From Rhynchonema sp. JSB1_4 (lineage: Eukaryota; Nematoda; Chromadorea; Monhysterida; Xyalidae), in the NCBI GenBank assembly GCA_030248065.1, contig JASAMV010002589.1, positions 1 to 64,000 on the forward strand: a stretch of 64,000 nucleotides of DNA. Direction: 5' to 3'. Shown one piece after another: positions 1 to 64,000 of the stretch; position 1 is the stretch's first letter; the number at the start of each line of letters is the position of its first letter. The position numbers and the translations under genes were made by a program. A model generated the notes under the pieces. That model searched no databases. It saw nothing but the letters and a program-made list of their open reading frames with translations, and was not told where the DNA came from.

Positions 1-2919
1 CATTTCACTGGTATATAAAACATAATAATCGGATATGCGCTGCTCAAGTGACTGTTTTTGCGTTAAGAATGTTCAGAATTACACTAATGCGCAATAGTTG
101 TTGTAGAATGTTGTTCCCAGAGCTGAACTAAACAATTGTCACGCTAGTCACAATTGTGGCGTCAGTAACATTCTGCAGCAGTGCACGCTTTTACGGTCTG
201 GTGAAGATAGTGGCCAAACGTGAAAACCAGAATAATTTTGCGGAATTCTCATTTGATAATTGTGCGATAATAAATCGTGAAGGATCAGCTCAATATTCCC
301 ACATTCAGGTGATCGTCCGTCGTGGGCCGGTCCAACGTCGCCATCCCCTGGCCCAATGACCAGTCTGGCCTATTACCCAAGTGCACAGCTGAAACCAAAG
401 CAACACGATAAAACTGACAGAGATTCACCAGGCGCATTTGGGAAAGGACTGGTCGAAGAATAGTAATGTGATGGCATAATTATTATGGCACATGCGCATC
501 TTGTGAGTGTTTGGAAAACATCAAATACATTTGGTTGTGTTAAATGCTCGATAAATACTCATTCGATTCGTCAGCCAGTATTTTTATTTTGTGGATGCCC
601 ACCAGTAGTGATAACTATGTAGGTATCGTGTGCTTAGTAAAGCGAAACCAGTATAGTCGATATCAAACTTCGTGATTGGATCGGATCGAATCGGTCTACG
701 TAGTCACATCACATCAATGTGATCGGACAAGGTAGTCAGATCAGATCAATACTTTGCTTGCTAAATCTCCATAACTATTCGCTGACCATGGATCACATTT
801 CCCGCTTGCTTTTGACATTGTTATGCGAAACGGGTCTTTTTCGATCAACTACTATTCACCATGGGGGCATGAACGAGTTCACGCGTTTGTGGTCGGGACC
901 AAGTTGATGAATTCGTGTAATCAAGTTGACAGATTCGTCGAAAAATGCGAATCCCGAACAGTTCGGCGTTGCGATTGGAGTTGGACATCGGAATCGGGAT
1001 CACGTTCGAAAACCCTAGTCACCACCTTGAAGAGTGGTGATCACAAGGCTAATCGCACACAATGCATCAAAATATTGGTGAGAAGTATTCACGGTGCAGA
1101 GACCTTCGCCATGGAGCGGAGTCACGGTCACGGGTGTACTGCCGTCATGTGCATTGATTTGAAATTCACTTCGTTTATCTATTACAAAAAAACCCAACAA
1201 CACAACGGCCCAAAAAATCGATTCGTCAGTAAAAGAGTAATCAAAGTTCACCCATGAACGTATGTGCAACCAAAATTCACCATTGGGTCTGAGGAACATG
1301 GTCTGATTCCAGCTATTCTTTGTGCGTTTCTTTGACTCGTGTCAGTCTTGGCTATCCTTCCACGGTCCACTGAGCGACGTGACGAAATTTGCCCCTTGGG
1401 TTGGAGGCTGGCCCGCCGCCCGACAGTCATGGTAGAAAAGCTGAAAGTAAGAACAGAGTGTGCTGCATAGCAAAAGAATGGTGGCCAACAATGTACAAAC
1501 CTTGTTGATGTCATTCTTTACGGCAGTTGACATGGAATCCGCAGTTTTTCTTCATCGGTCTGTCTGCGCAAACGACGCGATCTTGACTTGCCCTGACCCG
1601 ACCCTGAAATGGTCGGCCTCTTCATGCTCAAGCGTGGTGCCATTGTTTCAACACAATGTCCACAGAATCCGGTCCTTTGTCCATGGCCTTGCAAAAAAAC
1701 CTTCAACGTTCCGATATTCAATACACGAAGTAGATCCAGTGGGAAGAGTGAAGCAATAAAACATCGATTGGCTGTGGGAATATACACAAACTGATTGTTT
1801 TCATTTTCCAGCATCTCAATGTATGTATATTGAAACAACCAACACCATAACATTGAGTTCCCGAGCGCTATTTCCCCAATTTCACTCCTTCACACGCTCT
1901 GAAATCTCATATACATTGTGAGTGAAAATTTATCGTTTTGTGCCAAAATGTGTGCGCAATCAAACTATGTATATACTATATATAGAGATTTGAGAACAGA
2001 TGACAATGTATATATTCAGCTGTGCGCATGATTGCAGCATGCGTGTGCTCAGGTATAAGAAAGTGATCGTAAGATGTCGCTAGAGCTCACAAGTTACAAG
2101 TTGGCAGGTACCGAATCGCAACCCACATATTTCCACCAAGGTGTATACATACATACCCACGCGGGTATGTGATGTACATATAATCCACAGTGTCACATGC
2201 ACTGCACGCATACTGGTGCGAGATTTACCTTTGCCCTCTACGTATGTGTGCCATGTATGACTACTACAGCAACTTATGTAAAGTTGTATATGTGAAAAGT
2301 TTTGTTCCAGTCACCTGCTATTGGGTTGACTTTCGGCATTTTTAGTAGGATATGTACTGATACTCCACTGATTCACTGAGGCTGATTTTTGATTTTTTTG
2401 TGTTGAACACATTTTTTCATTATGTTTTTTTGTCGGAATATTCAGGTTTTATCATTTGTGATTATTCATCAAAATAAAGTAAGTCGAGGTGTAATGTCAT
2501 CTGCTGATGTTGACAACATGTTAGCTCACCTACATGCATGTTGGCTGGCATTGAAAAAAAATTAAATAATTTTCAAACACACTGATTTATTACACTTGGA
2601 TGAGCGCCGCGCAACGATTGAGCGCATGACTAATAACGTAATCTGCCATCTCACACGCGCCACGCCCTTCACTGTGCAAGTAAGATTTCCGTTTTTCTCA
2701 ATTGGATGCGTTTGTCTTCGGAAACACTAGTCCGCCGTTAAAATCAGAACTTCTGTTCCCAAAAACAAGTGATATAATTACATATATAGATGCAACACTC
2801 ATTTTTTAAACAACTTTTGTCAAAAGTTGGGTATAACACGATTCATCTCAATTCGGATCATGTGGGTATGCCTGTTTTTTAATTTTATCGCAAAGCATCA
2901 ATTGCAGATCTGAACAAAA
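1..2919. other. No recognisable gene
   Basis: I see no open frame here that matches a family I know or that shows consistent exon structure. Short open stretches occur on both strands around 820-1850, but they overlap each other in several frames and none has convincing splice partners. The region around 1900-2300 is rich in short alternating TA/CA tracts. An upstream exon or promoter of the dermatopontin-like gene could lie here unseen. Confidence 0.5.
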
Positions 2920-5900
2920 ATGTTCAGTCAACACGTGTTCCTATTGATCTACGCATTCATCATTCCAAAGTCACTGTGCAAACGCCAGTTCGGTCGTTCC
3001 AACTTTGAGTGTCCCGATGGTTTCCATCTGTCGATGTTCGCCAGCGTCTACAGTCCGATGCGACGTACGTATCAATTCAGCTGCTCACCCGTCGCACCCA
3101 TGTCCGTAAGTGTGTGTACATTTTGTGTGTCCAAAGGATATTCGCACTGACGATGACCTGGTACACCGCCAATCTGTGAAAATAGCAAAGTGCTGTCTCG
3201 TGGTGGTGTGAGGAAAACCAAAGGCAACACAAAAACCGATTACAGGACACCACACATGAGCAGCAAATGACAATTTATTCTATTGCTTTTGTTAAAGATC
3301 CAATGCAATGGGTTCTTTCTTAAAATGGTTTCTGGCCTCAAATGTTTCAGGTGAACGACGAAAAGTGTGCGTGGAGTGCGCCAGCAATGACAGCAGATGG
3401 GGACATGTACCTGACATGTGAGGACAACCAGTACACGACCGGCGTGTCGATCATGTACGATGGGGATAAACAAATGTGAGTACAACTTCGAATGCAAAGG
3501 ATTCAAAAAAGTTCAATCTTTTCACAACTCTCTGTACAACATCATATACGAATATGTAGATGTTTCACTAGATTCGGTTGGATCCACGTTCAGCAGAAAA
3601 GAGGAAACAACACCAAAACAGGTGCCAATGGCTGCCTTTGTGACTTCTATGTTTCGGAGTTGTCGAGTCATTTCATTTTGACTCCTGTTGTCATTGACCA
3701 AACATCGATGGACCAGCGCATCGCCATACATGAATGTCAACATTGCAGCTGGTCAATTTTGTGCTGCTCGTCGCGTCAGATCAAAATTCGGCACACATCC
3801 TGTTTGTCGACGTCGTTTGTCAACACCTATCGCGGTCCGATCGAATTTAATTCTGGCAAACAAGTCATCAGAAAATGGCAATCAATGGAGGACACTGGTC
3901 AACGGTTGGTGCGCACCGGCTATACCTGGCTGGCTGATGTTTTGGTCACTTCGTTAGAAGTTTGCTGCGGGTTTCACCAGCTGATGGGCACTTACGTGCG
4001 CATTTGGGTGATTGCAACACTACTAACACCTGAAAAACAAAATATGAAACCTGATGGACTCTCGTGGTAATTTTGAACCACGAATTTTAAGTCCCGAAGG
4101 GACTTTAACCCAAACGTTAGACAAATACAGAAGTAAGTATCAGAATTGAGAGCAGCGCACTTGAATTCGCTGTATGCATAATTTTCAGCTCAATCCGACC
4201 TTATTCTTTGTAAAGCCACGAGACCAAGGCAGCCCAGAATAAATTCGAGACGTTTGGACTGTTCTGCATGTGTCACGGACAAAACAGCGGTTTTTGAAAG
4301 ACAGCAGCCAAATAAATATAGATGTTTGCTGGGGGCAGCGTGTGCTAAACCAAAGCCCAAATCTGACCCCCAACGCCAAGCCAAAGCCTAAGCCTGATGG
4401 CCAACGTATACAGTATAACAAAGGTTTTTCAGCACATAAATTTTTTTCGGAAAAATTGCAACTGGGCCTTCAGTACCCATTGTTTTGCCACCCGCTGTTT
4501 TGTGCCCCGCTGTTACCCGTTCTGCACACTGCAGTGACTGGAACGAACTGGTTGTTTCTATAGCTGGCTGGCTGATGTTTCACTTTATGATTGCAGTGAT
4601 CGTCGTTGGTGGTTGCAAGTTTGTCCGGTGGATTACGTGGCAACGAACAACACGAAAGAGTTAGATCATCGACGATTCACACGATCAGCCATTGACCCAT
4701 TCGGTCGACGTCGAATGCGACAAACGGGCACCGTTGTGTTCGCTAAACCGTTGACGTGAGTGAATAGGATGTGAGGGTCTCATGATAATACAAAAGCTGT
4801 GTGCATGTGTTTTTTTGGCTGTTTCGACCTGTTTTCAGAGATTACTGGCAGTGCACTGGGTGATCGTCAGTGCGAATGCCCCAATGTCTACATCATATAG
4901 TGTTTTATTTTATGGTCCTTTGCGTCATTGCTTGTCAATATTTCGTACATAATTTTATATAGTGTTTTATTTTATGGTCCTTTGCGTCATTGCTTGTCAA
5001 TATTTCGTACATAATTTCTTGTAAAATTATTTTCCATGTCACAAAAATAAACAGAGCAATCGCAGAACCGCCATGTTTTGGTATTTACAGTTGGCCCCTT
5101 CCTACCGAATCCATCAACCTCCAACCATCAAACAACCAGTCTTTCATCGTCGTTCCCCATCAAAGCCGGCCAAGCTCGTTGCCGAGGGTGCCCTTATTCC
5201 CAACCTCAAGGTAGACCGATCTAATGTTGAGCAATTATTTTTCATTAAACTTAAAGAATAATTATTCATTCATTGCGCTTCAGAAAGCAACTCAATCAAA
5301 TAACGTTGCCGCCAGTGTCCCAGACGGGTCCGAGGTTTCGCACTACCGCATCGCCTGATGGTCAAAGGCAAGGCAAGAAACCCACGTTGCCTCCTTTTGT
5401 TCAGGTAGAAACTTTATCGGTCTGATCTGGGATTTTTAAAATGAAAATATTTGAAATTGTATATTTCTGATTTTCAGGCTCAACCAGAGTCAGCCAGCGA
5501 GTCTGATGATGTTTCACCAACCAAGAATGACGATTACTATGATTATTATTATGACGACAACAGCAGTAAAAAGTTCCCGCCGGGTGTTGTCGAAGTGTCG
5601 AAGCTGTTGCAGGTGGGGTGTGCCAGTTATTGTTTTGTTCATTGCTATTAAGGGCGGACTTAGGTTGAACACGGAAACCGGAACACGGAAATATTCCCGC
5701 TCCGAAAAGGGAAAACGAGAACACAGAAAATTCCCTTCCCCCTCTCCGGATTGAAAAGAACGGAAAAATACCTCCCCCGAACCACGACAAATCACACCCA
5801 AACCAATCAGGAGAAACAGAAGCCAGCGACACCCGAAGCCAGCGCACCACACAACAAACACCAACCACACAAAAACCCTCCAAAAAAAAAAAAAACAACA

Positions 5901-6384
5901 AACACAAAAACAACCCTCCAAACAAAAATCCCCACGAAACCAAACAAAAAAAACTTTCCCCCTCCCTTCCCCTTTCCCACCCCTAACATATATATTTTTA
6001 GTTTTATCCATTCAGGACATCCAAGACGGTCTCACACTTGCACAATTTGCACTGCCCACAGCCGAAGACATTATTCCGAACGGTTTGCCATTCCCGTTGC
6101 CTGATTCAGCAAGCGCATCGTCACGTGATTCGTCTCAGACAGGGAACAGCAGAACTGGTGGTGACGGCGGTGGAGGATCGATAAAAACGAGCTTCAGTCT
6201 AGATCCCGTGCCGCAACAAGCTCATAGTCAGGGACGGGCGGTTCCGCAGAAGCCTGATTTTGCAAGGGAACAACCGCCAGAACTGCATATCGGAAACGGG
6301 GCCGGTTCGTCAGAGGACCCCGGTGCTCTGCAAAATATGTTGGAATTTCTGGGACTCTGTAATCCGAGACTTGTGTTGAGATGA
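2920..6384 (+). CDS. Secreted dermatopontin-like protein with disordered acidic/proline-rich tail
   Basis: Inferred exons 2920-3105, 3351-3475, 4597-4755, 5091-5210, 5284-5404, 5478-5612 and 6016-6384 join in phase to 404 codons. The ATG at 2920 opens a hydrophobic signal peptide (FLLIYAFIIP). Residues about 28-140 resemble dermatopontin: an F.CP.G start, two S..YS....R..Y.F.C / DRRWW.Q.C blocks, and the C.W and Y.TC motifs of that extracellular-matrix fold. The tail is Pro/Ser/Thr-rich with an acidic tyrosine cluster (DDYYDYYYDD) in the sixth exon and a Gly/Ser-rich last exon. It has no second globular domain I recognise. Dermatopontins bind collagen and proteoglycans outside the cell; a matrix role here is inferred. 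An alternative small exon (4839-4863) would end the protein right after the dermatopontin part. An AATAAA lies 123 bp past the stop. Confidence 0.72.
4896..5019. repeat. Direct tandem duplication, two 62-bp units
   Basis: The stretch starting TATAGTGTTTTATTTTATGG at 4896 is repeated almost exactly from 4958. It lies in the intron of the dermatopontin-like gene, just after the alternative terminal exon, so it may fall in that isoform's 3' UTR. Confidence 0.9.
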
Positions 6385-6506
6385 TAAAATCGTGATCTGG
6401 TTCTTTCGTGATGTTCCACGATTTCATTTGTACAGAAATGTATAAAACACAGGATATTGTTGCGTATTAAAACGGTACATACCTGAAGAGAGGATAATCG
6501 GCAAAA

Positions 6507-6512
6507 AATAAA
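6507..6512 (+). promoter_or_regulatory. Probable polyadenylation signal AATAAA
   Basis: Canonical AATAAA 123 bp downstream of the dermatopontin-like stop codon. Another AATAAA-like run lies near 6585. Placement fits 3'-end formation of that gene. Confidence 0.5.
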
Positions 6513-8474
6513 GTTTTCTTTCGTACCCTTCTTTTGTCTGTGCATGTCATCAAAAATGATTGAGGGCTGACAAAACGCACATGTACATAAAATAAAACCG
6601 CGTTGTTGAAACGAGAAACGATTATACGGACCAGTCGAAAGTAACTACACCAAAGCTTCGCTGGTTCCGCAAAAACATTAGTGTTGTAAAGAAAGATTGG
6701 AACACGACTTACACTGAGAAAAAATTATGAGACCGAAAGTGTTTCACTCAAACAAATTATTCGTACTTTTGCAAAAGCGATGTAACATCGGTAAAAGCAC
6801 CAGAACATGTTATAGACATTTCAGCATCTGCATCACATTTGTAGCACACCAACAATAAAGGTGAAATACTGAACATTATTATCCCAAACTTTATCCCAGT
6901 CCCTAAATCCTGACGCCACAGCAAAGCTCCAGAAGTGTTGTGAGATCAGCGTTGCGGCGAATGCTTAGCAGTTTGTGTTTGTGGCTGGTTTCGCAAGACG
7001 CCGGTCAGGCCAATTTCACCACACCGCACCCACAACTCACAAATCACAACTTTTTACAACATGGCCTGTATTGCACCCAGACAGCCGTTTACGTGGGCGC
7101 CCATGGCAAGCGCAAAGGTGCACACTATGTATTTGACGTGAAAGTTTTGCCCATAAGCTGAAAACAACGTCTCAAACGCGCAAAATTTGGTTTGTCGGTG
7201 TAATGCCGATAAGTTATAGAACAAAACAGGCACGGTACTCAATAAACGTTCCATCAGCGTCATCAGGCGTACGCAGGGCGTGCGCAACAGCAGAAATAGC
7301 TGAGCTACCCACACAATGGGGCACCTAAACGCTGGCTACCGCTCGCTTTCACAGATGTTCATTGCGCACAAAACTAACCAAAGTGTCGCGCCCGAAATTT
7401 ACACTTTCGTACCATGAGACCGCGTTCCATTGGTACGAATGGAATGCTCAGAAGAGTTGTCAGTCGAGAAACGTGAGGTGCGTTTCCCCGGAGCGGAACC
7501 AAAGGCCCAGCTCAATGTCTGACTTGTGTGCACGGCATCCTTAGAAAAACTGGCCAACTAAATTTTTTCTTCACACGTTTGCCCGCGTTTGTGGTGTAAA
7601 CGACGACGACCAGAGAACCAAAATGCGACCATACGGCCTTGCCTGCGACTGAGTTTTCCCAATCGTAACATTCTTAGATTTGTCTGGTTCCTATCCAGCT
7701 GGTATTACATCTACATACTTACGTGGACGCAACCAAAAACCAACAGTTTTGGTGTCTGCCGGTGTTGAGCTTTAGATCAACTTGCTCATTCGCTCGCTCC
7801 GTGCTGGCTTCAAATGTATAAGTAGTCAGTCACTTTTTTGTGCGGGCCCAAGCGTGTTTTCAACACTGTTGCCCCCAATCCAACGTAAAAGTGTACACAT
7901 TCTGTAACTTGTGCGCCCCCCCCCACGCCCCTCAATCGCCCGTCCCCCAGAACCACGGACGTGGCCGGCAGCTATCGGCGACAGCCCCAGCCGGAGTTGC
8001 GACATTCGACTGCGTCGGCCCTAGATCAGATCGATAGGATACGCGAACGGATATCATCACCACGCGGTAACAGGGCGTGAACTTGTTGTGAAAATCTTGA
8101 TTAGTTTGGTTTGTCGGAATGAAACATCTGCTTAACGATTGGGCTAATAGTTGATATCACTTGATATCAGCAGTTGCTTTACACTGAGTGGGAAAATCGC
8201 GAAACGGAGGACGTGAAACGAACCTTTCATTTGAAAAATCTGGTGTGTGAAGCGTGTTACTCTGTTGGGGATCATAGTGAACGATCGGCATGGTGCTGAG
8301 TCTGAATGGATGAAGCACCGTTGAAGGTCTAAATCTCTTGTCGATTTTGATCGACTTTGAAATTGTATTGATCGCGTGCGTCAACCATCTGGTAATGACT
8401 CGCCTCATGTCTACCCATCGTTTCGAACAAATCATTTATTTTCAGTGGTGACCGCGATCTACATCCCACCCACC
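6513..8474. other. No recognisable gene
   Basis: No family match or convincing exon chain was found on either strand. A C-rich patch lies around 7917-7925. The 3' part presumably holds the 5' region of the gene starting at 8475. Confidence 0.45.
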
Positions 8475-9497
8475 ATGTCCCTTTATCGCTCGTCAACATA
8501 CACGGGCGGTAGTGTGCTCACCACGTCACAAAGTCAAACTGGTTGGTTCAAGCGGGCTTCATCTCAATGGTTGTTATTTGGAATTTAAGTGAAAAATACT
8601 TATCGGAGCTACAACAAAACGGACGATGAATTACAAAGCTACAATTCGTAGGGGCTCAAAACGTCATACGCACTTAAAAGTGGTCAATAGCTTGCTGGCA
8701 AGGTTTTTCTGTTCAAGCGGACTGGGTGGGACCCTGGACGCGATCTTTTGGGCGTAATGTTTTAGCCCTCCGAGGCCAGAACTCGGCCCTGAGCAATTCA
8801 GTCCTGTTCGGGTTGTCTGATTCGTAGAATTATACGTGTTTTAAGCCGGTCCCGAATAATCCGAGACTAAATTAAATTCATTTTTTCGACGCACCCGCCA
8901 TTAAGTATTTCAGGCCTACAACGTTCCTCCTCCGGTCAACAGCACAAGACGTACGCCCAGTTGCGTCGCAGCGCATCGCTCGCGTCGGGCTTCGGCCGAG
9001 GGGGACCTTACACCAAATTCGGAACGTTCACCCCGCCCTACCACACGGTGCACCCCAGTGCCCCGCATTACATGGACCGTTACCCGTATGTGCGCTATAC
9101 GCCCGCCAGCGGCTACCTGCAGTCAGTCCATCTGATCAACGAAGGCTATCAACAGTCACGTCAACATTACGCACAGTCATACAGAGATACGAAGCCATAC
9201 CTGGAGGGCAAATGGTCGTTGTATGACGCTTCGTTGAGGGTCGGACCGTCATACGGACCGCGCTACAACACCGGCGGCCTGGTGGGTGCACGTGTGACCA
9301 CGCCGAGGGTGCATCGGGAACTGAATGTTGAAGACGCTGTGCGCATGTACAAGAACAGATGCATGACCACGCTGTCACTGTCAAAGTACTGGCTGAGTCC
9401 GTCCACGTGGTCGACGCGACGGTCATATGAACGCAACATGAGTGGCAACATTGCCAGCGGACGCTACAGCTATCAGGCAAGGTATGCGCCGCGATAA
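8475..9497 (+). CDS. Small basic tyrosine-rich protein, function unknown
   Basis: Two exons, 8475-8541 and 8914-9497, join in phase 1 to 216 codons. The ATG at 8475 follows CCCACC. The protein has no signal peptide and no membrane segment. It is strongly basic and rich in Tyr, Arg, Ser and Gly, with repeated aromatic patches (PYVRYTPASGY, SYRDTKPY, SYGPRYNTGG) and a more helical block near residues 150-175 (ELNVEDAVRMYKNRC). Size and composition recall small tyrosine-rich basic thick-filament proteins of invertebrate muscle such as the filagenins, but I cannot confirm homology, so that is only a hypothesis. The intron begins with the unusual donor GTTGGT. Codon use looks strongly coding (GC-rich third positions) compared with the flanks. 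Confidence 0.75.
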
Positions 9498-12414
9498 TTG
9501 ATTCGATATTGGTCATCATTTTTGTGTGGTTTTTGTTTTTCGACGTGGTTGCAAGGCGCATCAAAATTGATCATTAACAAAGCAACACTGTTGTACCGAT
9601 TAATGCCCTTGTGTTGAGCTGAGTCTTGCAGATACTGTTCAGTATGAGATGCAAAGCGCCATTGCAGTCTTTATGGTTTGGGGTGTTTGCGGCTCTGACT
9701 TGGTAGATCTTGACGTCTCATTGCTGCAACTGCGACCCGGAAGTATTGTCGTGTTTTTGTGTGTCGCTTCTTGTGTGCTCTATTTGACTGGTTGCGAAAA
9801 TAGAAATACTAATTGAGGATGAGGATAGTACTGTACCACACAGTACCAAACGTGACAATTTGGGCGTTCTTTGACGACTCTTCGTGTTTGGGGCTGGCAA
9901 GTGTACCGTAAGGTTCATGCAGAACAACTGCCATGTGCTTTTTATTGCGACTTTCCGCTTGGAATTTAATCTTTTCCTTTTTTACAGTTTGGGCTCCACC
10001 AGATAGACCCGAAACATAAATTTTTTCTATGTCCATGTTTCGGGTTTCGGGGTTTTTTTTTCAAAACCTGGACATAGAAAAAATCTAGGTTTCGGGTTTC
10101 GGGTCTATCTGGTGGAGCCTTTTTTCTGAAATCTGTTTGTAAATGCATACGTATACAGTTTCGATGACGTCTCCTTCTTTAATGTTATGCGTAAGGTTAC
10201 ATACATGCGTTTGAGGCTTGTAAAAACTTTTTATACATCGATCTTCTGCTTTACACGAGTATTATTGCTGAGGAAATATATGACGAATTCTTTGTTAAAT
10301 TTTAAATTATTCAGTGACCGTTGTTTTTGAACTGTTAAAGAGCTGCTTGTATAAAAATCTAAATTGGACAGATTGGGTTTTAAAATGTGCAAAAATGACA
10401 CAAAATTTTCTTGCACTAAATAGTAATCATCCGCAGGCATTAAATAAAGCATGGCTTGACCTTTGCGCTGCGGAATTAACCGCCATATTCCTTTGCTTTG
10501 AAAATTGTTTCACTTCCGTACCAGCTGGCTTTGTAACTTTTAAACATGCGTTGCGTTGTTATGTTTGAAACAGCCAGATAAGTCATGACTTCCCCATGCG
10601 AGTCAGGTTAGGTCTGTGGGACCTCTTATGATTGCACGTCAGCGTCTCATGTACGGGTTTCCAAAGCGGCTTTTGTTGGTTTTATGCATTATTTCTGATT
10701 GAGTTCTGGTTTCATCCCGACATGATTCCATAATTTTAATAACTCTCGCAGATTTTCCTTGCAGGTTGCCCCATCTGTACACTGTTGGCTTCTTGACAAA
10801 TCGGCTTTGAGAGGCACGCAAACTGCATAAATGCTTTTTATCATGAATTGGATTTAGCTAGTAACTTTTGATCAGACAGAAAGGGAAAAGAAACAGCATG
10901 TCTCAGGTGGCTTTGTGAGTAGCATGGCCATAAACAATCTTTATTTCATACAAACCTGCAAATCTGGCACAGCGTGACGACATGTACACGTGTGGCATGT
11001 GGCTCAACAGCTTCGTGGATTCCTTGTTCTCATGGTCACATGGCTTCAAGCAAAACAAACATCTTGCGGGGCAAAGGTAATGAGGTTCTCTAGTTCCCAT
11101 TCATGGAAAGGACCTAAATTACCGTGCTGTATCAAAAAAAATTAATTTATTTCATCCTTATTTCCGGTACTTGATGCTCAATTTCTATCATCACTACCTA
11201 AAAGTCCATTCATTTTTTATTTCACCTTATTTTTTAAAAACCCATTCATTTTTACACAAACAATAATTATCACAGTTCGCACCGACCGTTCGCGCTTTTT
11301 TGTAATTGAAAAAAGTAAAAGCGCATGCCACAGGCACTTTCGTAACTTTTCGAAGAAATCAGGTTTTTTCGCGGAGTCTTTTCAGCACCATGACACTTTC
11401 CCCCCGAACACGTCTTCATGTGCTTGACTTATATCATATGTATAGCTGCTACATATGTATAACGCCAGGGGCAACGGCAAAACGGCACAAATCCGTCATA
11501 ATTCCGTCAGAATGTGTTTTTTCTGTCACGTTGGCACGGGTGACGGACTTCGTGTAAGGACAGACAGCACGATGGCTTGTTTGGCACTACTTTTTCCGAG
11601 CCAAACCTCCACAAGCTGCATGTTTCTCAACATATACATACGTAGTTGCTCATTAGCTCGTAGCTAGCGGTGTAATGGGTACTCATACACCTAAAGAAGC
11701 GCAGGTGAAACAATAAACACAGGTATAGGTGCACGTGAACTAAACACCATTCAAGCTTGGTTCAAGTACCGCCATGCTGTGGAAGTGAAAGAACTTGAAT
11801 AATGTAACAAGTTGCGAGTCGGAAAAGTGCGTTTCTTTTCTCTGCGTTATTTGATACACATGAGTACACAACATAATATTTTGTCCCATAGTTTTCTGGC
11901 TCGATAGACCGCAGATATTGTTTTCCCGCTGATTTTCGGCGCATGTTTTATTGAGCTTGCGGCTTTCTTTCTAGGGAAGTGGGCTTTTTTGCATTCCCTG
12001 ATTAGTTGTAACCTGCCTCTGGCTCTTCAGTGAAACTTGATCGGCTGTGCATTGGTAATGCACTTGCATAACACCTTGTTCATGCATCTGCGTTCCCTGC
12101 CTCGCCTTCCTTTAGGTTCATGATCACTTTTCACTTAAAACGACAGACACAAAGATATGGTCTTATGTACACTTGCAACGGATGTTCTTAACTGTTCAAC
12201 ATGTAAGCACTATCAATTTCAACTATACTCACGTGATCACGCCTAGCATATTTTCATAACAAACACATTGATCAATTTTGCCACAGAGGCAGTTGAATGA
12301 AAGTGCACAAGGCTAATGCGCATGCATGAAATTGTAGATTGGGCAAGGAAAATGGTGATAAAAATACCAATAGTACAGTACATTTCAGCCAATTTTTTCA
12401 AATAAACGTCGACA
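9498..12414. other. Intergenic, no gene recognised
   Basis: About 2.9 kb without a supported coding exon. It contains a 128-bp hairpin element (9992-10119). The rest is AT-rich unique-looking DNA. The promoter or a 5' UTR exon of the ammonium transporter may lie toward the right end. Confidence 0.45.
9992..10119. repeat. MITE-like hairpin, about 45-bp inverted arms
   Basis: GGCTCCACCAGATAGACCCG at 9992 is matched by its reverse complement ending at 10119, and the match continues through a CTATGTCC / GGACATAG pair to a short loop with a T-run. Internal GGGTTTCGG units repeat. No clear target-site duplication was seen. Length and structure fit a non-autonomous DNA element or a foldback repeat. 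Confidence 0.8.
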
Positions 12415-15400
12415 ATGACATCACTGTTTGACCACATGCGCGAGCTATTCCCACCCGTGAACGACACCAGCGAGTCATTTGGGGAGCACTCTTCGCAGGA
12501 TGAAATCATCAGTTCGCCAGATGCCGCCTGGATTCTTGGCAATGCATTCCGGATCCTGACCATGCAGAGTGGATTCAGGTATACTGTAGCTGGCTAGCTG
12601 ATGTTTCATAAGCACTTCGTGAATTAGTGATGTTTCTTCAGCCTTCTCGAGGCCGGACATGTCTCATCAAAGAACATCGCTAACATCATGGTCAAAAATA
12701 TGATGGACGTTTGTTTTGGTGAGACTTTTCGAATATTTCTGGTCATAATATGAATATTCACATATAGCTGTAATTTCCTAGGCGGCGTCACTTACTGGGC
12801 ATTCGGCTACGGCCTGAGCTTCGGTAATCAATCCTATCCATACATTTCTTTTGGCAACTTTTTCGCGCAAGCACCCGATGATGTTTCAATGGGGAAATTC
12901 TACGCGCACTATGTGTTCCAGTTCAGTTTTGCGACCGCGTCAACCACCATTGTATCAGGTAAGTGACAACTGACTGATGTTTCTCTTGATTTGAGGAAAC
13001 ATGATTTTTTGCATTAGACACTGATTCGAGATTTATTAAAATAGCAGTGTTAATTGTTCGTTGACTGGCGTAAAACCTGAAGAACTTTTACGCTGGTCAA
13101 TATAAATGACATCTGATCTTCATCAATGCAAAGTAACGTAGTGACCACTACGTCTGATACCGGAGTTATACTTTCTGCCTCCGGTATTATTTTTGGACCG
13201 ATGTTTGCAAAGCTGCAAAAATGTTACTTGCAGGTGCGGTGGCTGAACGCATGAAGCTGTCTGCGTATCTTCTATTCTCAATGCTGAACACTTTCGTCTA
13301 TTGCCTGCCAGCGGCTTGGGTTTGGGCAAGAAATGGGTTCCTGAACAAAATGGGGTTTCACGACTTTGCCGGCGCGAGTGTGGTGCATCTGTCGGGTGGT
13401 GCCAGTGCACTGGTCGCTGCGGCGTTCTTGGGTTGGCTGGTTGATGTTCCAGAATAATGTTTCCATGTTTTTTATGTCTCATGATATGATGAAATTCTGA
13501 TCATAGGCCCGAGAAAAGGTCGATTTAGCAAAAACGGCAAACATCGTTACTCAATGGCATCACCGGTCACCTGCCTTACCGGCACTTTCATGCTCTGGTG
13601 GGCGTGGCTGAGCTTCAGGTGAGCTCGGATTTGGTGCTGCTTTATATAAAACTTGCCCATCGAGCAGTTGACCCAATCGTGAAACATCAACCAAATCTCA
13701 GTCCCGGTAAACGTGAGTGTGCGCATGCATCCGTTTTGCGGTTATCTTGACAAATCATGTTTGTGACCAAAATTTGTGTCTTTTCACCGCCGCCACAGAT
13801 CTGGTTTTCCAAAAAGATTTAGCCACTTGAACTTTGTGCGCACAGATGCATCTTATCCGAAACTTCCTTAGTCAATGTGTTCCTACTGATGTTTCACATC
13901 CATTGACCGACGCAGTTGTGGTTCAACGTATGGCGTCGACGGCAATGGCTGGAATCTGGCAGCCAAAGTCGGTGTGAACACGATGAACGGATCGATTGGC
14001 GGTTGCATCATGGGCGTGGCGATCAGTCTGATCAGGACGAGGGGCAGATATTATGAAATATCGGATTTGATCAATGGTGTGCTCGGAGGACTCGTCAGTG
14101 TCACAGCGGGTGTGTTTCTCTTGAAATTACAGTGACACAGCCCTTCAAAGCACCTCGCTCATTATATTAGCAGCTATTCAGATCAAAAGAAACCGAACAA
14201 TCATAAACCCATGAAACATCACCAGGTGCTGCGGTATTCGATCCCCCGTTATGTTTTCTGATCGGCGCTATCGGCGCCGTGTTTTCAAGCATGACCGTGC
14301 CGATCATGTACCGAATGGGTATCGATGATCCCGTAGGTGCTGTGCCAGTGCACTTTTCGTCAGGCGTTGTCGCGTTGACCACGGTTGGACTGTTTGGACA
14401 GAACACATTCGGAAAACTGAAGGGTTTGTGCATTCCCATCAAAGATCAATTTGATTGCGCTCTTTTCGAATAACCTTTTCGCAATTGCAAGGAGATCTGT
14501 GGTCTCAAACGTTTCTGTGACTAAGATCCTTGTGTTATGGGCATTGACCCTGAGGATGACCTGGTGCACCATACATTGGTAAGCTGTATAACTCTGCCTA
14601 TGTAGATGGTCACTCCTGCAAACAAGGTGCAGGTCTGTCAATCGTTTTGCCACAGTAACTTCGGGTGTTGGATGAACAGCAGAGCACAAGGGGTGCTTGC
14701 TGATGTATCCCCAAATGTTGTGGTAAACCCTGCACGAACAAATGAAGATTTCAGGCAGTGCCAGTTTGATGCACGGTGGTCGGTACAGGCTGTTACTCGT
14801 CCAAGTGTTGGGCATTGTGGTCATAACGGCTTGGTCGGCGTTGAGCACTTTTGTCGGTAGGTACCCAATGCTGTCAGCTTTTCGTATCTGAACATGGACA
14901 TGAATTCGAACTTTAACAAACGTCAGTGAAACATTACTGTTCCAGTTTTTCTCCTCATTCACTACACCATCGGTTCCCGTGTGTCGCCCGAACACGAACG
15001 ATTGGGTGCAGACATGGTCGAGCACAACATCGAACAGACAACATTCGCCGCCAGAATGGAGCGGGTTGGTGGTGTTCATTACACCTGATTGTGCACATTA
15101 TTGAACATTTTGCGTAATGTACTACAAAGTAAAATGTATTTTTTCACAATCACAGGTGTTTAACGAAGCTGTCAAGCGAAAGTTCGAACGACAAAACTCG
15201 GAGGAATACATGCAGCTTGTGAGTTTTAACACAACAACGCGTAGTTTTTTGAGTAAATTTTTGTCTGAATTTTTAGTTGTCAAGTTATCCATGAGTACAA
15301 TAAGTAATTCTGTGGGTGTCCTGTATGTTGGACACGAATTGTGGAGTTTTTCGGGACGCTTTGTGTAGGTTCAGAATTTAATACAGAATGTTCAGATATT

Positions 15401-15580
15401 CAGGGAGTATGCGTGAATTTCCAGCTGGTCGAGCGCATGATCGACGTGGAAGCACGCGACGAACGTGGTTTTCTCCATATGCCGAAACATCACCACACGA
15501 GCGAATCGCACTCGTTGTTGAAGACGAGTCACTCACTTGGCTGTGACATGATGAACGGAATGGTTGGTGCGCCTTGTTAG
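12415..15580 (+). CDS. amt: Amt-type ammonium transporter
   Basis: Eleven exons join in phase to 519 aa: 12415-12578, 12642-12718, 12782-12958, 13234-13431, 13507-13618, 13916-14109, 14226-14423, 14755-14856, 14946-15064, 15156-15218, 15425-15580. It is a polytopic plasma-membrane channel-like carrier that passes NH3/NH4+. Hallmarks of the Amt (not Rh) branch are visible in order: DAAWIL..AFRILTMQSGF then LLEAG with S.KN, YWAFGYGLSFG, AERMKLSAYL, HLSGGASALVAA, LGPRKGRF, LWW.W.SFSCGST, GSIGG, GLVSVTAG, VFSSM..P, VGAVPVHFSSG, the LLVQVLGIV.I.AW helix, and the cytosolic GADMVEHNIE near the C-terminus. The length is usual for animal Amt proteins. The N-terminal ~35 residues are hydrophilic and not conserved. 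The tail is His/Ser-rich. Two introns start with GTTGG donors, and several acceptors are preceded by a TGATGTTTC-type motif. Confidence 0.93.
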
Positions 15581-16177
15581 TTCATGATAAATTTTGGTTA
15601 CTGTAATTATCTGGATATCATACACCCCCCCGGCCTTGTGACTATTTATTTCGGCTTTTCAGTTCCAGAACGGGAGGCACGACACCCTTTAACGACCTTG
15701 CAGAATTCGTTTGAAATCAAAATTCTTCGCAATAATAATAATTATACAATATCAGTAAATTTTATGCTTATTGGGACTTGCGTTTTTAAGGCGCATTACT
15801 ATTTTCAGACGGCCGGCCTGATGTAGTGCACTGCGGGTAATTTTATCGATATTGCGCGAGAAACCATAAAGTCAAAAATAAGTTTGAAACGCAACACGAG
15901 CTTTCGTAATTTTTCGCTGCAAGCTCGTGAACGCTGTCGCTTTTCACTTTTATGAACAGTTGAAAAACTTTCCGCATTGTTTCGCACCCCCGTCGTTTGT
16001 CGAGCAGTTTGTTTCAGCTTGATCTCTACTCTTCACATTCTTCAAGGCGCGGTTGGGCACGGGCTTTATCTTAGAACTTTCAGTCGCTTTGGGTCTGTGG
16101 CTTGCTGGTGTGTGGCTGCTTGGAAACGCATGGCTCAGCAAAGTTGTTGACAGATTATTGGCTGTATAGTAACATCA

Positions 16178-16330
16178 CGCCGACACGAGTCCGATTTCGG
16201 AGGTGGCAGATTAGTGAAACATTTATACGTGGCTGCTGATTTGGGAAATGTTACACGTGGTGGATGATGATTTTCTCTTTCTATTCGTTTTGTATGCACA
16301 CCACCTCCGAAATCGGGCTCATGTTGGCGT
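16178..16330. repeat. Short MITE-like inverted repeat
   Basis: A roughly 30-bp arm beginning ACGCCGACACGAGTCCGATT and ending CGGAGGTGG (16178-16208) recurs inverted at about 16300-16330 with a few mismatches. The spacer is non-coding. No target duplication was resolved. Confidence 0.7.
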
Positions 16331-16914
16331 ACTCTGTTTGTTGAAACATCATTATAAATGGCTGTGCTATTGTACGTATGTATACTGTGATTGTGCGGTG
16401 ATTTACCTTGGTCCCCGTCATGCTCATGAAAAGTGCTGTTGTTGTTTCCTGATTTCTATGTCCTTGCTATCATATCGTACTGAATACCGTTTCCTGAATG
16501 CTACAATCAAAAACTGAACCATTTTAATATGTATTTTATGATCAAAATGATAGTTCTTTTACCATATTGTGTTTGATTTCTGGCAAGATCCACTTTTTTG
16601 TGAACGTGTGGTCAAGCTACAGCTACACTAACTGCAAGAAACGTCTCGCGAATGAGGTGCAGTTTATTGGCACTAAAAACTACATGAGTCTGCTAACAAT
16701 GGTTGAATAAAGATACCACCACCAACTGATGTCCAAAAGTTTGCTAAAATCAAAAACCTCAAACACGGAAACTGTCGTGGCGCGACAAGTTTTAGTGCAT
16801 TTGGTGAACTGAAGTGCAAAAAACAGCCAGAATCGCAAAAATGGAAGAAACTCGAGTTCAATTCGAATCCAAACGAAGGATTTTTCGGTGTTCAACATCA
16901 AGGTACATACATAT

Positions 16915-17913
16915 TTAAGCATAGCACTCCCAGTTGGTGACACCCTGTGCGAAGTGTGTGCCATCAACAACGTGCGTTTTTCCGTCGCCAGTACAGATGA
17001 TCACATTTGACGTACTGGTGATGGTGTGCACTGAACCGTTCGATTCGGTCACTCGTGCATTCGGCTTAGCAGGGTCTGGATGCAATATATGGGTCACAAG
17101 AACAGCATTTGTGGAAAGTATACGTTCGAATATCTGTATATCTTTTGTGTGCTTCGGTAACACCACTCAAACGTGACTGGTCGTCAACGAAGTGAGCTAT
17201 TTTGGAATAATCGCACGTGGTGTGTGCTGGTTGCGGCTAAACTAAAGGATCAAAGTTATAGTATAGAAACACGGACCGACCAATCCGAATTTTCTGTTTT
17301 TGTATAGCAACTATGCATCAATCGAACTCTGTTACCCTATACCACATAAGGTGTGCGTTATCCTCTGGTGCGTTGCACAAAAGTCCACCACCCGGCCGGG
17401 GCCGATATTCCATTAGTCTCATCCGGGTTGCTAGCCCATCGACTTACTCAATCGTGCACATTCAGCATCCAGTCCCACCGTGAATGTGTATCCGTGCTTG
17501 AGAGCAACTGGCCACACCGTAGTTGCCGCCTCTGTTGTTGTCAGACCTGAAATTGCGGGGTTCAACTTGTTATACATCTGGGCTTGAGTTACTGGGGAGA
17601 GGTGCACGTTCAATTCAACGCTGGCACCTGCATTTGAGACAGTTTCCAAAAAAGAACATCCAAGGGCGTTTCCGTTCGTCTGGTCAGGATAAACAGAGGC
17701 AAACAACAAACATAGACAAACTTAGTTATACCCACACCAGCAGCAAGGCCTGTCCTTCAACACATACGAACAGAGCCCTGAATCTTTGGCCGAAAAGTCG
17801 CTCTCGCTCCCCTTACCAGTAATAGTTGGTCTGGTGCATGTCGTTGTCAGCACTGCGCTACATCCGAAGGCGCAAGCCACAAAGGCGCTCAGCACAACGA
17901 TCGTCTTCAGCAT
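16915..17913 (-). CDS. Secreted protein of unknown family, at least three exons
   Basis: The first exon starts with an ATG at 17913 and encodes a clear signal peptide (MLKTIVVLSAFVACAFG) followed by a Thr/Cys-rich segment, with a donor GTAAGG near 17816. A middle exon around 17690-17440 encodes Asn/Val-rich sequence with LNVHLSPVTQAQMYNKL. The terminal exon 17133-16915 encodes about 72 residues ending in NWECYA. It contains an FERILSTNAVLVTHILHP stretch that loosely recalls fasciclin-type secreted domains, but the match is too weak to name. Phases of the middle exon could not be reconciled with both neighbours, so its borders are uncertain. Confidence 0.55.
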
Positions 17914-20900
17914 TTTTTCTTATTTTACTTTTTTGGCAATTCAAACTAAAAGTGGTTCTTTCGGTGAAAACACAGACTAGAGATATGCACGTGACGGACA
18001 TCCTTTTATATTTTTGCGCGCAAAAAACATACAGTATACGATTATCAGTATTACGCGCTCATGCAGGAATTATTTCTAATCACCAAAAAAACGTTTTTGT
18101 TCCGGGTCAAAGAGGTCAAAGTGCATATAGCACGTGCGCATGTCGCGGATCAACTTAGTTGGCAAGGGGGGGGGTGTGACGTTTTTTATGATGTTTGTCA
18201 AGGCGATTTTTATTGCCAGAACTTCATCGAAGGCGACATGATGCCTACTGTGGTCAAGGGCTGTTCCTTTCCTCGTCTGATTTTCAAAGCTGTGGGACGG
18301 ATGCGTTGCGGTTGCGTGGTAACTAAAATACCAAGACGAACATCTTGAACAAGAGAGTGCATGCTTCAGGTGAATTTGAAACAGATACCGTATACTTTCA
18401 TTGTTTTAAAATAATGCACCACTTATTGACGCCAAAAACCGCGATTTACGGATAGTTAAAAAAACTACCATCCGACTGGGTACTTTTTCGTGCACAAAAA
18501 CTGACTTTGTAACTTTGTTTTACATAGTATCAGTTTCACTGGGTGCGACTTAGTTTTATTATTCGTAATTTGTTTTTGCGCGGCGCCAACGAGCAACAGC
18601 GTGCATTTCTTATTCCTCTCAGACGTGAACATTTGTGGGTTTCATTTCTTTTATTCATGTACTTTTGTCATTTAATATGTGCATATAATCCGTTTGACTT
18701 TGATGGTACAATGAACTAATTGGAATATCTGATGAAAACTTTCTTTATCTCATCCCAATGAGATGATTAGAAACGGGCACAAATTGAGTGATTAGAGTAG
18801 AGAATGGTGTTTTCTTCGCACAATATTCGATCATTTGGTGTCACTAAACACAGTCAATCAATCAAGTTGGCAAATCTGGGTTCCGGTGGGTTTGGAACAA
18901 CATTGTTCTCCAGTCTTGAGCCGTTTTTGTCACACAAGTGCAGAATAGTGTCTACGCTGCTGCTGAGCTCGGCTGTGAAACATCAAGCATGGTTGGCTGA
19001 GCCATTTCTTTGACATTTAGAAATTTGACATTTGACGTTTTTGCGCGTGCGGTACTAGCGTTCGGTCACTGATTTTTACACGCATGATAAATGGTCACAC
19101 GCATGATAAATGTTCTATGCGTTGGTGTGGCCATTTTACGCTGGCCAGTCAGTCCAGTGTTGCTGACCGGTCCGAAGTCAGTCCGAAGCTAACCGGCATT
19201 TGCATGACGGCTACATGAGGCGATCAGACCGGCAGCGATTGCAGAGGTCGTGTGTTCGAGCCGTCGCTGACCAAACCGGGCCCCGATGGTTTTCCGCGTC
19301 GATCGTCAGTCGTACATAAATTGCCTACAGTACCAGCTGCAATTTTTGGCTGATTGAGGTCTGCGCCTGCAGCGCCTGCAGGCTCAAGAGCCTGCGCAGG
19401 CTCAATACAAAACATAGCAGCCTGCAGAGCCTGCAGGCTCGGCGCAGGCTTCGCAGGCTCAGTGTATAAGCGGTCGCAGGCGCAGGCTCATGAGCCTGCA
19501 GCGCCTGCAGGCTCTGCAGGCTCGGCGGATGCACAGCTGCGCTTGCTTGCTTTTGTGACATTTAGTCATGTACCTTTTATGGACGGAGTGCGTATTATCT
19601 CGTATTTAGCCATTAGTATATGGATATTTGTTGCATGTTTTATTAGTACATGATTACCTTTCTTATAGTTTTCTGCTGAAACTTGACAAAAAACGCGAAA
19701 AGAAACTTGTTTCTTACTAAACAGTGAATCTGGATAAAATGTGGCCTTATCGACAGTTTTATTGCTTATTCTTTCAACGCTTTGATTTTTGTATAAATGC
19801 TTCAAACAACTGAGAAAAACTGAATTAAAATCATATCACAAAGCACAAAAAGTAGCTGTGCATCCGCCGAGCCTGCAGAGCCTGCAGGCGCTGCAGGCTC
19901 ATGAGCCTGCGCCTGCGACCGCTTATACACTGGGCCTGCGAAGCCTGCGCCGAGCCTGCAGGCTCTGCAGGCTGCTATGTTTTGTATTGAGCCTGCGCAG
20001 GCTCGTGAGCATGCAGGCTCTGCAGGCGCAGACCTCAATCAGCCAAAAATTGCAGCTGGTACTGTATATGTATTCCAACATTTTCGCCCTATAATGTGAT
20101 ATTTTGTCTGGGTTTGTAGTTTGCTGCTGATGCTGCTTATTTGTGTCCGTGGTAGATTTGGTTCCCTTAACTTTGACGAAATGATGGCATGTGAAGGGAA
20201 CGAAAAACATTGTGAAATCGACGTAAAGTTCGGCTGCGTGAACTCAAAGTGAAAAGAGTTTGTTTGATTAGATTTTCCTGTTTCGATGATTTATATTTCG
20301 GGTTTATGTTGCACTCGCTTCGCTGACGTTTCGCTATGTTTCGCATAGCAATTCACAGTTGGTATCAGCTAAAACCTCACCACACCAGCACTAAATAACC
20401 GGACATTCTCTCCAACACTTTCGTTGACAAACAATGCGTGATAATCATCTTGACCAGAAAAATTTGTGCTCAGACCGGTTTCACCCATTCTCTTGTACAA
20501 AACACCAGCAACGTCACAAGCCTTTCACACACTCAACCAGACACACACAGAGTGCGAGTTCAAAAATTGCAAAATCGAATGGAAATGGTTGATAAGTTAA
20601 TAATGCAGTACTTTGTGCACCAGAAAATATACTTGGGGTTGGTTAAAATGTCAAATGTGTTCAGCGCAAAAAAAAGCTTCAAGCCCACCCCCGACAAATT
20701 GTACATTTTGCACAATAATAGTGAAAGAACACAAAACACATCGCAATGATGTGGTTTGGCTGGGTTACATAATGTGTTGAATTGAAAGTAAAGTGTATGC
20801 ACACATATGTAGGTGCTGCAGAGTTGTTGAAATTATGAACTAGATGTCGGCAACCCATTAATACATTCTTAGTAACCTAATGTTGTTGAGAACTGTGTGT

Positions 20901-21360
20901 TCAATTTTTAACACTTTTCTTTGCATAATATCCGCACAGTTTCCTTCAAAGAAACCGATTTTTGATCGTGGAAAGAAGTTACAGAAGTTTTTTTTGTAGA
21001 AACTCCTGCTTGGGCTTTGAATGCGCGTTTGTGTGGGTGTGTCCCGCAAACCACGCACGAGCTGGTAGGTGGCCGTTCTTCCGAAAAGTCAACACACAAA
21101 TATTTTCGAGGGCCAACTTTCCATCCTAGAGACTCGCGACCAGTTCAGTTACTCATCAACTTGTCACAAATCCCACCCTCTCTTATTTTCTATTATGTAA
21201 ATTTTCGACAATGGCAATTTATGTTTGCAGTTAACACGGTGCACATTGACAAACTGTGTAAACCTGTTGATGCGATGTCTGAAGCATCGCAAAGCTAAAA
21301 AATCTATATCTTCAGAAAATATAGTTAATTCATTCACTATAGTTGAAACTATTTGAAAAC
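17914..21360. other. Intergenic, no gene recognised
   Basis: About 3.4 kb with no supported coding exon. It holds a large GCAGGC-rich inverted repeat (19326-20066). A B-box-like TGTTCGAGCC at about 19251, reminiscent of a tRNA-derived SINE, was not followed up to a full element. Confidence 0.4.
19326..20066. repeat. Large inverted repeat with AGCCTGCAGG minisatellite arms
   Basis: The left arm (about 19326-19545) starts TACAGTACCAGCTGCAATTT and runs into many overlapping AGCCTGCAGG/GCCTGCGC units. The right arm (about 19850-20066) is its inverted copy. About 300 bp of AT-rich non-repetitive DNA separates them. A fold-back transposon or MITE whose arms expanded as minisatellites is the simplest reading. 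The open frames across the arms are low-complexity artefacts. Confidence 0.85.
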
Positions 21361-23606
21361 ATGCGAGTCTCACACGCTGTCAAACTGACCTCTTCAAGCA
21401 TATCGGTGCTGATCCTGTGCCTATCCCACCTTGTCCCAGCTCAACCAAACTGGGGATGGTCGCCAGGTCGCGGAAGAGTGCCGGGCCGCGGTCATGGCAG
21501 GACACCGCGATGGGACTCAGATGAGAGTCGTGATCCTTGTCCACCACCGGTTTCGCAACCGGTCATTTCGATCCCGTCCAGTGCCAGTAACAGTAGGACT
21601 GGATCGTTCCCCTCTCAGGATTGTCAAATGTGAGTGCACTGTTTTCTTTATTCTTTTGTAGACAGTAGAATGTGTCAGATAAAACAGCGCACTTGGTAGC
21701 AGTAGAGGTAAAAATATATAATCTATATCTCTCAAGTCCGAGTTTTCACACATCAACGCTTTCAAAAGAGTGTAAAAACGATTCCAGGATCAGCACCTGT
21801 TCAGTTCGCGGCAAAGCATATTGTGCTCAATGTCCGCAATTTCCAGAGGCGCGAAAGCCCGTTCTTTCCAGCAACCCAACACGAGACAAGGTTAGATTGA
21901 CTTATTCGAGCCACTAAAACAAAGCTAGGTACCCTTAATGTTTCACAGGGTTGCCTTCGTGCAAAAGACAGTTCCACTTGTTTTGTCTACGACCGCAGTC
22001 GGGCCGCAATGACCCTCGACGAAGCGCTGGAAAATTTCATTGACCCGATCAAACAATTGCAAGGGGAACCGCCGAATCGAATTCTGCCACTGGTCCCGAC
22101 CGGACAGAAGTTTGGAGAAGAAAGCAGCCAGTTCAAAACGATATCGCTCGATAAACTGCTTGAAGGTTGGTGGTTTCAGCTCTACGACCAGTAAGTGGTC
22201 ACCACATGAATGTATATTAGGGAAAGTCTTTCTCAGCCTACCATATCATATGTAAGTACAGGTCACACCGAAGCCAAGCTTTACCCCTTTGTTGCTTCCA
22301 GTTTCCCCACAACAAGCAGCTCCAATCGTTTCCACCCCGACACAACCGTCGACGCCTTGGTTTCTTTGGCCATCAAGGGAGACCACCAGCAGCGCACCCT
22401 TACTTGGTGCTCCCCGGTTACCACCTCAAGAGGATCACTTGGATTCGGTAGGTCGCGATTTTATTGAGCAAGATCAAGTGGAACCTTAACAGCATAACCT
22501 GCATCCTAATCCACACAAAGCGTAGCCGTGTGTGTTGCATCGGCACTAAAGTGCGCCCTTCAGCCCCCTTGTGAGATCGGCTAAGACAGTGCTCTTCACA
22601 TTCCAGCAGATCTAACATCCATGGACTTTGTTCAGGTGTCCAAATGTGCCACCGATTCCATGTGTACGGGTTGTGCGAATGCTATACTCAACCGTTTGGT
22701 GGCTAACAACTTTGGGTCAGGCAAAATGGACGAATTGACATCCATCGTGCAATCGGCACGTCTTCGTTCGAGAATACCGCCCGACCTGACCAACACCGCC
22801 TCCAATAAATGTCCACAACTTGGCAGACAACCACAGGATGATCCAATGCCCTTACTTACCGCCCAAAGGGGTCATATTCGCTTTTGATAAGAGTCGTATT
22901 AAAAAGTTGCACGAATACTTTTTGTTCTTTAGGTGACAACCAAAAGGACACTAAACCGGTCGACCTGTGTACATTGGGTACCCGAGTCGACAGACTACGT
23001 TTCGGAGCTGCAGGTTTTCGAACAGCCAGAACTAGAACGAAACGGCAGACACAGGACGATAATAGTATGTATATGACTTGTTGTTTTTATGTTAAGATAA
23101 AGGTTTTTTTTAACACAAACATCAATAATTTTAATTCCTACAGAGATCGGAATGAGCGTTGGTATCAAATGTTCGTACAAGAAAGGCGACCCAGTGTCCG
23201 ATAACAGCACCTACCGCGGTCTGTGTAGCACCTGTTGGTCCTACAGATTCCTGCCCACCGGCTATGAACCAAGGATCATTAATGAAATCAGCTGTAATCA
23301 GGATGACACTGTGTGCATTGGAGGTGGGGTTGACAAAAAATGTTGAAATTTGGTGCTGTTATTTTATTCAAGCGTCAGAGAGAAAAAAATTGGCTTCACC
23401 ACAATAGTTATGTATGAAGAGCTGCATTTTCAGGTCACGCCGAGTGTCGGGAGCGTTACGGACACATGAAAGTGCTGAAAAACATCGGAACGGGTCCAGA
23501 CAACAAAACATATGTGGAAGAGATGATGCCTATAACCATGTATTGTGAATGTCAAGTACCAGAAACTTCAGTTTTAATGCAGGTCATTACAAAACCGGAT
23601 GGTTAA
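21361..23606 (+). CDS. Secreted protein with C-terminal IL-17-like domain
   Basis: Eight exons join in phase to 484 aa: 21361-21629, 21788-21890, 21949-22165, 22302-22447, 22636-22870, 22933-23064, 23144-23323, 23434-23606. The ATG starts a signal peptide (VKLTSSSISVLILCLSHLVPA). A Gly/Arg/Pro-rich stretch follows, then two cysteine-bearing linker regions. The last about 120 residues resemble the IL-17 cytokine fold: GLCSTCWSYRF, then YEPRIINEISC with a following C, a central YGHMKVLKNI strand, and a terminal MPITMYCECQVPE that matches the family's v.vgC.Cv.p ending. IL-17 proteins are secreted dimeric ligands of IL-17 receptors. The roughly 360-residue N-terminal extension is unlike the compact vertebrate forms and could be a propeptide, or signal that two genes were joined, although every exon phase agrees. 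A TRTKRQ stretch in exon 6 resembles a furin-type site just before the domain. Confidence 0.68.
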
Positions 23607-24125
23607 ATGTCTTGGGAGAGGTGATAGGTTAGCCATTGTACATCTGTATAATTTTTGAACGGGTCAGATCACCAGAATTGTTATTTTTTAAATTCTAGCG
23701 CTTTATCAGCTTTTTACCATTTGTGTGCTATAATAAGTAATTATAATAATGACTTCTGTAGATATACACATAAGTTAAAATCCGTGTTTCGATATTCATC
23801 ACGCTCTCCACATAAAAAATGAACGGAATTCTGGCACACATTTCTGGCCGAGGACACAAACTCTCCCAGCACATTTCGAACGCTTTTTCCTTGTGAGGAA
23901 GAAAAATTGAAGCTTACAGCCTTTATTTTGACCAAACAATAAGGACACTGTCTCAATCTCTTGATGAACAAACAGCTTGTTAGTTAAAGTAAACGAAAGA
24001 TTAGCCAGATACAGGCATTGCATTGCTATACTCCATTGGTACACAATCTGTATGTACCCTAGCGATAGCGAATCCTCTCGGTAAAAAATCCAATTCAGAA
24101 AAAAATCAATAAGTGTTCGTTGTTC

Positions 24126-26159
24126 ATGAAGTCTGCCATGCGCCGTTGGGCAGAGGCGACGTCAGTGCAAGGAGTAGGTGACATTGTGCACGCACCGATT
24201 CCATGCAAAGTCGTGCTTGGACTGTTCGTCACAACTGGATTATTGATCTCAATCATACAGTCGATTCAAATAATAGACAATTTCATGTCCGAGCCTCACT
24301 ATGTCACCCAGGTCAGGTACAGTACCGACGTCGGTGGCGTTCAGTTTCCGTACCTGGTTGTCTGCAACAAAAATGCAATTAACAGAACAAAGGTTATACT
24401 TCTCTGAAGATTTGTGCGTTTTTAATGTTGTCAACCTGCCTATTTGGCGTAGTTCTCCAGGCCCTTGAGTACAACATCTCCGACGACCTCGTGGCAGCAA
24501 TTTTGTTGAGTTTGGTGGTCAACTCAAAGCTGGATTTGTGGTCAATAACCATGGACAAGCAATTTCGACCATATCTGGATCAAGTGCAACAAGAATGGGA
24601 TCGATTCTATTCGGATCCCGACAGTCCGCTGCCAAAAGATGTCGCCCAACTGTTTCGACTGTTTGGTCATTCTTGCGAAGACACGTTCCTCAAGTGGGTT
24701 TGTGCTAGCTGATGTTTCATATCCGCATTCTACCCGAACGGAGTGATGTTTCTCCAGGTGCATAATTTCACAAATTTCCCCATTCGATTGTTGCGCTTAT
24801 GCCGAACCGATTATGAATGCTGAATATGGACTGTGTTGGGCCGTCAGTGTGCCGGACCCATCTGATCACAATCAAACCTATCATCAAAAGAGTCCAGGTA
24901 TGGTGAGCCAGAAGTGAGCGCTTGAGTCCAAACCACCGAAATTCTCTCTTTTTATGCTCGTTCAACGGTGTATTTGTGCAAATGGACCCCGGCGTCGATT
25001 ATTTTTACGAAGATGTTGTGATCGGTAATGCAGCAGAAGAAGGACTGGTCATCGCCAATCCGATCCATCCGTTCACACCCAGATATCTGGAGCCGTTTTT
25101 CGTCGAATCCGGTTAACAAAGGCGCATTGATAAAAAATCATATGCAAGTTGGGCACCAAAGAGCAGAGTCAGTTGTTTCCTGTGTCAGGCTCCCATCTTC
25201 GCGTGCAATTGATGTTAACTGAATTGTACGTGGACACATCGCAATCATCGGTCTTTAAGGCGCCATGCGTTGACCGTGAGCCCCAGCTGGAATTCTCTGA
25301 AGGTGACCATAGTGTTTTCCCAGGATCAAAAACGTTATTAGCAGCATTCATGGTTGTTCTTCACGTTTCAGGCGATTACAACCCGGTTACATGCACGAAT
25401 GAATGCATTTTGAAACATCAGGTGAAATACCTGTCGATTGACGGTTGCATGCCGCCAATGGACTTGAAACATCAGCGGAAACACATGTACGCGTGTAATT
25501 TCACCACAGTGTACCGCGCCCTCAAACGATATATTGACATTGGCCAGCGAGTGTTAGTGAACAATCTTTGAATATTATGCAACATTTAATATGAGAAATT
25601 TCTGTGTTCCAGCTCGCCGCCAGTCGACGTAAGTGAAGACAACCTTCAATGCTACGAATCGTGTCTGCCTGTGTGCGATCGCATTGTCAAAATACTCACC
25701 CACACCAGTGCGGTCTACCGTAGTCCATCGGACAGAAAACGACGCCTGCTCGAGGTGAAAGTGTTTTCAATATCTCAAATACATATATTAAAAATCTCCA
25801 TTTTAGCGCTTTATGCATGCCAGCTTCTCGAACGCAACCCCGCCTATGTGGGAGCGTTATATCGAAGGTCACGTGATTGAAGTGAACATGTTCTACGCGG
25901 TCACAAACGCGCAACGAATTCGATATCACGAGAAACTTCCGATTGAAAACCTGCTGTCGAGCATTGGCGGAATTTTTAGTACGTATCAGAACTACATTTG
26001 TGAGACTGTGTTGCCCTTGTGTCCTTCTCGATTTCAGGCTTCTACCTCGGCATGTCCATAATGTCGCTGGTGCAACTGTTCTACTACGTGATACCGTGTT
26101 CGCGTGTTGCACGAGATTATCAGGTTACGACTCCATTGAAGTCCGTTCAGAAATTTTGA
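24126..26159 (+). CDS. DEG/ENaC family sodium channel subunit
   Basis: Inferred exons: 24126-24392, 24461-24693, 24758-24897, about 24928-25111, 25162-25302, 25372-25552, 25613-25754, 25807-25978, 26038-26159. It is a two-TM amiloride-sensitive-type channel subunit with a large extracellular loop. Visible in order: the N-terminal cytosolic TSVQGVGDIVHAP, TM1 (VVLGLFVTTGLLISIIQSI), FPYLVVCNKN (FPAVTIC-like), YGLCWAVS at the YGnCytFN position, cysteine-rich loop blocks (C.NEC, CYESCLPVC), then LLSSIGGIFSFYLGMSIMSLVQLFYY, which is the conserved pre-TM2/TM2 segment with the selectivity region. The GFS/GYS-like filter reads IFSFYLGMS. Reading through CAG at 26123 gives a short cytosolic end with stop at 26159. 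The fourth exon lacks an in-frame AG acceptor in this sequence, so either an indel, a non-canonical site or a defect is present. The fifth-exon acceptor is also weak. Confidence 0.85.
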
Positions 26160-26592
26160 GAGAATGTCACGTTAGTTACCTAGGCCAGGGCAATAGATGC
26201 TTTATTTACCCCTGCTTGTACTGCACACAATCTTGTACTGTACTGATACAACTGAAAGTTGACAAGTAGTATCCCGCGTAGCTGTCGAGTGAAGATGAAG
26301 AGGCTTGGTGATCGAGCCTCAGTCTTGTCATTGGGTCTGGGCCTCTCAGTCGTCCCGTGTTGGGGTTGATACTTTTAACAACACACGAGGCATAATTATC
26401 ATTGGAACGGGAATTATCGGAATTTGTATTTGCAAATCAAGTACATAAATACTGTAGGGCAGATAAGCTGGCAATGATACACATAAGAAACGTTGCACGC
26501 AATGACCAAAACTGAACATAATGCAGCTCATTCATTCTAAGATGAAACATGGAATGAAAAAGGGCAGTCTCGGCAAATTTGATTCAATTCGC

Positions 26593-29500
26593 CTAGTCGT
26601 ATATTCCCTGCAAACGTTTGTGTTTGGGATCGAAAGGTGAACCGGCATAGATTTTGGCTTTGTGGCGATTTCCGAAGCGTTCCAGCTCGTACGAACCAGA
26701 TCTTCAAAGAGAACAGACGTAAAAGATGACGGATGTTGCAACCGATTTTGTTGATTTAACGATCAACAAACAAACCTAATCCAATCCAACGTGATCCGTT
26801 TCTTATCCGGTCGACTTATATAGCCGAATCCAATGGGCTTCTTCAGAGTGTACGCATATTCGCCACGTCGGATGTAGCCCACTGGCGTGCCATCACGGAA
26901 GATCGTCTCGAGACCGTGCAGTGCCACTTGGCTGAATGGCCAATTTTTCACATTCCTCTTTTTCTTTTCCAAGATCTTTCAGCATAAATTTCTGTTATCT
27001 ACTCACTCATCCAGAGTCAAGCAGACAATTCGAGTTCGATTTCCCTCTTGTTTCTGTTTCTCCACTGCTTGACGTCCGAGAAAGTCCACGTTGCTGTCAA
27101 GTTTGCATGTGAAGCCCAACGCGGCCTCCAGTGGTGTGTCAGATAGTCTGGAATTGACAAAAATTGAACCTGAACGGTTCGGAACTTTGAAACCTTTGAA
27201 ATGAAATTTTGAAATTAGGAGTGTGAAAAAGTCTTCACCTCAAATCGCTATCCCAAAATCGAAATCCCTTCTCAGCAGCCAACGGCTCCAGCGCTCGATA
27301 TCCGGCATTCCTGAACCCGTACTTTTCTTGTCCCAAATGTTTCACAGCCCGGTACACTGGCACGCAGCTCTCTTTCGGCACCTGTCAACAATTTTGATTA
27401 CGTCAGATGGTTTACATTTCTTGGGGCAATGCGGGCCATGTCAAAGGTATGATCAAATATTCGGGATAAAGTTTCCGTTAGACCAGTACCCAAATGTTTC
27501 ATGCGCTCACGTACAGTACCCGTGCACGAGCCTTGAGCCTAAAATGGAATCCGCAACTGTACGCCTTCCTCCGAGAGTAGAACAGTTTCCATTCACGAAT
27601 GGGGTACGCACGAATTGCCTCTGATGAAGCAAGACATTTTCGAGCCACCCTGTCGCATTCCACCCACATGCAATTCGTATCCCAACTCGCCAACGAATGA
27701 CAATCGAATCAATCGACATCGATGTCCAGCCACATCGGCAATCTGAGTGGTTGCGAACGGGAATGCCTCGTTGCTGAAATCGGTCGATGGCGCGAGCTCG
27801 GCGAGCAGCGCGCGACTTTTCGGACCCTGAAATTTTGTGTTGCCATTGTCGAACTTGGCCATCGGATCATCAATTAGATCTCGACCGGCCCTATCCGATT
27901 GCGAAATTTGATACCGGTGTATTTTCCCAGAGGACTCAGCCATGGCCAAAATTTTTCGGCACTGCTTCAGCGATGGGTGATTCAGACTATTGAGCCTAAA
28001 CCTACACCTAATCTCAGCTCAACGTAATGTCAAGCCCAAACCTGAACGCTAAGTATGCCCATGTCCTCTGTCTTGTCCGTGAGTGTTACATTATAGCCCT
28101 TGTGTCTACACGCGTCCTGTATGTGCACCCAATCGTGGTAGGCCGATCCCCCGCCGGCTGTGATGTAGTATCCCTGGGCACCTCCTGGGAATGAGGGGTC
28201 GCATACGGTGGAACCAGAGCCTGAAACGTGGAGAACTTTAAATTTTAGTAAAGATTTTTCAAATTCATTATTTTGAAAACAATGAAAGAAAACGAACCCG
28301 AAGGAATAATGGTGCAGGCCAAATCCGCTTCCACGCCTCCATACGCGTTGAGCATGCACGTGTATACCGACGTACCGGGCGGTTTGCGGACGTCGTTGCT
28401 GAAAAAATGTAACATTTCGCTGTGGGCACGGCAAGGAAAAAAGTCAAACGTGAACAACTACCAACCTGAATATCCAATCGGCCGCGGCAGGGGCATCTGG
28501 TCCACTCAGATAGAACTTCCCGAAATACGACATGTCGAAAGCGACAACATTCTCTCGACAAGCTTTGCAATCTTCAACCAACACTTCAAATTGGCGGGGA
28601 AAATCGAATGTGTAGTCCATTTCAATGACATCCTCGTAGGGATCCGGTTCCTTTGGGCCCTCAGCGCCGTACCTGAGAGGTTGCAACATTTTTCAGAAAA
28701 AATGCCTGGTATTTTGACAACAACATAATTGCAAAAGAGCACCATTGATAAGCCCTTGGGATGATCTTGCCAGCATCAGGCTTGAACCATCCAGCCCGTT
28801 CCCAACCATGTCGTTCTTGGAATACGCATCCATCAGCAGCCAGTTCACCGTGGAATGGGGTCAGCTTCTGATTGCGACCAGCCAATGGCTCGTCGTACGG
28901 ATACACCTGTGTGCGCGAAGACTTCATTCATGTAGGTGCCAGGTTGTTCAGATCTTGATATAGGTGCTTGATCGAGTTTTGCAAAAAGAAAAATAGATGG
29001 ATTACACTCCTGTTATCATGCCCATCGGTGTGGTACGCTGACTGACAGCAAGCACAGACGGCGCCGGCAGAAGCAAAACTACGCAAAATGTGGCAGAACT
29101 GGTCGTTGTGGTTACAAGTTCGTCTGTTATCACAGACGGGCGGAGCATCAGGTCATCATCAGTGATGCACAGGACGCACACGCAAATAAGTACGAAAATG
29201 ACCAGAACCGCACCTACCGCTTTGTACATGGTTGCGAATCGTTCGTGTGTGCGCTCCCGGAGCCAAGTTGGATTGCCGATCACAACTTTGGGATTGAATC
29301 GTCGTATATCCCATCCATACAGATGCATCTCCGGCCGACCTCTGAGCACCCATTTCGCCAGCTCACGACCGGCACCACCACCCATCATCATGCCTAAGTC
29401 GAAGCCGCATGCGAAGAAGTAGCCCTGAAATTCATAGTTAGTCCGCTGAAACATTACTTTCAGGCCCTTGAAACAGCCATTTGATTATTTGCAAATGCTT

Positions 29501-31582
29501 CTTTGAACCAGCTTAGGGCCACTCCGAGAGCTGGTGCATCTGCGTCGACAATGACCTGGCAACACTAGAAGCCAAAATACGCTGCACGACCATTATTTTT
29601 ACATGAGCAACGCAAGCATCGAAAACCAAAACCAACATCCATGCCGGGCGCATAACCGCAGATTGGCAAATCATCGGCCGTAAATGACAGCGGGCCACAT
29701 ATCTCGGATTTGATGCCCGTGTTCTCCAGAATGGGCACTCGATTGACGGCCGCGTTGATGATGTGGAAGAAGTTCTTCTCCCAGTCGATTTCGTACAAAC
29801 CTGAATATCGAAATGATTTTTTATTAAGGTCGTTATGGTGAAAACCAAAAAAATGGATTAACTGACTGACCGAAGGAGAAATCATCCGGCAATTCACCCA
29901 TTTCGCCACAAATCGTTGGATTCTGTTCGTAACCGCCGACTTGCAGTGATTCGCCCTGAACACAAAAATCAATTAATTGTTTACAAGCTTCCTTTTCTGA
30001 CAAAAAAAATCATTGAAAAGCGCTCGTTTTAGCAACAGCACACACAACACCTGAAGTCTCAAATAGAATGCTCCATCATGATCGCGCACGTTTGGCATGT
30101 TGCGAATTCCAGGGATGGTTTCTGTGACCGCATACGCGTGTCTGAATCACATTGTGGTGAATCACTTTGATCGATAGTGTTGAGGAAGTTATTTAGGTCA
30201 ACAACTGCATACAAACCTGTAGGCCATTGTCGGTGCTTCTAGTCCAACCATAGCTGCCATTTTCGGTCCCCACGCACCTGCGGCATTGATCACCAGAGGG
30301 GTTTTGATGTAGCCAAGTCCCGTGTTCAGGCCAACGACTCTGAAAGTGAGGTATAATGTGTCGATGTTGCAGAGGTTCGTGTTTGCAGTGTTTTCAAGTG
30401 CCCGTAATAAAAGTTGAAACATAGTGACGAAACATCAAAGCAGTCGATTTATAGCAGACATGCCACTCACATCACAACACCAACTTTTTGAATCCTGTGA
30501 TCTCATCCTTTTTCGTGTCGACGCCCGTCACCGGACAGCCCTCGATCACGCGGCCCCCATTCATTTTGCCAACCTTCGTCAACGCACTCGTCCATTGTGC
30601 TGGGTCGATCAACCCGTCGGCTGGACTGTACAGTGAGCCGTACACGTCAGACACGTTCATCAGGGGATAGAGTTTCCTGGAAGAGTGCTTGTTCATATTG
30701 TTGTGTTTGCAATAAAAATTCGAAGCGAACCAAAACAATCACAAGCGTAGGTAATTGAACAACGCAAAGAACAAATTCGGCCAACTTTGTCTCGTCAGGT
30801 GTGAGCACATGCGATTCCACCCCGAATGCCTTGCCAATTGTGTGCAGTCGTTTGTATTCATTCAATCGCTCCTTGTGTGTCGCAATGAACAATCCACCGT
30901 TGTTGATCCAACCCGCATCTTCGCCTTCAGTTTCCTAAGGCGATTTTTTTATTTATAGTATTCATATATCTTTTGTCTTAAGGAAAGAAAAATTTTTTCA
31001 ATAAGCACCAACTTCCGGCAGAATTTGACTGATCAGTTTCCTGGTGTACGTGAGTATTTCGATGTCGATGTCGTTCGGGCGCAGGTTCCAGAGCAGACCT
31101 GACCATCAGGAATGTGACAAATAAAAAGCTGAAAAAATACAGTTCCAAAAACAAAATTCCCGTATTTTTCCCCAAAACGCATGATAAATGCGAGCCGTGC
31201 AGCTACAGTCTGTTGTCAAGTCGCTCGTATCGAAACGTTTCCACAGCTGGGTGGTGCACCAGGGCATCGTCAGTGCGTGCACACAAACACTGTCATCACC
31301 TGCAGTGTGCCAAGTGGTTCCCGACGTCAGCTTGTCCCTCTCGAGCAGCACACAATTTTTGACGCCCATTTTCGTCAGATGATAGAATGTGCTGCATCCA
31401 ATGCTCCCGCCACCAACCACCACGCAGTCGGCCGACTCGGGCAGAGTGGACTGATGACGGGCAGACAATGATGGAAGACATCTGTGTGAGGAAAAACACA
31501 AAGTCAGTTTTGGCTAATAGCACTGTCGTCAAATCAAGCAATTATACATGAGCCCCAGATGAGCGCGGGAAATGATATACAT
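26593..31582 (-). CDS. SARDH: Sarcosine dehydrogenase, mitochondrial
   Basis: Nineteen exons (5' to 3', minus strand) 31582-31548, 31481-31300, 31098-31013, 30934-30786, 30676-30485, 30339-30217, 30141-30051, 29955-29871, 29800-29637, 29424-29218, 28906-28743, 28672-28466, 28398-28298, 28220-28042, 27826-27668, 27381-27239, 27147-27007, 26931-26776, 26701-26593 join to 890 aa, close to the usual ~900. The matrix enzyme oxidatively demethylates sarcosine to glycine using FAD and tetrahydrofolate. An FAD-binding VVVGGGSIG lies near the N-terminus. The His of SGTTWHTAG is the expected covalent flavin site. [35 protein letters not shown] and the aminomethyltransferase-like C-terminal half ([38 protein letters not shown]) separate it from dimethylglycine dehydrogenase. 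The 12-residue first exon ([12 protein letters not shown]), giving a basic presequence, is my weakest join. At least five introns start GTTGG. Confidence 0.95.
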
Positions 31583-32386
31583 TTGATCTGATGACCTGAT
31601 TTGATTACAGCTACATACAAGCCTCAGCTTTGCTATCGCGCGCGTGCCTTTCAGGGCTCCCTCACATTCATTTGGATTTTATGACGTAATGCTTTGATTG
31701 CTGTGTGAGTGAATAGTGGGATATGTACTACACTATCATTAAGCGACTTCACGACTAGTGGTATTCATGTCGCATTCTGGGACCACCTTCTGGATGCAAT
31801 TCTGACTGGCTGCTTTCCCTCCACCAAAGCCAAAGCAGTAACAATTATCAATAAAGAAAACAAGATAGTCCAAAGGCAATAGTTTGTATCATTTGGCATA
31901 AGATGCACGAAATTAACAGACAACATAAACATTTATCACAATAGAAAAACACCCGGAATAATAATAAAGCCGATAAAAAATAGAAAAGTAAAAAGAAAAA
32001 TAAAAAATATAAATTAGTAATAAGCAATCTCTAAAAAAAAAACACCAACTCCCCTTTTTTATAAAACTTATCTATCAACAAAACAAACAACAAACACAAA
32101 CCAACACAAAAAACCAAAAAACAAACAACAACAAAAACCCCCTACAAACTGGAAAAGAGCTGTTCATAAGGCACGCTCGCTCGTAAGCGGAGCGCTTAAA
32201 TATCTGGAAGCTAGACGTGCTGGTCGCGGAAACTTTGTCTCTTTGTTGCCCACCATGACAACATTTCCTCGAAACTGAGTCCCTTCGTTCGATGCAACTT
32301 TGTATAACCGTTCAGTTCTAGCTCGTTCGCGAGTGGTGGTGCTTGCGGTTTCATCACGCTTGGAATCAGCCGTCGAGCACCGCTTA

Positions 32387-32734
32387 GGGGCGCGGCCACG
32401 CAAACACGATTGTGGGCCACGGGTCAGCAATAATTCTATGTCCAATGACCGCCCCGCGTTTGCATGGTCGCACTTGCGGGTCGCGGTTTGCGGGTCACTG
32501 AACATTTATTTAGCTACCACACACAAAAATGAACCAATCAGCGCTGTGCTACGGCAGTCTGCGACGTTGGCTGGACGCGGATTGGTTAATTTTTGTGTGT
32601 TGCAGCCAAACAAATGTTCACGTGACCCGCAAACCGCGACCCGCAAGTGCGGCATGCAAACACGGAGCGGTTGTTGGACATATAGAGCATTTTTCTGACA
32701 CGCGACCCGCGCCCGCGTTTGCATGGCCGCGCCC
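32387..32734. mobile_element. PIF/Harbinger-like MITE, 348 bp
   Basis: The element is nearly a full palindrome. The left end GGGGCGCGGCCACGCAAAC matches the inverted right end ...GCATGGCCGCGCCC, and the arms share CGCGTTTGCATG, CTTGCGGGTCGCGGTTTGCG and ACACACAAAAATG-type blocks. It is flanked on both sides by TTA (32384-32386, 32735-32737), the 3-bp target duplication typical of PIF/Harbinger elements. No transposase is encoded, so it is non-autonomous. Confidence 0.75.
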
Positions 32735-32797
32735 TTACAACAGCTTGGCGAATTATAATTGCATAATTTTTTTGCTTTTTGGTCTCAAAACTTAATC

Positions 32798-32925
32798 CCG
32801 ATCCCGGTACTTTTTTGGGCGGGATCGGGATCGGGATTGTCTTTTTCAAAATGCCGGGATCGGGATCGGGATCAGAAAAAGGGCCCGGGATCCCGGGATC
32901 GGGATCGGGATCGGGATCCCGTTCG
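32798..32925. repeat. GGGATC hexanucleotide microsatellite
   Basis: Overlapping GGGATCGGGATC units in both orientations with an internal CCCGGGATCCCGGG palindrome. Low-complexity, not coding. Confidence 0.9.
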
Positions 32926-33407
32926 AACACTGCTCAAAGGCAACACAAAGCAAGAATCTTGCTGAGGCATGTTGTTAGGGCTTGTTGGGTATTGCTTTGC
33001 TGGCAATTTGATCTGAAGCGCAATTGATTAAAAGCTTGTTAGTCCCCAAATGAAACTTGTAAAAGAATTAGTCAGGTGGCCCACGTAGAATCGACCTGTT
33101 TTTCAAAGGGTGTTGGTTTTTGTCCGTGTAATTTGAGTTAATCGACCGCAAGTTCATCTGGTCAGGTGGCGTTTGCTTGCGGTCCAATAAACATTATTGC
33201 TGTTTTGTTTCATCAGCTGAACTTAGTTGAGTGGATGGAAACCAAACGCAATGTGTGCCAACACGATGGCGATGAAAAATGCGTGACGTGAGCGCTTCGG
33301 CAATCATATTCAAGCGCACAAAGGTTGTCTGTCAAAATTCAATTGCACACAATGGTTGATATACATATACACGTCAACGTTTAAGTCCCTCAACACACCA
33401 GACCAAT

Positions 33408-35675
33408 ATGGCCCATTCATCCCATTCACGCACAACTCTACGCGCGGGCCTCATCAACACCGGACAGGACCGGTGTCCGTTCAGTTCTGCCATACGAATC
33501 ACTCCAAACTGTTCGCACCCTGGTCAACAAGAGGAAATTGTATCCTTGGTAAGTCAAGATGTGCGTTATTTTATCGGAAGAAGAATGCAAAAGAGTGCTT
33601 TGGAGGCGACAGACATTACAGAAATCAAATAGAGTCCTCGAATGCAAAATACATATAAGGCACTGTATATGAAAAAGTGGGTATATACGGTAGATGAGTT
33701 TGGCTGGTTGCTCCACTCAACAGTAATACCGTTGATCATTTCCGTACACCGCAGATTTTCCGTCTGGCTGGCATCAACATCGACTTGGTCAATCTACGTC
33801 ACATGAATTTCCCCGATTACCTAGAGTTCGTCTACAACGGCACTGTGGACACACTCATCGGAGCATTCACGCCGACGACTGAACGACTAAGGGTGAGGCG
33901 CGCCAGTCACCGTACCGTAATCTACCTTCGAAACCGAAATGTAGGCGATCGAAATGAACGACACCCTTGTTCGCATTACAGTACACCAAAGCGTCCGTCA
34001 ACATTCGAGCGTGCGACGAGCTAATGGGCATTCTTGCGAGCGACAGTCCCACACCCGATCTAATGCACACGACTGTCAAGTCATTGCTCGTATATGACAA
34101 ACTGATTTGGGTACTGTTTGTGCTCGTGTTCCTGTTGACGAGGGGGTACACTTGGCTGTGTGACGGATTGGCGAGAACACGAGGGACCAATACCAACAGG
34201 TCTGAGACCGAATAAACACCTGACAGCACAGTATTTACGTATTTGGAGCCATCGTCAGTAGACGAAACTATCGGGTGTACCACCTTTAAACGATGCACAC
34301 AAGCAAATACCGTAAAAACCTAAATACAGCCCCCCCCCCCGGAATAGAGCCCCCCCCCCCGTAATACAGCCCCCCCAAAAAGGGGTCAGTGAATTAATAG
34401 AGCCCCCCCGGAATAGAGCCCCCCCAAAGTAACATCCCCTATACTGTAGTGTATTAAGGCTTGATAGTGGTGTACAGGTACATTTATGCACGTTTGTTGT
34501 TTGTTCAGAGCACATAATACGCCTCCTATTGACGAATAGACACGAATAAATGCGGTTGCAAGCGAAAAAACATCCTTTCAAACCCGTTTTTAGGGGTTTT
34601 TGGGGGGTATTTCTGGGAACAATTTTTCAGGTTCGGGTCAGTGAATTAATAGAGGCCCCCCCCGGAATAGAGCCCCCCCCGTAATAGAGCCCCCCCAAAA
34701 TGGGGTCAGTGAGTTAATAGAGCCCCCCCCTTCTATTTAGGTTTTTACGGCACTTAGGTGTACAAGCATGGGACATGATCTGCTGTCCCCTTTTACATTT
34801 TGGTGACAATTAAGCAGTTTCGTCTGAGACGATGGCATTGCCTGGCGGCCAGTCGTTCGAGACACCGCAGATCCCAGACACAGTGAGTCATTCCAACGTT
34901 ACACAAAGCCCATGTTCGCAGATGTGAGCTGACGAGGTCCAAGTCGTACGCGTTCCACGTGATGATCGTTGGGTATTTCATGATGTTGTACGGCGGACTG
35001 TACGGCAATGGCATACTTGCCGGTGTGTTGACCGAGACAAAAGTGCATCCTTTCGATACGTTGGATGAGCTGATCGACCTGCTGCAGAGTGGCCGAGTTC
35101 GATTGAGCGCAATCAAGGAGGGAGGCCATTGGGCGTTGCAGTCAAACGAAATGCGACGTCTTAAGACCACATTGGACAAACACCCGCCGTTGTGGATCGA
35201 TTACGGCAAGACCGTTCTGCGTGAGTACGGTGATCAGATTCGAGAAGGTCGACTTGTGTTCATTGAACCGGTGGTGCATGCGAGCGAGATCAGCAAAGCA
35301 TTATGCGGCACCAGGATAGTGCCTCTGCCAGAACTGGGCGCTGTACGAAACGGACTGTTGTTCGCACCGAATGTGTCCGATCACGTGATCGCACGCATCA
35401 ATCTGGCGATCGCTGAGTCGTATGTCGGACAGCAGATGATCCGGTTGAGATATGAGGAGTTGGTGGCGAGGGAGCAAGTTAAGTCTTGCAGCAAGACGAC
35501 GGATGACAACAACAATGCTGGTGGACTAATGAAAATCGGATTCTGGAATGCGCTCGGCAGTTTTACGTTTTTGGCATCCGGCCTCACCGCGGCTGGCTGC
35601 ACATTTCTGGGCGAGATGTTCTGGAGACAAGTATGTGTGTCGAACTTGAAGATGACGCGGCGTCAGCTTGGCTAA
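33408..35675 (+). CDS. Ionotropic-receptor-like protein A
   Basis: Exons 33408-33548, 33755-33892, 33982-34199 and 34922-35675 join to 416 aa. The fold order is that of an ionotropic glutamate receptor core without an amino-terminal domain. S1 starts at TTLRAGL, an IFRLAGINIDL block and an F.PTTERLR motif hold the expected ligand-contact Arg, and M1 is LLVYDKLIWVLFVLVFLLTRGY. M3 is VGYFMMLYGGLYGNGILAGVLT, where YGNGILAGVLT stands in for the family's SYTANLAAFLT. S2 begins PFDTLDELIDLL, and M4 is near the end (ALGSFTFLASGLTAAG). Only about 25 residues separate M1 from M3, too few for a re-entrant pore loop. No signal peptide is visible at this ATG, so an upstream exon is possible. It is the first of three paralogues. 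Its third intron holds a C-rich inverted-repeat element. Confidence 0.8.
34310..34750. mobile_element. C-rich inverted-repeat element inside receptor A intron 3
   Basis: The ends CCGTAAAAACCTAAATA (34310) and the reverse complement (ending 34750) are inverted copies. The inside carries repeated GGAATAGAGCCCCCCC units and GGGGTCAGTGAATTAATAG motifs near both ends, with about 200 bp of unique DNA between. A related C-rich block occurs at 44790-44935, and a looser one within 53362-53572. No open reading frame for a transposase is seen. Confidence 0.75.
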
Positions 35676-35860
35676 TTGGGGCCGTTGATCTACATATTTT
35701 ACTCTACATATACTTCACGACCATGTGTTGAAAGAAATTTGCAGATTCTGGCATGTTTACTTCTGTATGTTTTAACGCATTTCAAATACTTCTCGACTAT
35801 ATATCAATTTATCCAAACACCAAAACACGCATTCGCCATTCATATACGTATCAAAAAATA

Positions 35861-36100
35861 ACCGGAAAGTGCACTTTCGGTGACTTCTCTGGCCGATGTG
35901 TTTTAGCATATAGGAGCGCTTCTGCTGTGTTGCCTATGGCTATACCCATGTGATACACACGGGCCAGAAAAGTGGTGACCGCAAGGGCAGGTTTGCGACC
36001 GATTTCGAACTGCAAGCTGTGGCTAGCTTTGCTGCCTGTGTCTCCCTTACACACCGGTCAGAAAAGTGGCCGAAAGTGCATTTCTGGCCACTTTTTATTG
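35861..36100. repeat. MITE-like inverted repeat
   Basis: The arm GGAAAGTGCACTTTCGG...TCTGGCC...GATGTG near 35863 is matched inverted by CACACCGGTCAGAAAAGTGG...CGAAAGTGCA ending near 36100. The spacer is about 100 bp, with secondary GGCCAGAAAAGTGG copies at 35962. It lies in the space between receptors A and B. Confidence 0.65.
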
Positions 36101-36556
36101 GTAAGGATTGAGAGTGCGGTAGTTCATGTGATATGATAATATTGTATCCTCTTGCACGGAAGTTAAAACATGCAATTACGTTGGTATCTAGCTAATTCGA
36201 AGCTAAGCAGTTTTGAGAAACGCAAACGAATGATGATGCATCTGATGGCACATGCTAGACTAACAAAGCTACTGCATGCGCACAAACCAAGACCAAGCTT
36301 CCCGCCAGGAATTATGGATAAAACACTCAATATACAACGACATCAGCCGTGGCTTAAGGCTTCGCCTCTCATATTTCCGCATTCCACGACCAGAAGTTAA
36401 AAGACCAAGCCTTCCCAGTTGTTTTATAAATTAGTGCTTTGGAATTATTTATTGATTGGTAATTTTTTGAATTCTGTGTATGCATTTGGTGCGAAAGCTG
36501 CCGACAACAATGCTGGGATCCATTGGTCAGTGGTACCACGCGAATGACTCAGAGTG

Positions 36557-36784
36557 AAATTTTCGGAACGGTATTATATAAACGTCAGTCGAGCGGCGTA
36601 GAGGTTGGTGTGTCGAAATCTCGGTCGTTGCTTGGTGTAAACTTGACACATTCCACGTTACCAGCAGGCAATGTTTCATGTTTACACCGATGAGCGCTTG
36701 CACCGACCGATCTTTCGGCCGAACTTATTACACCGACCTTCACACCCAACTGACATTCACACCGTTTCGAAAATACCACCCTCA
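36557..36784. repeat. MITE-like element, family with copy at 52.5 kb
   Basis: The left end ATTTTCGGAACGG and right end CCGTTTCGAAAATACCACCC are inverted partners. Inner blocks (GGTGTAAAC, GGCAATGTTTCA, TTTACACCGA, CACCCAACTGAC) are shared in the same order with 52531-52760, so the two are copies of one non-autonomous family. It lies upstream of receptor pseudogene B. Confidence 0.8.
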
Positions 36785-37081
36785 CATTATGCTGGCTGCT
36801 GGCTGTCAGTATCATGTTGTTTGTTAGTGCTACTGTCTGGAGTTTGCTGGTGCGGAACATAATTTAATCCGATAACAAGCAGCATAACATTATTTTGATG
36901 TCCAGTGGCGGTGTTCACATTTCGGAAATGTTTCTAACTTCTGTGGTCCAGTAAATGGGTATGATGGTCCAAAAGGTGCTGGCGTAAATCTATGAGCAAA
37001 TGGTTCTGAACGGCTGGCGTTGTTATTTTAGCAGTGCTCAAATGAAACACCAGTTTTCTAGTTTGGTCCCTCAAGTTTATC

Positions 37082-39476
37082 ATGTCCAACACGTTGCGCG
37101 TGGGTCAGCTTAGCGAGTGTCGTGGACTGAGTCCGACGCCAAGATGTCCGTACCCAGGATTTTCTGAAGAAATGTCTTCAATAGTAGGTCAGCGTTCTGT
37201 AAGTCTTTTACTACCAGTCGTACATACTGTATACCATTATAATCTAAGGTAGATAATGGTGTACTGTTCTCTAGATCTTTCGTCTGGCCGGTGTCAACAT
37301 CGATCTGAAGAAGCACGTCTTCAGCAGCGTCACCGAAACATTAAAGATGATATACAACGGTACTGTCGATACAATGATCACGAGCTTGACGCCAACAAGC
37401 GAACGATTGAAGGTAAATTAGGCACAAATTCACTGTATTCCATTTGGACAACATTTGTTCTTCAGTCGGCCAAGGCGTCCGACAACATCCGCGCTTGGGA
37501 CGAACCGTTGGCGCTTGGCGGTGGTTGCAGCAGACAACCCCACCCCCGACCTGATGTACATCACGGTCAAGTCACTGTTGGTGTATGACCAATGGATTTG
37601 GGCTTTGTTCGTGCTCGTGTTTCTGTTAACGAGGAGCTACACTTGGGTGTGTGGCCGTTTCGCAGTTGCGTGCAAGAAGAACCAGAGGTGAATAGTTTCT
37701 TTGTAGGAATTTCTAATGTATTATACCTTAGATGATCAAAGGAAATGGAAACAGCACGACCGCGTTTGAATTCATTTACAGCTGTTCTCTAAGGGACATA
37801 ATTCATATTTGGAAAATGGGACCATTTTTTATTGCTGGAAGTGAAAGCCGCGATCAAGGTGACCATTCTTCAAAAAGAAGTACCGTCGAAAAGTGTCAAA
37901 TGAACTGTCAAAAAGGGTGCCAAAGGTGCACCTCCGGGAGTATAAGCACCAACTGATCTAGCCGCCCCCGAGCGTGATTTTCAGGCATCGTACGGAAGCA
38001 GCACATCACCGAATGAACGAAGTTGGAAAATCGATGTTGCACGATATGATCGCCACAGCGACGGAGTAAGTTGAAAAATCATAAGTCCTTCAAAAAGGTT
38101 TATTTCGCGATTCTGAAACCGGTTCTGGAACCGGTCAAATTTGCCGTATTGGTTTATGTTTCATTGAAGGGAACCAGTACCAGTGTCCACTCATAGAGGT
38201 CGATACCTTTGGTGGACCACCTCCTGTTGCGTCCCCAATGTACATAGTCTTATATATGTAATCATCGAAACATTTCTAGTTCGATGTGTGAACAAAAGTG
38301 TCAACGGATCGGAAGTCAAATGAAAATGTTTCGGTGATTGCATATATAAGACTACATACTGTATGTACATTGTAGACGCAATAAAAGGTGGTCCACCAAA
38401 GGTATCGACCTGCGAGTGGACACCGATGCTGGTGCACTTTAATGAAGCATAAACCAATACGGCAAATTAGACGGGTTCCAGAACCGGTTTCAGAATCGCG
38501 AAATAAGTCTTTTTGAAGGACTTATGATTTTTCAACTTACGTACGATGCCTGAAAATCACGCTCGGGGGGGGGGGCGGCTAGATCAGTTGGTGCTTATAC
38601 TCCCGGAGGTGCACCTTTGGCACACTTTTTGACAGTTCATTTGACACTGTTCGACGGTACTTCTTTTTGAAGGATGGTCACCTTGATTGCGGCTTTCACT
38701 TCCAGCAATAAAAAATGGTCCCATTTTCCAAATATGAATTATGTCCCTTGCACTTTAACGATGTCAAAGTCCTACGCGTTCCACGCCACACTCGTCGGCT
38801 ACTTTATGTTGCTGTTCAGTGGATTGTATGGAAATGGCATTTTGGCTGGTCTGTTGACCGACAACAAGCAGCATCCGTTCGATACGTTGGATGAACTGAT
38901 CGAATTGCTGAACAGTGGAAGGATCAGATTAAGTAGCGTTGAGGGATTTGGCTTTTGGGCATCTGCGTCGAGAGAGATGCAGCGTTTGAAAGCAACGTTC
39001 CATCTAAATCCGCCGTTGTGGGTCGATGACAAGAAAGCTATAGTGGATGAGCACAGCGAAGCGATCAGAGAAGGTCGACTTGTGTACATTGAACCGGTGG
39101 TCTATGCGAGCGAAATCAGCAAAGCATTATGTGGCACCAGGGTAGTGCCTCTGCCAGAACTGGGCGCTGCACGAAACGGATTGTTGTTCGCACCGAATGT
39201 GTCCGATCACGTGATCGCACGCATCAATCTGGCGATCGCTGAGTCGTACGTCGGACAACAGATGATCCGGTTGAGATATGAGGAATTAAGACAAAGGGAA
39301 CACACTGAGACTTGCAGCAAGAAGGAAGAGGACAAGCACGATGTTGGTGGCTGACGAAAATTGGATTCTGGAATGCGCTTGGCAGTTTTGGCTTCTTGGC
39401 TTCTGGTCTTGCTCTCGCTTCGATTGCCTTTGTGTGTGAGAAGATCTGGGGTGCCATAATACTGCAATGTGCGTAG
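37082..39476 (+). pseudogene. Ionotropic-receptor-like B, broken copy
   Basis: Exon remnants align with receptors A and C: 37082-37183 (MSNTLRVGQLSEC...), 37275-37412, 37466-37687, then a fourth exon resuming at about 38750 and running to about 39476. Three lesions are visible. A 7-bp duplication (TTGGCGC-type, about 37508-37521) makes exon 3 222 nt long instead of the 215 of copy C and shifts the frame. A 959-bp palindrome (37791-38749) sits exactly at the start of the fourth exon and separates its acceptor (ACAG at 37777-37780) from the coding part. One base is missing near 39351, giving TGA at 39352 where A and C continue into M4. The remaining M3/S2 sequence is well preserved, so inactivation appears recent. 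Rescue by alternative splicing cannot be excluded. Confidence 0.8.
37791..38749. mobile_element. 0.96-kb palindromic insertion in receptor B
   Basis: The left end AAGGGACATAATTCATATTT reads inverted at the right end (…ATTATGTCCCTT). The arms of roughly 450 bp match almost throughout, with a centre near 38275-38320. The left arm alone contains an extra segment, 37994-38066. Flanks TGTTCTCTAA and TGCACTTTAA are similar and could be a decayed target duplication, but that is weak. The element splits a conserved exon of the receptor. Confidence 0.85.
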
Positions 39477-39748
39477 CTAATAAAAGATTATGGCATCAAT
39501 TGCCTGTATGTATACATGTAGCTCAGCTGTGCTCGGCAGTGGAACTTCTGGGAGATTTTCCCGAACAATGTTTTAGGCTCAAGCTGGTTTCTCTGGAAGT
39601 GATTAAGTCACAGCAATAAAGTTAAAGGAGCAAAAAATCTCACCGCCACCATATTACTGTCATTAATTGTTTGATTTCTTATATTATGTCATTATAATCG
39701 GTTAACTTGATCCTGTCTGCACACACCATTGTTTGGTGTACCGTTCGT

Positions 39749-42700
39749 CACAACAAAAAAACGTGTGGGATGCTACTTGATGCACTTTGCATATACTAGC
39801 ATCAGATGAGTTCATTTGCATCCCAATGGGCTTTGCATTTGCTAGCATCACGAAAAAAAATGAGAAAGAAATTGTTTTGGAAGAGAAAAGATACCAACAG
39901 ATATAGAAAGGCTTGCCGCCATTTGACTTATTTTTTCAAGTTTTCGACGAAAAAAACTGTGTCGAAAAAATTTGAACTGTCGGCGTCGGAACTTTTCGGA
40001 AAAAATCTCAATAAAAAGGGTATTTTGGCCATACCTACCGTGCTTGCATTCCAAGTAACGTATGTGCAGTACTACATAAGCCAAACCGACCCACACGCAC
40101 ATAAAACAAGCTGGTGCACCCAAGAACGTGTTCTGTTAGGCTTTCATGTGGATCTGTGCCACATACCTACAGCGCTTGCGTTCCAAGTAATGTACGTACA
40201 GTGCTGAGCCAAAACGAACCACACGCACACAAAACAAGCTGGTGCACCCAAGAAGGCGTTCTGTTTGGCTCTCATGTAGATCTGTGCCCATACCTACAGT
40301 GCTTGCATTCCAAGTAATGTACGTACGGTACTAAACCAAAACGAACCACACGCACACAAAACAAGCCGGTGCGCCCAAGAAAGCGTTCCGTTTGGATTAC
40401 ATGTGGATCTGTGTCCATACTTACAGTGCTTGCATTCCAAGTAATGTATGTACAGTACTAAGCCGAAACGAACCACACGCACACAAAACAAGCCGGTGCG
40501 CCCAAGAAAGCGTTCCGTTTGGATTACATGTGGATCTGTGTCCATACTTACAGTGCTTGCATTCCAAGTAATGTATGTACAGTACTAAGCCGAAACGAAC
40601 CCACATGCACACAAAACAAGCTGGTGCACCCAAGAAGGTGTTCTGTTAGGCTTTCATGTGGATCTGTGCCACATACCTACAGTGCTTGCATTCCAAGTAA
40701 TGTATGTACAGTACTAAGCAGAAAAGGAACCCACATGCACACAAAACAAGCTGGTGCACCCAAGAAGGTGTTCTTTTAGGCTTTCATGTGGATCTGTGCC
40801 ACATACCTACAGTGCTTGCATTCCAAGTAATGTATGTACAGTACTAAGCCGAAACGAACCCACATGCACACAAAACAAGCTGGTGCACCCAAGAAGGTGT
40901 TCTGTTAGGCTTTCATGTGGATCTGTGCCACATACCTACAGTGCTTGCATTCCAAGTAATGTATGTACAGTACTAAGCCGAAACGAACCCACATGCACAC
41001 AAAACAAGCTGGTGCACCCAAGAAGGTGTTCTGTTAGGCTTTCATGTGGATCTGTGCCACATACCTACAGTGCTTGCATTCCAAGTAATGTATGTACAGT
41101 ACTAAGCCGAAACGAACCCACATGCACACAAAACAAGCTGTCACCCAAAAGGTTTCTTTAGCTTTCATGGATCTGTGCCCTACCTACATGCTTCTTCCAA
41201 TATTCGACCGAACCCACATGCACACAAAACAAGCTGATGCACCCAAGAAGGTGTTCTGTTAGGCTTTCATGTGGATCTGTGCCACATACCTACAGTGCTT
41301 GCATTCCAAGTAACGTATGTACAGTACTAAGCCAAACCAACTCACACGCACACAAAACAAGCTGGTGCACCCAAGAAGGTGTTCTGTTAGGCTTTCATGT
41401 GGATCTGTGCCACATACCTACAGTGCTTGCATTCCAAGTAATGTATGTACAGTACTAAGCCGAAACGAACCCACATGCACACAAAACAAGCTGGTGCACC
41501 CAAGAAGGTGTTCCGTTTGGATTACATGTGGATCTGTGCCCATACCTACAGTGCTTGCATTCCAAGTAATGTACGTACGGTACTAAGCCAAAACGAACCA
41601 CACGCACACAAAACAAGCCGGTGCGCCCAAGAAAGCGTTCCGTTTGGATTACATGTGGATCTTGCCCATACCTACAGTGCTTGCATTCCAAGTAATGTAC
41701 GTACAGTACTAACCCAAAACGAACCACACGCACACAAAACAAGCTGGTGCACCCAAGAAGGTGTTCTGTTAGGCTTTCATGTGGATCTGTGCAACATACC
41801 CACCGTGCTTGCTTTCCAAGTAATGTACGTGCGGTACTAAGCCAAAACAAACCACACGCACACAAAACAAGCTGGTGCACCCAAGAAAGCGTTCCGTTTG
41901 GATTACATGTGGATCTGTGCCCATACCTACAGTGCTTGCATTCCAAGTAATGTACGTACAGCACTAAGCCAAACCAACCCACACGCACACAAAACAAGCC
42001 GGTGCGCCCAAGAAAGCGTTCCGTTTGGATTACATGTGGATCTGTGCCCATACCTACAGTGCTTGCATTCCAAGTAATGTACGTACAGTACTAAGCCAAA
42101 CCAACCCACACGCACACAAAACAAGCTGGTGCACCCAAGAAGGTGTTCTGTTAGGCTTTCATGTGGATCTGTGCCACATACCTACAGTGCTTGCATTCCA
42201 AGTAATGTATGTACAGTACTAAGCCGAAACGAACCCACATGCACACAAAACAAGCTGATGCACCCAAGAAGGTGTTCTGTTAGGCTTTCATGTGGATCTG
42301 TGCCACATACCTACAGTGCTTGCATTCCAAGTAATGTATGTACAGTACTAAGCCAAAACGAACCACACGCACACAAAACAAGCTGGTGCACCCAAGAAGG
42401 TGTTCTGTTTGGCTCTCATGTGGATCTGTGCCCATACCTACCGTGCTTGCATTCCAAGTAATGTACGTACAGTACTAACCCAAAACGAACCCACACGCAC
42501 ACAAAACAAGCCGGTGCGCCCAAGAAAGCGTTCCGTTTGCATTACATGTGGATCTGTGCCCATACCTACAGTGCTTGCATTCCAAGTAATGTACGTACAG
42601 TACTAAGCCAAACCAACCCACACGCACACAAAACAAGCTGGTGCACCCAAGAAGGTGTTCTGTTTGGCTTTCATGTGGATCTGTGCCACATACCTACAGT

Positions 42701-45144
42701 GCTTGCATTCCAAGTAATGTATGTACAGTACTAAGCCGAAACGAACCCACATGCACACAAAACAAGCTGGTGCACCCAAGAAGGTGTTCTGTTAGGCTTT
42801 CATGTGGATCTGTGCCACATACCTACAGTGCTTGCATTCCAAGTAATGTATGTACAGTACTAAGCCAAACCAACCCACACGCACACAAAACAAGCTGGTG
42901 CACCCAAGAAGGTGTTCTGTTAGGCTTTCATGTGGATCTGTGCCACATACCTACAGTGCTTGCATTCCAAGTAATGTATGTACAGTACTAAGCCGAAACG
43001 AACCCACACGCACACAAAACAAGCTGGTGCACCCAAGAAGGTGTTCTGTTAGGCTTTCATGTGGATCTGTGCCACATACCTACAGTGCTTGCATTCCAAG
43101 TAATGTATGTACAGTACTAAGCCGAAACGAACCCACATGCACACAAAACAAGCTGGTGCACCCAAGAAGGTGTTCTGTTAGGCTTTCATGTGGATCTGTG
43201 CCACATACCTACAGTGCTTGCATTCCAAGTAATGTATGTACAGTACTAAGCCGAAACGAACCCACATGCACACAAAACAAGCTGATGCACCCAAGAAGGT
43301 GTTCTGTTAGGCTTTCATGTGGATCTGTGCCACATACCTACAGTGCTTGCATTCCAAGTAACGTATGTACAGTACTAAGCCAAACCAACTCACACGCACA
43401 CAAAACAAGCTGGTGCACCCAAGAAGGTGTTCTGTTAGGCTTTCATGTGGATCTGTGCCACATACCTACAGTGCTTGCATTCCAAGTAATGTATGTACAG
43501 TACTAAGCCGAAACGAACCCACATGCACACAAAACAAGCTGGTGCACCCAAGAAGGTGTTCCGTTTGGATTACATGTGGATCTGTGCCCATACCTACAGT
43601 GCTTGCATTCCAAGTAATGTACGTACGGTACTAAGCCAAAACGAACCACACGCACACAAAACAAGCCGGTGCGCCCAAGAAAGCGTTCCGTTTGGATTAC
43701 ATGTGGATCTGTGCCCATACCTACAGTGCTTGCATTCCAAGTAATGTACGTACAGTACTAAGCCAAACCAACCCACACGCACACAAAACAAGCTGGTGCA
43801 CCCAAGAAGGTGTTCTGTTAGGCTTTCATGTGGATCTGTGCCACATACCTACAGTGCTTGCATTCCAAGTAATGTATGTACAGTACTAAGCCGAAACGAA
43901 CCCACATGCACACAAAACAAGCTGGTGCACCCAAGAAGGTGTTCTGTTAGGCTTTCATGTGGATCTGTGCCACATACCTACAGTGCTTGCATTCCAAGTA
44001 ATGTATGTACAGTACTAAGCCGAAACGAACCCACATGCACACAAAACAAGCTGGTGCACCCAAGAAGGTGTTCTGTTAGGCTTTCATGTGGATCTGTGCC
44101 ACATACCTACAGTGCTTGCATTCCAAGTAATGTATGTACAGTACTAAGCCAAAACGAACCACACGCACACAAAACAAGCCGGTGCGCCCAAGAAGGTGTT
44201 CTGTTAGGCTTTCATGTGGATCTGTGCCACATACCTACAGTGCTTGCATTCCAAGTAATTTATGTACAGTACTAAGCCAAACCAACCCACACGCACACAA
44301 AACAAGCTGGTGCACCCAAGAAGGTGTTCTGTTAGGCTTTCATGTGGATCTGTGCCACATACCTACAGTGCTTGCATTCCAAGTAATGTATGTACAGTAC
44401 TAAGCCGAAACGAACCCACATGCACACAAAACAAGCTGGTGCACCCAAGAAGGTGTTCCGTTTGGATTACATGTGGATCTGTGCCCATACCTACAGTGCT
44501 TGCATTCCAAGTAATGTACGTACGGTACTAAGCCAAAACGAACCACACGCACACAAAACAAGCCGGTGCGCCCAAGAAAGCGTTCCGTTTGGATTACATG
44601 TGGATCTGTGCCCATACCTACAGTGCTTGCATTCCAAGTAATGTACGTACAGTACTAAGCCAAACCAACCCACACGCACACAAAACAAGCTGGTGCACCC
44701 AAGAAGGTGTTCTGTTAGGCTTTCATGTGGATCTGTGCCACATACCTACAGTGCTTGCATTCCAAGTAATGTATGTACAGTACTAAGCAGTACTTGCCCC
44801 CCGCCCCGGAATAAGCCCCCCCCCAAGTGGGCCGGGGGCAGTGAATTAATAGTGCCCCCCAGAATAAGCCCCCGCCCCGGAACAAGCCCCCCCGGTGGGG
44901 GCAGTGAGTGAAAAGAGCCCCCCCCAAAAAAACACCGAAACCTAGCCGTCATCTGACCGAAACAAGTGATTTTTGACCACCTGCAACGTTGATGTAGTCG
45001 GATGCTACATCAACCTGCATCAGAAACTGCATCAAGCGCATCAACGGGTCTTTGATGTAAACTTGATGCAAACTTCCTTATACTCCTGCATCAACTTTGC
45101 ATCAGACTTGCATCAAGTAGCATCCCACACGTTTTTTTGTTGTG
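39749..45144. mobile_element. 5.4-kb non-autonomous DNA element carrying a satellite array
   Basis: The termini are perfect 36-bp inverted repeats (39749-39784 and 45109-45144, starting CACAACAAAAAAACGTGTGG). Subterminal DNA on both sides is packed with short TTGATGCA/GCATC units, the arrangement often seen as transposase-binding sites. Inside lie about 37 copies of a 128-bp repeat (40030-44788) and a C-rich block (44790-44935). No transposase frame is present, so it would need help from elsewhere. I could not find a convincing target-site duplication next to the ends. It sits between receptor pseudogene B and receptor C. Confidence 0.85.
40030..44788. repeat. 128-bp satellite array, about 37 units
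   Basis: Head-to-tail units of 128 bp, each containing CACACAAAACAAGCTGGTGC, TGTGGATCTGTGCC and TGCTTGCATTCCAAGTAATG. Unit variants differ mainly at AAGGTGTTCTGTTAGGCTTTC versus AAAGCGTTCCGTTTGGATTAC. Variant order repeats at larger spacing (897 and 2048 bp), showing higher-order amplification. One unit around 41140-41215 is badly degraded. Long open frames in all directions come from the repeat length and are not genes. Read lengths may have mis-set the copy number. Confidence 0.95.
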
Positions 45145-45778
45145 TATCGTATTATTGCTGACAATCATCGTGTTCCGTTTCAGTAGGCGGCAATGAGAAA
45201 TACTTTCACCATTAGCGACTTTGCATGCTGGTGCGACTGCCTGGAACTGCAGCTGCGTTTCAAAGACTTCTGGTCTTTGTTCCAGTCTTCCACGCACGCA
45301 AATTTTCTCATATTGAATTTCGTGAAAGCAGAAAGTACAAAAATATGACTAAATCTATTTTCTTCACACAGGAGATGGGTATCTCTGGTGAGTCAAGATT
45401 TCAACTCTGAGACATGACAACTTTTACGCTGGTTAAAATAAGTGCTCGAACTCTATTACAAAATATGATTCAAACAAAATTTTCTCCTCATGGTCCACAA
45501 GCTCAAAATGGATAAGTATAATTACACCTTAACACAACCACAGCTACTGTTTTGCTGTCCCGGCAGTCAATTTCAACTGTCTCGGGCGTAACATGATCCA
45601 ATCTGACAATATTTGTCCTAACATCAAATTATTGTCGGTTGAGGTCCGGATGTTTAGTTTGTCTAAATAAAAGCATGTTTCTTGTCAAACAATCAGTCAA
45701 AAAATCGTGAGCGTTCGTTCTCTCACGTTCGTAGTGCATCAAACATTAGTTTTAGCCGTCACCCAAGTGTGTGAAGTT

Positions 45779-47254
45779 ATGATCACTCCAACTGAACAAA
45801 CGTCCAGGAACCTGAGCGTGGCCTACTTCAGCCGATGCCCGTTTACTTCTGGACTGAGGAGCACACCAAAATGTCCGTACCCGGGATTGGAACAAGAGAT
45901 AGCTTCAATGGTACGTCAATTCTCTGGCTCATCTTAGAGTGGCAGAGTGTGGAAGTTGAGATAGACAATCTAACTTTCAAGATATTTCGTCTGGCTGGTG
46001 TCAACTTTGATCTGAAGCATTATCCAAACTACAGCACCCTCAGCGATATGTTGATGACAATATACAACGGCACCTTCGATACGATTATCGTTAGTTTGAC
46101 TCCAACAACCGAACGATTGAAGGTGTGTTCATGTCTTTATTTGTACGACCTCCAAGGGTCGGCGGATAAATAATGTTTGTTCTTCAGTCGGCCAAGGCGT
46201 CCGACAACATCCGAGCGTGGGACGAACCGTTGGCGGTGGTTGCAGCAGACAACCCCATCCCCGACCTGATGCACTCCACGGTCAAGTCATTGTTGGTGTA
46301 TGACCAATGGATCTGGGCGCTGTTCGCGTTCGTGTTTCTGTTGACGAGGGGCTACACCTGGATTTGTGGTGCATTTTCGGTCGAAGGAAAGAAGAACCAG
46401 AGGTATTGTCCACTATTTTAGGGACTTGAAAAATGCAGTTGGCGACATCACCACCGTTGTGCAGTAAACGCGAAGTTTTCCAGATCCTATTCCATTACAG
46501 ATATGCTCTAACGACGTCAAAATCTTACGCGTTCCACGTCACGATTGTGGGATACTTCACGTTGCTGTTCAGTGGATTGTATGGAAATGGAATTCTGGCA
46601 GGTCTTTTGACCGAAAACAAGTTGCACTCATTCAACACGTTAGATGAACTGATCGAATTGCTCAATGGCGGTAAGATAAGATTAAGTGCCGTGGACGGGA
46701 TGAGCATCTGGGAATCTGAGACCAGTGAAATACAGCGCCTCAAAGCGACGTTTCGACGAAATCCACCGTTGTGGGTTTATGGCACAAGGCAGGTTGTGAC
46801 CAAATACAACCAGTCAATCATAGAGGGTCGACTTGTGTACATTGATTCGGTGCGGCAACTAAATAGAAACTTCCAAGGAATATGTGCTACGCGAAGGGTG
46901 CCTCTGCCAGAACTGGGCGCTGCACGAAACGGACTATTGTTCGCACCGAATGTGTCCGATCACGTGATCGCACGCATCAATCTGGCGATCGCTGAGTCGT
47001 ACGTCGGACAACAGATGATCCGCTTGAGATATCAGAAATTAGGACAAAGGGAACGGACTGAGACTTGCAGCAAGAAGGATGAGGACGACAAAAATGTTGG
47101 TGGATTGGTGAAAATTGGAATCTTGAATGCGCTCGGCGGTTTTGCCTTCTTGGCGGCTGGTCTCGTCTTTGCTGCGCTTGCGTTACTGGGCGAAAAGTCC
47201 TGGGAACGAATCTGTTGGACGCTGCAGTCAGGTGAACGAAAAATCCGAGAGTGA
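45779..47254 (+). CDS. Ionotropic-receptor-like protein C
   Basis: Exons 45779-45910, 45982-46122, 46188-46402 and 46501-47254 join in phase to 413 aa, with exon borders matching receptor A exactly. S1 contains IFRLAGVNFDL and LTPTTERLK (ligand-contact Arg). M1 is LLVYDQWIWALFAFVFLLTRGY, M3 is VGYFTLLFSGLYGNGILAGLLT, S2 starts FNTLDELIELL, and M4 is ALGGFAFLAAGLVFAALALL. As in A, there is no room for a pore loop between M1 and M3. The S2 segment beginning VPLPELGAARNGLLFAPNV is almost identical in DNA to A and B, whereas flanking parts are much more diverged. The ATG chosen gives the shortest form. The frame is open upstream to about 45707 and a signal-peptide exon may be missing. AATAAA lies 303 bp past the stop. 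Confidence 0.82.
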
Positions 47255-47556
47255 TAGATACCATACACGCCTGCACAGTATACCTCGCGTAATCTTTGAA
47301 GCGAAAGCGATTTGTTTCATTTATTTTCATCTTTCTTCCGCCGTTTTCGATTTATTATCAGGTGGTTCACTCGTATGTACTTCAAGAAATATGTTTTGTT
47401 GGGAAACGTTGTCAGTTCTGTTATTCAAAAATCTGAGGATTATTCTACATCGGTTGTGAGCGCTATTTTTAGCTTTTTACTTTACTTTCCAAGGCTCTGC
47501 AAATGTGTCTGTTCCCTTTAACAAGGTTCTCCCATCCTGTCGTGTTTTAATGCGCC

Positions 47557-47562
47557 AATAAA
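47557..47562 (+). promoter_or_regulatory. Probable polyadenylation signal AATAAA
   Basis: AATAAA 303 bp after the receptor C stop, the first such hexamer I see on that strand downstream of the gene. Confidence 0.4.
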
Positions 47563-47629
47563 GTCAGTGATTGTGTCAATGATGCGTTGAGCTATGTATA
47601 CCTTAGCTATAGTAACAAGCAATGCGCTC

Positions 47630-47720
47630 ACCTGGTTCCAATGGCACGCAGCTTCCGATTGAAATGCATGATTTTATTAGAATGCAATTTGCGTATCGTG
47701 TCTTCGCTGATAATGAATAA
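47630..47720 (-). other. Exon-like segment, paralogue of 49152-49252
   Basis: Read on the minus strand, this segment stays open, ends ...ATTGGAACCAG before a GTGAGC donor, and has a close relative 1.5 kb away with the same ending (GGAACCAG / GTGAGA) and shared translation pattern (K.M..FNR.L...GTR). This looks like a duplicated exon of a small gene I cannot identify. Neighbouring exons were not found. Confidence 0.35.
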
Positions 47721-48124
47721 AGTTACCGAAATCCGAAGTTAATTCGTGGCCTGCGTCAAGTGAGAAATGCAATGTGCACAAAGTTCTCAAGCACACCGCG
47801 TCCACAACTGAACTCGCAAACTGTTTTGTAACTGTGACCCTGTGAGAGGCCCATGACAACCCTCACAACACTCTGGCCTGCAGGCTTGGGTTAAAAAAAA
47901 GTAAAAATTTTTTTGTAAAAAAAATTTTTTTTACAAAAAAAGCTCGCCACTTTTTCGGTTTTTAAAAATTAGAAAAGTAAGTTCACTTTTTTTTATTATT
48001 TCACAACTTTTTTTTATTATTTTCCCCCTTTTTATGGTAAAAATGCATGTTTTTATACATGTTTCTACTTGTTTTTTCTCAAAAAAATCGCCTGCGGCGC
48101 TTGTATTTCGCATCGGTACAGTGT

Positions 48125-49151
48125 CATTACAACGTTAGACAGTCCGTGGCTCTACTATACAACCTAAGCAGCCGTCATTATGTGAGCATTCAGTTATTCC
48201 AGGAAGTCAAATCTGCTTGAAGTCCAAAATTATCGTTCCAACACCGCGGGTTATGCAGCTGTTTTCATGTAACTTTGCTTAAAAAATGTGCCAATCATTT
48301 ACCTTTCCCGTGACTTCACTTTCCCTTCACTTTTTATACTACAATCTACAGATGTTGGTACATATGGTGGACAGGCTATCCCCAACGCGAATTGTCGCGT
48401 TATCTGGCTCATTGTAAAAAATATAACCTCGCTACTGCCCGTTTGTGAACACAACTGGTCGGTGTCAACTATTTCTATATTCTCAAGTGCAATCAAATAT
48501 ACTTACAAAAATTTTCGACAATTTTTCACGTTGAGAACGGAAATTTTTGTGGTCCGGAATAAAAAAAAGTAAATCTTAAAAAAAATTTTTAAAAATTCAA
48601 AAAAGTTAAAAAAAAGTTCGATAATAAAAATTTTTTTAATCCAACCCTGCTGGCCTGCCTATGCCATATCATATTGGCACAGAATGCGACAAGCACACTG
48701 AAAAGAGGTGAAAGCAGTGCAACAAACCATACATTTTGACATATTCAGCATGTTATGCAAGTGCCATGGGGTATACCCATACCTGGTCACATGTTCCTCT
48801 CTTATCTGCCGCAGGACGCAAGAGCGAAGAGAGATGTCCACCGAATGCTGCAGACAAACAGCACGAGGAAAGATCACAACAACACTGCCTTGGTCAGCAG
48901 AAACGAACTAATGATTGCGTTATGTGCGTTGCTTTGTGTGCACTGCTGTTGTGGGTGCTTCTGTGAGACTATCAAAGTCCACGATCTGGGAACCTGGACA
49001 CAAGAATGTACATACCATCGTGACCTGACCGGCTGCTACACGTGCACCATACAATTAGAACCCCGTATAGCTGTGGCCCGTTCTGTTTTTCTATTGTGTG
49101 TTTTGAGGGAAAAAGGTTCTGACATCAGAAAACGTAAGAAGCAACAAACTC
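48125..49151. other. No gene assigned
   Basis: Contains AT-rich inverted tracts near 47900-48080 and 48550-48640 (A/T homopolymer-rich repeats) and a Cys-rich open stretch on the plus strand around 48910-49000 (CALLCVHCCCGCFC) with no recognisable family or splice context. Confidence 0.35.
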
Positions 49152-49252
49152 TCACCTGGTTCCAAACCCACACAGTTGCCGATTGAAGTTGGTGCGCATG
49201 ATTTTCATCAAACAGACTTTTGTGACACAAATTTTCGTGTTGATGATGAATA
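49152..49252 (-). other. Exon-like segment, paralogue of 47630-47720
   Basis: Minus-strand open segment ending at a consensus GTGAGA donor and sharing the terminal TTTGGAACCAG and the K.M..NFNR.L.GFGTR translation with its relative. Upstream and downstream partners were not identified. Confidence 0.35.
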
Positions 49253-51000
49253 AATGAATTTGTGAAGTAACTTAGCTCACACCACACGCTGGCTGTTTGT
49301 CCAGGTTTCTGACACTTTTGCGTAACACAGTCAGTCACTCTTGGCGCAGTAAATGATGATAAAACAAACTGGTTGGGTGCGTGGGCCCAGACGTAAGAAT
49401 GATATGGATGATATTACTGACGCTTAACTTTTGAAAAACGCTGACTGCGCTCAATATTTGCTTGCAAATGTCAGGGTGCGTTTTTTAATTTTATTTTATC
49501 ATTCAAATTGAGATATGTACATGATCTACTGGTGTTACCGTGGCAACTTGAACGAATCAAAGTACGGTCACCAGGGGGCGTGGCTGGGTCTGGATTCAGG
49601 GGGGGCGCACTTGGTGATAGACAGTGCTCGTTTCGGTATTGAAAGCTCTTCATCTGGTGCGCATGCGCATATTTTCAGCATGTGTTCTTTGAAAAACTAT
49701 CACACTTGGCACGTTTCCAGATAAAAAAACTGGGTTTCTTCTCTGGCACCCTGGGCGACAGTCAAAATTGGGCTTCATGTAACGCGTGAAGCGCGTGACA
49801 GTTTTGAAGGGGACACCGACTTGAAGTGTGTCGACGTAAAGTCCTGCATTTTAGCGCTGTGAAGCGACCGTTTTCTGAAAGTTCGTATCTTTTCAGCCAC
49901 TGGTTTGGACTTCTCGAAGGGGGGCGCATCCTAAACGGCACATCAGGGGACGGCACTACCCCCGTTCCCCGTCTTCCTTCCACGTCACTACACGTCACCT
50001 GGTTCTTATCAAAATATTTTGTTATCGTACAGCAATACTCACGGGTCTTGTGACCTGTTTTGCGCGCAATTTTATCGATTGTGTTTTAACGAGGCGTTGG
50101 GCTCCCATTACTCGAGCTGCGTGCTCTGTTTGGCAACACTGCACAAGAAGCTGTAACTGTACAAGTTACATATACCAAAGTTGGCTCCATTGAAGTGGAC
50201 AAGTCCAATTGATTCCAGTCTCATGGTTCACCCCGGTTCTCCTTTGACGACTTTTCACTGTTGAATCTTTGATGAATGCTCGGGTATTCTGCGATTGAAA
50301 TGAAATTCCAATTCAAATTGTTAATTGCAGTAATGCGTTCAGCTGAAATGAAGTGCTCTCAAAGGGATAAGCAGGCAAATTCGAAACAGTGCTAATTCCC
50401 CAAAACAGTGGAAAACGTAACTCTTCTAAGCTTGCAAAAGCAAAAATAAACAACAACAAACTAATGCCAACAAAGGCAAAAGCGGTGCGCGAGAAATGAG
50501 CACGTTTGTGTGCGCGGAATAATTTCTTTCGGAACTTTCCACGAAACTTTGCCAAAGTTTTGTTGATCAGGGCAAAGCAAAAACATAGCAAGCCAACGAG
50601 TTAGTTTATCATTTTTTCAACAATACGGAATTTCGAACACATCAACTAATGTTATGTCGCAAAAAATCACATCAGCGATAGTGAATGATCAGAGTCAGAA
50701 GAATTCACATTTTCTTGATTGGGTTTATGGCTGGTTATGTTTGCAATAACTCACTCAAAATCAAACCACTCAAATTGCATTTTATAGGCGAAAACATGAC
50801 TGGTTTAAATTTCAATGGCAGTGCCAAGTCCATAAATGTATATCTTTGAATTCTGTAATCATACCGTCCGCATTTTATTCATTCGTATGCACCTTCAGCG
50901 TCTGCATCAACCACAGTATGATCCCTGGAATACAAACCAGATGATTCGTTCATAATCTGATCAACAAATCAATAATAGAAACCGAAACAAATGCAGTCTC
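49253..51000. other. Intergenic, no gene recognised
   Basis: No coding exon supported on either strand. It is mostly unique-looking DNA without obvious repeats. Confidence 0.4.
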
Positions 51001-51845
51001 TCACGTTTTGATGCTGGCTGGTCCGTTGTTCACTGATACGGCCTGACTCCAAGTCGACCTGTTGCTGTGCAGCCCTGCACTGGTCGCTGATGTTTCATCA
51101 AGATGGGGTGCACTGGGCGGAGACTTGGACTGTTGGTCGGTAATGCTGGTACTTGTCGCACTTGAAAAGGGTGTTTGTTTAGTGGGATAGTGACAGTATT
51201 CAACAATCACTATGTCATCCTGTGAGTAAACTGGATTATAGAACAGAATATTTAACCACTGCGACGGTTACATTATTTCAACAGGAGTAAAACAGCAGCA
51301 AAAAACAGCTTCCCGATGTCAGCTTCCCAAAACACTTAAAAAGGTTAAGCTCGAAGTCATCATTGTATACCGAAAAGTCAATTAAATCCAACAACGTTTT
51401 GTTTTCACAAGCAAAGCGATGGATGCGCCAGGCCTTTATCCGGACAGGCACCGTAGCAGAGCGAAACCAACCTTTGATAGACAGCTTCATCCGCTTTTTC
51501 ATCCGTGCTCTTCTCCGACGGTTGTTTTCTCTGTCCGTAGACGGCCCAGGTGCCAATGCCGCACATAATCAGAAGGATAATCAGGATTACGACGAAGGCG
51601 GCTAGAAGACCGGTTCGCCAGGCCGGAGAGGAGACACTTGGGGTGGTGGTGCTGATTGAATCTTCGGTGGTCAGATTTGAGGTGGGTGAATTTTCTGCAA
51701 TGAGAAATTTTAACACCCATTTCGGATATTTTATACTTTTTGAAAATTTTACAAACCCACCAGTTTTGGTCACACCGCCAGCAATCAGAAGCAATGTGGT
51801 GACGATGAGAGAGGTGAAGGGATGACGACTCAATGAACGAAACAT
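51001..51845 (-). CDS. Small single-pass type I membrane protein
   Basis: Exons 51845-51761, 51694-51468 and 51219-51001 (minus strand) join to 176 aa. An N-terminal signal peptide (LIVTTLLLIAGGV) is followed by a short Ser/Thr-rich ectodomain with an N-glycosylation motif (NLT). One TM helix (LLAAFVVILIILLIMCGIGTW) precedes a cytoplasmic tail with charged residues (QRKQPSEKSTDEKADEAVYQRL) and a Ser/Pro/Thr-rich end. EYCHYP and EAVYQRL offer tyrosines that could be phosphorylated, but no known motif is complete. The second donor (GTTTCG) was chosen because it alone keeps the frame. Family unknown; a mucin-like or receptor-accessory protein is possible. Confidence 0.6.
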
Positions 51846-53361
51846 TGCTGCTTAGACAATAAAGGTTTATGGGAAATAGTGATACTGCATTTAAATTTTC
51901 ACGTTCTCGATCTTTACATTAAGCAAATAATCCAGTGTGCACTTGTTATAAAATTGTTCGTGGTTTCGTTGACAACAAGCACGTTTGCTGCCAACTGCAT
52001 TCAATTACGATCGATCCTCGCAATGGGTCTGTCGTTATCCTCGTGCTCATGTTGTTGCTGTTCGTCGTTGGTCTCAGTGGGTTAGTGTGATGTGGCAAGA
52101 TTGTAATGTCCAATCTTTTCAAGTTTATTGTTAAAAATGAGCGTGTGAAATTAAAAAAAACGACATAATTTCAACGTATTTTTGCAGTTTTTTACGATCG
52201 GTGGCCCGGAGTTGACAAGCCTGGCACAACGGATGCTGCATGGTGGCTGAAACATTCGATCAGTGGCCGATGAGAAATTAGGCCATGCGCGTTGCCGCGG
52301 AAGAATAGTGAAGACGTGTTTGCTTTGTATTTGGATTTCGAATTTTCTTCTCGGGGCCAACTGGCGAGTAATACCAATTGCACAGCACTTAACTGACGAA
52401 CAAAGCAGCCGAGCAGAAACAAGAATTTTTCCGTGTGGCGTTGATCTGTGAACCCCAGTCACTGTAACTCTTGTCCTACGCGTCTAGGGCCGAATTCACA
52501 ATGCATGCGCGTTTTCGCGTCAACCTGGCTATGGGTGCAATTTTCGAAACGGTGTAAAGGTCAGTTGAGCGTAAAGGTCGGTGTAAAGTTCGGTCGAAAG
52601 CTCGGTCGGCGTAGCTCGGTGTAAACGTGAAACATTGCCTGTTATTAACGTGGAATGTTTCAAGTTTACACCGAGGTCTATCACACTGAGCTGTCGACCG
52701 AGCTTTCCACCGACCTTTACACCCAACTGACCTTTACACCGTTTCGAAAATATCACCCTATGCTTCAACACTGCTAGGCTTCACTGGCGCGTAAACGCGC
52801 ATGCGTTGTGAAGCCCGCCTGAAACAGAATAAACTATATTATAAATATACATTCATCCTCATTTTCACATTTTTAGTTTTCATTCCGTGTCATCACGGAT
52901 CATCCATCAAATTCGTTCGTTTACAAGAGAGAGAAACAACTCATTCATTGTTGAAGAAAGGAAGAGAAAGATATCACTGAAAGATCAAAAGAGCTGTGAT
53001 TCTAAAATTAGACCAAACCATCGGGAAGTGGCATGTCGTGAAGTCGATCGATTTTCATCTCAATTTTCGATAAACGGCATTGAAACGCAATCAAGTGGGA
53101 GTAATATCGGTGGCCATTTCTGCCTGGGGGCCCAGAGGACCCAGGGGACCTATTGTGTTGGAGATAGGATGCAGATTTGTCCAAAAATGTAGAATTATGA
53201 ATTGAAATCACAGGATGTCAACTACATATGTCCACGTGCATTAGGATTGTGACAGATGCAGATAGGCAGAAATATCGGTCGGCATTATTTCAGACTCAAT
53301 AAATGTCGCGGAAGAAAACACTTAACTCATAAAATGAGGCAACGTCATTTGCCTTCTCCTA
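51846..53361. other. Intergenic with one MITE copy, no gene recognised
   Basis: Between two leftward genes. It contains the 52531-52760 MITE. The rest shows no supported coding exon. Confidence 0.4.
52531..52760. repeat. MITE-like element, second copy of the 36.6-kb family
   Basis: Near-palindrome with ends GGGTGCAATTTTCGAAACGG and (inverted) CCGTTTCGAAAATATCACCC. Internal GTAAAGGTCGGTGTAAA and inverted TTTACACCGACC blocks pair across a short centre at about 52650. Confidence 0.85.
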
Positions 53362-53572
53362 CCGGAGAATGACAAATAAATTCCCCGAATAACTCCCCAG
53401 TGGGGGCTTATTCGGAAAACCTTTCGAATATCCCCTCTTCTAGTGTCGTTTGCATCAATATTTCACATGCTTATACAGTGGGGGCTTATTAGGGAAATTA
53501 TTTTTGTTCTGAAATCTCCAACCCGACGTGTGTTCCAAATAAGCGCCAGGGGACTTATTTGTCATTCTCCGG
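53362..53572. mobile_element. Mariner-like MITE, 211 bp
   Basis: The ends CCGGAGAATGACAAATAA (53362) and the reverse complement TTATTTGTCATTCTCCGG (ending 53572) are perfect inverted repeats. TA sits on both sides (53360-53361, 53573-53574), as Tc1/mariner elements duplicate TA. The interior contains GGGGGCTTATT motifs similar in style to the C-rich elements at 34.3 and 44.8 kb. No transposase. Confidence 0.8.
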
Positions 53573-53610
53573 TATTTTTCATTGCACCAGCGTGTTTTCT
53601 TGGGCTAAAA

Positions 53611-54478
53611 TTAAGCTTTTGTCGTAGTCACAGTCGGTTGACAACGGAAGTCCGTGATGAGGAAGGTGTAGTAGTCGTTGTCATGCACATCGAACGAGCA
53701 CTGCCGCATGTCACACTGGGTGTCATCCTGCATTTCACAATGTGACGTACGTATGTCAATTTTGTGTTGCACTTTTCGTGTGAGCTCCTTGGTACACAAT
53801 GTACATGTACATTTTTCTGCCAACATTCGTATTCCAACGACTTTGGTCAGGTCGCGCTGACCGAATGTTGCAATTGTGTACAAATGGTAAAATATCACAT
53901 GAAAAAGCGCGCGCATTATCCAGCGCCCGCTGAAAAGCATGCTACAATGCTGTGTCACAAATATAAGCTGGGGCGCTGTGTGTGTGTATTGTTTCAGGAA
54001 TAATAATCTGTGAAAATAAAATGTTCCTCAATCCTTCAGACACACCTGTTTTGCACAATCAGTTTCGCGCAGGACAGTCATAAACCGGTAGGTGATGCAG
54101 CCTGCGCAAAGGTGGTCCCTTCTCACGGCCGCCTCAAGCATCGTCACCACAGTCAGCGACTTGTACCCCATTTTCTCCACGGCACGTTTCAGGTAGTCAT
54201 TGGCTTTGTTCTGCAGTTGCAATAAGGCTTTGCTAAAGAGTAGCGGTGCGGTGAGCGCGCGCGTTGGGCACCCTTGTTTATGTTTCAAAAAGCAATTTTA
54301 GGTTCAGAATGCGTGCGATACGCGGATCCATGTTCGCCCGATCTTAACATTGAACGACCGTTGCTCGGTGCTTGTCCATCGGTTCGAAGTCGTGGCTGAA
54401 CGGTGGTGATGGCATACTCGACACCAACACTGTGGTCGACACCAAAAACGTGAAGAAAACGGTCGATCGGTTGAGCAT
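53611..54478 (-). CDS. Cystatin-like secreted protein
   Basis: Exons 54478-54359, 54210-54046 and 53856-53611 (minus strand) join in phase 0 to 176 aa. The ATG at 54478 starts a signal peptide (STVFFTFLVSTTVLVSS). The second exon carries NKANDYLKRAV..MGYKSL and then HLCAGCITYRFMTVLRETDC, which lines up with the cystatin QxVxG loop and the following strand to the first disulfide Cys. The third exon ends C.F.VHDNDYYTFLITDFRC, matching the last cystatin strand pair and Cys. Cystatins inhibit papain-like cysteine proteases. Here the inhibitory loop reads HLCAG instead of QVVAG, so inhibitory activity is doubtful. An extra Cys-rich stretch (KCTCTLC) is inserted before the last disulfide. The first exon border is my least certain join. 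Confidence 0.65.
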
Positions 54479-55941
54479 GGTGATTAGCGCTGGGTGATGG
54501 GTGTGGGTATGGGCTCAACGTTGTTGTTGTTGATTGTTGTCAAATTCATATAATAATTGATTTTACATGACGTAGCACTTTTGTACCTTCGCTGCTCTCT
54601 GGTTGCGTGACTGTATTCCATACGTTATGTATAATGCATATTCTGCATGGCTTGCACACGACACGTGTCCCACAGCGTATCTATGGTCAAGAGTAATTTT
54701 TTGCTTCTCATTTTCTTTCATCGAATCACGTTTTAGTGCTTGTTGATCACAAAGAAAACAGAAAATCACTGCCATTTATGTCACACCGTATGGGCAGGGA
54801 AATCTTGCAAAGAAGTCAATCGATGTGATTAATTCAAATGATGAGAGAAATCGATAGTTATCATCTAATATGTAAATGAATGATTGAAAGAGAATCATGT
54901 TCTATGGAATTGCATTTCATAAAGGAATAATTTGGTCAGACAACACCAGAGTGAAACAAAACAGCGAACGCGAAGCGATGCAGAATATGTGGCGCTAGCA
55001 TGTGCATGCACCTGGTGCGGTCGCGTTGTGGCATGTGAACGCTGTAAACCGTTTCTAAAATGGCCTCAAAATAGACGAAGGAAATCGTGCAATACCCTCT
55101 ATACACTCCTTTAAAGGGTCTCCGCCATATATATTCGACCAAAACCAATCTCAATGAAACTTGGCACGGTGACTGGGTTTGGTCCAAAACACTCACGCCA
55201 AGAAATTTTTTTCCGATATCAGAGGTACGGAAGAAACGCTTTTTTCGGCCTTCCGGTTGATTTTTTCATCAAGAAAATCAAACGTGGATTTCGTTCGTTT
55301 TATTTGTTTCGTTCACAATTCAGAAACCACATTCGGTCAGAGATTGAGGTGACTGATTCCGGTAATGTAAACACTCACTCATAACTCACAACCCACTTTG
55401 GTACCAGCAGCATCTTATTTTGTCTTTTGAACTGCGTGTTCGAAATCAAGCCACCATATTTTTCTTATGTGTGCCAAAAACCACCAGTTTTCTTACGATG
55501 GCACACGTTATAATCGCGAAAAACTGATTAATTTTTGCTTCGGGTTCAGCGTTTTTCTCATGTCGTGCATCATCGATTAAAGAATAACAACAATGTGTTT
55601 TTACCATGTTCAATTCAAATAATGTGCTGTTTCTGCTGAACTGCTCTACTTTTACTATGTAGTTGATGATTTGTTGTTTTCGTTTGGCCCACCAATGTGC
55701 AGATGCATACATTATGTATTATGTATGTAAAGCTGGTGCAGAAGTGCTTTCTCTCATACTTTGCATGTTTGTGCAGCAAAACTTTGGGCATGTGGAACGC
55801 TAAAAACCGAACACTTGCAGTTGTAGTTGATTTGAATCCAACTACTGGCTCCTTTTTAGTCGAGTCTTATCGGTCTGCATACCTTTTGCCGTCGTTTGCA
55901 AAAGTTCATTTACTGAAAATTTGCTGACTGACCTTCAAGTG
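54479..55941. other. Intergenic, no gene recognised
   Basis: Divergent space between the cystatin-like gene (leftward) and the four-TM gene (rightward). It holds AT-rich DNA and no supported coding exon. Promoters of both neighbours are expected here, but I see no distinctive element. Confidence 0.4.
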
Positions 55942-56804
55942 ATGGTGGCTTTGACAAAAATTGCTCGCAAGCAGCCAACGGAGGTCGAAGAAAAATCTGC
56001 GATTTTGATGGTTGAGAGCAATGGTCAACGCGATGTGGAGGATCACAAGATTTGTTTTGGCAAGATGCATGTTCGAACGGGGGCAATGATGATCGCTTGG
56101 TTCTGCGTAAGTAATATTTTTATCACATGGTATGTAGCAACCTACAGGGCTACCCAACAAAAGTGGAAACCTTTTTTGGTGAGCTTGGATCTCGGCCGCA
56201 GGGGAACCCTGGGTAATATTCTAATACAAAGTAGTAATTCGCTTGGGCTTCCAATCGAGGTGCAACACGCATATCAGGCAGAGATTTAGGTTCATCCTAA
56301 AAGATTTCCATTTTAGTACCACTTGTCTTTTGTTTTCAGATAGTCCTCACCTGCACCCTGCCCTTGATCTGCGAACTATACAAGAGTAGGATTGAACCAA
56401 CAGATGAGTGGATGAATGGTATGGCAGTCTTCTCGACGCCCAGTCGCAGACGCACTATGTGTAATTCAATGGCACTTGCAGTGTGGAACATCAGCTGGCT
56501 GATCTACTCTGTGTGTCTGCTGCTGTGCAGTGTGTCACTGTTATTCGGTGTGGCGTCACAGTGTCGTGCTTGGTTGCGTCCATTCACTATGTGCGTGCTG
56601 GTCGGCGTAGTGATGCAAGTCATATTCGCTTTGAATCATTATGACGCATTTAAACGCGCGTTGAATAATGAACAACAACATGTTCGCACTCCCGATGCAG
56701 AAACTGACCTGATGTGGTGCGCTTTCGTGCCCGTAGTGGCATTGTGGGCGCTGTTAACGCTGATGATACCGGTTGGGAACGCCGTTAATACTCTTCACTT
56801 TTAA
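55942..56804 (+). CDS. Four-transmembrane protein, family unknown
   Basis: Two exons, 55942-56106 and 56340-56804, join in phase 0 to 209 aa. The donor is consensus GTAAGT and the acceptor TTTTCAG. A hydrophilic N-terminus (about 40 residues with Lys/Glu-rich sequence) is followed by four hydrophobic segments: around residues 44-65 (MMIAWFCIVLTCTLPLIC), 95-120 (ISWLIYSVCLLLCSVSLLFG), 130-150 (FTMCVLVGVVMQVIFAL) and 180-200 (FVPVVALWALLTLMIPVG). The second pair of segments is joined by a polar loop with HYDAFKRALNNEQQ. The layout recalls MARVEL or claudin-like tetraspans, but I see none of their signature residues, so no function is proposed. AATAAA occurs near 57339. Confidence 0.7.
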
Positions 56805-57566
56805 ACCAACTTCACAAAATCACGTTTAGTTCTGGTTCGTTTGGGTGGTGGCCAAATTCTCCGCCTATCTTCGACACGTGAAAGCGCCAGGCAAAAAAAC
56901 TGCTGCTGAAAATCCACCGGTCTGTGACACTTTTGGAGCGTAAAGCCAAATTATGTGACCTTGAGGCTTTTTCATGCCTGAGCAGTTGAAAGTTGATTTG
57001 TTGCAGGACATAAAGCGTTGGTGAATGTGCAACTGTATTACGGTGACGCACTATGTACGTATCATCGTCGTACGTACGGTGCATTGAATCTGATAAATGT
57101 GAGCAAGAGTGCTAAATTGTTTCCAATACCGACCGGGAATACCTTACTAAAGGTTACTGCGTTTTTAACCGATCACGTCAAAGTGAAACAACCGCCGGGA
57201 ACCTCGCCACGAAAATAATGTTTAATATTGAAATTGTGTGCCACCTTCATTGTCGCGCATGCGGGGGTATTTTAGTTGGTTTTGGTCAACTTATCGTTTT
57301 GCCGGTGAATTGGACACAATATGCTGTGAGCTGTGGAAATAAATTATGAAATGAAAAAGTGTTTTATCTGATTCGTGGAGCTGAAAGATTCGTGTGATGC
57401 AAATGGAAACGTCTTGACGGAGGGGCATAATCACGGTTATATGCGGAAGTCATAAACTCAATCACATTCACGTTTCATTCTTCACATTTCACCAACTCTC
57501 TTATCACCGATTTTTCTTCACTTCGCAATCTGCCCACCGAATCCATAAACATAGTCGACCCGCATC
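56805..57566. other. 3' flank and intergenic DNA
   Basis: No coding exon supported. AATAAA at about 57339-57344 would suit the end of the four-TM gene. Confidence 0.4.
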
Positions 57567-58216
57567 ATGCTGCCTTCAGTCCCGTGCCTGCTGCTATGGT
57601 CGGGCTGGAAATTGACGGTTGTGACTTTGATATTGACTTGGATCATAGTTGGATGTTCGAAAAAGAAAAAGTCCGGAGGTATGCGGCAAGAGCCTGAGAA
57701 TGCACAGGACAAACAAAACCTTTTGGGAAATTCTCTGACCAAATTAGGCGACCGACGGCACTTGGAAAACTGCCAGGCTTGTTATCGTGCCCATTGCAGC
57801 GAGTTGCTTTGGGGTGTCTCAGAAAAAGATGCGAGCAAATTTCCGAATGTTGGTTTGTGACCTATTCCGATGGAATTCTCGCCAACTCCAGGAGAATTGC
57901 GAAATGGCATTGCTTCGTGGCGCGTTCGCTGTAGATAAACAAATGTGCATCTGAACAACATCTGGCGCCATTTGGTCGAACAGCGCCAGGCGTCGAGCCA
58001 ACGTTTTTTGTTGCAGACGAAGATATTCTGAGCGACGTACCGTCGTCCGACCGTCCGCGCGACGAACATCTGCAGTCGGCGCAAGATAACTCGCGACGAG
58101 AACATGAACTGTGCTTGCAACAGGAGGAGGAACGACAACGAAGACTGCAGGCCGAGAAGGAAAATGCCGAACTGAAAACCGCCAAAGAAGACAGTGGAAA
58201 GACAAAGAGCACCTAG
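57567..58216 (+). CDS. Short TM-anchored coiled-coil protein
   Basis: Exons 57567-57678 and 58017-58216 join in phase 1 to 103 aa. The N-terminus is a hydrophobic anchor (WKLTVVTLILTWIIVGC) followed by a basic stop-transfer KKKK. The second exon is highly charged with a predicted helix/coiled coil (EHELCLQQEEERQRRLQAEKENAELK). The protein probably sits in a membrane with the coiled coil in the cytoplasm. Retaining the intron would instead give a 97-residue form with a Cys/His-containing end. No family recognised. An AATAAA lies 127 bp after the stop (58343-58348). It is followed closely by the V-ATPase H gene on the same strand (443 bp to its ATG). Confidence 0.6.
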
Positions 58217-58342
58217 CTGGTTATGATCTGGATTTGTTTTACAAAATGGTCAGACCCTTCATAATGCTCTTGTCTGCTAAAGTGCATTACCTACCAGATC
58301 AAGCCAGTTACGTGATGACAACACAAGCTCTACAACCAGACA

Positions 58343-58348
58343 AATAAA
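58343..58348 (+). promoter_or_regulatory. Probable polyadenylation signal AATAAA
   Basis: AATAAA 127 bp after the small coiled-coil gene's stop and about 310 bp before the V-ATPase H start. Confidence 0.45.
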
Positions 58349-58659
58349 ATCGTGATTCGATAAATACATAAACATATTCGATCCGTTCACATCTATCCCG
58401 TCATATTTTGCCGATAATGTTGACTTGGAACATGAGCAACAATAAACTGGAACAGAGACAAAGCAAACAAAACAAACTGCAACAGTGAGGTCGATTGCCT
58501 CACCACCACAGAGGGCATGAGACCGCGAAACATCAACTTGTCGGTCCACGAACTTGTCTTGCTTAGGTTTTCTCTTCCATTGGTTTTCTATCCAATTTTC
58601 AATTTTTTGTCCCTCAAGCCCTCAGCGCGGCGTGAGATTCGATTCGATATTCGATCAAA

Positions 58660-61600
58660 ATGGGAACAGAAACTATGTTTACCGAAATTAAAATCCAATC
58701 TGAAATGGATCGCGCCGCGACTGACATGATAACGGCGACAAGCCAGCTGCAAATGGAAGCGGCAAGCGTCAGAAATGATCGGCCGAATTGGAAATCTTAT
58801 TTATCGTTGGTTTTGTTTGTTTGCCATTTAGCGATTGATTCCTATTTGATATTTGCAGCTTTTCAATACATTTTAGCAGCCAGATGATTCCCCAAGAAGA
58901 TTACAATTTCATCACGTCGTACGAGGACAGCAAAGGCGACACGCGACGCGAAATGATCCAACGACAACAATGCGCGCGAACTTTTCTCAATTTGATGACG
59001 AACGTGAGCAAAATGCAAACAGTCAGATACGTGCTGACGTTAATCGATGACATGCTGCAGGTAATGATGGCAGGCAACAACAACAAATTAAAATGGGGCC
59101 CTAAAAATGTTCCTTAAAATAGGAGCTGGCTGGCTGGGGCGGGCATTGGGGGGCAGGGCAGGGCGCAGAGGTCGCAATCGGGCCGGGTTTGGCCTAGGCA
59201 TGGGGGCAATACCCAACACCCAATACCCAATATCACCCAATACCCAATATCCAATACCTGGTATTGGGTACCCAATACCCAATACCAGGTATTGGGTGCC
59301 GGTATTGGGTATTGGGTGTGGGCCTGGTATTGGGTATTGGGTGTTGGATTGGGTCTTTCCCAGGTATTGGGTGCCACCCAATACCCCTGTTTTGCCCTAT
59401 TTTTCTCCTCCAGAGCCCTGAAATGGTGAAAAATTTTCAATTTTTTAGCCTTTGAAATCGCTTTTTTAGCTGCAATCAGGGTTTTTTTTTCAAAATTCAC
59501 TAGGTGCAACTTAGGTGCAACCCCCAAATTTTTAGGTGCAAGCTGGCCAAAGTAGGTGCAACCCCTATTTTGGACAAAAAACGCCAATTTTAGGCTTTTT
59601 TGCCAGGTTGTGTGTTCAATGCTATTTGCGTGCTTTTAGAAGTTCAATAAAGTTGTAACGCAATGAATGCCTTTTCCTTTAGCAAAAGCAAACTTTTCAG
59701 GGAAAGTTCAACATTTTGTAGCACATTTTGTACTAGTTTCATTATTGAGAACCGATTGAGAAGAAAACGAAACAGTAAAATTTTCATGCCACCATATCCA
59801 CATTTGAGGGTCACGTACGAATCAGTTACTTTCGCTGTTCAACTGTGTGGGTATCTAATACTGTTGTCATGCTCTACTCTACTTCTAGTCAGTGTAGTTC
59901 CTGGCGGGAAGGGGGTCCGGGTCCCCTCCTAAGGTACACTAACCGCCGCGACCAAGGTACACTAGTACACTAACCGCCGCACCAGGTACACCAACCGCCG
60001 CAATTTTTGCCTAAAATATGAATTTTTAGCCCAAGATGGGCATTTTAGGCCTAAAATGGGTAATTTTCAGGTCAATGTTGTCAAAAGTCGCCAAAATACC
60101 CTATTTATGGAGAATTTTTTCCAAAATAAGGGCAAAAATAGGACAATTTTTTTTACCTCAAAGCACTTTTTCCTGAATTTTGGTCTTCCCCCCTCCTTCC
60201 CTCACAGGGAGGTACATAACCGCCGCACCGACAAAGTGGGTAGGTTCACTAACCGCCTCGCCGGACCAGGAACTACACTGATCCTAGTACATGTACACAG
60301 CATGTATTTGTTTTGAATCTTATCGCCAGCACACCAGGTACTAACTGTGTACGAAATCAATCAATCAGATCAATATTTTTTGTCGATGTCGACCAAATGC
60401 TTCGATGGAGTTTATTGGAAGGAATGAAAAGCCGCGCAGCGCATTTTTTTGTTTCTAAGCTTTCCAACCTTAAAAGATGCTGTATAAATGCTAAATTAAG
60501 CAAAATAAGGGCCTAAAATTTTAGGTGCAACCTTGCACCTAACCCTGAATTTTTAGGTGCAATTCTGATTTTTTAGGTGCAAATTGCACCTAAAAAGTGT
60601 CTAAAAAAAAACTATGGCTGCAATGTTAAGAAGAATGAGAAATTCAGTCATATTTTACTTAGTATTCGATCAAAAACCCAAAACAGGCCCATTTTTTAAA
60701 CAAGCTTGGAATTTTTGGGTATTGGGTCGGTATTGGGTATTGGGTATTGGGTCTCAACCTGAGTATTGGGTATTGGGTTGGGTCCCATTTGAGGTATTGG
60801 GTTGGGTATTGGGGGTGGGCCCTGGTATTGGGTATTGGGTATTGGCTTGGGTCAAAAAATCGGTATTGCCCCCATGCCTAGTTTGGCCGGCCCGGCCCGG
60901 CCCGAGCCCCCAAATCTCCGGCTCGGCCCGGCCCGAACCCCCAAATCTCCGGCCCGGCCCGGCCCGAATTTTTTGGCTCAGATTTTAACCCAATTTTTGT
61001 CATAATTTTTGCGATTTTTTTGAACCTATTTTTTGGTTGAAAACAACGGTGTTGCAGGGGGTTGGGGGTCCCCCCTAGGTATAGTAGGTAGGTAGGTTGA
61101 CGCTCCATCCTGGTACACTAGGTAGGTCGCCGCCCGGCGGCTAGTACAGTAAGTTGCGATTTTTGGCTCAAAATGGTATATAAAATCGGTACTTTTCACT
61201 CCAAATAGGCGATAAAAGTCACTTTTTGAGGTGGAAGATTTGACCGATTTTTGCCCCTTTTTGGAAAAAAACTTCATAAAAAGGGTATTTTGGCGACTTG
61301 TGAGAACATTGACCTAAAAATCACACATTTTAGGCCTAAAAATACCCCTTTTTGGGCCTAACAATGCCTGTTTTAGGCAAAAATTGGGGGAGATAGCGTA
61401 CCCGGAGGTAGGGTTAGAGGTCGGGGGTACCCGACACCCGACATCTGAAAATACCCGACACCCGACACCCGACATTTGAGAAAAAAAGCCGACACCCGAC
61501 ACCCGACAGTTCCAAAAAAAAACCCGACACCCGACATCTAGTTTTTGGAAAAAACCCGACACCCGACACCTGTTTTTGGACCAGAAACAGGCGACTTTTT

Positions 61601-63844
61601 GCTCCTTCGCACTATTAGTGCAATTTTTTGGATCAAGTGACTGAATTCAAGTATTTTCACACAAAATAAAACCAAAATGACACATTCTTAGTCTTCGGAA
61701 ACATTTGGTTCGAAGAAAATTTTCTCTCAATATTCTTTTCTCGGCAAAACTGATGTTTTGAACCGTAAGTGTCGGGTGTCGGCTGTCGGGTGTCGGGTCC
61801 CAAAAAACCCGACACCCGACACCTGGAGGCACCCGACACCCGACACCTACACTCTTTTGGCACCCGACACCCGACACCCGACATCTCTCTAACCCTACCC
61901 GGAGGGGGAGGTAGGGGGATTATGTACCATTTGAGGGGGAGATAGCGTACCCGGGGGGACCCCCTCCCCCAGGAACTACACTAGTCTGACGTGGGATGCG
62001 ATGTGTTTGATGCGTTTTAGAAATTTGGGGTGATAGAGGAACAGAGCTTATGTGAAAAGAAATGTACCTACAGATCCGCTCCACTGCACAGAGAATAGCA
62101 TCCACAATAAACAACATTCCAGATTCATCTCGTTTGTGTTTTGCGCACTGCACACACGTTAATCGAAGACGTGATGTTGATTTTCAGGAGGACCGTTCTC
62201 GTGTGGACGTGTTCTGGAATTATGCTCGAAACAAGAAACAATCGGTTTGGGCGCCGTTCCTGATGTTGTTGCGTCGCGATGACGGTTTCGTTGTGAATCA
62301 GACCAGTCGAATAATCACCAAATTAGCGTGTTGGGGCCCCGAACCGCTCGCCGACAGTGATTTAACGACATATTTCACTTTTCTCAAGGAGCAACTGCGT
62401 GCCGCGGTGGGCTATTTCGTTCTCTTACGATTTTTCTCGGTAGTTTTGTTTCTTGATCGTTGCCCGATCTTGCAGGGCAACAGCTACATCCAGACGTCGG
62501 CCCGCTGTCTGCAAATGATGCTGAGATTCGATGATTATCGTGTTGCGTTCGTTAACTTGGACGGCATCGCCACGTTCGTTCTTTATTTTTGGCCGAAATG
62601 ACCATAATTTTCTAATTATCTCCATAATTTTCCAGAATTGTGTCCGTTCTGTCGGGCAAGTGCAACTTCCAGCTGCAATATCAGCTTATTTTCTGCCTGT
62701 GGTGCTTGACGTTCAACTCACAGATCGCTGAACGAATGCACAGGTATTTTGGCTTCACAAATATTTGTTTGCAAATGTTGGTAACTTTTTGACGAAAATA
62801 AGATTTTTTCAATATTATTCCAGATTTGGTGTCGTGCCCACGCTCGCTGATATTTTGTCCGAATCAACCAAAGAGAAAGTCACGCGTATCATACTGGCCA
62901 CATTCCGGGTAAGAATATATTTTGCAGCAGGTACCACTTTGGTTACATTTTGTGCGTAATTTTTTAGCTCGTGTAATTTCAGTTCTCGATCTAGCTAGCT
63001 AATAAATTGACTATTTCTGTTCGATTTTTTCAGAATTTGATCGAGAAAATTGAAGATCGCGAGGTGATGCGTGATGATGCGCTGCAAATGGTTCGCTGAA
63101 TTATGGTTGTTGCTGAATTAAAACCAAAGAAGCTTCGTGCCTCGACCTGATCTTGGGTTGATAATAATCCCAGTTCCAAAGCGTTTCTGAACAGAGGGTA
63201 TTTCTGCAGTATATGACAATTGTTGCAACTTGGCCTCAAGGGTGGAACAAGAGGGTCATCGCCAGTGCGAATTCACCTGATGGCCACACGTGACTTCCCA
63301 ATGAGAATCCATGCTTTTTGCAGGTGCAATGTCGCGTACTCAAAACACTCGAATTGATGGGCGATAAAAAATACGACGATCCCGATCTATCGGACGACAT
63401 TGAGTTTTTGACCGAGAAACTGCACGCAAATGTGCAGGACTTGAGGTGAACATTTGCTACTTTGTTTTGTGGTTGAAGGCCCAATAAAAGCTTAATTTTC
63501 GTCGGGGTTTTGCGATGAAGTTGCAGCACTAATTTCGACCCAGGTCTCCGACCCCCTCCTAATGAAGAGCATTATACTCTGGTCGAAATTAGTGAGTCAG
63601 CTGTATCGAACGGACCCACAAGTGCGGTAGAAAGTTTGACTTCCGTCCGCGGATGTAGCGCTGACAGAATTAATATGAGGCTGTGTCTGTCTGACTAATT
63701 TCCTGCCGCGACATTCAGTTCGTTCGACGAATACTGCACCGAAGTGCGCTCCGGTCGGCTCATGTGGTCGCCGGTGCACAAAAGCGAGAAATTCTGGCGC
63801 GAAAACGCCGCTCGATTCAATGAGAAAAACTTCGAACTAGTCAA
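58660..63844 (+). CDS. ATP6V1H: V-type proton ATPase subunit H (3' end outside window)
   Basis: Exons visible: 58660-58805, 58880-59060, 62188-62406, 62476-62573, 62636-62743, 62824-62908, 63034-63090, 63324-63445, 63719-63844. They encode the first ~380 residues in phase; the last ~90 lie beyond base 64000. Subunit H is a HEAT/armadillo-type helical protein of the cytosolic V1 sector that regulates coupling of ATP hydrolysis to proton pumping. Family landmarks: [117 protein letters not shown] and [15 protein letters not shown]. Second intron, 59061-62187, is repeat-filled; the others are short. Donors of three introns begin GTT (GTTGGT, GTTCGT, GTTCGC). Confidence 0.95.
59200..59390. repeat. 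GGTATTGGGT minisatellite, block 1
   Basis: Arrays of CCCAATACCCAATACC-type units in both orientations inside V-ATPase H intron 2. Preceded by CTAGGCATGGGGGCAATACC, which appears inverted at about 60864-60884. Confidence 0.9.
59890..60280. mobile_element. hAT-like MITE, 391 bp
   Basis: Ends CAGTGTAGTTCCTGG (59890) and CCAGGAACTACACTG (ending 60280) are perfect inverted repeats starting CAGTG, as in hAT elements. The flanking octamers CTTCTAGT and ATCCTAGT match at six of eight positions, consistent with an old 8-bp target duplication. Interior AGGTACACTAACCGCCGC repeats are present. An inverted diverged copy of its body appears around 61060-61984. Confidence 0.8.
60715..60970. repeat. GGTATTGGGT and CGGCCCGGCC low-complexity block 2
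   Basis: Tandem GGTATTGGG units (60715-60865) followed by GGCCCGGCCCGA units (60880-60965), the mirror of block 1. Together they suggest a repeat-bearing element with inverted ends in intron 2 of the V-ATPase gene. Confidence 0.85.
61425..61885. repeat. ACCCGACACCCGACA minisatellite in two blocks
   Basis: Tandem ACCCGACA-type units at about 61425-61575 and 61765-61885, separated by about 190 bp of unique DNA. They are embedded in a copy related to the hAT-like MITE and lie in V-ATPase H intron 2. Confidence 0.9.
63527..63594. repeat. Short hairpin repeat
   Basis: CACTAATTTCGACC at 63527 pairs with GGTCGAAATTAGTG ending 63594 around a short loop, inside the V-ATPase H intron before exon 9. 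A miniature inverted-repeat remnant is likely. Confidence 0.7.
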
Positions 63845-64000
63845 GTAGGTTGGCGTTTGTCTGGTTCTTGGATAATTAGGATTTTTATGTTGTTGCTTTG
63901 CGTGGTTAGTTTAACTGATTCAGGCACTGGCTGACTAACTGATTTTCCTACCTTCTATGTTTATTGATGCGTTGAAGAGTACAAAAGCTCCAAATATTAA

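Follow-up and report, generated by a model that had tools for sequence, protein, structure and literature searches.

A 128-bp tandem array as probable internal cargo of a non-autonomous DNA transposon family

Described elements with internal tandem arrays

The origin and spread of satellite arrays is a long-standing question, and in one model short arrays carried by transposons later expand. Several systems resemble the arrangement analyzed here. The CACTA/EnSpm definition includes a 3-bp target duplication, and Jozin, a CACTA-like Chenopodium element of 16.5 kb with a tnp2-type transposase, contains an internal satellite DNA array made up of 32.5 repeats of a 171-bp unit, located near the 3' end and present in several copies (PMC8978399). 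Animal TRC elements, which belong to the CACTA superfamily, are described with CCC termini and a 2-bp duplication (PMC1636069, PMC4298943), and for SmTRC1 a tandem-repeat region and truncated copies have been reported (PMC1636069). Tetris, a foldback element of Drosophila virilis, has 220-bp repeats inside its terminal inverted repeats (TIRs) and built satellite-like arrays (PMC4079207), while Helentron/DINE elements are non-autonomous mobile elements whose central tandem repeats disperse short arrays (PMC9659126).

The locus examined here lies in a window of 64,000 nucleotides (the whole stretch of DNA analyzed). Like Jozin, the family to which it belongs consists of TIR elements with a 3-bp duplication, subterminal repeats, and an internal array; unlike that large plant element with its tnp2-type transposase, the family comprises short non-autonomous copies with CACAR ends and three repeats family-wide. 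SmTRC1 provides an animal counterpart with a tandem-repeat region (PMC1636069), but the CACAR ends and 3-bp duplications, with no transposase found, differ from what is described for animal TRC elements. The family shares with Tetris a non-autonomous character and internal tandem repeats, yet the array lies between short TIRs rather than in them. Possession of TIRs and 3-bp duplications also separates it from Helentron/DINE elements, Helitron-type movement not being known to involve either. Transposon transport of satellite-like DNA is a known route for its spread and growth, though seldom so clearly documented.

We conclude that the locus is very probably a copy of a non-autonomous, cut-and-paste DNA transposon family with a 128-bp tandem array as internal cargo. 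The family is characterized by CACAR-(A)n termini, target duplications of 3 bp, and subterminal GATGC boxes. We propose that a transposase from elsewhere would bind the boxes and TIRs and mobilize the whole TIR-to-TIR segment, and that between moves the array would grow or shrink by gain or loss of multi-unit blocks, through unequal exchange or repair. The array would reside mainly in the element rather than form a genomic satellite of its own.

The window copy and its family

The element occupies 5,396 bp (39749–45144; Table 1). Its 36-nt ends are 100% complementary and 5,324 nt apart, and the original prediction of perfect inverted ends around some 37 head-to-tail units was borne out: TRF reported 9.2 copies (40030–41200) and 28.0 copies (41209–44788) of a 128/129-bp unit, and cutting by BLAST yielded 36 units exceeding 100 bp and a terminal fragment of 42 bp, all in one orientation between the TIRs.

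Table 1. Features of the window copy and its immediate flank
Positions	Strand	Feature	Remark
39746..39748	+	Left flanking triplet CGT	Right triplet is TAT (45145–45147); target-site duplication absent
39749..39784	+	Left TIR, 36 bp, starting CACAAC	CACARC terminus type recurs at other loci
39749..40029	+	Left end region	Five GATGC/GCATC boxes in first 110 bp
40030..44788	+	Tandem array, ~37 units of 128/129 bp	TRF, BLAST cutting
41209..41662	+	454-bp stretch, repeated exactly 2048 bp (16 units) downstream	Second multi-unit duplication trace
43391..43891	+	501-bp stretch, repeated exactly 897 bp (7 units) downstream	Multi-unit duplication trace
44789..44939	+	C-rich low-complexity segment from array to right end	Common to most family members read
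44940..45144	-	Right end region	GATGC-type boxes spaced about one helical turn near terminus
45109..45144	-	Right TIR, 36 bp	Perfect partner of 39749–39784

Subterminal DNA rich in GATGCA had also been predicted; the enrichment exists on both sides, but the motif is better given as GATGC. The 310 bp of element ends contain 14 occurrences of GATGC/GCATC, nine of these in the right 200 bp. Elsewhere in the window the density is 1.9 per kb, and a scan of 110-bp and 200-bp stretches there with a step of 10 found at most three and four, respectively. Over 13 right ends, box conservation is 0.927 versus 0.840 elsewhere, a value that none of 204 circular shifts reaches, although the window copy itself served to define the boxes and a slight bias in their favor may result. 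The conserved boxes offer a candidate site, open to experiment, for binding by the missing transposase.

Ends of the window type recur in the 204-Mb genome, with at least 33 right-end matches of at least 70 bp, so the TIR pair is not unique to this locus; termini elsewhere read CACAA or CACAG. As had been anticipated, loci with the same ends vary in unit number. Sister elements hold 0 (C1510, C1072a, C2945), 6, 9, or up to ~42 units, counts that depend on the assembly, in which contigs break within such arrays and palindromes extend into flanks. Odd joins are seen elsewhere in the assembly at C3070, C1924, and C4957.

Recent activity had been suggested on the basis of a 37-unit array between still-perfect ends. 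The window copy lacks a target-site duplication and diverges by 2–3% from its nearest sister, so it offers no basis for concluding that activity was recent; other subfamilies suggest this instead, with right ends that among the matches listed show 100% identity across six loci. The window copy is a large-array form, its missing duplication possibly reflecting exchange between copies or a later change of one flank. When joined as an empty-site query, its flanks matched only themselves. For the neighboring 273-aa frame, neither a relative at E 0.001 nor a Pfam family was found.

An autonomous partner sharing the TIR, the remaining element of the prediction, was not recognized, nor was any transposase, in the part of the family read, where frames were judged mostly by eye. 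Stop-to-stop frames were inspected in C3166, C4026, C3279, C2285, C4957, C2013, C2878, C1116, C395, C2193, and C4650 and in twelve partly read contigs, the scan leaving out C1072b, C1058, C217, and C1419. Pfam searches with five frames returned a weak adenain-like match in the C4957 flank and sub-threshold AAA matches beside the C2049 element.

Transposition and change of the array

How did the arrays reach their positions? An exact 3-bp target duplication (TAT, GCT, TCC, TGC, CCT, AAT, or CAC) flanks 7 of 11 testable elements, where chance would yield ~0.2; it is absent from the window copy, C3414, C1072b, and C2878. This count excludes C3166 with its damaged left terminus, C2285 with its truncated left end, the palindromes extending into flanks (C4957, C1924, C3070), and elements with one end unread, such as C1058, C217, C1419, C5241, C1116, and C395. 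TIRs common to several loci, together with a duplication of fixed length family-wide, match what defines non-autonomous TIR transposons. For the array carrier C1694, an empty-site relative aligns ungapped over 233 bp with 222 identical positions and a single TAT; for the array carrier C1722, 40 of 308 candidate copies were scored, and all 40 span the junction, at 86–88%. The duplications and the empty sites of these two carriers argue that arrays were moved by transposition.

The 128-bp unit is found on at least 13 contigs, and on 11 of 13 among the matches listed a family end lies no more than a few kb away, in agreement with the predicted link between unit and element. On C2858, a family end lies ~10 kb from the last listed unit, across a stretch that was not read, and the 3.5 kb read on C3002 contain about five diverged units but no family end. 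The term satellite, used in the prediction, fits the form of a long tandem array of one unit but not the abundance expected of a major genome component: there are 344 unit matches, ~44 kb of 204 Mb (~0.02% of the genome), in an assembly whose arrays may be collapsed or cut. Against Rfam the unit had no match at gathering score, the sole match reaching 20 bits against 57.

The window copy shares its left array junction with C1694, C1722 and C3414 have a different one in common, and the right junction is identical in the window copy, C1694, and C1722. Exact runs in common with the window array measure 329–389 bp for A sisters and 95 bp for five B elements. Judged by these comparisons, subfamily members inherit array junctions and exact multi-unit runs while unit number varies, and the multi-unit duplications within the array indicate growth in place. 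Sister copies in one genome with common junctions, differing unit numbers, and two verified empty sites would make the rate and step size of array change measurable against the divergence of the ends.

Classification and competing readings

Membership of the family in CACTA/EnSpm proper, with the array as internal tandem cargo of a type already described in these elements, is close to an even prospect. CAC- termini, the 3-bp duplications, dense subterminal repeats, and the precedent of a C. quinoa CACTA element with its 32.5 171-bp units (PMC8978399) speak for it; against it, the termini are CACAR instead of CACTA and the described animal TRC elements differ in both ends and duplication length. 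PF02992 and PF13960 had no match in this genome, but these profiles were silent in 14 of 14 control genomes too. It is improbable that the window copy is a chimera in which assembly or recombination fused a left half and a right half from separate elements across the array. The missing target duplication and the odd joins elsewhere would fit such an origin, as would the positions distinguishing A from C ends, at which the window copy follows a mixture of both; however, both flanks fall within one cluster of related gene copies, and both array junctions match those of the intact sister C1694. A single clean A/C switch in the ends was rejected, the distinguishing sites being interspersed. A foldback element with repeats carried in inverted arms is scarcely credible, and already disfavored for the window copy by its 36-bp inverted repeat and single-orientation array between the ends. 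C3414 does form a near-perfect palindrome (97% over 3.4 kb) in which two left halves, both containing an array, are bounded exactly by TIRs, but it lacks a target duplication.

Did the transposon breed its array, or capture a satellite already present elsewhere in the genome? Capture is possible, though we doubt it. Two further tandem repeats (108 bp and 253 bp) are present in relatives, combined as modules, and three unrelated repeats as cargo would be in line with capture, as would the degenerate units on C3002. A genome search with ~1.7 units of the 253-bp repeat also located long runs on C1458 (>8 kb) and C1610 (>4 kb, ~15 kb from the family end listed there); the C1458 run, however, exits its contig, so that an element may surround it. 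Genome searches returned no larger 128-bp array lacking a family end among the matches listed, and the duplications inside the window array again point to growth in place. Within the preferred reading of a non-autonomous transposon with tandem cargo, it is conceivable, if rather unlikely, that a lineage outside the described animal CACTA groups acts as a satellite shuttle, with the 108-, 128-, and 253-bp repeats as exchangeable modules enlarged in the element by multi-unit duplication. The element would then be nearly the sole genomic home of the 128-bp unit, and satellite birth would be traceable through sister insertions with 0 to ~42 units.

A 22-bp stretch common to the 128- and 253-bp units (20/22 identical) was rejected as a common box, its conservation being 0.948 versus 0.938 for the whole unit. 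The modular set of three repeats indicates that tandem cargo can be combined.

Ends and subfamilies of the element family

Our searches covered 204 Mb of assembled genome in 5,747 contigs (C-numbers denote other contigs, or the elements on them). The window itself lies on contig C1567, and the size and contents of the genome suggest a eukaryote. The 36-bp ends of the window copy are perfectly complementary. They enclose the left end region (about 281 bp), a tandem array of about 37 units of 128/129 bp as delimited by TRF, a C-rich stretch and the right end region (205 bp). GATGC or GCATC is found 14 times within 310 bp of end DNA, compared with 1.9 per kb in the remaining window. When boxes are defined on the window copy as GATGC, GATGT or their complements, they start 20, 30, 41, 52, 75, 86, 102, 111, 123, 133, 139 and 149 bases from the right end, the first four being spaced by 10, 11 and 11 bp, about one helix turn. 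Across 13 aligned right ends, which represent all subfamilies, box columns are more conserved than other columns (0.927 versus 0.840 overall, 0.977 versus 0.796 within bases 12–70), a box conservation reached by none of 204 circular shifts. From these sequence patterns we infer that the boxes are putative transposase binding sites.

Similar ends are widespread. The first 152 bp of the window copy gave at least 40 matches (best 40 of 63 candidates scored), its last 205 bp at least 40 (best 40 of 57), a B-type right end at least 45, including 33 right ends no shorter than 70 bp (best 40 of 53), and a D-type end 31 (all 31 candidates scored). Ends and contents together sort the elements read into subfamilies A to D and an array-free pair. 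Right ends are 100% identical across C5241, C3166, C2945, C2668, C1419 and C1072b, left ends of C1116 and C395 are identical at rounding, as are both ends of C1510 and C1072a, and we therefore conclude that some subfamilies spread recently. The window copy and C1694 share 98% identity at the left end and 97% at the right.

Subfamily, 128/129-bp unit number and flanking triplets of individual elements. Counts for the window copy, C1694, C1722, C3414 and C3166 are of units longer than 100 bp; those for other array-bearing B elements are estimated from array length.
Element	Subfamily	Units	3-bp target duplication, or flanking triplets
Window copy	A	36	none (CGT/TAT)
C1694	A	9	TAT
C1722	A	6	GCT
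C3414 (palindrome of two left halves)	A	7 and 6, in its two inverted halves	none (TTG/GTT)
C3166	B	42	
C1058	B	~30	
C1072b	B	~25	none (CAA/GTT)
C217	B	~18	
C1419	B	~18	
C5266	B	at least 8 (partly read)	
C2945	B, array-free	0	CAC
C3279	C		AAT
C2285, C1116, C395, C1291, C881	C		
C4957, C2049, C2193, C4650	D		
C1510	array-free pair	0	TCC
C1072a	array-free pair	0	TGC
C4026			CCT
C2878			none (ATT/AAT)

Movement of array carriers and inheritance of the array

Array carriers moved from TIR to TIR, their array junctions were inherited, and the number of units changed. An exact 3-bp target repeat flanks 7 of the 11 elements with both termini readable and is absent from the other four, the window copy among them. 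Empty-site relatives were found for two array carriers. For C1694, the two flanks put together around one TAT give a gap-free alignment of 233 bp, with 222 identities, to an uninterrupted copy that lies on this contig too. C1722 sits in an abundant repeat, which we take to be hAT-like; its joined flanks gave at least 40 matches at 86–88% (best 40 of 308 candidate places scored), all 40 spanning the junction and 35 running from base 1 to 277. The joined flanks of the window copy matched only themselves. The original prediction, a non-autonomous element amplifying a satellite, with sister copies and an autonomous partner elsewhere, was borne out as to the copies, since like ends recur with 0 to 42 units; the partner was not recovered, no transposase being found in the family elements examined.

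The window copy and C1694 have one left array junction in common, C1722 and C3414 a different one, and the right junction is common to the window copy, C1694 and C1722. The longest exact runs in common with the window array measure 329–389 bp in its A sisters and, for five B elements, 95 bp each, while B arrays have exact runs of 284–1652 bp in common with one another. Internal exact repeats of the window array comprise 501 bp recurring after 7 units and 454 bp recurring after 16 units. Common junctions, exact runs and internal duplications together indicate that the array was inherited with the element and altered block-wise after the copies parted. We propose that a transposase supplied from elsewhere would act on the element, that units may be gained and lost in blocks through unequal exchange or repair, and that the 128-bp array would reside mainly in the element.

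Contigs stop inside such arrays, large palindromes in C3070, C1924 and C4957 (95–98% in the first two) extend beyond the element into its flanks, representing either inverted duplications or assembly joins, and bases are lacking from one unit of the window array; the unit numbers are therefore those of the assembly.

Distribution of the unit and other tandem cargo

The window unit gave 344 matches (36 of 36 candidates scored). A search with a diverged C3002 unit yielded 340 (38 of 38), and the matches listed for either query fall on one set of 13 contigs. Allowing up to 2 mismatches, a 29-base core pattern matched 270 times, versus 0 in a backward control. For 11 of the 13 unit-bearing contigs among the matches listed, a family end lies no more than a few kb away. 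On C2858 a family end lies at a distance of about 10 kb from the final unit listed, across an unread stretch; C3002 holds about five diverged units, with no family end found within the 3.5 kb examined. Single diverged units also occur in C3166, C1072b, C2975 and C2668.

C elements carry two tandem repeats, first one of 253 bp and then one of 108 bp. C3279 has about 5 units of the former and about 19 of the latter, C1116 about 7 and no fewer than 33; the 108-bp units of C1116 are 98–100% identical to the query. In five of six array-bearing B elements (the exception being C1419) the 128-bp array is immediately flanked by a 108-bp array running the opposite way. The 253-bp repeat gave 77 matches (13 of 13 candidates scored), and because it runs for more than 8 kb on C1458, extending off the contig, and more than 4 kb on C1610, it possibly exists outside the element as well.

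Known elements and genomic neighbourhood

CACTA elements are characterised by TIRs, subterminal repeats and 3-bp duplications, and one from C. quinoa contains 32.5 units of 171 bp (PMC8978399). The family here is a good match to them in its working, but its membership is only a possibility: its ends are CACAR, unlike those of CACTA, and no transposase was found in the elements examined. Animal CACTA (TRC) elements are described with CCC ends and 2-bp duplications (PMC1636069, PMC4298943), in contrast to CACAR and 3 bp here. Known animal transposons that carry or seed satellites include Tetris (PMC4079207) and Helentron-type elements (PMC9659126). The literature covered (titles and abstracts, with few subscription papers) describes neither this family nor a TIR element whose three repeats are interchangeable.

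The window copy lies between the second and third of three related gene-like stretches in a row (DNA identity 72–79%, over lengths of up to 700 bp), which resemble ionotropic-receptor-type genes; no Pfam match was found for a 273-aa frame from them.

Coordinates of features in the window and on other contigs.
Location	Positions	Feature
Window	19326–20066	213-bp inverted repeat, 98% identity; probably a small transposon
Window	32148–32240	85% identical to the repeat hosting the C1722 insertion
Window	33986–35624	first gene-like stretch
Window	34300–34750; 59200–61900	minisatellite-rich, resembling the filling of D-type C2193, C4957 and C4650; possibly decayed family relatives
Window	37123–39450	second gene-like stretch
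Window	37791–38749	~210-bp inverted repeat, 95%, palindromic middle; second foldback-like element, near the window copy
Window	39749–45144	window copy
Window	~41140–41210	array unit without many single and double bases over a short stretch (by eye), splitting the TRF array; looks like loss of bases during reading or assembly
Window	45850–47204	third gene-like stretch
C1116	119126–122800	108-bp repeat, length divisible by three, so that one repetitive reading frame stays open for at least 1,225 codons; an effect of repetition, perhaps meaningless
C2049	~14740–14918	AAA+ coding stretch adjoining the D-type element
C3002	6000–6520	second tandem repeat, adjoining the diverged units; also 128-bp period, no match to the unit

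The AAA+ coding stretch, whose Pfam matches fall below curated cut-offs, is presumably ORC1/CDC6-like.
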